From NCBI GenBank assembly GCA_036426205.1, contig CM071571.1, positions 115,444,244 through 115,508,243 on the forward strand: a stretch of 64,000 bases of DNA, given 5' to 3'. This stretch comes from Ascaphus truei (Eukaryota > Chordata > Amphibia > Anura > Ascaphidae). The translations under genes were made by a program, and so were the position numbers. Below the pieces are notes generated by a model that made no database searches, was not told the DNA's origin, and saw only the letters and a program-made list of their open reading frames with translations. Below are positions 1 through 64,000 of this stretch, piece after piece; within the stretch, counting starts at the first letter, position 1, and each line of letters starts with the position of its first letter.

Positions 1-31
1 TATTGATATGTGTGTTTTATTTATACTGTAG

Positions 32-279
32 ATGTGCAGGGGTTCTCCGGAGCTGAAGCGCTTTAGTTTTAGGTCTGGGGACCCCCTGCTTCCAGAGATA
101 CAGGCCCCTTTATGGGGTGCCGGTATCCCTCTGCTTGGTTTACATGCCGCGGTCACGTGATCGGGACCTTTAAATGCAGAGGGATACCGGCACCTCATAA
201 AGGGGCCTGTATCTCGGGAAGCAGGGGGTCCCCGGACCTGAAACCAATGCAGTTCAGCTCCGGAGACTCCCTGCACATG
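32..279. repeat. Foldback (palindromic) element
   Basis: The left arm (from ATGTGCAGGG) is the reverse complement of the right arm (ending CCCTGCACAT) over about 100 bp. A short loop is centred near 157 and is itself partly palindromic (GGTCACGTGATC). There is no coding capacity. It looks like a MITE or snapback element; I do not recognise the family and see no clear target duplication. Confidence 0.8.
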
Positions 280-586
280 TACACTATCAATAAAAGTTGT
301 TTAAAAAATCATTTTTAATGTGCCGATGTTTGCGCAGAGAGAGCAGCGGATCTCTCTCTGCTGCAGACATAACTCGCCAGGGGACGGCTTCTCGGCAGTT
401 TCTCGCCAGGCAGCCATCTCAGCACCGCTTAATAGCCATTATTTCAAATGGTGGTGGCGCATTCATTCGCCAGGGATTCGAACCTCCCTGCATACAGCGA
501 GGTTAACATGCCAAAAACCTGGCGAATTGAAACCCTGGAGAATGCAATTTTTCGGCCCTTTCTGCATAGGCCCCTGTGTCTCTTAA
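280..586. other. Unassigned spacer with B-box-like motif
   Basis: I find no gene here. On the minus strand there is a GGTTCGAATCC word (475-486) resembling an RNA polymerase III B box. I see no A box and no cloverleaf, so at most this is a relic of a tRNA-derived SINE. The word TCGCCAGG recurs several times. Confidence 0.3.
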
Positions 587-615
587 ACGAATTGTCCTTT
601 TTTTCCCAATGACAG

Positions 616-830
616 ATCGCCAGACTTCAATCCGATCGAAATGGTCTGGCATCAGCTGAAGGACCATATCCAAAAAGTCGTGAAACCCTCCAAAAAGGAT
701 GAGTTGGCGATAGGCATACTGAGTTTTTGGAACGATGTACTCACCGTGGAATGATGAAATAAATATATTGACCATATTGCGACTGTGTTGCCCATTGTGA
801 TCGCACGTAATGGGCAAGCATCAGGAAGGT
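616..830 (+). pseudogene. Tc1/mariner transposase, C-terminal exon remnant
   Basis: After a splice-acceptor-like tract (pyrimidines then AATGACAG) the plus strand encodes SPDFNPIEMVWHQLKDHI. This is the block around the third catalytic residue of DDE/D transposases of the IS630-Tc1 group. It continues through a KPSKKDEL segment to FWNDVLTVE. Two in-frame stops follow (TGA, then TAA) where copy B still encodes residues ending in a NGQASGK-like tail. Only this exon remains, so the copy is dead. Confidence 0.75.
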
Positions 831-1639
831 AGTATGGTATACTGAAGTACTGTACTGTAGTATTGTAAGTACAGTATGATACATGTAAGTATGGCACAGA
901 TTTTTTCTTTCCTAGTAGTCAGAGTATACAGTAGTTCCAGCATAGACTAGTTTAACAGTACTACACAGCACACAATGCCATAATACAGTATGCACATAAC
1001 TGCACTAATTTTTTGTTTTCTTGTCTGTTCAGGAAAAACGGTTGGACTGGGAGAAAGGGGGGGGTGTCGTGTACAGTCTGTGAACTGTTTGTACAGTTAA
1101 GTGTACAGTATCTAAACAGCAGTAATGATGTACACAAAACCTCTCCTCTCTCAATGAACTACTGTACTGTACACAGAATGAGGAAGAAGATTAAGATTGA
1201 CCAAATTATCTTCCTCTCTGCTATAGCCTATCTATATAGATCTATATATATCTATAATACATTATATATTATATTTAATATTTTATCATGTTGCATTATT
1301 CATGTTATCCACCGGCCCTCAATTTCCATCTGACAGAAAACTTAATAAGACTGCCTTATGTATTATTCATGATTATTTTTATATTTGTTTTTTTTTGGTT
1401 CCTGTAAAATAACATAATTATTTATTTACATTTTGATAATCATAATCATGACAACAACCCCCCCCCCAACACCAAGAACACCAAAGAAAAATAATGAATG
1501 ACCAAACAAAGGAATCAGTTAATGGTTTTTGTTAACTCTCAATTCTCACAGTGCTTGGCAAATCAAGATTTACATCATCAAATTCGAGAAGGGATTTTGC
1601 CAAAGCGTTACCGTAACAAAGCCTAAAGGTTGGAGGGGG

Positions 1640-2460
1640 GGGGGGGGTTGGGTGAGCCATGCATAGTAATCAGCTAGCTCCCATATCAAAGAGGATTACA
1701 CGCAGGCGCAGTGAGGTGACGCTCGGCTAGGGACGGATTAAAAACACAAAGGCAAGCAATGGCTGCAGTTCAAAGAAATGACATAATTTCAAAGGCAGTT
1801 CATCATAATAATATGATCCCTACACCCCAAATACATACATAAAAGCAACACAATCCACCATGTGCAGTCAAACGCACAGTGTCGCAGTCAAAGCTACAGC
1901 CACAGATTAATATCGTATATCAAGATGGTTTTTTTCAGGCTTTGTGGGAAAATAAAAATACCAAATTGAGAGAAAATTTTGTTTTTTTTTTTTGGACACT
2001 CGCTCAAGCAAGCCGTGGTGAATTTACAGGCGCATGCGCAGTAATCAACTAGCTCCCATCCCAAAGAGGATTACACAAAGGAGCAGTGAGGAGACGCTCG
2101 GCTGGGGACGGATTAAGAACACAATGGCAAGCTTCAGAAAATGAATGACTCTGTGGAGGTGTCTGTCGATAAGAGTTTCAAATCCTTGAGCGAGTCTTGT
2201 GTGTGTGCGTGGGGGAGGGGGCTACAGGGTATAGCTGCATGAAGTTCAAAGATAATGACATACTTTCATTTCAAAAGGCAGTTCATCATAATAATATGAT
2301 CCCTACGCTCCCAAATACAGTACATAAAAAGCACACAAATCAACCATGTGCAGTCAAACGCACAGGGTCGCAGTCAAAAGCTACAGCACAGATTGAATAT
2401 CGTAATATCAAGATGGTTTTTGCAGGCTAGTGGGGAAAATAAACATTACAAATTGAGGAG
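1640..2460 (+). repeat. Duplicated internal module of the mariner-like element
   Basis: Two direct copies of a roughly 370-bp module lie here. Each has a GCGCAGTAATCA-like word, an AGCTCCCAT word, GGATTACAC, CTCGGCT..GGACGGATTA and a block around CAGTTCATCATAATAAT. The same module recurs in an expanded array in copy B (52,970-54,250). It is non-coding; these may be subterminal repeats recognised by the transposase. Confidence 0.65.
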
Positions 2461-3621
2461 AATTTTTTTTTTGGTCACTTACTCAAGCAAGCAGTGGTGG
2501 GTGAAGTTACAGGCGCATGTGCAGTAATCATCTGCTGTCAAGCAGGAATGTGATTGAAACCAGAAAGCCAAAGTTTGGCTCAAAGGAATGGTGTGGGAGA
2601 GATGTACTGCACTGTAGATAAGATAAGAAGTTGAAATACCCTGCAGTGCAGTAAATTATCCTGTGTGTGTGCGGGGGCGAGCGAGGGGAGAGTGCCGAAA
2701 TGTGACACTGTTACAGTACTGTACACGCCTATGCGTTTCAACAATTTTCAAATGAGACATACAGCAATGCAAATGCATGTATACAGTAAATATGCAAATT
2801 TACAATTACTGCGCGCGCACACGCAGACTGTGTACTGACGTAGGTTGAACTGCTCAGGTATTAGACTTCCAAGACAACATCTCGCGAACGCCCCCCTGAG
2901 TTTTTAGACGGTATTGCATTATTGCAGACAGCGATAATAAAATGCTAATATCACGAGCGCCAAAATAATGCAATTCACTACGGATCAAAAAAAAAAAACA
3001 CATCTCCCCGAGGTTATCAGAGCGCCGCAGATCCAGCTGCATTAGGATAAAGGCGGCCGCCACTGTACATACCTCCCCTGTTTGTGGGAAGCTCGGGCTT
3101 GCCACGGCCAAAGCCCATCTTTCCACTCTCATTCGAGATCTTTCTGTGACTTGAATGAGAGTGGATGGAGGAAGAGAACCCTCAGTCCCGCTGAGATTGG
3201 AGCCCTTTCTCCAGTTTATTTTTGTCTCCTCCCGAAGGTGCTTGAGATCAGCACTTCTCAGTCACTCAAGGAGGACTTTTCCAAGTAAAGTCTTTTTACC
3301 AAGTGCGCGGTCATGAGATTTCCGTTGCGTCGGTCACTCCTCTTTTTGTAGACAAACTGTATGGCAACAGTTGTGGAGCAGTTAGGACTAGCCCTTAGAT
3401 TTTTCCGCCCTTGAAGCGGTCTTTCTGCAGCTCCTCCACACAACGGAGTCGCCAGTTCAGCTTCATTGGGACTGAGTTGCACCTCCTCCTCCCTTTCCAG
3501 AGAACGTCCTATCTTTTCAGCTTCCTCAGCTAAGGATTCTTCTGGCTTTGATTCTGCACTCCTACATCTGTTTGTTGCCTGTTGGGCAGCTGCAGGTTTG
3601 GCTAGTGCTTTCTTAGGTGGC

Positions 3622-5607
3622 TCAAACTTCGTAATCTCGTTTTGAAGGAGGCGTGGAGTCCCCAGCTCTCACTGTACCCTTGTCTTCATGGGCATTAGTT
3701 ACTGTGGGATACCGATGCTTGGGCAGAGCCAATACCTTTTCCCGTATTGGAGGAATCTGTAAGTTACTGGTCTGCAGAGTCTCACTCTGTTTCTTGAGTG
3801 TATCCTGCCATTCTCCTTTCAGGGTCTTCATTTCTTCCCTGTGCTTTCTCTGAGCTTGCTTCCACCTATCATTCATTTTTTTGTGGAGCACTGTGAGCTT
3901 CTTCGCTTGGGCCGCAGATACTCATCTCAGTTTCTGGACCTTGATGCGCTCCCTCTTGTACCGCGTCACCTGGCCTCTAAGTTTAGCCTCCAGCGATGCT
4001 TTGGTGATGGTCAGGGTAGCCTTCAGTTTTCCTGCTGATTTTCAAGGACACACTGGGTCCTGCAGCCCTTGTATTTCCTTAGCAGCCTGCAGATTTCCTT
4101 CCTGCAGAGTTCGCTGCTTCTCCTCGACATTCTGGAGGTCTGTACGCAGACCTTGCAGTTGGTTCTGCAGTCGGTGCTCTGCTTCAAACTTTTCATCTTC
4201 CAAAAGTTTATTTATTTCTTTAAGCTCATGCAGCTTTTCAATCTTTTCATTGACGTGGTCTGTCAAATCAGAATTTTCTTTTTTTAATCTTAAATTTTCT
4301 CTTTTTTTAGTCTCTGTACTATTCAGGGCCTCCTTGCCGTCCACCTTCCATTTTTGCATATTTGCATGGAGGCAGGCTGTCTTCTGGAGGGAGACTTCAT
4401 TCTCCATCCCTTGTTTGAGGGTCTGAAGCTCCTTGTGAGAGACTTTGAGATTTAAATTAAGATGGAGGATAGTTTTCTTTGAAATGTCCAGCTCCTCAGC
4501 GAGACTGTGAAGTTCCTTTCTGGAGACTTCCAGTTTTGTGTGGCCACTGTTGATCTCATGCTGTGAGGCATCCAGTGCTGCGTGAAGATTGTGAACATCT
4601 TGCTGAAAGACTGTAATCTCCTTCAGTGCCTCCTCATACTTCCGCTTCAGCTTAGCCATCATTTTATCAGATTTGCTCTGCTTTTCCACCATGGTGGCAT
4701 TATTAGTGTTGGCAGCATCTGGCTCAGTCTTGAGATCGTCCAATTCTGTCCTGGCCAAGGAGTACACCGTGAGCACATTCTTCTGTAGCTCTACGTTATT
4801 TTTCAGTAGCTCTGCGTAATCATCTTTCTTCAGTTTCAACTGTTCCCGGAGCAGATCACAGTCACGCCTGGCAATTTTCAGGGCATCTTCAGGGCTGGTC
4901 AAGGGATCGTCACTCACTGGTTCCGGCTCCGCTTCCCTGGGATGGTTGATTGAGGGTTCCTCACTGTTGGCACCGGACAGACACTTCTTTGGGTTACCCG
5001 ACTTCTGCCTTGGGCCCTCTGGATATTTGGTCATCCTCATGACGAATCCTCCATTTTCTCTAGGCTGCAGGGCATCTCAGTCCCCCTTTTTCTGTGCCGA
5101 ATCTGCGGACGTGTCTGTTCCTTCCACGGTACGTGAAGAACCGCTTTTCTTTTTTCGCCTTTTTGTTTTGGATTACTCCGTCCCATCAGGAATACTGGGG
5201 TCTCCTTCTTTATTTGATACTTCAGCAGCTTCACTGTACACGCCAGGCTTTTCTTGCAGTTGCGTTAGCTGACATAAATATTTGGTGATCTACTTCTCCC
5301 GCCGATCATATTTGTCATCATAGAGAGCGGTCCTTTCGGTTCGTACCGAGTTCAGGCACCCCCACCATTCTTGGGGTGTTTTGTGGTTGTGACTCGGTTT
5401 GGGTTCCCCGTAAGAGATGTCTTCCTCCTTATCGGACTGGAAGGGCCACTCTTCCGTCGGGTAGGGTTCATTATAGGAATGATGCATCTTGTCCTCCATT
5501 TCGGGCCTATCAGGTGTATTTTTCTTCCTGACCTCAGGAGGCGGTATTGCAGCTGTTGCCACTGTATTTGCTAGAACCCCAAATGGTGTAGTCCTACAGG
5601 TGGGCAT
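3622..5607 (-). pseudogene. Coiled-coil Gag-like gene, full broken extent
   Basis: The minus-strand reading runs through an acidic N-terminal block (5607-5290, with ALYDDKYDRREK near its end), a lysine-rich linker (5234-5037), the coiled-coil core (5040-4042) and a charged tail (3891-3622). Stops or frame changes lie near 5,290, 5,040 and 4,040. The second tandem unit breaks at other positions, so some breaks may be sequencing errors. Composition (Lys/Glu/Gln-rich, heptads, no zinc knuckle) suggests a structural Gag-like protein. I cannot name the family. Confidence 0.5.
4042..5040 (-). CDS. Coiled-coil protein, Gag-like core
   Basis: This is a 332-residue open frame. Residues 1-45 are a Pro/Ser/Glu-rich leader, and from about residue 48 to the end the protein is nearly continuous heptad coiled coil with many Leu, Glu and Lys, for example KLKRKYEEALKEI and HSLAEELDISKK. 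There is no transmembrane segment, signal peptide or enzymatic motif. It sits downstream of the LTR and PBS in the position of gag. The ATG at 5040 is simply the first in frame; the natural start is probably upstream (see the gene-wide entry). A host coiled-coil gene captured by a retroelement is an alternative. A weakly similar coiled coil occurs in the unrelated-looking LTR element at 34.5-35.1 kb. Confidence 0.55.
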   Translation of the reverse strand: MRMTKYPEGPRQKSGNPKKCLSGANSEEPSINHPREAEPEPVSDDPLTSPEDALKIARRDCDLLREQLKLKKDDYAELLKNNVELQKNVLTVYSLARTELDDLKTEPDAANTNNATMVEKQSKSDKMMAKLKRKYEEALKEITVFQQDVHNLHAALDASQHEINSGHTKLEVSRKELHSLAEELDISKKTILHLNLNLKVSHKELQTLKQGMENEVSLQKTACLHANMQKWKVDGKEALNSTETKKRENLRLKKENSDLTDHVNEKIEKLHELKEINKLLEDEKFEAEHRLQNQLQGLRTDLQNVEEKQRTLQEGNLQAAKEIQGLQDPVCP

Positions 5608-6602
5608 ATTTTGCTTGTAGAGGTCGTAGCACTCACAGGCTTCTCTGTAGACTTTTTCTTTCCTTTAGTAAGTTTTAAAACATCAGCAGAACTGTGCACG
5701 TCTTCTTTCTCATTAGATATACTGGATGAGCAGTTGCTAAGTAAAAACTTCTTTTTGCTTTACACCATTTACTTGCTAGGTGCAATCCCTCTGCTTCAGC
5801 AAAATAATGTGGTTTTCTGCTTGAGTTCAGTAATTTTCGGTCTCATCTTTGGGTATTATGGCATTCACTCTTCACACTTTGGGTGCCTGTTTTACTCCCA
5901 AGATACACAGACAGACTTTACTTGCAGAAAAAATTAATATTCTTTACAGTGGAATATTTCTTTCACTCCCGGCAGGGCGACTCAACACTCAGTAATTGGC
6001 TTTGGGATACCTTTTAAACATTTCAGTAATTCCCTTTTTCCCGGTAGGGCAATTTTACACTCAGCACTTGTTTGCTGAAAATTCCCCCGCTTCAGCACAG
6101 TCTTGCATCAATTTTCACACTTTTCTGCATATACTCCATTCACAGCTGGTAGTCCTATGCGGTGTGGCAGCCTTTTCTTGCAGTATCAGTACCACTCGTG
6201 GGTCACCATCTGTATTCACTGCTTCAGCGAAACATTTGAAAACAACAAACTCTTATCCCTTTTTAATGGCTAACTTACTTCTTGAACCCTGACTATGGCT
6301 GGAAGGCAAAAACCCCTATTTCAACGAGCATATTACACTTTATTGTGATAGGCAAATAAGGTTTAAGCTGCTTCAGCAGTCTCTCTCTCTCCTCTTGGGA
6401 TTGGGGAAAAGAGTCCATCTGTGGTTTTGTGGCTTTCTTCAGTGCAGTGTAGATTTCCTGCCTGGGTGTGTATCCTTTTAATTCTGATCTCTGCTGCAGG
6501 TGAATCTTTGTTTATGTTGCTCAGGCTCTTTGTAGGCAAAAAGCACAAAAAAATTCACAGGCAATCTCCGGGCCCCTTTTAACTTCAAGGGCCATCTCTC
6601 AT

Positions 6603-6617
6603 CCCTCTCTGACACCA
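6603..6617 (-). promoter_or_regulatory. Candidate primer binding site
   Basis: Immediately inside the LTR on the minus strand is TATGGTGTCAGAG. The TGGTGTCAGA word is also the PBS-like word inside the Gmr1 LTR at 20,688. The priming tRNA is not assigned. Confidence 0.5.
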
Positions 6618-6619
6618 TA

Positions 6620-7193
6620 TGTAGGAGACGTGTTCAGAGGTACGCAATGGAGACTGTTTTATGGTGAAATTAAAATAAGGCTTTATTGCGCCTGTTGCTT
6701 TAACCACAGCAAACATGTAAATCAGCAAACAAAATCCACTCCACTCTGGAGTATATATACACTTGTGATCCAGTTCTTTTTAACTGCGTGGTTAGCCCAG
6801 CGATTCACCAGCCCAAATCATAGAGACATTTATCAATACACATAGACATAGATAATAGTCTAATACGAAAAGTCTTATCTGTTAGCTGGGCTACTGTAGG
6901 GGAAGCTTCTCTGCTCTCTTGGATTCGCACCCTTGTGTGATAAGGCAATCTCAGGCTCCAGGTTTAGAATCTTGTCCCCTTTTGTCTTGTTATCAGCTTG
7001 CCGCTCAAGACATCTGTCCTTCCTTGGTTCAGCCCAGTTGTGGACTAAGGAATCTCCCTTCCTGTCTCAGAGGCAGGCTTTTTCTAACACCTGTAATCAG
7101 CCAGGTGGTGTTAGTTAATTGCCTACCAGCAGTTAATCACCACACTGCTGGATTAGAGGCACATTTGTGAACAGGGATAAATCCCCTGTTACA
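6620..7193 (-). repeat. LTR, unit 1
   Basis: On the minus strand it begins TGTAACAGGGGATTT and ends CTCCTACA, giving TG...CA termini over 574 bp. Near its 3' side is an AATAAAGCC polyadenylation-type signal (around 6,680), and a TATATATA tract near 6,752 could serve as the promoter. The matching LTR in unit 2 is 11,190-11,758. Confidence 0.65.
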
Positions 7194-7329
7194 GGTGGCT
7201 ATTCTTTTTAAGCACAACATCCAGTTTATATTAAACAAATAAGTTTTAGACCCAGAGGGCAGATATCTTATCTTACACAGAACCCTGTCAGGAGTAGAGA
7301 TAGTCTTAGTAAATGTATATTCCCCACGA
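7194..7329. other. Spacer between tandem units
   Basis: This 136-bp stretch is not shared by the other unit and has no gene. It separates the LTR edge of unit 1 from the truncated mariner right end of unit 2. Confidence 0.5.
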
Positions 7330-8279
7330 CCGAAAATGTGACACTGTGTCTACAGGACTGTACACCCTCATGCGTTTCAACAATTTTCAAATGAGACATA
7401 CAGCAATGCAAATGCATGTATAACAGTAAATATGCAAAATTACAATTACTGCTGCGCGCACACACGCAGACTGTGTACTGACGTAGGTTGAACTGCTCAG
7501 GATTAGACTTCCAAGAAAACATCCTCGCAGACGCCCCCCTGAGTTTTTAGACGTGATATTGCATTATTGCAGACAGCGATAAAAAATGCTAAATCACGAG
7601 CGCCAAAAATAATGCAATTCACTACGGATCAAAAAAAAAAACACATCTCCCGAGTTATCAGAGCGCCGCAGATCAGCTGCATTGGATAAAGGCGGCCGCC
7701 ACTGTACATACCTCCCCTGTTTTGTGGGAAGCTCGGGCTTGCCACGGCCAAGCCCATCTTTCCACTCTCATTCGAGATCTTTCTGTGACTTGAATGAGAG
7801 TGGATGGAGGAAGGAAACCTCAGTCCCGCTGAGATTGGAGCCCTTCTCCAGTTTATTTTTGTCTCCTCCCGAGGTGCTTGAGATCAGCACCTTTCAGTCA
7901 CTCAAGGAGGACTTTTCAAGTAAAGTCTTTTACCAAGTGCGCGGTCATGAGATTTCCTGTGCGTCGGTCACTCCTCTTTTGTAGACAAACTGTATGGCAA
8001 CAGTGTGGAGCAGTTAGGACTAGCCCTTAGATTTTTCGCCCTGAAGCGGTCTTTCTGCAGCTCCTCCACACAACGGAGTCGCCAGTTCAGCTTCATTGGG
8101 ACTGAGTTGCACCTCCTCCTCCCTTTCCAGAGAACGTCCTATCTTTTCAGCTTCCTCAGCTAAGGATTTCTGGCTTTGATTCTGCACTCCTACATTGTTT
8201 GTTGCCTGTTGGGCAGCTGCAGTTTGGCTAGTGCTTTTAGGTGCTCAAACTTCGTAATCTCGTTTTGAGGAGGCGTGGA

Positions 8280-10190
8280 GTCCCCAGCTTCACTGTACCT
8301 TGTCTTCATGGGCATTAGTTACTGTGGGATACCGATGCTTGGCAGAGCCAATACCTTTCCGTATTGGAGGAATATGTAAGTTACTGGTCTGCAGAGTCTC
8401 ACTCTGTTTCTTGAGTGTATCCTGCCATTCTCCTTTCAGGGTCTTCATTTCTTCCCTGTGCTTTCTCTGAGCTTGCTTTCAACATATCATTCATTTTTTT
8501 GTGGAGCACTGTGAGCTTTTCGCTTGGGCCGCAGATACTCATCGTCAGTTTCTGGACCTTGATCGCGCCCTCTGTTACCGCGTCACCTGGCCTCTAAGTT
8601 TAGCCTCCAGCGATGCTTTGGTGATGGTCAGGGTAGCCTTCAGTTTTCTGCTGATTTTCAAGGACACACTGGGTCTGCAGCCCTTGTATTTCCTTAGCAG
8701 CCTGCAGATTTCCTTCCTGCAGAGTTCGTGCTTCTCCTCGACATTTGGAGGTCTGTACGCAGACCTTGCAGTTGGTTCTGCAGTCGGTGCTCCTTCAAAC
8801 TTTTCATCTTCCAAAAGTTTATTTATTTCTTTAAGATAGCAGCTTTTCAATCTTTTCATTGACGTGGTCTGTCAAATCAGAATTTTCTTTTTTAATCTTA
8901 AATTTCTCTTTTTTAGTCTCTGTACTATTCAGGGCCCTTGCCGTCCACCTTCCATTTTTGCAATTTGCATGGAGGCAGGCTGTCTTCTGGAGGGAGACTT
9001 CATTCTCCATCCCTTGTTTGAGGGTCTGAAGCTCCTTGTGAGAGACTTTGAGATTTAAATTAAGATGGAGGATAGTTTTCTTTGAAATGTCCAGCTCCTC
9101 AGCGAGACTGTGAAGTTCCTTTCTGGAGACTTCCAGTTTGTGTGGCCACTGTTGTATCATGCTGTGAGGCATCCGTGCTGCGTGAAAGATTGGAACAGCT
9201 TGCTGAAAGACTGTAATCTCCTTCAGTTGCTCCTCATACTTCCGCTTCAGCTTAGCCATCATTTTATCAGATTGCTCTGCTTTTCCACCATGGTGGCATT
9301 ATAGTGTTGGCAGCATCTGGCTCAGTCTGTCTTGAGATCGTCCAATTCTGTCCTGGCCAAGGAGTACACCGTGAGACACATTCTTCTGTAGCTATCGTTA
9401 TTTTCAGTAGCTCTGCGTAATCATCTTTCTTCAGTTTCAACTGTTCCGGAGCAGATCACAGTCACGCCTGGCAATTTTCAGGGCATCTTCAGGGCTGGTC
9501 AAGGGATCGTCATAATGGTTCCGGCTCCGCTTCCTGGATGGTTGATGAGGGTTCCTCACTGTTGGCACCGGACAGACACTTCTTTGGGTTACCCGACTTC
9601 TGCCTTGGGCCCTCTGGATATTTGGTACCTCATGACGAATCCTCCATTTCTCTAGCTGCAGGGCATCTCAGTCCCCCTTTTTGTGCCGAATCTGCGGACG
9701 TGTCTGTTCCTTCCACGGTACGTGAGAACAGCTTTTTTTTTTTCGCCTTTTTGTTTTGGATTACTCCGTCCATCAGGAATACTGGGGTCTCCTTCTTATT
9801 GATTAACTTCAGCAGCTTCACTGTACACGCCAGCTTTCTTGCAGTTGCGTTAGATGACATAAATATTTGGTGATCTAATTCTCCCGCCGATCATATTTGC
9901 ATCAGAGAGCGGTCCTTTCGGTTCGTACGAGTTCAGGCACCCCCACATTCTGGGGTGTTTTTGTTTGTGGTGTGACTGTTTGGGTCCCCGTAAGAGATGT
10001 CTTCCTCCTTATCGGACTGGAAGGGCCACTCTTCCGTCGGGTAGGGTTCATTATAGGAATGATGCATCTTGTCCTCCATTTGGGCCTATCCGGTGTATTT
10101 TTCTCCTGACCTCAGGAGGCGGTTATTGCAGCTGTTGCCACTGTATTTGCTAGAAACCCCAAATGGTGTAGTCCTACAGGTGGGCATATT
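8280..10190 (-). pseudogene. Coiled-coil Gag-like gene, unit 2 copy
   Basis: This is the same gene as 3,622-5,607, but split into at least four frames. Fragments are visible at 8,575-8,859, 8,831-9,262 and 9,630-9,860, and the N-terminal block is scattered to about 10,190. Most lesions are 1-2 bp deletions relative to unit 1. Either this is a decayed duplicate or the sequence is unpolished. Confidence 0.6.
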
Positions 10191-11189
10191 GTGCTTGTAG
10201 AGGTCGTAGCACTCACAGGCTTCTCTTTAGACTTTTTCTTTCCTTTAGTAAGTTTTAAAAACATCAGCAGAACTGTGCAAGTCTTCTTTCTCATTAGATA
10301 TACTGGATGAGCAGTTGCTAAGTAAAAACTTCTTTTTGCTTTACACCATTATTGCTAGGTGCAATCCCTCTGCTTCAGCAAAATAATGTGGTTTTCTGCT
10401 TGAGTTCAGTAATTTTCGGTCTCATCTTTGGGTATTATGGCATTCACTCTTCACACTTTGGGTGCCTGTTTACTCCCAAGATACACAGACAGACTTTACT
10501 TGCAGAAAATTAATATTTTACAGTGGAATATTTCTTTCACTCCCGGCAGGGCGACTCAACACTCAGTAATTGGCTTTGGGATACCTTTTAAACATTTCAG
10601 TAATTCCCTTTTTCCCGGTAGGGCAATTTTACACTCAGCACTTGTTTGCTGAAAATTCCCCCGCTTCAGCACAGTCTTGCATCAATTTTCACACTTTTTG
10701 CATATAACTCCATCACAGCTGGTAGTCCTATGCGGGTGGCGACTTTTCTTGCAGTATCAGTACCACTCGTGGGTCACCATCTGTATTCACTGCTTCAGCG
10801 AAACATTTGAAAACAACAAACTCTTATCCTTTTTAATGGCTAACTTACTTCTTGAACCCTGACTATGGCTGGAAGGCAAAAACCCCTATTTCAACGAGCA
10901 TATTACACTTTATTGTGATAGGCAAATAAGGTTTTAAGCTGCTTCAGCAGTCTCTCTCTCTCCTCTTGGGATTGGGGAAAAGAGTCCATCTGTGGTTTTG
11001 TGGCTTTCTTCAGTGCAGTGTAGATTTCCTGCCTGGGTTGTGTATCCTTTTAATTCTGATCTCTGCTGCAGGTGATCTTGTTTATGGTGCTCAGGCTCTT
11101 TGTAGGCAAAAAGCACAAAAAAAATTCACAGGCAATCTCCGGGCCCTTTTAACTTCAAGGGCCATCTCTCATCCCTCTCTGACACCATA

Positions 11190-11758
11190 TGTAGGAGACG
11201 TGTTCAGAGGTACGAATGGAGACTGTTTTATGTGTGTGAAATTAAAATAAGGCTTTATTGCGCCGTTGCTTAACCACAGCAAACATGTAAATCAGCAAAC
11301 ACAAATCCACTCCACTCTGGAGTATATATACACTTGTGATCCAGTTCTTTTTAACTGCGTGGTTGCCCAGCGATTCACCACCCAAATCATAGAGACATTA
11401 TCAATACACATAGACAATAGATAATAGTCTAATACGAAAAGTCTTATCTGTTAGCTGGGATGTAGGGGAAGCGATTCTCTGCTCTCTTGGATTCGCACCC
11501 TTGTGTGATAAGGCAATCTCAGGCTTCCAGGTTTAGAATCTTGTCCCCTTTTGTCTTGTTATCAGCTTGCCGCTCAAGACATCTGTCCTTCCTGGTTCAG
11601 CCCAGTTGTGGACTAAGGAATCTCCCTTCTGTCTCAGAGGCAGGCTTTTTCTAACACTGTAATCAGCCAGGTGGTGTTGTTATATTGCCTACCAGCAGTT
11701 AATCACCACCTGCTGGATTAGAGGCACATTTGTGAACAGGGATAAATCCCCTGTTACA
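11190..11758 (-). repeat. LTR, unit 2
   Basis: It is the 569-bp counterpart of 6,620-7,193 with the same termini. The sequence beyond it (GG then a T-run) differs from the flank of unit 1. Confidence 0.65.
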
Positions 11759-11827
11759 GGTTTTTTTATATGTATTTCGGGTGTTTTTTAAAAAAAGTTT
11801 TTTTTGGGTGGGATTTATGTGTATTGG

Positions 11828-11908
11828 GGATATATATATATTATATATATATATATAATATATATATTATTATATATATATATAATATAATATATATATA
11901 TATATACG
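11828..11908. repeat. AT microsatellite
   Basis: A (TA)n tract with small interruptions. The apparent ORF across it is meaningless. Confidence 0.9.
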
Positions 11909-11929
11909 TACATAATACCTCGCTCCTCC

Positions 11930-12400
11930 ATATAGAAGTTTGCTGCTGGTAAAAAAGATAGGCCTTACAAATAGAAAAAACAAAAAGAGATGATTTCTGC
12001 GCTCCTACCAATTAGGCTAAAATACAATAATAGCTGGCTCTGTCTGTAGGTTTGCGGTATACAGAAGTCTGTAGTTGGTTGTTCTTTATATAAATGGTGG
12101 TGTCTAGGAAATATAGTTCATCCGGGAATGAGTGAGTTTGAGGTTGATGGTTGGGTGAAATGTACTTAAGTTCTCATGGAAATGTAGGAGGTCCTGTTCA
12201 CCAGAGCTCAAAATCAGGAGGATGTCATCGATGTAGGGAAGGTATGTAAGGGGTTTCAAGTGACAGGTGGAAAGAAAGTCACTTTCCAGTTCCGCACAGA
12301 AAAGATTGGCATACTGTGGCGCGATCTGAGTGCCCATAGCGGTATCGGTTATCTGGAGGTATGTGTCACCAATGAAAGGCAAATGCAGGCCGCTCAACTA
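11930..12400 (-). pseudogene. Penelope-like reverse transcriptase fragment
   Basis: On the minus strand a 97-residue frame contains DTAMGTQIAPQYANLF and LPYIDDILLI, which are the RT motifs around the catalytic Asp pair in Penelope-like elements. After a frame change near 12,110 the frame continues with a LDTTIYIKNNQLQTSVY block and KPTDR, also typical of the family. No GIY-YIG endonuclease is seen. The fragment is truncated at both ends. Confidence 0.75.
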
Positions 12401-12740
12401 TTGACATTTGCATACACATGATGCATACATGCAGAGCTGCTCGCATTGGACTGTCTGGCTGTCAGTATGTGCATTTGCCTTTCATTGGTCTGCTGGCCTG
12501 AGTAGGCGGTGCTCACACAGTTGTAGTTAATTTCATTGATTGTTTTTCATTTGGTGCAGGTGTGTTTTTAGTCACTGGTGGGGGTATATTAAGGGGTCTG
12601 GATTAGTCACTGGTTGCACTGCCCTGAGGTAGGTCCCACTCTGAGGACCGAAACGTTGGCTGCCCTGTGTTGTTAATACACTTTATTTACTTCATCATAT
12701 TGCGGTGTGCTGTCTCTTTGTTACCTGGATTTCCCTGGTT
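12401..12740 (+). other. Repeat flank with hammerhead-like core
   Basis: This non-coding stretch follows the Penelope-like fragment. It carries a degenerate hammerhead-like motif (12,621-12,665) and an AATACACTTTATTT tract. Its sequence type (ACCGAAACGTTGG) is common in Penelope-related repeats of vertebrates. Confidence 0.45.
12621..12665 (+). ncRNA. Degenerate hammerhead ribozyme-like motif
   Basis: The order is GCC, CTGAGG(T)A, a perfect 5-bp stem (GGTCC/GGACC) with an 8-nt loop, GAAAC, GTT, GGC. GCC/GGC could form stem I. The CTGANGA core is disturbed by an extra T, so activity is unlikely. Confidence 0.4.
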
Positions 12741-13026
12741 ACCGTATATATATATATATTTTATATATACACACACAGTGGTCGATAAATCACCCAAAAA
12801 TCTACTTGCTACTTAGCCCCACCCCCATCCCGCCCTTAGACCTGCCCACAGCCCGCCCTTAGCCCCGCCCCCAGTCCGGCTTTTTAAAAAATAAATTGAA
12901 TAAATTCCTAGTAAGAACAACATTCGTTTTTGACATAACAGTTTATTTTTTGTATTACATTTATACTTTACTAAAATTTGTCCTTGTTACATAATTACGT
13001 GTGTGTGTGTATATATATATATATAT

Positions 13027-13090
<64 letters not shown>
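12741..13090. repeat. AT and TG microsatellites with spacer
   Basis: There is a short (AT)n at 12,747-12,770, a CCGCCC-rich stretch near 12,820-12,880, and a long (TA)n(TG)n tract at about 13,000-13,088. No gene is seen. Confidence 0.8.
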
Positions 13091-13092
<2 letters not shown>

Positions 13093-13429
13093 GTAGGATC
13101 TAGAAAAAAAAGACATATGTGAATGACTAGTTTCCTGGACCCCTTAACCAGTGCCTGTACACCCCCTCTTCACAATATCTAAAGCAGAAATCCCACCTGG
13201 GATCTTACCTGATCCGCAGTCCCTCAATGTCCAGGTACCTCATTCCCGCAATTTTATACATTGGAGGGGAGGTGTTCCCTACCTGTCTTCTGGGTTAGGG
13301 TTGATTCCGATGTCTCCCATGTGAAGCTCGAGAGTTAGATCTGGAAGAAAACAGTATAGGTTATTTCAGTGTAGGTATAGGGCAGTTAAAATATACAGGG
13401 TAAATAAGATATCCAGATCCAGAGTGTGA

Positions 13430-13930
13430 GAGAGTGTGGGTGTGACAGAGAGGAGAGAGAGAGTGTGGGTGGCAGAGGGTGACAGAGAGTGACAGAGAGA
13501 GGCCGAGACAGAGAGAGGGTGACAGGGAGAGGGTGACAGAGGGTGGGTGGGTGACTGGTTGGGTGGGTTTATTGACTCATACACACAGATACACACTCAC
13601 AGACACACACACACACAGGCACACATACAAACTCACAGACACACTCACAGACAAACACTCACAGACAAACACTCACACACTGACAGACACACGCCCACTC
13701 ACAGACACACTCACAGACACACACACACTCACAGACACACTCACAGACACACTCTCACAGACACACACTCACAGACACACACTCACAGACACACACTCAC
13801 AGACACACACACTCACACACACTCAGACACAAACACTCAAACACAAACACTCAGATACACACACACACAGACACACACACACACTATTCACAGACACACA
13901 CACACACGCACACGCACACGAGACAAGGGA
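13430..13930. repeat. GAGA and CACA minisatellite
   Basis: A purine tract (GACAGAGA-type, 13,430-13,550) is followed by an imperfect array of CACAGACACACACTCA-type units (13,590-13,920). The long open frames here come from the repeat (His/Thr/Ser-rich) and are not genes. Confidence 0.85.
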
Positions 13931-14480
13931 TGTCGCACATGAGATAGATACTGAGGGTTTGATCTCCCCGGGGGCCACTCTGTATTACCTACCCGGAGCT
14001 CTCCTCTCTCCCCTTGTCATCCTCCTTGGCAGCAGCACTTCCACCCGCGTCACCATAATGTGACGCGTGTGCCCCCCGAGTGCCGCGCTATCAGCGCTAT
14101 TGGCAGCAAACCCCCTCAGGACACTGCAGGCCGCCGCCGCCAGCCAATCAAGGGGGAGCTCCCGAGAGGTATGCGTGAGCGAAGCCGCGCTCTGGCTGCC
14201 AAGACTGGCGGGCGCGACAGGGGAGGAGGGAAAGCGCTGCTCAGAGAGGCGGGGGAGGAGGAAAGCGCTGATCAGAGAGGTGGGGGAGGAGGGAAAGCAC
14301 TGCTCAGGGAGCCGGAGGCGGGGTAATCTCCCGCAGCAACATGAACGTGTCTCTGGCTTTTCTTCTCCCTCCTTCAGCGCGAGCGGGGGAAATTAAACAG
14401 CAGCACGTGTGCTGCTCGGGCCAATCGCCAAGGGGCAATTTCAGGTCGCCCCGGGCGACTGGGTTTGTCGAACACAGAAA
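13931..14480. other. GC-rich unassigned stretch
   Basis: CpG-containing DNA with internal near-repeats of GGGGGAGGAGGGAAAGC (14,220-14,300). No coding match is recognised; it could be the promoter-like part of an LTR or of a Penelope-type repeat. Confidence 0.4.
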
Positions 14481-14484
14481 ATAT

Positions 14485-15385
14485 ATATATGTTATTGAAT
14501 ATTGAAGTATGTTCAATTCAAACCACAATCTGTATGGTATTTTCTACCTTTATTGACTATTTGTCTCATTCTAAATTAGGTGTAGTTTAGCTTGTGGGAT
14601 CAATTTTTAATCTGGGTAAAATTATAAGCATGCAACATAGTTAACAGCGGCTTGCCTTTTTACTATAAGTGGTGTATGATATCCACAATTCTTTCCTAAA
14701 CAAATTGAGTGTTTCATTAAATCACTAGTAATGAAATTTGCTGTTCTCTACATAAGACTAAAAGAGAGAGCTTGTTCTTTATCTTTTTCCTCCATTTATC
14801 TATATATAATATGTATTTTTATGCAACATATGCTTTGGTTATAGATTTACGTGTTTGTATTGCAACATTTTAATCATTGTATAAACTTTCTGCTACGTTT
14901 ATAACATTTGGAATGCAAGTGAAATTCAATTAACATACACCCATGTGTAGATTTAAGCTAGTCTCTTTTGATTGGTTTCTGGGAGTATATAGTATGGTTT
15001 TACTGTATGTACCCAGAAACCATCCCCTGATGAAATCAGCTTGACTGAGGAAACATGTAGGGTGACGTGCTGCTGAGAAGTAGTGTGGTAATTATTGAAA
15101 TCGCTGCACCGGAGGAGTGTGTACAGTACTCTGCTCTAGAGTTTGGGAACTTTTCCTACTGGAACACTGCGGGTCTGCTTCTGGTTGCCGGAGGACTATC
15201 CAAGTGGCAACACCCATTCGGGAGGACACGTGATGAGATGATCGTTGGAGCAGAGCAATATAATTGTAGCAGTTTCCTGTTTGATGCTGGAGCATTTTAT
15301 TTTACTCATAACACGCAAAAACTTCGAATGTTTGTGAGTTTTTATTTGTCTATGTTGAAGTGTATTCAATTTTAACCAACGGTAT
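14485..15385 (+). repeat. Hammerhead-bearing repeat between short direct repeats
   Basis: A related sequence (AATATTGAAGTATGTTCAAT and TATGTTGAAGTGTATTCAAT) occurs near 14,496 and 15,350 in direct orientation. Between them is an AT-rich half, the hammerhead-like motif and a GC-richer half. This resembles retrozyme or Penelope-LTR organisation, but no RT is present. Confidence 0.4.
15024..15062 (+). ncRNA. Hammerhead ribozyme-like motif, type I
   Basis: The elements in order are CCC, the canonical CTGATGA, a 4-bp stem (TCAG/CTGA) with a 5-nt loop, GAAA, C-AT-G, the cleavage triplet GTA, then GGG. CCC/GGG closes stem I. Stem III is one pair with a self-complementary ACATGT, as in minimal type I hammerheads of Penelope-like elements that act as dimers. 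A one-nucleotide asymmetry at the base of stem II may reduce activity. Confidence 0.55.
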
Positions 15386-15426
15386 CACAACAGGATCAGG
15401 TGCTTTTTCTTCATGCCTGTAAATCT

Positions 15427-15720
15427 ACAGATGCAGCCACCAGCATTAGAACTCGTGCCTGGGAAATTCTGGGAAAGTCTCACAGTAAATGCCTCCACAT
15501 TGCTCAACATTTCTGTGAGATTCTTAATGGCCCATCGGATTAACACAGAGGGGTCCCTGCAGTCCCATTCAGTTTGAATGGGACTGCAGGGACCCCCGCT
15601 GAGTTAATCCAATGGGCCATTAAGAATCTCAGAGAAATGTTGATGCATTTACTGTGAGACTGCCCCAGAATCTCACAGAATTTCCCAGGTAAGTGTTCTA
15701 ATACTGGTGGCTGCATCTGT
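15427..15720. repeat. Foldback element
   Basis: The arms run from ACAGATGCAG to CTGCATCTGT and are complementary over about 140 bp with a few mismatches. The centre is near 15,573 (CCATTCAGTTTGAATGG). It has no coding sequence. Confidence 0.85.
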
Positions 15721-15965
15721 ATCTATATATTAAAGAGAAAAACAGGATGTTTGTGGTGCACAAACTCGGATAGAGAGTGAAGCCAGTCAATAATAAATGT
15801 CCAGTGGTGGCACAGATGTATAATGTACTTAGCTTTGCTTGCAAGATAGTCTCTTCAGTCTTTGAAGTATATGCTAGCTGCTTTCTCTGCTTTGCACAGT
15901 TGTCTGTTGTCTCTTGATTAAAAAGGGATAAAAGAATACATAGCATAATATAGTTTATTATAAAG
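15721..15965 (+). repeat. Direct repeat, copy 1
   Basis: It begins ATCTATATATTAAA and shares about 245 bp with 16,508-16,755, including a TGTACTTAGCTTTGCTTGC block. It begins at the outer end of the foldback. The family is not recognised. Confidence 0.7.
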
Positions 15966-16507
15966 TATTATTGGCTACAAAAGGGTGAGATCAAATTAAG
16001 CATCTCCACGAATATCAAACTTTCCTTCGATTTACTGCACTACCTACGCATAGCCCTTGGTGCTACTGTATATTGGGGACTCTGTTACTATTTGTATCGC
16101 CTGCTTTTCTCCCCTGATACAGTTATTTCCTAATATAAGTGTGTGTCTGGTGCTTTAAAAAATCCCCTCCTATTAAGTACAGCTTATGTTTTAGTTTTTT
16201 TTAATCATTGTTGTTTCATATATGTATGTATTTGTTTTATTATTATCTCTCTTCGTATTTCAATTTAGTGGCATTTTTTGTCATTTTATTAAAATTTGTT
16301 TATATTTCTTTATAATATTGGTTATTTGCGCTCTTTATATTGTGTTTTTATGTTTTATGGATTGGGTATGTCTCCCCTAGAGCTGCATTTATCCCTTAAT
16401 TGATGCATATCATTATATGTATATTTATCCACTGCGTTCCTTATCTCACCCACTTTTTTATTCACACTCCAATTTGAGCGCTGGTTCTTCCCCTTTATCT
16501 GTTGTAT
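15966..16507. other. AT-rich unassigned stretch
   Basis: No gene, repeat array or motif is recognised between the two direct repeats. Confidence 0.5.
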
Positions 16508-16755
16508 ATCTATCTATATATTAAACAGAAAATCAGGACGTTTGTGGGGCACAAACTCAGATGGTTTACAGAGTGAGACAGTCAATAATAAATATCCCGT
16601 GGTGGCACAGATGAATAATGTACTTAGCTTTGCTTGCAAGATAGTTTCTTCAGTTTTTGACCTTTATGTTAGCTGCTTTCTCTGCTTTGCACAGTTGTCT
16701 GTTGTCTCTTGATTAAAACGGATAAAAGAATACATAGCTTAATACAGTATATTAT
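16508..16755 (+). repeat. Direct repeat, copy 2
   Basis: The second copy of 15,721-15,965, about 787 bp downstream, with small indels. Confidence 0.7.
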
Positions 16756-16822
16756 AAAATACAGAAAAAGAATGTGTTATATACACTCACAAATGGTGGT
16801 TTTAAACGGGCAATTGAATAAC

Positions 16823-17642
16823 TGTTACGCCGGTGCTGCCCGCAGACCAGACCCGACCCTGAGCTGAAGGGGGAAGTGGTAATATACGCACCCGCAGCAA
16901 AGGGAGCGTGTCCGGAGTGTGGTATAAAGTGTTGCCAGGCCAGGTGTAGTAAGGTAGACAATACTTGCCGGTACCGGTTGTAGAGATTGAGTGAAGAATG
17001 CTTTGCCGAGGTCAGGGAGTGGAGAGCAGAGAAAGGTCATAGTCCAAGCCGTGTTCAAGGGGTTACCAGAGTGAGCATTGTCCAAGGAGTGCCGAGATCG
17101 AGAGCCAGAAGGGGTAGTCGTACAAGCCGCGTCAGAACCTGTGAAAACACTGATAGAATCCCGAAGTACTTCCATACAGAGACTATGTCTAGCAAAGACT
17201 GAGAGCAGAGAGGAGCTAGATAAAGCAGGAAGGTCCAATTAGGAATGGAGGCGGGTCAGGAAGAGCTACAGGGAGACACTACAGATTGGTGCAGGCATAA
17301 AAGGCTAGGTGAGTCTTGTTGGTAACCTGAGTATGCCCGTGCGGTGTGCGGGGGCGGAGCCTGAGGTTCGGGGGATGGGAAGAAGAGTGTGCAGAATGAG
17401 CGTGCTCCGTAATGCGTGTACGCGCGTGGACCGAGCCAGTGGATGGTGCAGGTGTGCACGCGGGAGGGCGTGGGTGCGTCCGGCGCTGAGCAGAGGAATC
17501 GACGAGGGGAGTGATCCCGCGATGGCGGCAGGGGCGGGGAGCCGCGGAGGCCAGTAAGGCAGGATTGTTTTGTGTGTCCAGGGACTTCCTGAGGGGAGAG
17601 TGTGCTCTGTGTGGGGAGCGCGGAGAACGCCAACTCCTGACA
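16823..17642 (-). mobile_element. Solo LTR with 5-bp target duplication
   Basis: An 820-bp block with TG...CA termini is flanked by ATAAC on both sides (16,818-16,822 and 17,643-17,647). On the minus strand it starts TGTCAGGAGTT and ends GCGTAACA. Its end and internal blocks (GGTCTGCGGGCA) resemble the solo LTR at 24,304-25,297, which sets the orientation. It is GC-rich and has no coding sequence; the apparent ORFs are composition artefacts. Confidence 0.8.
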
Positions 17643-17647
17643 ATAAC

Positions 17648-18250
17648 ATGCTTTCGAGCAATATTGTTTCACTTGGTCCTCCAGTCATTTCACACACAAT
17701 GGGATAGTGTCCGCAGTTCCTAAAACAGGGCTGAAGTGCACATTCGGAGCCCTCGGTTCCCCATTGCTTTCTGGTGAGTTATCTAGTGATTCGCGGTCCC
17801 GCCCTGGTCGCAGTCTGTGGGGCAAACACAGTCCTCTTGAAAGTGATATGCAGGCACTTTCAATTTTGGTGTCGAGTTTTGGGTGGAGTATGGTGGCCTG
17901 CAGAGATCTACCTTCCACGTTTCCCGAATATCGCTTCATTAGAAGTTATGCTGAAATGCCCCAGAACACCTTTTTAATAGCCTGACAGTTATAATTCATG
18001 CGTGAATAAAGGGATATAGCTTACTAAACTTAAAATGTCTTATTCTTGTTACAGATTTATGGTATTAATAATGATCAATAATAAATAAGTACTGCTGATT
18101 TTGAGATGATGATAATTCAGAACACTGATATAAAAATCTTAGTATAGATGAGATACATTGAAGCATTAAAATTGTCCTTATATTGCGGTATAATTAAATA
18201 AAAATTCATAATAAAATTATTTTCAAATTGTATCAATTGAAGTCTCGTAA
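17648..18250. other. Unassigned stretch
   Basis: No gene is recognised. The 84-92 residue open frames overlap each other on both strands and have no recognisable motif. Confidence 0.45.
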
Positions 18251-18860
18251 CCCAGGGGGAGCATAAAGGGAGACAAAACGCAACAATCTAAGTGCAGATA
18301 ATAGTGTTGAGTGAAATAACTCAATGGTAATCTTGGCTCCTATGTGCAGCTTACTCACAGGATTTCAGTGTTAATCAGGCAACATCAAAACAGCTTCAGG
18401 TGGTTTGGATCACAGATGGTCTTCTGAGTTTGAAGTGGTATTAAACTCCAGTATCAGCGAGATCATAGGATGTAAAGGTAAAAGAAATACCCATAGTGCA
18501 GATCAATAATATAAAGTATAAATTTATGGCAACTTCAAAAATGCACACTTACAATAAAAACGTATAAAATATGCATGAATCACAATTGTGATATGAAGGA
18601 TCGACTCGTGCCGTGGCTCACCCCCTGCCTCCGCTGAGAGTCTGATGCACTCTGGGGAGTCCTCCGCGTTCGGCTTGCTGCCTCCCGATGACTCTCTGGG
18701 GCTTTGCTCCGTTGCGGTCTCCAGAGCGCCGCGTCACTTCCGGTTAGGCTTTTGGGATGGGCAGTCACTCGGCACCTCGTCTCTCCTCCTGTGGGTGGTC
18801 CTACTCTATGCATTTCGCCAGTAGAGAATGTGGCTTCGTCAGGAGTATCAATTACATCGT
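18251..18860 (-). repeat. Penelope-type repeat with hammerhead motif
   Basis: On the minus strand a hammerhead-like motif is followed by a GC-rich block containing CCGGAAGTGACGCG and then an AT-rich tail. The same order (hammerhead-like core, then a CCGGAAGTGACG block) appears at 37.84-38.10 kb. No RT is seen. Confidence 0.45.
18803..18846 (-). ncRNA. Hammerhead ribozyme-like motif, type I
   Basis: On the minus strand: ACTC, CTGACGA, stem II GCCA/TGGC with a loop, GAAA, T-GC-A, cleavage triplet ATA, GAGT. Stem I (ACTC/GAGT) and stem II are perfect 4-bp helices, and stem III is minimal and self-complementary (TGCA). The one core deviation is C for U in CUGAUGA. It is the best-paired of the motifs in this window. 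Confidence 0.55.
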
Positions 18861-19199
18861 CAAATGACAAATAGTGACTAAATAGTCTGAACGTTATAGT
18901 GACAATTCTATTGGTTTAAAATGCATAAAAAATTGCAACCTAAATAAACTTATAAAAATATGTTTAAACATACATACAGTAGATAGCATCAATTTAACAA
19001 TAACAAACAATATTGAACATACAGTAATTGTATAAAACCCAGACGTAAAATAATATTGTTAATAGTGATTAAATGAAAATGTACTAATGTGTTCCTAGGA
19101 CAAAGATATATTATGAGGGAAGTATGAGATCCCAGAGTAATCTTAAATGAATGTGAACAGATAGTAATACTAATACGAATATCTAATGCGAATTGGGGT
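18861..19199. other. AT-rich unassigned stretch
   Basis: No gene or motif is recognised. Confidence 0.5.
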
Positions 19200-20214
19200 A
19201 ACATATGTAGCTAGGTCCCCCCCTGGGTCCCCTTTCCCTTCCACTTATTCCCCTCCCCTTACCTCTGCTGTAGTGCGGAAGGCTGCAGTGGGTGCAGGTA
19301 CGTCGGACTGCGATACGGACCCGCCGGTCAAGTTGGAAAGGGGACCGGATCACCGGTGCTCCATGGCTCCGTCTCCGTGGTTCCTGTGTCCAGGGTGTGC
19401 GCTCCCCCCACGGTATCGATGTGTGACGCATGCGAGGTGCGGACTCCCCGGCGTCCTGTGGTCTCCGCCCCCAAACTCTACTCCTGCTCTGACGTCGGAG
19501 GTACGTGGCACGGCGGTCACACACGCTCCTCCCTTCTCTCCTCGGGTCCCGCCTCCGGTCTCCGCCCCCGCACTGACGCGGGTACCGTGGCGTGCACAAA
19601 TGGCGCGCGACCGGGTCACCAACTTGATGCGCGAGTTACGCACGGGGTGCACACGCTTTATAGAAGTCCCACCCCCACTCCTAATCGGCTGCACAAAGGA
19701 CACACCTGCATGATCCAGCAGCCTATCAGTGATGGCACTTCCACTTCCTGGTTGCCTCCCATTGGAGGGAGGTCCTATTTATACCCTGTCTGAACTCTCA
19801 TTCCTTCCCGAGCATACAGTAACTCCTGTTTTGTGATGCTGCATCTCACTGCATCCTGCCTTGTCTGCCTCTTACCTTGCTGCCTGACCCTGCCTTGGAC
19901 TTGGAACATTGTGATACTCTCCTGCACTGACCCTGGCTTTGGAATACGACGATCCTGCTCTCCTGCACTGACCCTGGCTTGGGCTTTACGATGACTCAAC
20001 TCTCTCCAATCCTGACTCTGGCTACGTACCCCAACGATTCGCTACCCTCCACTCCTAGACCCGGCAAGTATCACATTTACGCTGTCCTCTATAACCCCGC
20101 CCTCGGCTTGCAAGACTATCCTACTCTCTAGATGCGCCCTCGCAGTTGTGGTCGGTGTTCTATATCAATCCGTACCCCGCGGTCACGTCTCGTTTGTGGT
20201 GAGCTACGCGTTAC
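19200..20214 (+). repeat. LTR-like block related to the solo LTRs
   Basis: It ends GCTACGCGTTACA, like the solo LTR at 24,304-25,297. It shares the same kind of internal phrases (CTGCACTGACCCTGGCTT repeated, ACGACGATCCTGCT). A CCCATTGG and TATTTATACCC pair near 19,757-19,783 looks like a CAAT/TATA promoter. I could not find a matching left terminus or target duplication, so the left edge is approximate. Confidence 0.5.
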
Positions 20215-20227
20215 ATTTATTACATGT

Positions 20228-20685
20228 TGTGACAGGGTGAATGAACGTCAACAGCCATATACCTGACAAACCTATGTTTAGGCTTGAAGTGCAGCAGTGA
20301 CGAGGTTACGTTTCAGTTGAGATGGGCTGCTTAATTAGCCTGACCCAGCTGCATAATCAAGGTGTTTTAAAACCCCCAGGCAGTATACACATGCAGTCTA
20401 GCTGGTCAGGAGACAGGACTGAAATACTGAAGAGATTACTGCTATAAGGTCTGTTTTTCAAAGTACATGTGTGATGAACTGTTTGTGCCCTGCATGCTGA
20501 AGAGAAGCTGCCTTGATTTCTATGCTAAAGAGAAGCTATTTTGTTTTTAGTCTGCTGAAGAGAAGCTATTTTGTTTTTGTATGCTGAAGAGGAGCTATTT
20601 TGTTTGTGTGCTGTATGTTTTTAAGGCTCAATAAAGAAGCCTTATCAAGAGAACCCACGTGTGTGGTTTCATGTACCCTGCAACA
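20228..20685 (+). repeat. Gmr1-like 5' LTR
   Basis: 458 bp, TGTGACAGGG...CTGCAACA. It contains a short tandem set of GAAGAGAAGCTATTTTG-like units (20,500-20,600) and CAATAAAG near 20,629. It matches 29,876-30,283. Confidence 0.85.
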
Positions 20686-20687
20686 TA

Positions 20688-20703
20688 TGGTGTCAGAAGT
20701 GCC
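20688..20703 (+). promoter_or_regulatory. Primer binding site
   Basis: TGGTGTCAGAAGTGCC lies two bases after the LTR end, in the expected place. It looks complementary to a tRNA 3' end ending ...TGACACCA. The tRNA identity is not assigned. Confidence 0.65.
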
Positions 20704-20752
20704 GGGATTTTTAGAGGCCCCTGAAGTTGAAGGGCCACACACACACACAAAA

Positions 20753-21840
20753 ATGAGAACAATTGAAGAATTTTTAAAAGAGTTTCTGTGCGAGCAGACC
20801 AGACAGCAGGGACTATTAATGCAGGAGCAGGCCCATCTACTATTGCAGCAGCAAACCCAGCTCCTAACCCAGCAGCAGGCAGCACGGGATGAGCAGATGG
20901 CCAAGCTGCTGACCCAATTCCAGGGATCTGCCAGTCCAGAACTTGCGAACAATCCCCCGGTCCTCCTGAGGAAAATGGCTCCGAACGAGGATCCAGAGGC
21001 TTTTCTACTGACATTTGAAAGGGTTGCCGAACCTCAGGGCTGGGCTGCAGATCGCTGGGCAACTGCTTTGGCCCCGCACCTCATATGAGAAGCTTAGGCC
21101 TCATATCAGGGCCTCCCAGCAGATCAGGCAATGGACTACCAACAAGTAAAAGCCACCATACTGGATCACTTAGGTCTGACCCCAGAGACCTACTGGCAGC
21201 AGTTCTGGAACTGGAAGTACACCGCTAAGATGAGACCCCGGGTCCTCGCTCAGCGGTTATTGGACTTGTGTACTCGCTGGATACAACCCGAGGAGTGCAC
21301 TAAGGAGGCAATTCTTGAGCTCGTGGTTTTGGAACAATTCCTACAGATAATACCCCCTTCCGCACGCTCGTGGGTAAAACGCCATGCTGCTGAAACCTGA
21401 GAACTTCCTTGAGGCCGAGGATCAGGCGAGTGCCCTGGACCCAACGGATCCAACTTCACCAGCACTTGCGGAGACCCAAAGAGGGAGATTGGAACAATGG
21501 GGAAACTACGGCCCCTCCATGCGCAACCGCCAAGTGCCACGAAAGGAGCAGTCCTTCCAACAAGGAAGAAGTCAAAACGCCGGGCACCGCCGAGACCCTC
21601 ATCCCTTTCCTGATGTCGGCTTGTCACCAAATGAGAGGAACTTCCGAGGACGTCGCCCACAGGACCCACCAGATGCCTGGTCTCCAGTATCCGGTCCAGC
21701 GGAGCGCTATCCACGGCCCCCTCCTGCGAGGGAACCCTCTCCATGTTCCGCCTGCGTAGAACAAGGCCACCGGCATGTGGACTGTCCACAGATGGATTAT
21801 TCATTCAGCAGGACCGTCACCTCGGCCTTCACTGGAGAAA
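20753..21840 (+). pseudogene. gag: Gag of Gmr1-like element with SCAN-like capsid segment
   Basis: The frame from MRTIEEFLKEFL (20,753) gives a Gln-rich coiled segment, then a capsid-like region. The second half of the capsid (21,205-21,400) reads RPRVLAQRLLDLCTRWIQP then a TKEAILELVVLEQFL block, which is strikingly similar to vertebrate SCAN domains. SCAN is known to derive from the Gag capsid of Gmr1-like elements. A nucleocapsid zinc knuckle of the CX2CX4HX4C form (CSACVEQGHRHVDC) lies at 21,744-21,785. Two in-frame stops lie near 21,086-21,096 and a frameshift near 21,390. Confidence 0.8.
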
Positions 21841-21975
21841 ATTACAAGCCCTGGCTACTTCCAGCCCAGGTTGGGGAAAAAACCATCAAGGCCCTTGTTG
21901 ATTCGGGCTCTGGGAAAACTCTGGTCTTTAGCAAATATAAAGGAGATAAGGCCGCTCAACCCGTAGGCGCTAATT
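21841..21975 (+). pseudogene. Retroviral-type aspartic protease, truncated
   Basis: In the gag frame, ALVDSGSGKTLVF contains the D-S-G catalytic triplet of retrotransposon proteases, about 40 residues after the zinc knuckle. The domain is cut off about 25 residues later by the insertion that starts near 21,976, so the flap and C-terminal part are missing or displaced. Confidence 0.65.
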
Positions 21976-22700
21976 AGGGAAAGTGTAAACACAGGTGCTT
22001 TAGGGGAATAGTGTAAATATGTTAACAGAATTGATCCAAAAGGGGATCAGAGAAGAATTCCCCCTGTCTATAGCACTCAATGTTTATCTGTAATAGATGG
22101 ACTAACCTTGGTCCAACAGACAAATGCTGTATATAGGTCAAAATTATTGCCTATAGAGACCGGAAAAGCCAGGAGCAAAATAATAAAGTTTTATTCAAAT
22201 TTGTATAGGTTAAAAAAACACACATCACATTCATACATTAAAAAACCCCTTCAGTGGTGGCTAGACATATGAACTATTCAAGGTAAATACCTATAGGTTG
22301 TTGTCTAATGAGGCGTCTATTTGTTATAATTCAATTATTTTACAGGTAAGCAGGTTAATAATAGTGCTGTATAACCATATTTATATTGCAATTATTCCAG
22401 ACACGTGTCAAGGTTCCTACAGACTTAGTCAGAGATATACATGAACATAAATAGTCAAACCATCAATGTGGAAGGGCCTCCAGAGTAATTCACGTGTTTA
22501 AAATCGGGTTTTTTCGCATGGGCTACAACGCTTCTTCCAAAGTGGAGGAGTCAGACTCCTCCCCTGAAGAAGCGTGTAGCCCATGCGAAACAATCGTCGA
22601 ATGGTATTTAGAAGTATATCTATACCGTTGGTATGTAAACACGTGAATACTACAAAGCCTGCAATCAGAAATCTTGGTCTCAAGGTGACCATTCTAGTAG
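21976..22700. mobile_element. Insertion between protease and integrase
   Basis: The polyprotein frame is lost here and resumes near 22,700. The stretch is AT-rich and non-coding and contains an inverted repeat (22,480-22,655) with a hammerhead-like half (CTGAAGA...GCGAAAC). I could not define the ends or a target duplication. Confidence 0.5.
22480..22655. repeat. Foldback within insertion
   Basis: GCATGGGCTACAACGCTTCTT pairs with AAGAAGCGTGTAGCCCATGC around a centre near 22,550. The arms extend outward to a shared ATTCACGTGTTTA word, with one arm about 20 bp longer. Confidence 0.75.
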
Positions 22701-22713
22701 CCAGAAGTCACAA

Positions 22714-24026
22714 GTGATGGCTGGTGATGGCCAGAGGGAGGGGGATATGGGCCCTGGAGATTTACCAGACATGTACCTCCCTGATTTTCACCAAAGGCAA
22801 AGGGAAGACCCAGTCTTTGCTAGACAGTATGATAAGGTGGTGAAAATTGATGAGCAGATATTGAATGCAGAGGGGGTGATAGTATTCCCCCATTTTGAAT
22901 TATCAAATGATATCCTGTATAGGGTGAATAGGCAGACACAAACATGGGAGGTCACCAGACAGATATTGGTTCCCAAGGCGTTTGTTAAATCTTTGTTCAC
23001 TCAAGCCCATACTGTCCCTTGGGGTGGTCACCTTGGCAGGGATATAACATTGGACCGTATTTCGTCCCGATTCTATAGGCCAGGGATGCATAGTGATATT
23101 GCTAAGTTATGTGCGGCATGTCCAGTGTGCCAGCTAACTATTCCGAAGGGACAAAAACCAGCCCCTTTGGTTCCTCTACCCTTGGTGTCAGTTCCCTTTG
23201 AGAGGATTGGGGTAGACTTGGTAGGACCTCTAGAACCTTCTGCGAAAGGACACAGGTTTATTCTTGTAATAGTTGACTATGCAACAAGATATCCTGAGGC
23301 GTTCCCCATGAGAACAGCAACGGCGAAGCAAGTAGCCAACAAGTTGTTGGAGCTATTCTCAAGGGTTGACTTCCCCAGGTTATGTTGACAGACCAAGGCA
23401 CAAATTTTATGGCTAAACTGATGCAGGATGTCTTAAAATTACCAGAGGTGAAGTCTGTTCGGACATCGGTCTACCATCCACAGACTGACGGATTGTTGGA
23501 AAGATTTAACCAAACTCTAAAAGGGATGCTGAGGAAATTTGTAGATTCAGAGAAGAGAGGCTGGGATGAACTTCTCCCTTTTCTGCTGTTTGCAGTGCGG
23601 GAAGTTCCCCAGGCCTCCACGGGATTCTTTCCATTTGAACTGCTGTATGGCCGCCAACCCCAGGGTATCCTAGACCTACTAAAGGAGTCCTGGGAGGAAC
23701 AGCGGGCCCCTTCTAAGAATACCCTGCAATATGTATTGGACCTTAGGAAGCGCCTAGATGTGGTCCGGCATTTTGCTAGGCAGAATCTTAGATCAGCCCA
23801 GGATAGTCAGGAGAGACATTACAATCAAAATACTCGTATGAGAGTGTTTCACCCAGGAGATCAGGTGATGTGTTTGTTACCCAGTTGTGAGAGCAAACTC
23901 CTAGCCAAATGGCAGGGCCCATTCGAAGTACTCCGCCGCACGGGCGATGTGGATTACGAGATCGCTCAACTTGGGTCCAGGAAGGGTAAACAAAAATACC
24001 ATGTGAACTTGCTGAAACCCTGGTAG
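22714..24026 (+). pseudogene. Integrase of Gmr1-like element
   Basis: The zinc-binding HHCC part is visible (AHTVPWGGHLG, then CAACPVC). The catalytic core has IGVDLVGP (first Asp), LTDQGTNF (second Asp) and LLERFNQTLK (Glu), so the DDE triad is complete. A GPY/F-type module (KWQGPFEVLRR) and YHVNLLKPW close it. One frameshift at about 23,376-23,390 separates the first and second Asp. It lies before the RT, the reverse of ordinary Ty3/gypsy. Confidence 0.85.
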
Positions 24027-24303
24027 ATGCAGCGGTCTCTTTTCATCCACGCAGTGGAGGAGGAAATGGATTTGGGTCCTCAGCCCCCATGGGAGAACAT
24101 CGTGGGTGACGATAAAATCCCAATGGGTAGACAGTTGTCCTCTGAACAAAAAGGGGACTTGTTAGAAATAATTACACAATTCCATGATGTTTTTTCTGAT
24201 TTGCCAGGGAAAACTAATTTAATTTCACATGTGATCGAGACAGCACCAGGGGTAAAAGTACGTTCCCGTCCTTATAGGTTGCTTGAAAGTCGTAGGGCCC
24301 TGG

Positions 24304-25297
24304 TGTGATGGATCAGGGGACTTGCGCTTCCCAATGTGTCCCCGTCACCCCTGTTTCAACTGCCATCACTGCCCTCTCTTCATTGCCTCCTCGCTCTTCC
24401 CCTTCCCTTCCCCGCAGCCGTTCCTCTGCGGCTCATCCTGACGCACCTTGAGACCACATTGCGTCCTCCGCAAGGTGCGCACGCATCCTCAACCACTCAC
24501 TCCCCTCCGTGGCACCCGCAGCTCTCTGCGTGCCTCTGTCCCTCCAGCCTCCACATTACCTTGTTCCTCTGTTCTCCATCCCTCCAGCCTTCCCTGCTGA
24601 GCGTCCCAGCGGCACGGCGTCCCTCGCACTCCCTGGCGCGCACGGTGCACGCGCATCAGACCCTTACAGAGGGTGCGCGCACACGCTCCAGATATCTGCC
24701 TTCTCAAGACCCTGGCTCCGCCCCCCATGGCTTACAAGCCATATCTCTGAGTGGCTTCCCTGTCTCCTCCCCTGCTTTTTCTAACCTATCCCTGCAGCCT
24801 CTCACTCAACTCTCTGCTCCTTCTCTCTTCCCCATTGGTTCTCCCTCCTTTATAACCCCTATCTGTCCTCTAGCTCATTGCTCTGCATAGCTTTCCTGTG
24901 ACCCCTGTGTGTGCAGTCTCTATGTCTAGCTCCCTTGTTTGTTTCAGCGCTGGTTCCTGTCCCTGCTTCTGTTTGGATTCCCCTGGCTTGAACTCTGCTC
25001 TGGATACGACGACTCTGCTTTCTCCTGCCCTTGAACCTTGGCTTACGGACTTCACAACGCTGCTTTCTCCAACCCTTGAACCTTGGCTTACGGACATCAC
25101 CACGCTGCTCTCTCCTATCCTTGAACTCTGTCACACGGACATTACTACCCGAACTCTGGTACCCCGGACTTTGCAAGTATACGTTAAACCTATTTTACCA
25201 GGCCCGGCAACGCATTACCACACTCCGGGCGCATGTTATAACCTTACCCACCTCAGTACTGGGGACTGGCCAGGTCTGCGGGCATACAGGCGTTACA
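24304..25297 (+). mobile_element. Solo LTR in RT, 5-bp target duplication
   Basis: A 994-bp block TGTGATGGATC...GGCGTTACA is flanked by CCTGG on both sides (24,299-24,303 and 25,298-25,302). It carries CCCATTGG and TTTATAACC promoter-like words (24,832-24,860). It has several tandem phrases built on CCTTGGCTTACGGAC (about 24,990-25,140). It is related to the solo LTR at 16,823-17,642 and is younger than the Gmr1-like host element. Confidence 0.9.
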
Positions 25298-25485
25298 CCT
25301 GGTAGAGAAGGAGGTACAAAAAATGTTACAATTAGGAGTGATTGAGGAATTATGCAGTGAGTGGTGTAGTCCACTAGTTATGGTCCCTAAACCTGATGGG
25401 AAGGTAAGATTTTGTGTGGACCTCCGAAAGGTCAATGCGGTATCCAAGTTTGACGCATATCCGATGCCAAGGGTGGACGAGTTGA

Positions 25486-26772
25486 TTGATCTTCTGTGCT
25501 AGGGGGGAGAATGCTAAAAAGATTGGAGGAGATTTTAAACTAGGATGGAGGGGGGAGGGGAATGAAACAGATAATGAACTAAATGGAATAGATGAGGATA
25601 CAAGGTGGTATGGAGGTAGAATGGGGGCAAGTGCAAGTTTGACAAGCAGTGAGATACTCATAGTAAATAGAGATAATACTAGAAAACTTTTAAAGACTAA
25701 ACCAAGTGGGAGCAGAAAGAAAGGAGCAGATAAGATAATAGTACAGGCTGAAAAAAAACTTAAATGCATGCTTGCTAATGCAAGAAGCCTGACAGATAAA
25801 ATGGGGGTGCTTGAATTAATAGCTACAAGGGAGCAGTATGATATCATAGGCATTACTGAAACATGGTGGGATGAAACTCATGACTGGAATTTAAAGGGGT
25901 ATTCTCTTTTTCGGAAGGATCGAACAAATAGAAGGGGAGGTGGAGTATGTCTATATGTTAAACCTATTATAAGGGCTGATGTCTATGAAGGGAATGATGA
26001 AAATGTAGAGACCTTGTGGATAGAAATTAGCAGTGGAAGTAAAAGTATAAAGAAAATGTTTGTGGGAATATGCTTTAAACCACCAAATATCTGTGAGATT
26101 GAGGAAGCTAAAATACATTTGCAAATGGAGAAGGCATCAAAACTGGGTCATGTTTGCATAATGGGGGATTTTAATTATCCAGACATAGACTGGGGCAATG
26201 AGATTAGCGTTACAACAAAAGGAAACAGTTTTTTGGGGGTGCTTAAAGATAATTATATGACCCAAATTATTGAGGAACCAACCAGGAGAGGGGCAGTTCT
26301 GGATTTGGTCATATCAAACAATGTAGAAGTAATAACAAATATTCAAGTCCTGGAACATTTGGGTAACAGTGATCATAACATGGTCTCATTTGAAATAAAT
26401 TATCAAAAAACAGATTACTTGGGTTCAACAAAGACTTTAAACTTTAGAAAGGCAGATTTTAATAAACTGAGGTCTAATCTAGTAGTAATACAATGGGATG
26501 ATGTTTTTGCAGGGGAAAATGTAGAAGATAAATGGTTAGTCTTTAAAATTTTGTTAGAAAAGCACACTTATCAGTGTATACCCTTAATAAGTAAGTATAC
26601 CCTTAATAAGTATAAAAGAAATAAGTCAAAACCAATGTGGCTAAATAAACAGGTAGGGGAGGAAATGGACAAGAAGAGGAAGACGTTTAGATTCTTTAAG
26701 TCAGAAGGGACAGAGACATCGTATCAGAATTATAAGGAATGTAACAAAAATTGCAGAAGGGCAAATAAATGA
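25486..26772 (+). CDS. CR1 ORF2, endonuclease part
   Basis: An open frame of 428 residues, of which the first few belong to the host element. The endonuclease motifs are in order: LANARSLTDK, ITETWWDE, RRGGGVCLYV, IMGDFNYPDIDW, AVLDLVISNN and SDHNMVSFEI. These are the conserved residues of APE-type nucleases that nick target DNA. It ends with a TGA at about 26,770, after which the same frame continues into the RT, so this is one premature stop within a single ORF2. Confidence 0.8.
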   Translation: MIFCARGENAKKIGGDFKLGWRGEGNETDNELNGIDEDTRWYGGRMGASASLTSSEILIVNRDNTRKLLKTKPSGSRKKGADKIIVQAEKKLKCMLANARSLTDKMGVLELIATREQYDIIGITETWWDETHDWNLKGYSLFRKDRTNRRGGGVCLYVKPIIRADVYEGNDENVETLWIEISSGSKSIKKMFVGICFKPPNICEIEEAKIHLQMEKASKLGHVCIMGDFNYPDIDWGNEISVTTKGNSFLGVLKDNYMTQIIEEPTRRGAVLDLVISNNVEVITNIQVLEHLGNSDHNMVSFEINYQKTDYLGSTKTLNFRKADFNKLRSNLVVIQWDDVFAGENVEDKWLVFKILLEKHTYQCIPLISKYTLNKYKRNKSKPMWLNKQVGEEMDKKRKTFRFFKSEGTETSYQNYKECNKNCRRANK

Positions 26773-26778
26773 GCAAAA

Positions 26779-28202
26779 ATGGATAATGAAAAAAGGATTG
26801 CAATAGAAAGTAAGGTCAACCCTAAAAAGTTCTTTAAGTACCTTAATAACAAAAAAATGAGAAAAGAAAATATAGGACCCTTTCAGTGTGAGATGGGTAG
26901 GCAGATTATTGGAGATAAGGAAAAAGCAGAGGTATTAAACAAATTCTTTGCCTCTGTGTTTACCAGGGAAGAATCAAGTTCAATAGTAGCGCAACAGGAG
27001 GAAGCCACAACCTCCATATTAATGACCAATTGGTTAACTGAGGAAGAAGTTCATAAGCGACTTGAAAAAATTAAAATAAATAAGGCACCTGGCCCCGATG
27101 GCATACATCCAAGAGTTCTCAAGGAGTTAAGCTCAGTAATAGCAAAACCATTATATTTAATATTCAAGGACTCCATTTCCACAGGCTCAGTACCACAAGA
27201 TTGGCGTAAAGCAGATGTGGTGCCTATATTTAAAAAGGGAGCTAGATCACACCCGGGGAATTACAGACCTGTAAGCCTGACTTCAATAGTAGGGAAACTA
27301 CTTGAAGGTTTAATACGGGATAATATTCAGGAATACCTAATGGAAAACAAAATTATTAGTAATAGTCAGCATGGATTTATGAAGGATAGATCTTGCCAAA
27401 CTAACCTTATTTGTTTCTTTGAGGAGGTAAGTAGGAATTTAGACCAGGGTAATGCAGTTGGTGTGGTCTACTTAGATTTTGCAAAGGCTTTTGATACGGT
27501 TTCACACAAGAGGTTGGTGTACAAAATAAAGAAAATTGGACTCAGTAATAATATATGCACCTGGATTGAAAACTGGTTAAAGGACAGACAACAGAGGGTT
27601 GTCATAAATGGAACTTTTTCAGGTTGGGCTAAAGTCGTGAGTGGAGTACCTCAAGGATCGGAACTGGGACCCCTGCTTTTTAACTTGTTTATTAATGACC
27701 TTGAGGTTGGGATCGAGAGCAAAGTCTCCATCTTTGCTGATGATACTAAATTGTGTAAGGTAATAGAATCAGAGCAGGATGTAATTTCTCTTCAGAAGGA
27801 CTTGGAGAGACTGGAAACGTGGGCAGGTAAATGCACAAATTGAGGTTTAATACAGATAAATGTAAGGTTATGCATTTGGGATGCAAGAATAAAAAGGCGA
27901 CTTACAAATTAAATGGAGATATATTGGGGGAATCCTTGATGGAGAAGGATTTAGGAGTGCTTGTAGACAGCAGGCTTAGCAATAGTGCCCAATGTCATGC
28001 AGTAGCTGCAAAGGCAAACAAGATCTTATTTTGCATCAAACGGGCAATGGATGGAAGGAAAGTAAACATAATTATGCCCCTTTACAAAGCATTAGTAAGA
28101 CCACACCTTGAATATGGAGTACAATTTTGGGCACCAATCCTAAGAAAAGACATTATGGGAACTAAGAAGAGTGGTTTGCAGGAGAAGAGGCCAACAAATT
28201 AA
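26779..28202 (+). pseudogene. CR1 ORF2, reverse transcriptase part
   Basis: The RT motifs are clear: KAPGPDGIHPRVLKEL, WRKADVVPIFKKG, NYRPVSLTSIVGK, YLDFAKAFDTVSH, GVPQGSELGPLLFNLFIND and FADDTKL (catalytic Asp pair). A frameshift near 27,830 moves to KLRFNTDKCKVMHLG and EKDLGVLVDSRLS. PLYKALVRPHLEYGVQFWAP follows before a further break near 28,150. The remaining C-terminus is in pieces up to the 3' UTR (28,203-28,760). Confidence 0.85.
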
Positions 28203-28770
28203 TAACAAATTAATTAAAGGGGATGGACTCTTATAACTTATGAGGAGAGGCTAGCTTAAATTAGATTTATTTACATTAGAAAAGAGGCGTTCAAGAGGGG
28301 ATATAATAACGATTATACAAATATATTCAGGGACAATACAAGGAGCTTTCAAAAGAACTATTCATCCCACGGGCAGTACAAAGGACTCGGGGCCATCCCT
28401 TAAGGTTGGAGGAAAGGAAATTTCACCAGCAACAAAGGAAAGGGTTCTTTACAGTAAGGGCAGTTAAAATGTGGAATTCATTACCCATAGAGACTGTGAT
28501 GGCAGATACAATAGATTTGTTCAAAAAAAGGTTGGACATCTTTTTAGATGGGAAAGGTATACAGGGATATACCAAATAAGTATACATGGGAAGGATGTTG
28601 ATCCAGGAAATAATCCGATTGCCAATTCTTGGAGTCAGGAAGGAATTAATTTTTCCCCTAAATGGGTTTTTTTGTTTGCCTTCCTCTGGATCAATAAGTA
28701 TAGATATAGGATAAAGTATCTGTTGCCTAAATATGGCATAGGTTGAACTTGATGGACGGAAGTCTTTTTT

Positions 28771-28810
28771 CAACTTCATCTACTATGTAACTATGTAACT
28801 ATGTAACTAT
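28771..28810 (+). repeat. CR1 3' microsatellite tail
   Basis: About four units of ATGTAACT mark the 3' end of the LINE. The host RT frame resumes immediately after. Confidence 0.8.
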
Positions 28811-29864
28811 GATGCCCTTGGTAACGTGGAATATATATCCACGCTGGACTTAACAAAAGGATACTGGCAAATACCTTTAGAGGAAATGTCCAAGTGCAAA
28901 ACAGCCTTTGTCACTCCCATGGGTTTATACCAGTTTGTGACAATGCCATTTGAACTGCATGGAGCCCCAGCCACATTTCAGAGACTCATGGATAAAGTGC
29001 TGAGACCCCATAGGGCTTATGCCACAGCCTACCTAGATGACATTGTCATTTATAGTAAACACTGGTGGGCCCATCTAAATAGGCTGAAAGCGGTCCTCAA
29101 ATCTGTAAGAGAGGCAGGGCTCACAGCCAACCCTAAGAAATGTGCCTTAGGTAAGACTGAAACCAAATACTTAGGGTATGCAGTGGGAGGTGGAAACGTA
29201 AGGCCACTAGCCGACAAGGTAGTTGCCCTGAAAGAAGCTCAGACCCCTCAAACAAAAACGCAGGTTCGCGCTCTGCTGGATTTAGCAGGGTGCTATCGGC
29301 GGTTCATCCCCAACTACTCGGAAGTTGCAGCCCCATTAACGGACCTCACAAAAAATTGTGCCCCTACACAAGTGGTATGGTCAAGGGAGTGTCAGAGAGC
29401 CTTTGAGGACATAAAAAGGTGTCTATCAGAGGTCCCGTCCTTAGAAGCCCAGACTTCAACAGGCCTTTTGTAGTGCAAACCGATGCATCAGAGGTAGGGC
29501 TAGGGGCAGTGTTGAGGGAGTAGAACACCGATCCTTTTTCTGAGTAGGAAATTGTTCCCGAGGGAAAAAAAACTACTCAGTGATTGAAAAGGAGTGCTTC
29601 GCAGTAAAGTGGGCAATCAAGGCTTTGAGGCATTACCTGGCATTACCTACCATTTTACTCTGGTGACGGACAATGCTCCATTGAAGTGGTTAAATAGTAT
29701 GAAGGACTCCAATGCTAGATTGACCAGGTGGTATATGGCCCTCCAACCCTTCTCATTTGAGATTCAGCCCAGGCCTGGAAAAGAAAATGCTAATGCTGAC
29801 TTCTTTTCTAGAGAAGGGATGGATGGTCGGGCTTCAGCCATGCGTGGCCCCAGCCACACACTAA

Positions 29865-29875
29865 CAGGGGAGGAA
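29865..29875 (+). promoter_or_regulatory. Polypurine tract
   Basis: CAGGGGAGGAA stands directly before the 3' LTR TGTGACAGGG, the expected plus-strand primer. Confidence 0.75.
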
Positions 29876-30283
29876 TGTGACAGGGTGAATGAACGTCAAC
29901 AGCCATATACCTGACAAACCTATGTTTAGGCTTGCAGTGCAGCAGTGACGAGGTTAAGTTTTCAGTTGAGAAGGGCTGCTTAATTAGTCTGACCCCAGCT
30001 GCATAATCAAGGTGTTTTAAAACCCCCAGGCTGTACACACATGCAGGCTAGCTGGTCAGGAGACAGGACTGAAATACTGAAGAGATTACTGCTATAAGGT
30101 CTGTTTTTCAAAGTACATGTGTGATGAACTGTCTGTGCCCTGCATGCTGAAGAGATGCTGCCTTGGTTTCTATGCTAAAGAGAAGCTATTTTGGTTTTTG
30201 GTATGCTGAAGAGAAGCTATTTTGTTTTGTGTGCTGTATGTTTTTAAGGCTCAATAAAGAAACCTTATCAAGAGAACCCATGT
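29876..30283 (+). repeat. Gmr1-like 3' LTR, shortened
   Basis: It matches 20,228-20,650 closely, then diverges after AGAGAACC, so the last 30-40 bp of the LTR are missing. The divergence point is followed by CATGT. Confidence 0.8.
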
Positions 30284-31355
30284 TCTTTTACGGTTTGAAC
30301 AATTTATCAACAGTGCCATACTGCTAAATATTACAGCTACTCAAACTACGGACTCCATTTTCATTCTCCCATCAAGGGTTTTTCCACCCTACTACTCTGC
30401 AGCATCGATATTGAACTTTTGTTCTACAATTTTTATGCATACAAGTGGCAGGACTTCTTTGGAGGTCGGAGGCACCAGTAGAATATTCAGCAGTATCATC
30501 TCGTGATTTCAATGTTCTAAAGTATGTTTTTGTTTAGCTACTGTAAGTGACACTGATATGGACATATTTATAATGTTGAATATGATATAAAGTGATTGCC
30601 CTACAGAATTGCTCAAGTCTAAATATAAGGAAGAGAAGGAATACAAAATCCCGATACAATAAAAATGAAAATATAAAGGATGTTTGTTGTAAGAAATGTA
30701 GAATGGGAAAAAAAGATAAAATACGAACAGAAACAATGTTACAAGGAACAAATGTGCCCTTTATTGGCCCTTAATGGAAACAAATCCTTGTTTGCATCTG
30801 CAATTGAGTTTGTTTTTGATAGACTATTAAGTAGAGTACTTGCCAAGCTCTAAATTCTTCTTGGGACATATAATGTGCGTGTCCTGACTCTTTCCTTTTG
30901 GCAGGCATGTCTTTTTTTTTTAACAAGACAGACCTGCTGGACTTTGAATTAATTTGATTTTGTTTTGTGCTAAAACAGATAGAAGAGGAAGAAGAAATAT
31001 AAATGATGAACTGAGGCATAGTTTGCTATAAAGAAAGAACCTAATCCTGTTGCAGAAAGTGCAAAATTGAAGCAAAATACTTTGATACATAGGGACAGGA
31101 ATTGGAGACAGATTGCTTTGATACATAGACTAAACTGTGGTTTATTTTACGAATGGAAAACGCTAAAGCTAAGATTTTTTTTAATTTTAGGACAATAAAG
31201 TGGGCCGCTTATAAAGCAAATGACGTTAAGCAAATACATTGATACATTGGACAAACAGACCCATGATGACAATTATTGCATTTGTACCAGTTGTGCCTGA
31301 ATATACCACACCCATAAGCTTTGAACACAAGGAAAACTGTATATATATATATATA
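30284..31355. other. Unassigned stretch
   Basis: AT-rich DNA; no gene or repeat is recognised. Two words around TTTGATACATAG (31,080 and 31,116) recur locally. Confidence 0.45.
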
Positions 31356-31611
31356 GACATACGTTACCGTGCCAAGGTCTGGTAAAGCAAGAGACAGCAC
31401 TCAATTGTGAGAAACTTCACAAAGTGTATTGTGAAAATAGTGGTACATCCAGAAAACAATGGTTCGGTCCTCCAAAATGGTACTCCCATTTTGGAGGACC
31501 GAAACGTTGGGTTTCTGAGTGTACCACTATTTCACCAATACACTTGTGAAGTTTTCTACAATTGAGTGCTGCTCTTGCTTTACCAGAACTTGGAACCGTA
31601 ACGTATGTATA
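31356..31611. repeat. Foldback element with hammerhead-related core
   Basis: Arms of about 120 bp (ACATACGTTACCGTGCCAAGG pairs with the right-hand CTTGGAACCGTAACGTATGT) meet at a loop of a few bases near 31,478. The inner arms are GGTCCTCCAAAATGG and CCATTTTGGAGGACC. The right arm continues with GAAACGTTGGG, the 3' half of a hammerhead-type motif. Confidence 0.85.
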
Positions 31612-32140
31612 TATTATCCATATGGGGCAGCACCTACAGCCTATCAGCACCTAAGGAGTGCTACTGTTCTATTTGACTTTATATATATATATATATATAT
31701 AGATTATATAAGTAATACACTCAACTGTTTAGTGTGATCACTATAACGGGATCCGCTGGGCTCAGGGAGAGCCTCCTCTCCCTGCCTGTATCTCTCTGGG
31801 CTGTGGGGGAGGATTGAAGGGAGTGATCCCTGGACGGGAAAATCAGAAACAGCTGACATCCCGTGAGCTCTCCTCCCCCTCGCAGCTTCTCTGCACAGAT
31901 CAACTGCTGAAGATGCTGGGTAAGGGTAAGTGCTGCTGGGATGGGAGGTGGAGGCGGGGGCCTGTCACTGCGACACTGGGCTTTGGGAGAGTTATCTCAG
32001 CTCTCCCCCTTCTGCAGCGTGGAGACCCTGGTCACGGCGGCCATATTGTTTTTTTAATTAGCACGACCCCAGTTTTAACGTGGTCTGAACGGGTGGTCCC
32101 CGAGGACCACGTTATTATGGGGTTCAGCTGTTTATGTATA

Positions 32141-32172
<32 letters not shown>

Positions 32173-32764
32173 GTGCAACATACATGATGCGAAAGTCTGC
32201 CTTTATAGTTGAAAAAATGTTGGCTGTATCTGTACTAGTCTTCAGTAGAAATTTAAAAAAACTAAATATAAAATATAAAAAACACATTGGAATTGAAATA
32301 TATATTAAACTTCTTTTTCACCAAATTGTGGTTTCAACTATGATACTGGTGTCATGATTTAGTAAGGTAATACACAATATGTTCTCTGAGCCTCTTCTAT
32401 AAGACTGTACCACATCCTTAAACATATATATAAATATATACAAAACACAGAATAGATGCCGCTGTCAAATCAGCTCAAAAAAGTCAAATAATTCACAAAA
32501 CTAGACATCAGGGTGAATAATACCCTCTGGCGGTGCTGCCGACCCAAAGGCAATGAGAAAACAAAAAAAGAAAAATGAAGGCTCAAAAGGAAGGATTTGA
32601 AGCAAAAGGTGACAGTGTACTCATTTGCATGTCATTTCCCAGAATCCCTTGCTGCAGTGGGAGCTGTTTATGTTAGACGATAATGGTGAAAAGCAGGAAG
32701 CAGGGTTGCAGACCTGAGATGTGAATGTGCTCACTAGTGATATTTTCATTGGATATATATATAT
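31612..32764. other. Unassigned stretch with AT microsatellites
   Basis: (TA)n tracts occur at 31,680-31,700 and 32,137-32,172. A moderately GC-rich piece (31,740-32,110) contains no recognisable gene. The rest is AT-rich and without features. Confidence 0.5.
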
Positions 32765-33570
32765 TGTGACATGTCCAAGATGTTAGGCAGCTTTTGCCCA
32801 TTTTAGAGCAGAAAGTGCATGGAATAGTTAAAATGATCCGTTCACAGCTTCCCATTATTACACAGTTCAGGAATCGAACAAGTACATGGATCTAGTCCCA
32901 CATGCCTTAACATGCAAGGTATTTAGGAAGAGCAGTATAAAGTTCCTAGTCTTCCCTTCACAGCCTTTCCTCCTCTTCTCGTCATTTCTTTTCCTCTTCA
33001 CTCTCTCTCTTAGAGCCGGGAGCTGGGGGTATCGCTGCTCCCCTGTTCCAGTTTCGGGGTTGACGGGCCCTCCAAGTATCACAGTACCAGAGGATTTGCC
33101 TGGAACGGGACCGAGTTCCCACCACGAACAGATAAGACCAAACAAATGTTTACTGCTGTGCTAAAGACTGGCTGTTATCTAAGTGACCCTAAATGAGAGG
33201 GCATTGTTTTTTAAGCTGGGGGGACCAGGTTAGTTGGCCAGCAGCAGATGTTAGAGAGACTGATTCTGATGTGTAGTAGATCCCTGAAAGGGATAGGATT
33301 TGCTTATATGATTTTGGTTTTATTTCTTGAAATAACAGTGGGGGAAATACTATAAACACTGAAATGTGTGAACTGTTGACTGAAAGTATTTGGTACTCTA
33401 ACCTACACATGTTAAAGCTGCAGTACCTTACTTGGATGAAAATAAAGCAGGCAGAAGCCTGATTAAGCAGCATAATACTTGCATGATCTGTTTGTTGTAT
33501 AATTAACCTAGAAACTGTGTCGGGGAAGAACCCAGACAGAGTCAGCACTACAAAAGAGGGGCGTTGTACA
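32765..33570 (+). repeat. 5' LTR of pol-less element
   Basis: 806 bp, TGTGACATGTCC...GCGTTGTACA. It matches 36,342-37,135 with many small indels; a third, noisy copy is at about 40,368-41,268. Confidence 0.8.
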
Positions 33571-33572
33571 TA

Positions 33573-33590
33573 TGGTGGAGAATGCGGGCA
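33573..33590 (+). promoter_or_regulatory. Candidate primer binding site
   Basis: TGGTGGAGAATGCGGGCA starts two bases after the LTR end. The tRNA is not assigned. Confidence 0.5.
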
Positions 33591-33918
33591 GACACTAAAA
33601 AGTCTGTGGGTTTTTGACAAATAAATGGGGGCTTTAAAATGGCCCCGCCCAGCTGAACTAAAGTACAGATGCTATGAGTGAAGTCTGTCCCACTGTGTAT
33701 ATCAGTTGTGCTTCTAGCATACACAGAGAATGTGCGAAGTGGGGATGCAATAGCACCCTGAACCCAAACAGAAAACCAAAATGTTTGCTGAAGCAAAGTG
33801 CTGTGTTTGAAAGCTAATGCCTTTTGCTGAAGTGAGTGAATTTGTAGCTAGCAAGTGTGTATGTAAGTTGCTGAAGTGAGTGAAATTGCAGCTAGCAAAT
33901 TGTCTCTGCGGGTTTATA

Positions 33919-35330
33919 AAATGGCCGACGTGGAATGTTTGTTTGCACATGCACGTAATCTTGAAAAACAGTGTCCCTTCAGGCCATACGATGTGATGAC
34001 GACGACGTATGTGGCCCTGGGGAGAGCCGTACCCACAGATGAATTTAGTTTGCTGGGTCCTGTCTGAAGTAGGTCACATGGAAGATGTGTGTCCCAAATT
34101 TTCAAAGACAAAACAGCTGCAAAAGCAAGCAATGCCCTGTGAGTGCAAGCAAGATGTGGCAGTGATACCAGTGAGTGTGTGCCCAGTACACTGATATCTC
34201 TGGAGCTAATAAAGCAAAAAGAAAGAAAAGAAAAAAGAAAACGGTTTCCTCAAGTCACAGGGGGAGTGACCGAGCCACTTGAACCTGCGCTGTCAGCACA
34301 TGCGTCAGAAAGGCCGCCGAGATGTGCTGCAGACCGGAGTAGTGACCGGCCAGAATTGTCACGGGACAGTGGCAAAGAGAAAAAGAGGAGGAGAAAAGGG
34401 AAGCTGAATCCTTGAACCAGGATAAAGAGGCTTTGGTTTTCTGCACTCCAAGCTGCCCGCCATGATTATGAAGTCCTGTGGCAGGATTTGGGGAAGGAGC
34501 GAGAATGTTAAAGAAGGTGCAAGAAGCGAACGCAGAGTTACAGAGGTGTATACTACCAGCTTTACAAGAGCACGAGCTGTTGAAAACAAACAGAGTCTTC
34601 TCTTACGGAGTGAGCTGGAAGAGGTGACTACTAGTCTGGAAAAGGCCAACACCGTAATTAATATCCTAAAAACAAAATACGGGAAAGCTCTACAAGAGGT
34701 TCCGCACTCAGCACAGAGGTGAAAAAATCACGCCTGGAGGGCCACGGTCTGAACACAGAGCTGGGAATGTTGAAGCAAACCCATGAGATTGCCCTGAGTG
34801 AGTTAGAGACTGTAAAGCAAGAAAATGGAGTCTGAAATGGAAAATTAGATTGACTGTCCAAGCAGAAAAAGTAAAGAAACGGTTTGACTCAGGAAAAATT
34901 AGAAGTGCAGGAAGCACTACAGAATGCATTGATGCACAACTCGGACCCCGCACCAGGAAGAAATGGAGCGCTCTGAGAACAGAATTGCGACATGTATGAC
35001 AAAACAGATTCTCTCGTGGAGGAACTTAACGTTTTGAAAAAGGAGAAAAGCATTAGAATAATTCAGAAGCACTGCAAGCTCTTATCCAAGGAAGAAGGGA
35101 AGAGAAAATTATCGGCGTAAACGCGCCGCAATAATCATCTACAGGCTGCCTACAGAGGGATGAAAATTCGTCGTTTAATCGCCGGAATAAAGCAGCCTGG
35201 TTCTTCAATCATATTACCGGCCGCCACATGGTACGAAACAGGTTCTTCATTATGAAAGGGAGCAACTATAAAAATCCAGTCTGACTAGGATGACACAGAA
35301 ACAGGATTCGCTATCAAACCCTGAGAAAGG
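33919..35330 (+). pseudogene. Coiled-coil Gag-like gene, fragmented
   Basis: Pieces in shifting frames give an N-terminal segment beginning MADVECLFAHARNLEKQ (33,919), and a charged linker (about 34,200-34,420). A heptad-rich region follows (34,462-34,722, containing ELEEVTTSLEKANTVINI and LKTKYGKALQEV) and continues in other frames to about 35,060. Next are segments such as IRIIQKHCKLLSK and HLQAAYRGMKIRR (about 35,050-35,180) that loosely resemble IQ motifs. The coiled-coil phrase resembles KLKRKYEEALKEI in the element at 4-5 kb. It occupies the gag position, and no enzyme follows. Confidence 0.45.
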
Positions 35331-36329
35331 CGTCACTGGTTATTCCAGCGGTACTTTCGCCTGAATAAATGTGCCTCAGGGAAAGAGGGCCCAAGACATG
35401 CTCCGGCTGCAAAGGTAATTGCCACAGGGTACAGCCAGAGTTAGTGAGAGCCCCATCAAGGTAATCAGTGCTTTTAATCTTTAAGTACCATATAAATTGC
35501 CCCAGAGGGGAAATCCCAAATCTCTGAGAGGGATGGTCGTGAGAAAATACATGGCAGTAAGAAGTACCATAAAGGTTCAAAGGTTGCAAAGCAAAAGAGA
35601 GAAGGTCAACGCTGGCCTTGAATTTTCCGGATCGCCACCTGGGCCACATAATATAAAGACGAAGACTATCCGGCCCCAGAGTTCCGTCAGAAGCTAAAGA
35701 AACAGTCCAGTCATTTGCAGGTTGCAGCGGCCTATGAAATAAAGTCAGGAAATGTAATGGACTGGAAGTCAAAAAAAAAAAAATGTGTTTGGGGAATTGA
35801 CCGAGATTTTTTTTGTTATTACACATGTGGACTATGTACGGACACTTAACTATGCAAATAAGCTATTGTAGTAAGGTATATTAGGCCTCTAGAATAAGCA
35901 TTTTGTCAAGGTTACAATGTATATTGGTTCTCTGTGTTGAAAATGTAGCTAAACTACAAATTAAATATACCGGGTTGATGGCCCTTTCAGTGGTAAATTT
36001 ATAATTGGGTTCATATTTAGGTAGAACACCCAGGGATGGTAATAGAAATGTGTCTGGTTTCTGAATATATTTAGCATATCTGGGTTGTAAGAATGTGGGC
36101 TAGACATATATTTTTCAAAATAAGTTCCCTAATAGAGAGCAACAAAAATATGTTTACCCAATATAGTCTCTTATGACGAAACCTATTGTCCATATTGCTG
36201 TGTGGAAAAAGTTCATATTGTGTCAGTGAATACTTATGTTGTACTGAGGAGTTAAGCTCAAGTATTTCAGGTAGGACGCTCACCCCAGTGAGGTCCATGG
36301 CCGCTACTACCCCAGTAGGTGTGAGCTGG

Positions 36330-36341
36330 GGAGGGGAGATA
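36330..36341 (+). promoter_or_regulatory. Polypurine tract
   Basis: A GGGGAGGGGAGA-type purine run stands directly before the 3' LTR TGTGACAT. Confidence 0.65.
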
Positions 36342-37135
36342 TGTGACATAGTCCAAAGATGTAGGCAGCTTTCTGCCCTCATTTAGAGCAGCCAGAAAGT
36401 GCAGGAATAGTTAAAAATGATCCGTTCCACAGCTTCCCATAACTCAGGCAGCTGGATGGAAAATCCAGACCACAGATTACAATGGCTCTAGTTTCCCTCA
36501 CCTGCTCTTCTAATAACATGCACAGGTATTTAGAGCAAAGAGGTTTGCATTTCACTCTCTCTCCTTAGAGCCTGGAGGCTGGGGGTTATCGCTGCTCTCT
36601 GTTTCCAGTTTCGGGGTTGACGGCCCCCCCAAGTATCACAGTACCAGAGGATTTGCCCTGGACAGGGCCCGAGTTCCCACCACGAACAGATAAGACCCAA
36701 ACAAATGTTTACTGCTGTTTCTAAAGACGTGCTGTATCTAAGTGACCCAAATGAGAGGGCATTGTTTTAGCTGGGGGACCAGGTTAGTTGGCCAGCAGCT
36801 GTTAGAGAGACTGATTCTGATGTGTAGGTAGATCCCTGAAAGGGATAGGATTTGTTATATGATTTTGGTTTTATTTCTTGAAATAACAGTGTGGGAAATA
36901 ATATAACACTGAAATGTGTGAACTGCTGAATGAATGAAAGTATCTGAGTACCTCTAACCTACACATGTTAAAGCTGCAGTACCTTACTTGGATGAAAATA
37001 AAGCAGCAGAAGCCTGAGTTAAGCAGCATAATACTTTGCATGATCCTGTTTGTGTGTATAATTAAAACCCTAGAAGACTGTGTCGGGGGAAGAACCAGAC
37101 AGAGTCAGCACTACAAAAGAGGGGGACGTGTCACA
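36342..37135 (+). repeat. 3' LTR of pol-less element
   Basis: 794 bp, TGTGACATAGTCC...GTGTCACA. It is collinear with the 5' LTR, including AAGTATCACAGTACCAGAGG and a GAAATAACAGTG block. Confidence 0.8.
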
Positions 37136-37220
37136 TATATATATAGATATATTATATATTATATAATATATATATATACATACATACATACATACATACA
37201 TACATACATACATACATACT
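37136..37220. repeat. AT and TACA microsatellite
   Basis: (TA)n followed by about ten CATA units directly after the LTR. A degraded counterpart lies at 41,270-41,345. Confidence 0.85.
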
Positions 37221-37408
37221 GCTGCGGCACATCTGAGTCTAACACATCGCCGTTTTTTCCCTGGCTTTTTCCTGGAATGTGACGCACTTCACCTGGATAA
37301 TGCCGCATTCATTTTGCGTTCTCAGCCACGGGTCATGCGCGGTTGACGCGCGGTTGATGCGTTTATTGAGAATGGTTCGGATTTAATAGGTTGCAATTCT
37401 TTGCGTGT

Positions 37409-37422
37409 CCGCCAGGTGGCAG
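37409..37422 (+). promoter_or_regulatory. CTCF-core-like motif in repeat
   Basis: CCGCCAGGTGGCAG matches the vertebrate CTCF core consensus (CCASYAGRKGGCRS) at 13 of 14 positions. It lies in a repeat that recurs at 41,620 (intact core) and, inverted and decayed, at about 55,330-55,360. Binding is not shown. Confidence 0.4.
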
Positions 37423-37834
37423 ATATTCATGAATTGTAATGCGCATGCGCTTCAGTAATGTGTCGACTTGCAGGTGTTTCGTTTAAAAAAGATACCACAG
37501 TGTGCTATTGTAACTTGGCCTTGAGACTGAAGGAAGAGGTTGCAAAAATGTATCAATTTAGGCTTTTCATATTAAAGAAAGACAAAGACCAGTTTCGGTT
37601 ACAGTATTCTCCAGAGACCCGCCGCCCGCCATGAGTGTTCAAGTGCAGCCCGTTTTCCAAAAACCCGACAGAAGTTACGCATATTTGATATGGGCCGCGA
37701 TTAATGCAACAGATGATAAGATGGCAACAGTTGTTCAAATGTATCAGTATTTTATCGAAAGCTATGACTTTTAGAAATTTTCGCCAGCTCCTCATACGTG
37801 GAAGCGTGCATTAAGGAAAAGGTTATGTAGCGAT

Positions 37835-37880
37835 CCCTGACGAAGCCTGCTGTCCTATTGGGCGAAACGCGTAGAGTGGA
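37835..37880 (+). ncRNA. Hammerhead-like motif, degenerate
   Basis: CTGACGA, stem II GCC/GGC with a 13-nt loop, GAAAC, GCGTA, GAGT. Stem I does not pair well in this copy (ATCC against GAGT). A GCGAAACGCGTAG-type word is the recognisable core. The second unit (42,150-42,195) is more damaged. Confidence 0.4.
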
Positions 37881-38894
37881 CCCGCCCCGGAAGTGTAAGG
37901 ATTCGTCCTGCTAGCTGTCAATCATGGGACGCACCGGAAGTGACGCGATGGAGCTCAGTGTGTACACCGGAAGTGACGTATCGCATCGGGGAGAATGCTG
38001 GAGGTGATCCCTATACACTGCAGTGGAGAGGAGAGCACAGAGAGCCCACAAGAAAGATATCACGAAGTGACGGCAGTGCGGTGAGCTGCGGCCGAATCCC
38101 TATAACTCCTGAGTCACTTGTTAAAGCTGAGGTTCAGTCTTTTTTTTTTTTTTTTAATTTATTTTTTTACTTTAATAGTTTCATGTGTGCAATCTCTAAT
38201 TACCTAAAGAACTGTATAGCTGCAGGTCAATTCGTTCTCTATGTATTGATAGGCGAAATTTGGTGACATAATTAGTGAAGGGATCAGTTTTTCTTCTGCT
38301 TCTGTCTCTCAGTGGAAGCTCATGAATATTCATGAGCACTCCTGCACTGACATGTGCTAGAGGGAGGGCAGGGCTGACAAAGGGGTGTGCCAGGGCTTGT
38401 GACAGGAGCGATAGAAAATCTAGCAGGGTTAAAGAAAATACGACAAAGAGGTGGAAATAGAAAACTCACTGAGCTCTCGAACACCACGATAGTATGACAA
38501 GAAAGAGGACTGTGGGTGAAATTCGTTTGAAAAAAACTACACGTCCCAAACCTGTACCAAATGGGACAGACAACCTGCTTGATATCTAGAAAGAACTGTT
38601 AAGGCGATGAAATGACAGATTGAAAACGTGAAATGTGTAAAGAATTAAGATTTGAGCACACACACTATAAGCAGGGGACAAAAGTAAAATGGGGGATGGT
38701 TGACCGGTAAGGAAACATTAGAAGTGCGGTCACTAAGAAGCAAGTGAATGCGCGCAAAATCGGACCCAGAGAGCCGAGGAAGAATGGACGCGGCTGAAAG
38801 CGACAATTGGGGGTACGAAATGTATCGCGCACAAACAAGAATTCATCGAAATGTCGTGAGGAACTTAAAACGTTTGTTGAAATAGCAGAAACCA

Positions 38895-39472
38895 TTGCGA
38901 AATAATCAGAGAGAAGTGTGTCTTGTGAACACTCTTATCACAAGGAAAGAAGGAAGAGACATTGATCGGTCGTACCACCGCCGCAACTATCATCCTATCG
39001 CTGCCTACAGGATGAAAATGTCGTGTCATGTGTGGTCGGCCAGGAAAATAAAAGAGACATCCCTGTGGTGCTGTCAAATCATGTCACCGTGCCCGACCTG
39101 GCTACGAACGAGGTTCTTACTTATGAAAAAAAGGGAACGGACAACTATAAAATCATCCAGGCTCTGACATATATACGACAAAACAGGATTACGCATCTCA
39201 AACCCGAGAAGGCGTTCACGGTTCTCCGCGGTATACCTGTTCGCCTGTCAATAATTTATGGCCCTCAGAAAGAGAGTGCCCCAAGTCTCGCCCTGCCGGG
39301 CTGCAAAGGTCACTTGCCACAGGTACCCGAGTTAGGGAGAGCCCGCATCAAGTACTCAGTGCTTCATGCTTCTAAGTACCATATCATTGCCCCAGAGGGA
39401 AGCCCAATCTCTGAGAGGTTGGTAAATGTCGTGAGGAAAACTACAAACATGGAAGCGTGTAAAGAAGTATAA
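38895..39472 (+). CDS. Unknown ORF in second unit of pol-less element
   Basis: Two overlapping frames (38,895-39,167 and 39,023-39,472) appear to form one protein. The first has RSYHRRNYHPIAAYRMKM. The second, of 149 residues, has DIPVVLSNHVTVPDL, THLKPEKAFTVLRGIPVRLS, GCKGHLPQVPELGRARIKYS and KYHIIAPEGSPISERL. The homologous stretch in unit 1 (about 35,100-35,530) is full of breaks. It lies after the coiled-coil region and before the LTR. I do not recognise the family; it could be the C-terminal part of the element's Gag-like protein or a captured host exon. Confidence 0.4.
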
Positions 39473-40367
39473 ACCATAAAGGTTCAAAGGTTTGCAAGCA
39501 TGAAGAGACGAAGGTCACGTGGCGCTTTGCGCGAATTTTCCCGGATCTCGCCACCGCCCCTGGCCCGATACTAAAGGACCAAGACTATCCCGGCAACCAT
39601 GTCTCAGTAGAAAGCTAAAAGAAGACTGTCCATCAGTTGCAGGTAGTGCAAAGAACTGCCGGGCCATATGGAAATAAGTCAGTGACAATGTACATGGATC
39701 GAGGATGCAACAACAAAAAATGTGTGTTTGGGGAAAGAAAATATACCATCGCTGTGTTTATTGTTTTGTTATGCCCGGATGTGTGACTAATGTCCGTGAC
39801 CGCTTAATAATGAGCAAATAAGGCATCATATATGATCAAGTTCGGTATAAGCGTGATAGGCACTCTAGATAGCATTGTTGTCAAGTGAGCGAGGTATCAT
39901 TGGTGTGTTCTCTGCTCCTCTGAAAAAAGATAGTAAAGCTAAACTACCACACGATCATCACATTGACTACGGGCCCTGCTCCGCACGGTGTCAATTAGAG
40001 AAGAAGGTCCATATGTCGAATGAGAACATCCCATAGGAATACAATCAGAAAGGGTCCCGGGTGTTTCGGACTATCACTCAGGAGCCTATCCGTGGATTGG
40101 TGTTGGAAGTGATCATAAAGCCACTTACAGGTTTATCAAATAGTTGTCCCGAATAAGGAGCAGCAAGTTGTTTACCAAATTAGTCCTACTAGGGCTGCAA
40201 ACCGATGGGCCATATGCGCTATGATGAACAAGTTCATTTACGTGGGTCATTACATACTTACTTTTGTAACTGAGGAAGTTAGCTCAGTATTTCAGGTAGG
40301 ACCTCACCGCGCCAGTGAGGTCCTGTGGGCGCTGCTCACGCACAGTAGTTGTGAGCTGGGTAGGGAA

Positions 40368-41268
40368 TTTGACCTAGTCCAAGATGTGAGGAGGACATCT
40401 TTGCTGGGCTCTCTGCCGGACCATAGATAAGCAAAACCAGATGGCAGGAATACTAGGTACAAAGAGCCGTTCCACAGCGCTCCACAGTGAACTCATGGCG
40501 GCGGGAGGGAAATCCGACACACAATTGACAATTGCTCTAGTGCTCCTCGACCCTGAGCGCGAATAACTGCAACGGAATCTAATTGTAGAGCAGAAGTAGG
40601 TTTGCAATATTCATTTCACACTCTTCCCTCTCCTAGAAGCCTGAGCTGAGGGTAATCGCGCTCTCTGTTTCCAGTTTCCGGGGGTGACGGCCGCCTCCAA
40701 GTCTCACAAAGTACCAGAGGAATAATTGCCGGACACGGACCAAGGGGGCGATTTTCCCACCGACGAACAGTAGACACCAACAAATTTCGTACGATGCTGT
40801 GGGCTAAAGACTGTTGCTGTACAAGTGACCCTAAAAATGAGAGGGGATAATAGTTTGCAGCTGGGGACCATGTTAAGGTTGGACCCGCAGGCTGGTAGAG
40901 AGACTGATTCTGTCATTGTAGTTAGAATCCCCGAAGGGATGGATATGCTCTAGGGATGATTTTGTGGGTAGGTTATTTCTTGAAATAACATGGTGGGGGA
41001 AATACCGGCTAACACTGAAATGTGGTGAACTTGCTGAATGAGTCTCGGGTCCCATATTCTCTCTCCTACACATAATTAAATCTCAGTGAAGGCCTGTCTT
41101 TGATGAAATAAAGCAGGCAGGAAGGGGGGGGGTCGGCGAGTTAGAGCATCATAAATACTTTGCATAGATCCAGTTGGTTGTAAATAAGAAACCCTAAAGA
41201 AAACGATGCATACGGGAAGAACCCACAGAAAACGTCAGTACAAATACAAAAGAGGGGGCGTTGGTCCA
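40368..41268 (+). repeat. Third LTR copy, degraded
   Basis: It is collinear with 36,342-37,135, with insertions making it about 900 bp. The TG start is damaged (GAATTTGACCTAGTCC). Confidence 0.65.
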
Positions 41269-41619
41269 ATATATAGTATATATATAGAATATATACGATA
41301 TATTATATTCTCTACAGTAATACATTCCATACATACAGACATACGTTACATCCATAATGCTAGTCGGCACCAGTCTGATCCTAACACATCCCGCGCGATT
41401 AAATATATAAATTACCCTGGTGTGTGGGTGATTGTTCCGGGAATGTGACGCACTTACCTGGGATAATGCCGCAGTTGCAATGTGTTTGTGCGTTCCTAGC
41501 TGCACGGGTCCATGCGAACGCGAAAAAAAAAAGAAGGGGGTTGACGCGCGGGATTGATGGCTAAATTATTGAGAATGGTTCGGGTCATTTAATAGGTGGC
41601 AGTATTTCTTACTGCGTGT

Positions 41620-41633
41620 CCGCCAGGTGGCGG
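41620..41633 (+). promoter_or_regulatory. CTCF-core-like motif, second unit
   Basis: CCGCCAGGTGGCGG keeps the 13/14 consensus match although the surrounding repeat is heavily altered. Confidence 0.35.
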
Positions 41634-42840
41634 AGAGTTTCAGGATTGTAATCGCATTTATGAGCTTAAAAAAAAAGACGCTCCATGAACAATAGTTCGA
41701 CTTTTGCAGAATGATTCGGTTATCAAAAAGAAATACCACACAAAAAAGATCCAAGATGTTTCCTTTGCTAAACTTGGCCTTGAGCTGAAAGGAAGAGTGC
41801 ACCAAAATGATCACTTTAGGCTTTCTCTATATAAAAAAAGACAAAGACCGTATCGGTTACAGTATTCCTCCGAGACCCGCCGCCAGCCGCAGCCAGGTGT
41901 TTCACAAGTGACCTCCCGTTTTGCAAAAAGGCCCGCAGAAGTACGCATATAAATTGAAAATAGGGGCAGAAGGGGGGGGGCGCGATTAAAAAAAAATGCA
42001 ACATATGAAGATGGCAACATAATGTTCGCAAGAGAGGGGGGGGAAACTGTATCAGTAAATTTTTCGAAAGCTATGAACTATAATTAGAGTTTTCGCACGA
42101 GCTCCTCATACGTGGAAGCGATTCACTTAAGGCAAAGGTATTGTAGTACTCTCCCTAGACAATCGCGCTGTCCTATTTGCGGAAAACGCGTAGGCGTGCC
42201 CCGCACCGGAATCTAATGTAGGAATTCGTCCTGGCGAGCTGTCATCAGATGTGACGCAGAACCAGGAATGACGCAGTGAAGACTCAGTGTTACATATCAC
42301 CGGAAGTGACGGGGTATCGCATGCGGGGAGAATGCTGGAGGTGAGTGACGAAACCTATCACTGCAGTGGAGGAGGGAGAGCACGGCGTAGAGACAACACG
42401 AAAAATATCACAATAGTGACGGTCATTGCGGTCATGAGCGGCAGAGAAACCCGAATCTCCTATCACATCCTGAGAAAAAATCCCATTTTTAAAGCTGAGG
42501 TTCATAACTTGTTTTTTTTTTTTTTTTACTAATTTTTTTTTTACTTTATGTTTCAATGTTTGCAATCCTCTAAGTACCTAAAGACTGTATAGCTTCAGTC
42601 ATTCGTTCCTTCTATGAATTGATAAATGGAAAAACGATAAATTTGGTCGTGATTCATATAAAAGTAGTGATAAATTGACTCTTTTTCTTCATTGCTGCTG
42701 GGATCTGTCTGTCTTCTCTCAGTGGAGAAATAGGCGCAGAATATATCTAGAGCACATCCTGCACTGACATGGCTAGAGGGAGGGCAGGGCTAAGAACAAG
42801 GGTGTGCCAGGGCTTTGTGGACAGGGCAATGAAGGGCGGT

Positions 42841-45800
42841 AAAAGACCCGGGAGAAAAAGTTCAAACGGCTGTTAAGGAATAGAAAATACAAGAAATTGG
42901 TTCTTAGTCAGAATGTGGTATATTTTTTTAAAACTGAAACGGCTAAAATATTTTTTCACTTACTACAGCAATCGTTTATTAAAAAAACACATGCCCACGA
43001 TAGTGACTGAACTTCCGCTTTAGTGATCAATGTTCACTCAATAATTTTAATTATGATATATACGGATACGAAAAGATTATATATATATTTAATTAGCTAT
43101 TGTGTAAGCAGTTTTAGGCATTAGCATAAAGTTTTCACCTTTTTCACCTTAGTGTTGGCACCTAAACAGAAGATTTCTTTCATTTTCCATGTTCTCAGCC
43201 ATCCTGATTTCTTCTGACCTGTGGGAGGTATCCTGTCTCAACATTTTATAACTCAAGCAGATTCCATAGATCCTGTATTTGCCCATACCCGACTACTATT
43301 CTTGTGAGTAGGGCTGCGGGCGGCGGGCGTGGTTCACCAGTTTATTAAATCCAATACATGTTGCCGGCCAAACTGACTGTATTGTCTGCACTTAGTTTGT
43401 ATTTTTTTCTGTTGTTTTTGGTTACCTAACCAAATGCTCCCCCATTTTGTGAAGAATATATTATCGGGTCCAATCTGGGACCCAGTGAAGACGTCCTTCC
43501 AGAGGGTTTTTGGAGCGCGGTGGTTACCAACTTTGAATACGTCCACATACCTGTTTATGTTGCACAAGATTTTAGTCACGGTCTTAGAGTAACGAAAATA
43601 ACAAAAGAATAATATAATCAATGTTTAATATATCTTTTCACTTATTATTAAGTGATCAAACTAGTGTTTATTATTAAAAAGAAGCAGCACTTATTTCTTG
43701 TGCTCTCTTGACCTGCTTTGTCACCCGAAAAATAAGCAAGTTGTCCAAAACCAGCCTCATCACGTGCGGACTACAGAAAGGTTTGCCCTAAGTGTCCCTG
43801 CTGCCAACCTAAATCGATGTGTGGATGAATCAAGAACACTGATAGCGTGGTGTGGCTGTGTTGTGGGTGGTTGCGGTAGGGGGCAGCAACACGGCACGAC
43901 TCCAGCTGAATGGGGAAACTCTCATGGTGAGAAAAAAATATTGTGTGCCCCGCGTCTATTTTCTTGTCTTTCTGTTTTTTTTTTTATTTTGACAATACAA
44001 AAAAGTAATCAATCGGTGCAGAGATACACACAAGTCAGCGTCTCCTGTAGGCATATACATTGGCTAGACGGCTCTACTACTGTGCTAAAAAAAGCAGATA
44101 CTAGAACACTGTGGTGGCAGCCTGCGAGGCGGCATGGGCGCATGGAGAGACCAAACAAGATTAGGAGGGGGGGTGTCGTAGTGAAGACTAGCCTCACTGA
44201 TAGTGGGGGGTCGCTCATGTGAGCGTCCCGGTGGGAGCCCTTGTATAGTCTCCCCACAGATCTTACACCGGTAAGAGACAACAGCAATAAGTCGACGGTT
44301 GTAAGCTGCTGGGCGGCGCCACGGAACCAACGGCGTGCGGCATCGGCGGGGGAACGCGGGGGCCATCCGGAATCCCGCGTGGGTAAGGCTTGGGTAGGGT
44401 TGTATAAGCGGCCGCGTCGAACCGTTAGCGCCCAGTGCGTGCAGTGGATACAGCAGAAGGTGCCTGACTGCCTGATTGGCAGCGGTGGAGAAAAGAAAAG
44501 GGAAAATAAAAAAGAGAAAAGAAAAATGTCGCTCTCACGAGGTGCATAGCCCCCCGCCCTGGGATCCTATGGCAGGGGATCGGATAGGAAAGAAATCGCC
44601 ACGCCCTGCTGTCCTCTGTCAAAACAAACAGCCCCAAAACGCGTACCTTGACAGGAGACTGAATCAGTCCGTTCCTGGGGAGGGGGGCGGGCGCTCTTGT
44701 TCAACACAAAGGGCAGGGTGTTTGGGTGCACCAGGTGGCTGAGAGCCCTCGCTTCAACGCTTTAGAGCCGGTGTCGGGGGGTTTCCAACGAGGGGCACCT
44801 AACTGTGCGCGTGCAGCGGCGACCCCCCCGAGTTGGCCGCATGGTTACTCTGTAGGGCTTGCCTCGCGAGTGTGTAGGGGTTCAGACCAGTACGTAACAA
44901 GCCACCAAACACCGGCCACTACTAATGAAGACACCACGGGTTGGCGATAGCGGGGGGGCGGGTCCAGATCAAATAGACCTGCATGTCGCAAGAGGCCTCG
45001 AGCGGCTCGTTGCGGAAGCAAGTGGGGTTACGCTTGGGCAAAAATCTCAGAGCTGCTTTCCACCGGGCCGCAGTAACCGATCAACGCCCAAAACGGACAA
45101 AAAGTGATCAATCCTCAGTCGGCACTATAGTTGGGCAACAGAGTGAGGCGAAGAGTCGCTCCATGACCCACCAAGAAGGCTATGTGATACAACTAGGGAG
45201 CCCTCCCGCTTCAGGCAAGTAAACCACTGTCCCAGTGGAGAAGCCTTGCAGACGGCCACGTGCGAAACCCTCCTCCTCGCTTCCAGCACGGAGACGCACA
45301 GGACAGGCCCGTGAGGTACCGCCGGGATAACACAAGCCGCCGCTTCAGCACAAAGAAGAACAGGACTGCTGAGGTGACGCAGCGAACCTCCTCCGCTTCA
45401 GTCTCAAAAGGGGGGGAAAAATAGATACAACGAGTAAGAGGCGTGAAGGACCAGGGGAACCTCGGTCTCTTCAAGAGACACAAACAAAAGGACAGAATCG
45501 GAGGAACGCAAAGGGGACACCTATAGCCGCTTCAGACACAGAAACAAGGTGAGGCTTTGGTGGTGCCAAAACAGGTCGTGACACTCACGGAAAGGCCACT
45601 CCAATGCTGGCTCCGCTGGGACCCCTCGGCACGGGGATCTTGTGGGAACGCATACTTTCAAGAAACAGCACGCGGTAAGCTGACAACAGCAAAACCGTGA
45701 GCGGGATTCGTACCGAGGCGGCATGTCCATGGCCAAAAAGAAGTGCACGGGAGACGCATCCCCGAGACTGTAGTGGGGAAGAATGGGCTGGTGACTTTTA

Positions 45801-46300
45801 TAAGACGACCATTACAGTAAAAACGTCTTCTTTTTGTTTTTTCCTCAAAGAAAGTGGCTAATGTAGGTATTTCGGCGGGTTGATAATATCACTCCCCCTC
45901 TTGGTGGACCAAGGCGCCCCTGCACATTGCTGGACTCGATTTAAAAAGCTGCTAACTGCCCGGAGTCTATAACTACGTTTAGTGCCGTTGTTATTGACTT
46001 TCGAGATAGAATACTCGTACCTACTGGAACGGTATGATGCCTGGACTGGTTTATCCAACGGTCGTTGCGTGGGAGTATATCAAGATCACTTTTTTCATAA
46101 CTCATAGACTTTGTCCTAACACCGAAAAAATAAAAACTAGGTGGGCATTTATTGTACATGTATTCCTATTGCTGTACATATGTCTGGGCAGATATAGACA
46201 AAGTATCTGTGTCTTCTAAGCACGAAGAGTAAAGCCCAGTACGCTACACAGAGTGCAGGTACTCGTATGGTGGTCCTTCCTACTTTTTTTTTTTTAACTA
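42841..46300. other. Unrecognised stretch
   Basis: An AT-rich part (to about 43,700) contains a 95-residue minus-strand frame (43,334-43,621) of no recognisable family. A GC-rich part follows (44,100-45,800) with many short open frames on both strands. CCGCTTCAG occurs at 45,206, 45,340, 45,393 and 45,527, spaced 134, 53 and 134, hinting at a weak 187-bp tandem repeat. I can name no gene here. Confidence 0.4.
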
Positions 46301-46987
46301 CTCCTCTTGATACCGTAGCATGTCGGCCGGGGCCTACAATATACATTACAAGTTGTGCCTGGACCGTTAGTGTTACATCTCTAGCACCCCGTATCTACTT
46401 TGTTACAGTAGCAAATGCCCAATCGAACAATGTTAAAATACGGCTCCCCAAATCACCCTGTTCTTTTATTGGTTGGAGTAAGTACAAAAACATTTATTTA
46501 CAAATACTGTACAATGTAGAAACATTTTAAGTGCACAGCAATTCAAAACATCAACAGGTGTATGGTTTACTGCTACAGTTGTGAAAACATTTATGTATAG
46601 AAAGTAAAAACATTTACAGTCAGTCAGTATGGTTTACAGTCAAATGTTTTAAAAACAAATTCTTTATTCATAAAAAATACAAAACGCAACATCTCCTTTA
46701 TTAAAGTTAAAACATATACAGTGGGATGGTGTGCAAAACAGTCTGCACCAGTACAGTCCTCGAGGGCAGCAGACAGGCCCGGTTTTCAGGACAACCTTGA
46801 AAACTGCGCCTGTTTGCGGCCCTCAGGGACTGGAATTGTGCAGGTCCTGTGTGTGTGTGTACAGCAAGTTAAAGCAGTAAGTTAAATACAGTACAGCAGG
46901 TCAAAACATCTCCTTTATTTAAGTTCAGCAGGTCAAAACATGTACAGCACAGTTCAGCACAACAGTATGGTCTTACAGTTCCCGTGA

Positions 46988-48574
46988 TTAAGCCATAAAG
47001 TCCACCACATTGTCCATCCATTGCCGATTCCTTGCATGGCGCAAAACGCCATTAATGCAGTCTCGAACGTCTTTCATTACAGGATCTGTAATTGGATATA
47101 AGCGCTGCATTTCATCCAGAATGTTCTTTCTTAAATTGGCAGGAAGCGCCTTTTTTACGCGATTTCCGTCGTAGTTCACTCTGAAGGCCCAGTCGCAGTA
47201 CAACGAGTAGGGAACATGGTGCTTAAAAAGTAACAAGGCATACTTGTGGGGTGCACCTGCACTCATCACCCTATACTTCTCCCTGAGCATCGGTGGCAGA
47301 TCGCACAGGGTGATGTCGGGCACCGTATCGATGCGAGCGAATGTAGGTCTTCTGCGAGCGGGTGTGCTTGAGGCGACGGGTGATGGTAGGTTGTCTGGGA
47401 GGAAGCTTTCCTCCGGTCTTGGTCGCCGTGTTGTCTCCTGGCGTGGTCTTGACGGGGTTGTCATGTCCTCCTCAACGGCATACATGTACACTACATCTTC
47501 TGGTTGAGGGGGTGCACTTGATGATGGAAGGGGGTCGATGCTCCCATTCATCACATCCATGTCACCCCCCTTCTCCGGCGTCGGGGAAACAGGGGCATTA
47601 ACACCGAGCAAATGATGTATACCCGCTATGTCAGCCTCTATCTTTTCCATCTGTCGATCCATCCGTTGATCCATATCTAGCATCCGTTGATCCATATGTA
47701 TCATCCGTTGATCCATATGTAGCATCCGTTGCTCCACATTTAACATGGTCTCCAGAAGCAAAACTATCTTTGCTAGCACAATAGAGTTCCCGGGGAGATC
47801 CACACTTATCCCATTCAGCATCCGGTCTAAGGAGCTGCTTCTTGTGCATGGCGTGTGGACATCTGGGTGGATAGGTGCAACGGAGGATGAGATGGGGGTT
47901 CCATGGAGAGAAGCGGCAGCGACGTCGCAGAAGGGTGGAGGAGGTGACCTGTGGATATCCGGTAGAGGAGAAGCGGCAGCGTCGTCGAAGAGGGATGGAG
48001 AAAGTGACCCTTGGATTTCCGGGCGAGAAGCAGAGTCGTCTAAGAGCAAAGGAGAAAGTGACCCGTGGATTTCAGAAGCGGCAGCGTCGTCGGATAGAAC
48101 CGGAGAAGATGGCCTGTGGGTTTTCGGGAGGGCGGCGGCAGCATCCAGGACGACGGGTGGAGAAGATGGGCTGAAGATTTCCGGGACAGCGGCGGCAGAG
48201 TCGTCGAAGCGTATGTGAGGAAGTGGTCTGAGGGTTCGATGGGTTGGCTGCCAACAGTTTTGCGTCGAGAGTGCATCACCGTATATCTTCTTGACATAAT
48301 AAGGCTGACGTCTATGAAAACCCTTAGCCTTTGGGGTCAGCAGAAGGTTTTCTTTATTGGCCTTAGCCTGTCGCTTTTGCCTTGGTGTGGAAACGGCAAC
48401 CACCTTTCGCTTTTTCTGCATGACAGGCATGGCAGAGGCGAGAGGGTTCCTGCGTCCGTAGAATTGGGGTTGCTCCATGGAAGCAGGTGGCACAATGCAG
48501 TATCTGGACAAGGGCAAGTTCAGATAAAGATCATCGAGTGGTGGGCTATGCAAAGTGTGTAACCTTTTATGCAT
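46988..48574 (-). CDS. BEN-domain protein, transposon-associated
   Basis: This is an intact 528-residue single-exon frame. Likely starts are 48,574 or the Met at residue 33 (48,478). A classical basic nuclear-localisation motif (QKKRKVV, then RQKRQAK) is near residues 53-70. Residues about 125-235 hold roughly six degenerate 18-20 residue repeats built on SLSPLLLDDAAASPEI. Around residues 285-310 there is a seven-residue repeat (MDQRMLH, MDQRMIH, MDQRMLD). The last ~100 residues (ITLCDLPPMLREKY, the LLLFKHHVPYSLY segment, KDVRDCINGVLRHAR) look like a BEN domain, a DNA- or protein-binding fold of chromatin factors and some viral proteins. It is divergent from the transposase. Inference: a nuclear DNA-binding accessory protein; a decayed host gene is the alternative. 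Confidence 0.6.
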   Translation of the reverse strand: MHKRLHTLHSPPLDDLYLNLPLSRYCIVPPASMEQPQFYGRRNPLASAMPVMQKKRKVVAVSTPRQKRQAKANKENLLLTPKAKGFHRRQPYYVKKIYGDALSTQNCWQPTHRTLRPLPHIRFDDSAAAVPEIFSPSSPPVVLDAAAALPKTHRPSSPVLSDDAAASEIHGSLSPLLLDDSASRPEIQGSLSPSLFDDAAASPLPDIHRSPPPPFCDVAAASLHGTPISSSVAPIHPDVHTPCTRSSSLDRMLNGISVDLPGNSIVLAKIVLLLETMLNVEQRMLHMDQRMIHMDQRMLDMDQRMDRQMEKIEADIAGIHHLLGVNAPVSPTPEKGGDMDVMNGSIDPLPSSSAPPQPEDVVYMYAVEEDMTTPSRPRQETTRRPRPEESFLPDNLPSPVASSTPARRRPTFARIDTVPDITLCDLPPMLREKYRVMSAGAPHKYALLLFKHHVPYSLYCDWAFRVNYDGNRVKKALPANLRKNILDEMQRLYPITDPVMKDVRDCINGVLRHARNRQWMDNVVDFMA

Positions 48575-48729
48575 GGCAGCGAGGTACAGGTGTTGAAAGT
48601 GGGCGTACTCTAATGTGAGTCATTACCGTATAAATACACCATCCATTTTGTGGCTTCACTGCACATTGAATACATACTGACTAAACATCGAATATACATT
48701 CTTGTGTTTGTATTTCTTTCTACTCACAG
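48575..48729. promoter_or_regulatory. Divergent promoter region
   Basis: About 155 bp separates the BEN start from the transposase exon. It contains a GGGCGT word, a TATA-like GTATAAATAC at about 48,628 on the plus strand, and at its right end a polypyrimidine tract plus CACAG (48,713-48,729) that looks like a splice acceptor. So the transposase may have an untranslated first exon in this region. Confidence 0.45.
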
Positions 48730-50117
48730 CAATGGTTGTTAAAAAGATTTCCAAGGATCTCAGCATGCGAATTAAGGAGATGTACACGAGCGGACACCGA
48801 ATTGCTGCTATCCAACGCTGGTTAGCTACTTCTGGCCTCGTTGTGCCAGCAACCACCGTGAGCTATCATGCACATGGAAAAAACAGAGAACGCAAAAGGG
48901 CACCAAGGGTAACTGAAGCGTAAGTATATTTATAACACTTTAAAAAAAAATTAGATCCAAAAATGTACTGTACATCTACAGTACTGTATCTAATATTTTG
49001 TATATTCATATTTATATTACAACAGTATATATATTTTGTATATTTATATTTATATTACAACAGTATATATATTTTGTATATTTATATTTATATTACAACA
49101 GTATATATATTTTGTATATTTATATTTATATTACAACAGGATATATATTTTGTATATTCATATTTATATTACAACAGTATACTGTATATATTTTGAATAT
49201 TTATATTTATATTACAACAGTATATATATTTTGTATATTTATATTTATATTACAACAGTATATATATTTTGTATATTTATATTACAACAGTATATATATT
49301 TTGTATATTTATATTACAACAGTTTTATATTGCTGCATATTAATCCTGTCTCTAATATTTTTACTTACCGGAATGTTTTTCTTTACATTGTAGGGAGACA
49401 ACTCTTCTGGTGGACAAAATAAGTGAGGAGAATGATGAGATCAGTGCATTAAGGGTCAAATACACTCTGCAGGCAAATCACAATCTCACTGTATCCGAGA
49501 CCAGCATAAAGAAGATGAGACGCAGCATTGGATGGAAATATGGACGTGTGAGGTTAGTACTGGACAGTACAGGAGGTAAAAGTGTTGTTTAGGAAACTGT
49601 ACTGTACCGCTAAAATTATTTATTCCTTGTCATTACAGAGCGTACCCCATGATACGGGACGTAAACAAAATAAAAAGAGTAGTCCAGGCCCAGGCATGGA
49701 TCGACAGTGGAGAAACTTTCCAGGATTGCATCTTCACTGACGAGTCTACTGTGTCGCTGGAGACATTTGCAACCTTTGCATTCCACAAAAAAGGCCGCAT
49801 ATCTTTGAAGCCGCGGCCAAAACACCCTGTTTCTACTGTGTACTGTTTTTACTGTGTACTGTATCTCTTAAACTAATTGTCCTTTTTTTCCAATGACAGA
49901 TCGCCAGACTTTAATCCGATCGAAATGGTCTGGCATCAGCTGAAGGACCATATCCGGAAAGTGGCGAAACCCTCCAAAAAGGACGAGTTGTTGAAAGGCA
50001 TAATGAGTTTTGGAACGATGTACTCACCGTGGAACGCTGCAATAAATATATAGACCATATTGCCACTGTGTTGCCCATTGTGATTGCGTGTAATGGGCAA
50101 GCATCAGGAAAGTAGTA
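48730..50117 (+). pseudogene. Tc1/mariner-type transposase, spliced, internally deleted
   Basis: Exons by frame and splice signals are 48,730-48,919, 49,394-49,552, 49,639-about 49,828 and 49,900-50,117. Start ATG 48,732. The N-terminal exon looks like a helix-turn-helix (SKDLSMRIKEMY, IAAIQRWLATSG). Exon 3 has WIDSGETFQDCIFTDEST with the first catalytic Asp, and LKPRPKHP. The last exon has SPDFNPIEMVWHQLKDHI with the third acidic residue. The block carrying the second catalytic Asp, expected between KPRPKHP and SPDFNP, is absent; only about 70 bp lie there. A one-base deletion near 50,006 shifts the last exon. The product would be inactive. Confidence 0.75.
48960..49330. repeat. 38-bp AT-rich minisatellite in transposase intron
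   Basis: About eight to nine units of 38 bp or shorter variants, each with ACAGTATATATATTTTG and TTTATATTACA, fill most of the first visible intron. The long Tyr/Ile-rich frames here come from the repeat. Confidence 0.9.
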
Positions 50118-50299
50118 CTGTGCTGTAGTATTGTAAGTACAGTATGATACAGGTAAGTATGGCACAGATTTTTTCTTTCCCAATAGTCAGAGTATACAGT
50201 AGTTACAGTTTTTTGAAGTGAAACTTCTTTAGTGGCACCTATTCTGATGGGGTAAAACGGGAGAGTTGTAGGCGAAATGTGAAACGGAAGTGACGTCAC

Positions 50300-50860
50300 G
50301 GCTCCCCTCCCCCCGCGTCTACTGTGACATGCGGCGGCAGCGATAGCCACCGGCACCGCTCCTAACAGCCGCCGCTCCCCCCACAAACCCGCTGTGACAT
50401 GCAGCCCACACACCCGTTGTGACATGCGGCAGCGGCGGCGATAGCCGCCGGCGCCGCTCTTAATGGCCGCCGTTACCCCCCACACGTCCGCTGCCATGGG
50501 TATAGCAAGATGGCTGCCGCAGAGCTTCCGGTGCTGCGGGTGTAGTAAGATGGCAGAAGCCCCGCAAGTACTTCGGCTGTGAGAGGAGGAGCCGCTGCTC
50601 AGCCTCTCTCCTCCCTCTTCTCTACCTCCGCTTCCCTGACTAACGGGCGCCGCTCTCCCCACACGGCTGGCCGCCGCGCCGCTCATAGCGGCCACCGTTC
50701 CCCGCTGCCATGTTGTGATGGCGCCGCTGACAGATGCCACACATGCGCAGAAGCGGCTGGCAGCGGCACCATTCCCCCCACACGTCCTTTGCCATGCCGC
50801 GCATGCGCTGTTCCCCACGCCCGCTGACATGCCGTGCATGCGGTAGTCATAGCGACGCCA
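50300..50860. repeat. CpG-rich imperfect repeats
   Basis: Recurring words such as GTGACATGCGGC, GATAGCCGCCGGC, CCCCACACGTCC and GCCATGCCGCGCATGCG give a CpG-island-like block. Open frames on both strands are Ala/Arg-rich and low complexity. No gene is recognised. Confidence 0.65.
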
Positions 50861-50943
50861 CGGACGCCACATGCCTGCCTCCTCCTTGGAGCTCATCTCC
50901 GGGCCGGTCACCGACCCATTGCCTGGCAGGATGTCTGTCTGAC

Positions 50944-51050
50944 ATGGAGACCCGCACCCTGCTGGATATCTGGGGGGAGGCAGATGTGCAGGGATTCTGC
51001 CCGACCCGAGTCCCGGGATCCTGCATCACTCCCTGGACTCCCGTGCAGGG
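50944..51050 (+). pseudogene. Myb/SANT-like DNA-binding domain fragment
   Basis: METRTLLDIWGEADVQ matches the start of the Myb/SANT-like domains (Myb_DNA-bind_4 type) common in transposon-derived vertebrate proteins. The helix-turn-helix remainder is lost after ADVQ. A later frame (about 51,160-51,230) reads EDYREGSSCYTEHPIKVEE, acidic as in the linkers of such proteins. Probably a relic of the nested element's second gene. Confidence 0.45.
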
Positions 51051-51269
51051 GAGGTGAGCAGGTGGAGGAGACCTAGGAGCTGAGAGGGGCCGAGGAGGAA
51101 GACGAGGAGCCGCCCCACCCTGGGGAAGTGGGGGGGCCCGAGTCATCCCAGGACAATTTTACAGGAGGACTACAGGGAGGGCTCTTCCTGCTACACCGAG
51201 CACCCGATCAAGGTGGAGGAGGGGCCCAGCGTTGCCATCCGTCATTCATATATACTCGTACTCACACCT

Positions 51270-51895
51270 CCTATGTCACACACACACGCACTCAGACACA
51301 CACTGTCACGCGCACACTCACAGTCATGCGCACACTCACAGTCATGCGCACACTCACAGTCACGTGCGCACTCACAGTCATGCGTGCACTCACAGTCATG
51401 CGCGCACTCACAGTCACGTGCGCACTCACAGTCACGTGTGCACTCAGTCACGTGCGCACTCACAGTCACGCGCACTCAGTCACGCGCAAACACTCACAGT
51501 CACGTGCACACACCAGTCACGTGCACACTCTCACCAGTCATGCGCACACACTCACCAGTCACGTGCACACTCAGTCACACGCACACTCAGTCACACGCAC
51601 ACGCACAGTCACACGCACACTCACACGCACAGACACAAGCACGCTCAGTCACACGCACGCTCAGTCACACGCACGCTCAGTCACACGCACGCTCAGTCAC
51701 ACGCACGCTCAGTCACACGCACACTCAGTCACACGCTCAGTCACAGTCACACGCATGCTCACATGCACACGCACGCTCACATGCACATGCACACTCTCAG
51801 TCACACTCTCAGTCACACGCACACTCTCAGTCACACGCACACTCTCAGTCACACGCACACTCTCAGTCACACGCACACTCTCAGTCACATGCACA
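51270..51895. repeat. CACTCACAGTCA minisatellite
   Basis: Imperfect units of 12-20 bp (CACACGCACACTCAGT, CACTCACAGTCATGCG and similar) run for about 620 bp. All three plus frames and two minus frames are open because the unit lacks stop codons. It is not coding. Confidence 0.9.
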
Positions 51896-52069
51896 CTCGA
51901 GGAATTCATACTTAGTGCAAATAGCTAATACAGTTGATGTGTGCCGAGCACGCGCATTCTAAGTCAAATTTATTTGCGTTTTGTCAATGAAATTGTATAT
52001 TGATTTTTAATGAAAACATCACAGACACAAATACAATTTCTGTGACAAAAGTCAAAGAAGTTTCACTTA

Positions 52070-52970
52070 CTATGCGCGTGCACAGCACACACAGCTTTTT
52101 TTCTTTACAGAGAGAGCAGCACCAGCCATCAGGTTACAGTACATAGTATTTAACAGTAGTCAGAGTATACAGTAGTTCCAGTATACAGTAGACTAGTTTG
52201 ACAGTACTACAGTAACTGCCTACTAACTGCTCAATTTTTTTTTCCAGAGAAAGCAGCACCAGCCATGTACAGTAGTACTACACATCACAAAATGCCATAA
52301 TACAGTACGCACATAACTGCACTAATTTTTTGTTTTCTTGTCGTTTCAGGAAAAAGGGTGGCCTGGGGGGAGGTGGGGTGTTGTTCCAGTCTAATCTGCT
52401 TGTACAGTCAAATGTACAGTATATAAACAGCAGTAATGATGTACACAAAACCTCTCCTCTCTCAATGAACTAATGTACTGTACACAGAATGAGGAACAAG
52501 ATAAAGACGGAAAAAATAATATTACTATAAATATATATATATTATACATTACAGTATATATTATTAAATAATATTCTTATAAATGTGCATTATTCATGTT
52601 TCCCCATGTTTTACAAATGTTTTCTAAATGTTTATCCAATTTCAATCTGCCAGAAGAACTTAATAAAGACAGCATTATGTATTATTCATGATTATTTTTA
52701 TATTTGTATTTTTTTTAGTTCCTGATAAAATAAAATGAATATTTATTCACATTCCTTCTAATCATAATCATTGACAACAACCACAACCCCCCCCCCCCAC
52801 CCCTTCAGTACACCAATGAATAAGAATGAATGACAAAACAACATGAATTAGTTAATGGTTTTTTTAACTCTCAATTCTCACAATACTGTGCAAATCAGAT
52901 TTACATTTCAAAATCGAGAAGGGATTTTCCAAAGTGTTACCGTAAACAAAGCCTCAAAGGGTTGGGGGGA
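52070..52970 (+). other. AT-rich 3' region of mariner-like element
   Basis: Homologous to 905-1,640 of copy A, including AATGATGTACACAAAACCTC and a C-run. A local duplication repeats AGAGARAGCAGCACCAGCCAT at about 52,110 and 52,248. No gene. Confidence 0.65.
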
Positions 52971-54250
52971 AGGGGGTGGGTGAGTCATGTGCAGTAATCA
53001 GATAGCTCCCATCTCAAAGAGGATTACACAATGGCAATATTCAGAAAATTAACGACTCTGTGGAGAGAGGGGGTTGGGTGACTCATGCGCAGTAAGCATC
53101 AAGCTCCCATCTTTAAAAGGATTAGAGTACACGCAGGCGCAGTGAGGCAATTGACGCTCGGCTAGGGACGGATTAAAAACACAATGACTAACTAACTTCA
53201 GAAAATTAACGACTCTGTGGAGGTATCTGTCGATAAGAGTTTGTGTGTGCGTGGGGGAGGGATGAAGGATTAGTCGTGCAGCAGTTCAAAGAAATAACAT
53301 AATGTACTGTAGAGTACAGTAATTTCAAAAGGCAGTTCATCATAATACTGTAATTTGATCCCTACACCCCCCAAATACAGTACATAAAAAGCACACATAT
53401 CAACCACGTGCAGGCAAACGCACAGATTTAATATCGTAATATCAAGATTGTTTTTGCAGGCTTGTGGATAAAATAACAGTTAAAAGTTACAGGCGTATGA
53501 GCAGGAATAAACTAGCTCCCAACCAAAAGAGGATTACACACAGTCGCATAGAGAGGTGATGCTCTGTGCAAATCAAATTCGCAGGCGCAGTGATGCTTTG
53601 TAGCTCGGCTATGGACAGATTCAGAACACAATGGCAAGATTCTGTAAATTAACGACTCTGTGGAGAGGGGGGGGTTGGGTGACTCATGCGTAGTAAGCAG
53701 CTCCCATCTCAAATAGAATTACATACAGGCGCAGTGAGGCTTTTTAGCTCGGCTATGGACGGATTCAGAACACAATTGCAAGATTCAGTAAATTAACGAC
53801 TCTGTGGAGAGGGGGGTTGGGTGACTCATGCGCAGTAAGCAACTCCCATCTCAAAAAGGATTACACGCAGGCGCACTGAGGCTTTGTAGCTCGGCTATGG
53901 ATGGATTTAAAACACAATGGCAAGATTCAGAAAATTAACGACTCCGTGGAATTTCAAATCCTTGAGCTAGCATTCGTGGGGGAGGGGGCTACAGGGTACA
54001 GCTGCATGAAGTTCAAAGCTAAAGACATACTTTCATTTCAAAAGGCAGTTCATCATAATAATACACCCCCAAATACAGTACATAAAAAGCACACAAATCA
54101 ACCATGTGCAGTCAAACGCACAGGGTCTCAGTCAAAAGCTACAGCACAGATTGAATATCGTAATACAGTAGGATGGTTTTTGCAGGCTTGCATGGTTTTT
54201 GCAGGCTTGCATGGTTTTTGCAGGCTTGTGGAGAAAATAAAAATAAAAAG
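52970..54250 (+). repeat. Expanded subterminal repeat array, copy B
   Basis: The module with TGACTCATGCGCAGTAAGCA, AGCTCCCATCTCAAA, CGCAGGCGCAGTGAGGC, CTCGGCTATGGACGGATT and ATTAACGACTCTGTGGAG recurs about five times (starting near 52,980, 53,080, 53,500, 53,680 and 53,820). Copy A has two. A CATGGTTTTTGCAGGCTTG unit is triplicated at 54,173-54,230. Confidence 0.75.
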
Positions 54251-54699
54251 ATTACAATAAAAAAAAATGAAAACATGTCAAGCATGAATGTGATTGAAAC
54301 CAGACTCACGTTCAAAGGAATGGTGTGGAAGAGATGTACTGCATTGCACAGAAGATAAGAAGTTGAAATACCCTGCAGTGCAGTTAATTATCCTGAGCGA
54401 GGGGAGAGCGCTGTATATGCAGAAATGTGACACTGTTACAGTACTGTACACACCTATGCGTTTCAACAATTTTCAAATGAGACATACTGTACAGCAGCAC
54501 AGCACATGCATGTATACTTTAAATATGCAAATTTACAATTACTGCACGCGCACACACAGACTGTGTAGTGACGTAGGTTGAACCGCAAAGGTATTAGACT
54601 TCCAAGACAACAGCTCGCAAACGCACCCCCTGAGTTTTTACACGGCATTGCAGTATTGCAGACAGCGAGAATAAAATGCTAATATCACGAGCGAAAATA

Positions 54700-54800
54700 A
54701 CGCAGTTCACTCCAGGTGAAAACGACAAAAAAACACACCTAACCGGGATAATCTGAAAGCCGCAGATCTAGCCGACTTAGACTCAGACCGGCCGCCACTG
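54700..54800. repeat. Right terminal region of mariner-like element
   Basis: It is collinear with 2,960-3,065. On the minus strand it begins CAGTGGCGGCCGG and keeps AGATCTGCGGC some 40 bp in. It is followed by TA and an (AT)n tract. Confidence 0.65.
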
Positions 54801-54802
54801 TA

Positions 54803-55141
54803 CAGTATATATATATATATATATATATATAAAAACATGGTTAGTCTATTCTACCTGTCTCCCTCCCCCACCTGTCACATAAGTCCTAAGCAATCTAGGC
54901 TGTGACAGGCCATCCTGCGGGCTTTTGACACCCCTCATGCTCCTCTCTGAGTGACTTAAGTGTAGTGGTGCCTCATGGCCTGTGTACAGCCTATCAGGTA
55001 TAGGTACAGACCTTGAGCCCTCCCCTTCTGGTTCCTCACAAAGGAAGTGCTAAATTTAGTCAGTCTATTCCCGTCCTTCCTAAGGAGTGGGAGTGAGAGC
55101 CTCTCCTCCCCGCTGGGAGGTTGAGAGGCCAGATACACTGG
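54803..55141. other. Microsatellite and unassigned stretch
   Basis: (AT)n at 54,806-54,832, then DNA without recognisable features. Confidence 0.5.
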
Positions 55142-55526
55142 CGACACACTTTATTCGAGCTCGGCTAGTCCCACGAATTCGGGTATACCCGGGTGTATTG
55201 AGGTTTGTGACTGTTTTCTGCCCGAGTGCATTGGGTTATTTTCCAGGCAGGGATTGAAGCATTTTATTCCTGCTGGCTGCAATACTGCACAGTATATATA
55301 TATATACTGCATTACAATTCATGAATTTATGCCATCTGGTAGACACGCAAAGCATTGCAGCCTATTAAATCCTAATCATTATCATTTAACAGATCAGCCG
55401 CCCGTCAGCCAGGCATGAACCCAGGCTGGGAAGGCAAACGCAACGGGGCTTGTCAGAGGTGAGGAGCGGCGCATTCCAGGTATCTGCCAGGTACATACTG
55501 GGTATTTGCTCGAATAAAGTGTGTCG
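55142..55526. mobile_element. MITE with 19-bp terminal inverted repeats
   Basis: CGACACACTTTATTCGAGC at the left is exactly mirrored by GCTCGAATAAAGTGTGTCG at the right (385 bp). It is non-coding. Part of the interior (55,300-55,380) is an inverted relative of 37,385-37,450. No obvious target duplication; superfamily unassigned. Confidence 0.75.
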
Positions 55527-56026
55527 GTGCAGTACAAGATCTTAATGCTCCAGACTCTAAGAGCAAGCACCATCCAGAGGACTGGGATCCTCTGAAACCG
55601 CTGTATTGAAAGATCTGCAGTGACTGACACAATAAAGAATCCTTTGTTTCTTTTTACACCTGCCTGGATTTGAGTCAGTGGGCCTGCGTGTAAGAGATGT
55701 GCAAACTATATACAGACAAAGAATCCCTAATGAATGCACTAATAAAGGGAAATATGGTATAGTAATTGTTAGTTTAAAAACCTTTTAATTAGACATAATA
55801 TAAGAATATGTTTTGTAAAGGGACTGAGTAACTAGATCCATGACCCATCCCATCAACCTTCTAGTAGGTCATATAAATTAAAACAAAATGTTGTGATACC
55901 CTAACTCAAGCGCTACACCTATAAATGTGTGACATACACGAACAAACCAACTTGTGATTAACAGAGGTAAAAGCTGCCAAAGTTTTCCCACAAGCAAATT
56001 CCATCAATTTGCATACAGTAGACCAA
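55527..56026. other. Unassigned stretch
   Basis: No gene or repeat is recognised. Confidence 0.45.
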
Positions 56027-56696
56027 GAAAATAACGGAGGATACCTGGCGCTTAAAGAGTCACTGTGTCCTTTTGAAAACATCCAGTCTTTAAGAGTGTC
56101 CAAGTCCAAACTTGAAGTGGATTGCTGTAGTTTTTCTTCACTGCTGCAGCTCTTTCAATACACTACTGATGTTGGATGTTAACCCCTTACTAACAACTTC
56201 CCCAGTGTGGACTGCATACACTTACAGGAGTGTTTTCTTTCAGATACGTGGAGACAATCTGTGCTTTATTCCCTTTCCGTTCTTATACAACCACCATCAA
56301 CCTGGGTGCTTCCTTTGCTCTATGGGATTTCGTGATTCGGGGATTCTGGGAATCACGAAATCCCAGAGACAAGGAAGCCCCCAGGAGTTTGTGGTGTAAA
56401 GAACGGAAAGGGAATAAAGCACAGATTGTCTCCACTGTATCCTGAAAAAAACTCCTGTAAGTGTATTCAGTCCACACTGGGGAAGTTGTTAGTACGGGGT
56501 TAACATCCAACATCATATACTGTGCGCAATGGTTACCCTTGTATCAATTTCAGGTGTATTGAAGAGCTGCAGCAGTGAAGAAAAACTACAGCAATCCACT
56601 TCAAGTTTGGACTTTGAGACACTCTTTAAAGACTGGACTGTTTCATCAAAGGACACAGTGACTCTTTAAGCGCCAGGTATCCTCCGTTTATTTTCT
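56027..56696. repeat. Large foldback element
   Basis: Arms of about 310 bp (AGAAAATAACGGAGGATACC pairs with GGTATCCTCCGTTTATTTTCT) meet at a centre near 56,340, where GGGATTTCGTGATT faces AATCACGAAATCCC. Arms differ by a few indels and substitutions. It is non-coding; the apparent ORFs mirror each other. Confidence 0.9.
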
Positions 56697-57045
56697 AGTA
56701 GGTCATGTTGACCTTTTACATTTACGATAGATGTTTAATACTGAAATCTCTGTCCAATAATACGAACTACATCAAAATCAAGTCAATCTGTTGACGAGAA
56801 TAAACTTCAACATTTATTGATTGATAAGTTTGATAGTGCTCTTTTAAATGTATTTGAATATTTATATCATTATTTCTTAAACATGGAGTAATGAATTACA
56901 GAGTTATACATATCTCTATGCACTGAGTCACTCATAGTGAAAGAGCTATATTTGGACATAAAAACATCTACAAAAATAGTGTAGTGCTGATGAATGATTA
57001 TTCACTAAGCACTTATAGCTGACGCAGTTACAGCACTCTAAATAT
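56697..57045. other. Unassigned AT-rich stretch
   Basis: No gene or motif is recognised before the 3' end of the L2 element. Confidence 0.5.
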
Positions 57046-57411
57046 TGTATTGTATTGTATGTATTGTATGTCTTTATTTATATAGTGCCATTAATGTACA
57101 TAGCGCTTCACAGTAGTAATACATGTAGGTAATCGAATAAATAAAAACAGAATATATAAATAACAGATCATGGGAATAAGTGCTTTAGACAAACATAACA
57201 TTAAGGAAGAGGAGTCCCTGCCCCGAGGAGCTTACAATCTAATTGGTAGGTAGGGAGAATGTACAGAGACAGTAGGAGGGAGTTCTGGTAAGTGCGTCTG
57301 TAGGGGGCCAAGCTTTATGTATCATGTGTTCAGAATGTTCACAGTGCTATTCGTATGCTTCTTTATGCAAGTGTGTCTTAAGGTGGGTCTTAAAGGTGGA
57401 TAGAGAGGGTG

Positions 57412-59346
57412 CTAGTCGGGTACTGAGGGGAAGGGCATTCCAGAGTGTGGGGCAGTCAGTGAAAAAGGTTTAAGGCGGGAGAGGGCTTTAGATAAAAAGG
57501 GGGTAGAAAGAAGACATCCTTGAGCAGAATGAAAGAGTCGGGGTGGTGCATAGCGAGAAATTAGGGCTGAGATGTAAGGAGGGGCAGAAGAGTGTAAAGC
57601 TTTAAAAGTGAGGAGAAGAATGGAGTGTGAGATGTGGGATTTGATTGGAAGCCAGGAGAGGGATTTCAGGAGGGGAGATGCTGAGACAGATCTAGGAAAG
57701 AGTAGAGTGATTCTGGCAGCAGCATTTAGGATAGATTGTAGGGGAGACAGGTGAGAGGCAGGAAGGCAAGACAGCAGGAGGTTACAGTAATCAAGACGGG
57801 AGAGAATGAGGGCCTGAGTCAGAGTTTTAGCAGTCGAGCAACAGAGGAAAGGGCATATCTTTGTTATATTGAGGAGGAAAAAGCGACAAGTTTTAGAAAT
57901 GTTTTGAATGTGAGGGGCGAATGTGAGAGAGGAGTCGAGTGTGACCCCTAGGCAGCGTGCTTGGGCTACTGGGTGGATGATCGTAGTTCCAATAGTAATG
58001 TGGAAGGAGGTAGTAGGGCCAGGTTTGGGAGGAAGTATGAGGAGCTCTGTTTTAGCCATGTTGAGTTTAAGGCGACGGAGGGCCATCCAGGATGATATAG
58101 CAAAGAGACATTCAGAAACTTTGGTCTGTATAGCAGGTGTAAGGCCAGGTGTTGAAAAGTATATTTGTGTGTCGTCAGCATAGAGGTGATATTTAAACCC
58201 AAAAGATGTTATTAGGTCACCTAGAGAGAGTGTGTACAGAGAAAAGAGAAGAGGTACCAGGACAGAGCCCTGGGGTACCCCCACAGAGAGATCAATAGAG
58301 GAGGAGGAGGTGTTAGCAGAAGAGACACTGAAAGTACGATGGGAGAGGTAGGATGAGATCCAGGATAGAGCTTTGTTCCGAATACCAAGAGTATGGAGAA
58401 TGTGAAGGAGAAGAGGGTGGTCCATGGTGTCAAATGCTGCAGAGAGGTCGAGTAATATGAGCAGAGTGTAATGACCTCTGTCTTTGGCAGCATGGAGGTC
58501 GTCAGTTATTTCAGTGAGGGCTTTTTCCGTGGAGTGAGCAGTGCGGAAGCCAGATTGTAGAGGGTCTAGGAGAGAATAGGTGTTGAGAAAATGGAGCAAG
58601 CGAGAGAATACAAGACGTTCAAGGAGTTTAGAGGTAAAAGGCAGGGGGGAGACAGGTCGATAGTTAGAAAGACAGGTAGGGTCAAGCTTGCTGTTTTTGA
58701 GTAATGGTATGACTGTTGCATGTTTGAAGGAGGATGGAAAGGTTCCAGAGCAGAGGGAGGAGTTAAAAATGTGTGTGAGCATAGGAATTATAGTAGGAGC
58801 AAGAGGTTTTAGGAGATGGGAGGGAATTGGGTCAAGAGGGCATGTGGTAGAGGGAGAAGTGGCTATCAACAGCGACACATCCTCCTCTGAGACAGTGGAA
58901 AAAGAGTCAAGGAAGGCAGGAGGAGAGTTAGGAAGAGGTGTAGGATGGGAAGAAGAAACAGAGGGGATGTTCTGACGTATGGATTCCACCTTTTCCTTAA
59001 AATAGTCAGCAAAGTCCTGAGCGGAGATGGAGGAAGGAGAGGCAGCTGAGGGTGGTTTGAGTAGAGTATCAAAGACAGAGAACAGTCGGCGTGGGTTAGA
59101 CTTGTGCATGTTGATTAGTGCAGAAAAGTAGGCTTGTTTAGCTTGCGAGAGGGCAGAGTTGAAACAGGATAGCATAAATTTGTAGTGAAGGAAGTCTGCG
59201 AGAGTGTGAGACTTCCTCCAGAGGCATTCAGAGGAACGAGTGGAGGAACGCAGCATGCGTGTGTGGGAATTTAGCCAGGGTCTAGGGTTAGAAGGGCGAG
59301 TGCGGCAGAGAGAAAGTGGGGCATGTAGATCAAGAGAGGAGGACAA
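57412..59346 (-). CDS. L2 ORF, reverse transcriptase part
   Basis: An intact 644-residue frame. The RT motifs in order are [85 protein letters not shown] and [11 protein letters not shown] with the catalytic Asp pair. The thumb and C-terminus follow ([25 protein letters not shown], and a SWLPIKSHI phrase typical of L2). SVLVP replaces the usual SVLGP. It makes cDNA at the nicked target in active copies. It is separated from the endonuclease by a frameshift. Confidence 0.85.
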
Positions 59347-59374
59347 GACAGAGTTGTAGTTCCTGACCAGGTTG

Positions 59375-60300
59375 TCAGGGTCTGTAGCAGAGCTGAGAGA
59401 GGAGAGGGAGGAGCGTAAAAAGACAAGGTAAGTGAATAGAGCGCAGGTTTCTGCAGAACCAGGGTGGAGGTGGAGAAGGGGAGAAGCGAGATAGAGAAAA
59501 TGAGATGAGATGATGGTCAGAGAGAGGAAAAGGGGAAATTGAGAAATCGGAGAGAGAGAAGTTCTTAGTGAAAACCAGGTCTAAGTAGTGGCCATCCTTG
59601 TGGGTGCTGGCTGCAGTCCACTGTTGAAGGCCAAATGAAGAGGTTAGAGAAAGAAAGCGGGAAGCCCAAGGGAGAGAGGGGTCACCAATGTGGCAATTGA
59701 AGTCCCCAAGGAGAAGAACAGGGGAGTCTGAGGAGAGGAAGAAAGAGAGCCAGGATTCAAAGTGAGAGAGAAAGGCAGAAGGGGGATGAGTAGAGGTAGG
59801 TGGGCGATAGATGACCGCCACATGAACAGGGAGAGGAGAGAAAATCTGGACAGTGTGAGCCTCAAAGGAGGGAAAAGCAAGAGAGGGAGGAATAGGAAGG
59901 GTTCGGTAATGACAGAGAGAGGAGAGCAGGAGCCCCACGCCTCCACCCCTGCATAAGTGCGCGGAGTATGGGAGAAGGAAAGGCCACCGTAGGAGAGGGC
60001 AGCTTCCAGAGCAGAGTCAGACTGAGTGAGCCAGGTCTCAGTTATAGCAAAGAGAAGCAGGGAGTGGGAGAGAAAGAAGTCATGCACAGAGAGGAACTTG
60101 TTAGAGAGGGAGCGAGCATTCCAAAGGGCACAGGAGAAAGGGAGAGAGGAGGGAGGGTGGCAGGGGATGGTTATGAGGTTGGAGGGGTTGACACCAGAAG
60201 GAGTAGAGGTTGCAGTTGGCAGGCGAGGACGAGCGCATGTAGGAATAAGACAGGGACCAGGATTGGGAGAGATATCCCCAGAAGCAAGGAGGAGAAGCAT
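59375..60300 (-). pseudogene. L2 ORF, endonuclease part, frameshifted
   Basis: The N-terminus MLLLLASGDISPNPGP resembles the 2A-like leader of many APE-type LINEs. NARSLSNKF and ITETWL lie in the first frame (60,300-59,644). After a shift near 59,930 come [30 protein letters not shown] and [11 protein letters not shown] in the second frame (59,938-59,375). A second shift before 59,346 leads into the RT frame. Confidence 0.8.
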
Positions 60301-60490
60301 GGATAGAAAGAGGATGTGTGAGGATGATTTGTAGGGGTGTGTTTTAGTGCAGGATGTATAGCTGTGTGGTGTCAGAGGACACAGGTAAGAAAGGAGTTCA
60401 TGTGAACAGAGAAGTGGTGAAGGAAGGGGAGATGGAGATATATGAATAGAGTTAGAGGCATTCTGAGGCTGGTAAAAAGTGTGCTGTCAT

Positions 60491-61280
60491 GTCGTCACAA
60501 GTTGGTATTGTGAGTAGAATCGAACTCCTCTCTCAGGAGAGTACAGAATACACCATAAGGATAGTATATCATTATCAGACATCTAAGAATATTCAATATC
60601 TCATTATAATTATGCTGATGTCAGGTTGGTGAAGTCACTATCCAATTTGACTATAATTGTACTACAAATTGAGGAACCCACAAAGTGTGTTACTTCCTCG
60701 AGGCACGGTTCTGTGACCGTATCCAGTTATAGCTTCTGAGGATTTTTGCTGCTATATAATATAGTTCTTATAATGCATCACTAGGTATTTATATATAAAC
60801 CACAAAAGGTCAGCAGAATCAGTTCTATAATAAATGTGAATGTCTGACATGCACCTTATGAGTATGATGCTGCAGTTATGGGAACACACGTAATTTGCTT
60901 CTGTTCCATGAGGCACAGTTCACTGACCGTATCCAGTTATAACCTCTAATTCAGAATAACTGCTACTGTTAATATGCAACAAATGGTTAAATTAGACACA
61001 TTTTCAATTTAGCGGATACACTGTTTCTTATATTTAAACATATATGTCATGAGACTAGTGTTAGCCAGCCTAATTATTAAACTTTGTATTCATTATTAGT
61101 ATACATAGTTGCATATGTTAAAGCACTCAAGTCATTTGCATATATTCAAAAGACATGCCCACATATATATGTTGTTCCTTTGATACTTTCTTCATATATT
61201 TGTAATAAACAGTGTCCGTACTTAATACATAAGAGGTTGATATTCATCAGTTTAGATGTTCTATAGTGTTTAGGCACGTC
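60491..61280. other. Unassigned stretch with a local direct repeat
   Basis: Around 60,697 and 60,905 the phrase GAGGCACRGTTC..TGACCGTATCCAGTTATA occurs twice, about 208 bp apart. No gene is recognised. Confidence 0.5.
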
Positions 61281-63250
61281 GGAGTTCCAGCCTGATGTCT
61301 CGTCTTACCACTACTCACAAATACTTCCACATGGTGACGTCACCACATTTGGTCACCTGGCACAAGTTTCACGTGAAAATCAAATTCACAGAGCATGTGA
61401 TATTGTGGTACATTGTACCCACACCCCCGCAACCTCTAAAGCATAGTGGCAATGGTGTTTTATATATTTTGTGTAAATGTGAGAGACAAAGGTACCACCT
61501 GTACATAACATTGTAATAACTTTCTTTGGTAATAGTGTTAAGCGAGGTAGCAGCCAGCTCATCCCAAATATTTTACCATTCCTCCATCTCCAGGACATTG
61601 CCTTTGTCTGCCTCCCATTGTCTCATAAATTGGGTCTTGAGTCTGTGCTACTTGGGATTATCTGCTGATACAGTAGGGATATCAAGCCCATGTTTCAGGT
61701 GCTCCATAACTCTCTTGAAACATGTTGAATGATTTAATCTTGGTGTCCAACAGGAAATCTCCTAACCTGGTTATGCCCAATGTTTCTTACAACTGGAAGT
61801 ACCACCCAGGTTTCAAATCTGGATTTCCACAGAGGGGTAATGTTTGAGTGTTTAAGGGTAAGCTTGTGTTTGAATTTATTTATGTCCCATATATTCAGTG
61901 AGTGGGAGATCAACGGGTTTAATGCTAAAGCTCTTGGTCTACAGTGGACTGCCAGCTATAGTAGTGTTATGAGTGATAGGGGGATAGTATCCACTGCCTC
62001 AATGTCAACCCAAACCCATTGTCCTCTGTCTAGATGCCTCAGTGTCAGTTGACTCACTTGTGCTGCCTTGTAATACAGGTATGAGTAAAGGCATGGTACC
62101 AATAGGCCTCCAGATCTGGATGGGCCTGGATCATAATCTTATATCAGACTTTCGTTTTTCTTACCATTCCAAATAAACTTTGTCATGTGTTTTGTTGGAG
62201 GTTTGTGATATCTTTTTTTATTTATTTTTTATTGGGATAGTAAGGATGTGAAAGAGATAATATTTTGTGTAACAAGTTCATTTTAACAGAATAAATTCTT
62301 CTTATCCAGGAGATAGGGAATTTTGACCAAGGGCAGGGCTGTTCTTGAGCTTTCTAATGATATAGTTAGCCTTGTATAGTGTATTTATTTTGTACAGTAT
62401 TTTAAATTGATTTCCAGGTATTTCAAGGAAGACCTTTGCCATTTTAGCTCAAAATTGATTGCAATTAATTTGACTGTTTCCTTGTGCAATCCTATCCCTG
62501 GAGCTTCTGATTTGGAGCTATTAAGTTTAAAACCTGAGAGTTCCCCGAATTGTGTGGTAATATGGAAAATGTTTGGTAATTACTTCATTGGTTTTGTGAC
62601 GGACACAACTATTTCCACTGTGAATAGGGCTGTTTTGTGGGATTTGGAATTAAGATCAATTCCATGTATATTAGAATCATAATGGCCATGGGTTCTATAT
62701 GTAATGCAAATAGGAGGGGTGACAGCGAGCAAACCTGTCTCATGCCACTTTTCATTGGGAATGGATCTGATGAAAACCCTGCATTTTGGAACCTAGCCAC
62801 CAGGGAGCTGTAAATATTTCTGACCGAATTGAGAAACTCTCTCTGGGTTCAAAATAAGACAGGGTGGGCCACAAAAAGTTCAAATCCACACTATCAAACG
62901 CCATTTCTGCCTCCAGTGCAAGAACCATGGTCTCATGCATCTCATTTTGGTTATCTTTGTGGATCAAGTTTAGCATGCGACTCGTATCGTCAGGTTCCTG
63001 ACGTTGTGGTATAAATCCTAAATGATCTGGATGTATTAAGTTAGGGAGATGCTGGTTCAGTCTTTTTGCTAGAATTTTAGTAAAAATGTTAAGGTCCATA
63101 TTCAGTAACAAAATGGGTCTACAGTATAATTGTGTCATCTTTATCTTCTTTGTTGATAAGTATCAGGTTGGCCCGAAGCATTTCTGGGGGGATTGGACAG
63201 CCTTTACAAAATGAGTTACATAATCTTGTTAGATGTTTGGCGACCGAGTT
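61281..63250 (-). pseudogene. L1/Tx1-like LINE ORF2 fragment
   Basis: On the minus strand: ILLLNMDLNIFTKILAKRLN, LIHPDHLGFIPQRQ, LALEAEMAFDSVDLNFLW (RT motif A) and MRQVCSLSPLLFALHIEPMA (motif B). At the motif C position HKTALFTVEIVV stands where LFADD is expected, so the catalytic Asp pair is gone. FGELSGFKLNSSKSEA and a WQRSSLKYLEINL block follow. The rest is broken by stops down to about 61,281. Confidence 0.75.
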
Positions 63251-63610
63251 GCTTAATTTTTTATATTATGTTTATACTAGTCCAGTATTCTAAAAGTACA
63301 TTGTTGTAGTTGTGTTACAACTTACTGTTTTGTGCTTTATAGTCTTAATTGTAACCAACATGTAAACATATAAACTTATAAACTGAGCTGAGGAGCTGAG
63401 TAACTCTGTAATTCAGTAATGCATGAAACTGATATAAACCTGTCTTAGGCCATGACAGTATGATCAATGGGTCGCACTAACTGAGCCAGTCTGAATCCAA
63501 CCCAAAAGCCTTCGGTTAACAAACTGGTGCCACGCGGCCCGCTCTGGGTGAGCTGAGGGCTTGCCTACTGAAGTCCCTGGCAGCCGTATCTGATGTTACA
63601 TGCAGCATTA
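63251..63610. other. Unassigned stretch
   Basis: AT-rich; nothing recognised. It lies where the endonuclease of the L1-like element should be, so that part is deleted or replaced. Confidence 0.45.
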
Positions 63611-63950
63611 TTTTGACCTATTTTAGATATGGCCACATATTTGGAGTCTTTATTTCGAAGGTTTGTTTGGAGTTTTAGAAGGCACCTTACTCCAGATTGG
63701 TCTCTGTTACTTGGTGATATTTACCTCATTCTGGTGTTGGTTGAGTCTATTTGTACATCTAGGCCCTATTTCTTCAACAGAGCATCTCCTTTGGCTGGAT
63801 CCTTGTTGGGTGATTGTGCTCCTTTGCATAAGATAATCAGTATAAAATGAAATCCCCATTTTTATTTGATCGTGTTTCCGTTCGGTAACTTTTCTTAGAT
63901 CTCTACATCTGCTTAATGTTCCTGGGGATATATCCACATAAATCTAAATG
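63611..63950 (-). pseudogene. L1/Tx1-like ORF1 fragment
   Basis: The minus strand reads DISPGTLSRCRDLRKVTERK, similar to the conserved C-terminal RRM/CTD block of L1-type ORF1 proteins (leader-like, then the arginine/lysine-rich RK..T segment). The order ORF1 then ORF2 on the minus strand fits one decayed element with 61,281-63,250. Confidence 0.5.
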
Positions 63951-64000
63951 CGTGAGCCCTCAAATTCGATGAATGTGTGGTTCCCCGCGGCTACCATTAT

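Follow-up and report, generated by a model that had tools for sequence, protein, structure and literature searches.

A probable three-gene Tc1/mariner-superfamily transposon with a forkhead gene in the frog Ascaphus truei

The 64,000-nucleotide stretch of Ascaphus truei DNA analysed here (the window) very probably holds a decayed copy of a three-gene DNA transposon of the Tc1/mariner superfamily, in which two of the genes may have accessory roles. The element is unusual because transposons of its class normally carry only one gene. From left to right it comprises a terminal inverted repeat (TIR), a forkhead gene on the plus strand, a 528-aa open reading frame (ORF) on the minus strand, a 157-bp region, a five-exon transposase on the plus strand, a long right arm with tandem repeats and the second TIR. 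The window copy spans 37219-54800 and is broken up by insertions and an error-rich stretch. Its features, and those of a second copy (copy A), are as follows.

37217-37242, plus strand: TA (37217-37218) and left TIR CTGCTGCGGCACATCTGAGTCTAA, matching the window copy's right end at 18/24 positions
37631-37837, plus strand: forkhead gene remnant, residues 1-69, with one internal stop (tblastn, 91% to the forkhead protein of locus L029)
38932-46180, plus strand: error-rich stretch repeating 35079-38406 and then continuing the left arm of the element
46988-48574, minus strand: 528-aa accessory ORF from the ORF list, at 82 or more genomic loci, without Pfam match
48575-48731, no strand: putative divergent promoter region, 157 bp, with TATAAATA at 48629-48636
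48732-48919, plus strand: transposase exon 1, helix-turn-helix-type N-terminus
49394-49552, plus strand: transposase exon 2
49639-49829, plus strand: transposase exon 3 with the first catalytic D, ended by a deletion that also took exon 4
49900-50115, plus strand: transposase exon 5 with the catalytic E in DFNPIE, frame-shifted in the window
50215-52096, no strand: insertion of about 1.88 kb, where alignments skip from about 50214 to 52097
53026-54190, plus strand: right arm with tandem repeats (self-comparison and alignments)
54777-54802, minus strand: right TIR (to 54800) and TA (54801-54802)
574-3067, plus strand: copy A, truncated, from exon 5 to the right end

Two copies were seen end to end, with lengths of 9,256 and 10,091 bp, and both have TA on each side and imperfect 24-bp TIRs. 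TA adjoins all 5 left ends and all 8 right ends examined, and both ends of a single copy are known in three cases (L029+L009, L030+L014 and the window). Four of five left flanks share the start base, and the window copy starts at the same base as L029, L030, L031 and L032. The initial annotation had looked to matching termini as a mark of a common element: the termini do recur across loci, but the left word (CTGCTGCGGC) differs from the right (CAGTGGCGGCC), the two repeats being identical at 18-19 of 24 positions. Among 127952 24-mers of the window only two reach 18 identities, and these are the two ends of the element. The TA target duplication, the TIRs and a DDE_3-type transposase place the element in the Tc1/mariner (IS630-Tc1) superfamily; in place of the single intronless gene that is usual, though not strictly defining, for Tc1/mariner, it has a transposase of five exons and two further genes.

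The transposase and the 528-aa ORF were initially proposed to belong to one element, and the many loci, the divergent arrangement and the recurring termini bear this out. Since matches to the ORF lie at 82 or more genomic loci and transposase exon 1 is present in 19 of the 20 ORF loci fetched, the pairing goes beyond chance. The two genes stand head to head, 154-165 bp from start to start, in 18/20 of these loci, and the forkhead gene lies within the left 2.2 kb in 18/20; the right end was reached in only 8/20 (within the fetched 10 kb). When loci were chosen by the transposase alone, six of eight carried the ORF head to head. That the ORF and the transposase are parts of one element is strongly supported.

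In the window copy, transposase exons 1-3 have GT-AG borders and join into one open frame, confirming a spliced plus-strand gene. The exon bearing the second catalytic D is missing at 49830/49842, while other copies retain it; because of this loss and the frame-shift in exon 5 the window transposase is broken, in agreement with the decay reported earlier. Joined exons 2-5 of locus L010 match PF13358 (DDE_3) with an E-value of 7.3e-15, and the catalytic spacing is D-82-D-32-E, where the last spacing in Tc1 is 34. A homologue search with the transposase found 6 proteins, of which five are Ascaphus models and the sixth is an ENA protein.

The 528-aa ORF is uninterrupted, as first described, and has a basic N-terminal region, acidic repeats, MDQRM repeats of coiled-coil-like character and a helical C-terminal domain. 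Its ATG lies 157 bp from that of transposase exon 1, so that the reported gap of about 155 bp is real, and the TATA-like word noticed within it is indeed present as TATAAATA. Among the best 7990 candidates by shared words, the entire ORF as query retrieved a single homologous protein, an Ascaphus gene model. Scans of viral contigs with the ORF, P0003 and P0006 gave no match.

The third gene lies immediately within the left end, and its 193-aa product contains a genuine forkhead domain, which relates it to developmental switch genes of animals. PF00250 is matched with an E-value of 1.8e-15 and 57.2 bits (curated cut-off 27) and is the sole Pfam family found on this protein, which also matches solved forkhead domains of FOX proteins (FOXL2 at 4.6e-9, and others). 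The gene scored at 150 or more places in the genome. In the window its remnant is cut by an insertion after 37839, where homology to the element stops. The earlier reading covered two genes, and the forkhead remnant lay outside its view. A literature search for Tc1/mariner elements with a forkhead gene found none.

The error-rich stretch to the left of the ORF is probably an assembly artefact, a false duplication; comparison of 36126-38406 with 40147-42825 gives 401 substitutions and 451 extra bases in 125 runs. The insertion in the right part is missing in every other fetched copy whose alignment crosses it. Copy A aligns only from 574, equivalent to 49859, onward, and, as noted before, does not cover the gene pair.

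We regard it as highly improbable that the ORF and the transposase come from different elements, one nested within the other, or that a host gene, the ORF, has an old transposase as its neighbour. In favour of such an origin, many interruptions break up the window copy, and gene coordinates overlap little among the matches listed (8/82 ORF places have one of the 148 forkhead places close by; 1/129 transposase places), a point that also weighs against the three-gene explanation. The identical gene order recurs across the 20 fetched loci and also in loci picked by transposase, and in L029+L009 and L030+L014 one pair of inverted ends encloses all three genes. A single-copy host gene is refuted because of the number of loci that the ORF matches. 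It is unlikely, though to a far lesser degree, that two captured genes, the forkhead gene and the ORF, ride along as passenger cargo, amplified with the element without a role in its movement. The dN/dS of the forkhead gene (0.85) and of the ORF (0.70; its two ends 0.94 and 0.86) against that of transposase exon 3 between subfamilies (0.13-0.23) speaks for cargo; the accessory-gene ratios are not low, which counts against the three-gene explanation preferred here, as do the stops in the forkhead gene, 6 where 10.9 +- 3.1 are expected, a value reached in 41/500 simulations. Set against cargo, the ORF is retained beside the transposase in diverged subfamilies, where its N-terminal part is 55-86% identical, and its stops fall below expectation: 9 were observed where 43.9 +- 6.4 are expected (20 copies, simulation), and 6 in its N-terminal part where 14.4 +- 3.3 are expected (6 copies chosen independently of the ORF). 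A 55% relative retains the forkhead core, and the TATAAATA TATA region is kept in 19/20 loci, both of which also argue against mere cargo.

The nature of the ORF product bears on the same question, since the initial annotation had assigned it an apparent C-terminal BEN domain. By eye, the stretch NYDGNRVKKAL...NILDEMQRLYP...CINGVLRHARNR shows the BEN pattern, and a home-made profile of five sequences gave the domain 5.7 bits, above 2000/2000 shuffles; predicted structures, of low confidence (mean pLDDT 47.5 and 49.4), place helices where a BEN domain would have them. That this is a true, very diverged BEN domain, so that the element would pair a BEN-type DNA-binding protein with its transposase, is a possibility only a little short of an even chance. 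The curated profiles nevertheless fail to find it: Pfam yielded no family for the 528-aa frame at E <= 10, none for its C-terminal pieces and none in any of 19 ORF copies, in a search whose positive control, a BEN-like sequence, matched at 2.5e-19, and the 13 matches of the Pfam BEN profile PF10523 over the whole genome include none at the listed ORF places, which number at least 82. The five-sequence profile included two consensus-like sequences that were written by hand; on it the majority sequence of the ORF copies scored only 2.8 bits (20/2000 shuffles equally good). When real BEN sequences were the sole basis of the profile, the domain could not be told from shuffles (346/2000). Structure searches with Foldseek and VIA returned no BEN chain and no clear match among the rows listed. 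Host BEN-domain proteins such as BANP and BEND3 have a weak pattern resemblance to the C-terminal domain and no significant profile match to the ORF. The BEN label is an unproven resemblance, and no curated profile supports the domain claimed at the outset.

For the three-gene transposon, the transposase would bind the element ends and move the element by cut-and-paste, with TA as the insertion site. The ORF product and the forkhead protein may be nuclear DNA-binding helpers that control the promoters of the element or assist the transposase at its ends, and the common TATA region could co-express transposase and ORF. More tentatively, and with some doubt, we suggest that a vertebrate Tc1/mariner lineage captured the forkhead gene and a second DNA-binding-type gene and turned both to use in its own life cycle. 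In this reading the forkhead protein might open or mark ends and promoters of the element, the 528-aa protein might regulate the common promoter or bridge the ends, and forkhead genes, along with possible binding sites for forkhead proteins, would be scattered across the frog genome by the many copies. Harbinger transposons, which encode a transposase and, separately, a Myb-like DNA-binding helper and make 3-bp target duplications, resemble this helper scheme in outline, although they belong to another superfamily and use another helper fold.

Typical animal Tc1/mariner elements have one short intronless transposase gene. They share with the frog element the TA target, the inverted ends and a DDE_3 transposase with TDE, DND and NPIE motifs; unlike them, the frog element is about 9-10 kb long, with three genes and a five-exon transposase. 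A three-gene Tc1/mariner element is not without precedent: the published description examined reports that TBE transposons, Tc1/mariner elements of the ciliate Oxytricha, have three ORFs, one of them reversed (PMC4724952). As described there, TBE and the frog element are alike in this arrangement and in their Tc1/mariner-type DDE transposase, TIRs, tandem-repeat region and high copy number (PMC4724952). They differ in host and in accessory genes as described: the TBE accessory ORFs encode an unknown protein of 22 kD and a zinc-finger/kinase protein of 57 kD in a ciliate, whereas the frog forkhead protein matches PF00250 and the frog ORF no Pfam family; a forkhead gene is absent from the TBE description examined, and TBE ends hold telomeric repeats, whereas the ends of the frog element lack the CA4C4 repeat described for them (PMC4724952). 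Eukaryotic transposons with Fanzor proteins, from a source that also mentions mariner, are a further case of an extra gene beside the transposase, although Fanzor is a TnpB-like protein and the gene of the frog element is a forkhead gene (PMC3627910).

The animal Tc1/mariner element is the textbook one-gene transposon. A vertebrate lineage with three genes, among them a spliced transposase and a forkhead gene, would show that regulators of host type can accumulate in this superfamily, much as other genes did in ciliate TBEs, and the element makes the use of a transcription-factor domain by a transposon for its own mobility testable. Pieces of the element are already listed as genes in Ascaphus gene catalogues, for example LOC142465264 and LOC142490728, and the element provides a route for multiplying forkhead genes in a genome.

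The ORF, an uninterrupted minus-strand frame of 528 codons in the window (46988-48574 in the ORF list), was intact as the initial annotation had it, and belongs to a Tc1/mariner-superfamily transposon that carries a forkhead gene on the plus strand, the ORF on the minus strand and a five-exon transposase on the plus strand, with TA on both sides. A search of the assembly (2.82 Gb in 19,235 contigs; window at 115444244-115508243 of its contig) matched the ORF at at least 82 loci (85 rows; 82 of 20,362 candidates scored), and 32 of the 82 loci listed match without an internal stop. This copy number rules out a single-copy host gene, the alternative first raised, and that reading is therefore removed. 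Relatives of the ORF and the transposase found by homologue search were Ascaphus truei gene models, except for one ENA protein. In one gene model, P0001 (Ascaphus LOC142465264), repeats that resemble transposase exon 2 are followed by a counterpart of ORF residues 1-173 at 68% identity; pieces of the element have probably been annotated there as one chimeric gene.

Pairing of the two genes was examined in 20 ORF loci, with about 10 kb fetched per locus. Transposase exon 1 was found in 19 and exon 5 in 14 of these, and in 18 the starts of the ORF and exon 1 lie 154-165 bp apart on opposite strands. The window has 157 bp between the two start codons (158 by the measure used for other loci), an insertion separates the pair by 2.6 kb at L026, and no transposase was detected at L025. 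When eight loci were instead chosen by transposase similarity alone, with 1.5 kb on each side, the ORF stood head to head in six (L034-L039); L040 carries a forkhead piece in its place, and L041 has neither the ORF nor the forkhead gene within 1.5 kb on each side. The divergent pair within one element proposed from the window thus recurs at many further loci. Since the N-terminal 128 residues of the ORF are only 55-86% identical in L034-L039, the pair is, judged by this divergence, older than the present subfamily. The 157-bp intergenic region, the putative promoter, aligns in all 20 loci at 91-97% identity (partially in L025 and L026), and TATAAATA within it is conserved in 19. In the window, as in most copies, the ATG of the transposase is directly preceded by a pyrimidine-rich run ending in CAG, making a 5′ noncoding exon possible.

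The third gene, a 193-residue plus-strand frame between the left end and the ORF, encodes a protein that matches the Pfam forkhead domain (1.8e-15, well above the cut-off) and solved forkhead domains, FOXL2 best. Of the 20 ORF loci, 18 carry it in their left flank, the exceptions being L020 and L024, and genome-wide it lies at at least 150 places (150 scored of 17,481 candidates). The gene was retrieved complete at five loci: in two it is free of stops, in three it contains a single one. Eight of the 82 listed ORF places fall within 15 kb of one of the 148 listed forkhead places, where about 0.13 would be expected by chance, and all eight pairs are on opposite strands, 2.3-3.9 kb apart, matching the element model. 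Among 129 listed transposase places, one is near a listed forkhead place. Such matching by coordinates is a weak test, as each list covers only part of the matches. L017 holds a forkhead relative in which the start of the domain is well conserved and a stop follows further on; it represents an older subfamily akin to the present one.

At the left side, five loci were inspected. Four of them share the same first base, TA followed by CTGCTGCGGC; in L033 roughly the outermost 230 bp are missing. The right end, GGCCGCCACTG followed by TA, is reached by the alignment in 8 of 20 loci (L009, L013, L014, L019, L021, L025, L027 and L028). TA adjoins all five left and all eight right ends examined. Left and right ends are identical at 19 of 24 positions for L029 with L009, and at 18 for both L030 with L014 and the window, agreeing at 7 of the outer 12 positions and 11-12 of the inner 12. 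Of the 127,952 window 24-mers, just two match at 18 or more positions, and these are the ends themselves. Two copies seen end to end measure 9,256 and 10,091 bp.

Features of the window copy, and the diverged forkhead frame
37219 to 54800: window element copy, end-to-end extent
37631-37837: forkhead remnant, residues 1-69 only, one stop inside, then an insertion
after 37839: interruption of the forkhead gene
49830/49842: deletion, from alignments
50215-52096: insertion of about 1.88 kb, from alignments
L017:8867-9421, reverse-complement orientation: a second forkhead frame, diverged (55% identity) and with a single stop

Part of this copy is of doubtful sequence quality. Window 38932-46180 repeats 35079-38406 and then runs on into the left arm; identity is about 70-77%, and short stretches of extra bases are numerous. 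Between 36126-38406 and 40147-42825 there are 401 substitutions and 125 runs of extra bases (451 bases in all), and homopolymer runs of at least 8 occur at 1.35 per kb in 38932-46180 versus 0.34 in 36000-38900. The pattern of substitutions and extra bases suggests that 38932-46180 is probably uncorrected long-read sequence, falsely duplicated beside corrected sequence. This stretch does not include the ORF or exons 1-3, which are 88-95% identical to most other copies. A tandem repeat of about 4.5 kb (2698-7196 and 7334-11761, 95.5% identity), whose start falls within the right arm of copy A (a second, truncated element copy, 574-3067, plus strand), may also be an assembly artefact, its differences being many single-base gaps. 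Just beyond the right end of the window element, inverted pieces at 55309-55534 (minus strand) and 55213-55289 match the left end and part of the right arm at about 74% identity, and are either an older relative or a deletion derivative. Long self-complementary stretches (79-85%) at 15-295, 15426-15721, 31341-31623 and 56026-56696 are probably MITE-like or foldback elements.

Exons 1-3 of the window transposase are bounded by GT-AG and together form one open plus-strand frame; this copy has lost the exon holding the second catalytic residue and carries a frame-shift in exon 5, bearing out the decay described initially. Exons 2-5 of L010, joined unedited, match DDE_3 at 7.3e-15. Catalytic spacing is 82 residues from D to D and 32 from D to E, compared with 83 and 34 in P0006, a single-frame protein from a 2,391-bp ENA contig that aligns to 39% of the transposase query at 39% identity. 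P0007 (Ascaphus FKM82_011115), a gene model in which a C-type lectin domain is joined to transposase exon 1, is a mis-annotation or a captured exon.

Observed stops were compared with those from simulated random substitutions in the 20 ORF copies, which differ from the frame in the window by 5% on average. For the ORF, 9 stops were counted versus 43.9 ± 6.4 expected, in a sample chosen by ORF similarity and hence biased against stops. In the six transposase-picked copies, its N-terminal part has 6 versus 14.4 ± 3.3 (1 of 500 simulations as low) and its middle part 2 versus 5.8 ± 2.2 (31 of 500). Exon 1 is not depleted (4 versus 4.9), and exons 2 and 3 have no stops versus 4.0 and 3.6 expected. 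The dN/dS ratios speak against strong constraint: pooled, the ORF has 0.70 (0.94 and 0.86 at the two ends, 0.59 in the middle) and the transposase exons 0.27-0.77; between subfamilies dN/dS is 0.22 to 1.06 for ORF parts, 0.26 to 1.44 for transposase exons 1 and 2, and 0.13 to 0.23 for exon 3. Together, stop counts and dN/dS point to a clearly constrained transposase core and a moderately constrained ORF. Constraint on the forkhead gene is not established by its stops (6 versus 10.9 ± 3.1; 41 of 500 simulations) or dN/dS (0.85 pooled; 1.80 on 54 codons of the L040 piece).

The C-terminal BEN domain initially assigned to the ORF found no support in searches with curated profiles. No Pfam family matched the ORF, pieces of its C-terminal part or any of the 19 copies searched; a BEN-like control sequence scored 2.5e-19. 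PF10523, searched against the whole genome, gave 13 matches (7 above the cut-off), four of them within one 745-codon frame that would be a BEND3-like gene, and none at listed ORF places (19 candidates past the first screen). A home-made profile, two of whose sequences were typed-in consensus, scored the window ORF domain at 5.7 bits, above all 2000 shuffles, and the majority sequence of the ORF copies at 2.8 bits, with 20 of 2000 shuffles equally good; a profile of real BEN sequences only failed to distinguish the domain from shuffled sequence (346 of 2000). Structure models were of low confidence. The domain looks BEN-like by eye, an unproven resemblance.

A literature search, with Repbase and most subscription journals outside its scope, found no Tc1/mariner element with a forkhead gene. 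The nearest known arrangement found is TBE of Oxytricha, a Tc1/mariner-type element with three ORFs, one reversed, inverted ends and a tandem-repeat region; its accessory genes differ (PMC4724952). In the Ascaphus element, the transposase would act on the element ends, as its DDE domain and the TA sites suggest. The forkhead protein and the ORF protein, whose sequence is basic and resembles a coiled coil at its centre, have the look of DNA-binding proteins of the nucleus. We consider it rather unlikely that their genes are mere cargo; the likeliest role of these accessory proteins would be to control the element's own expression or to help at its ends.
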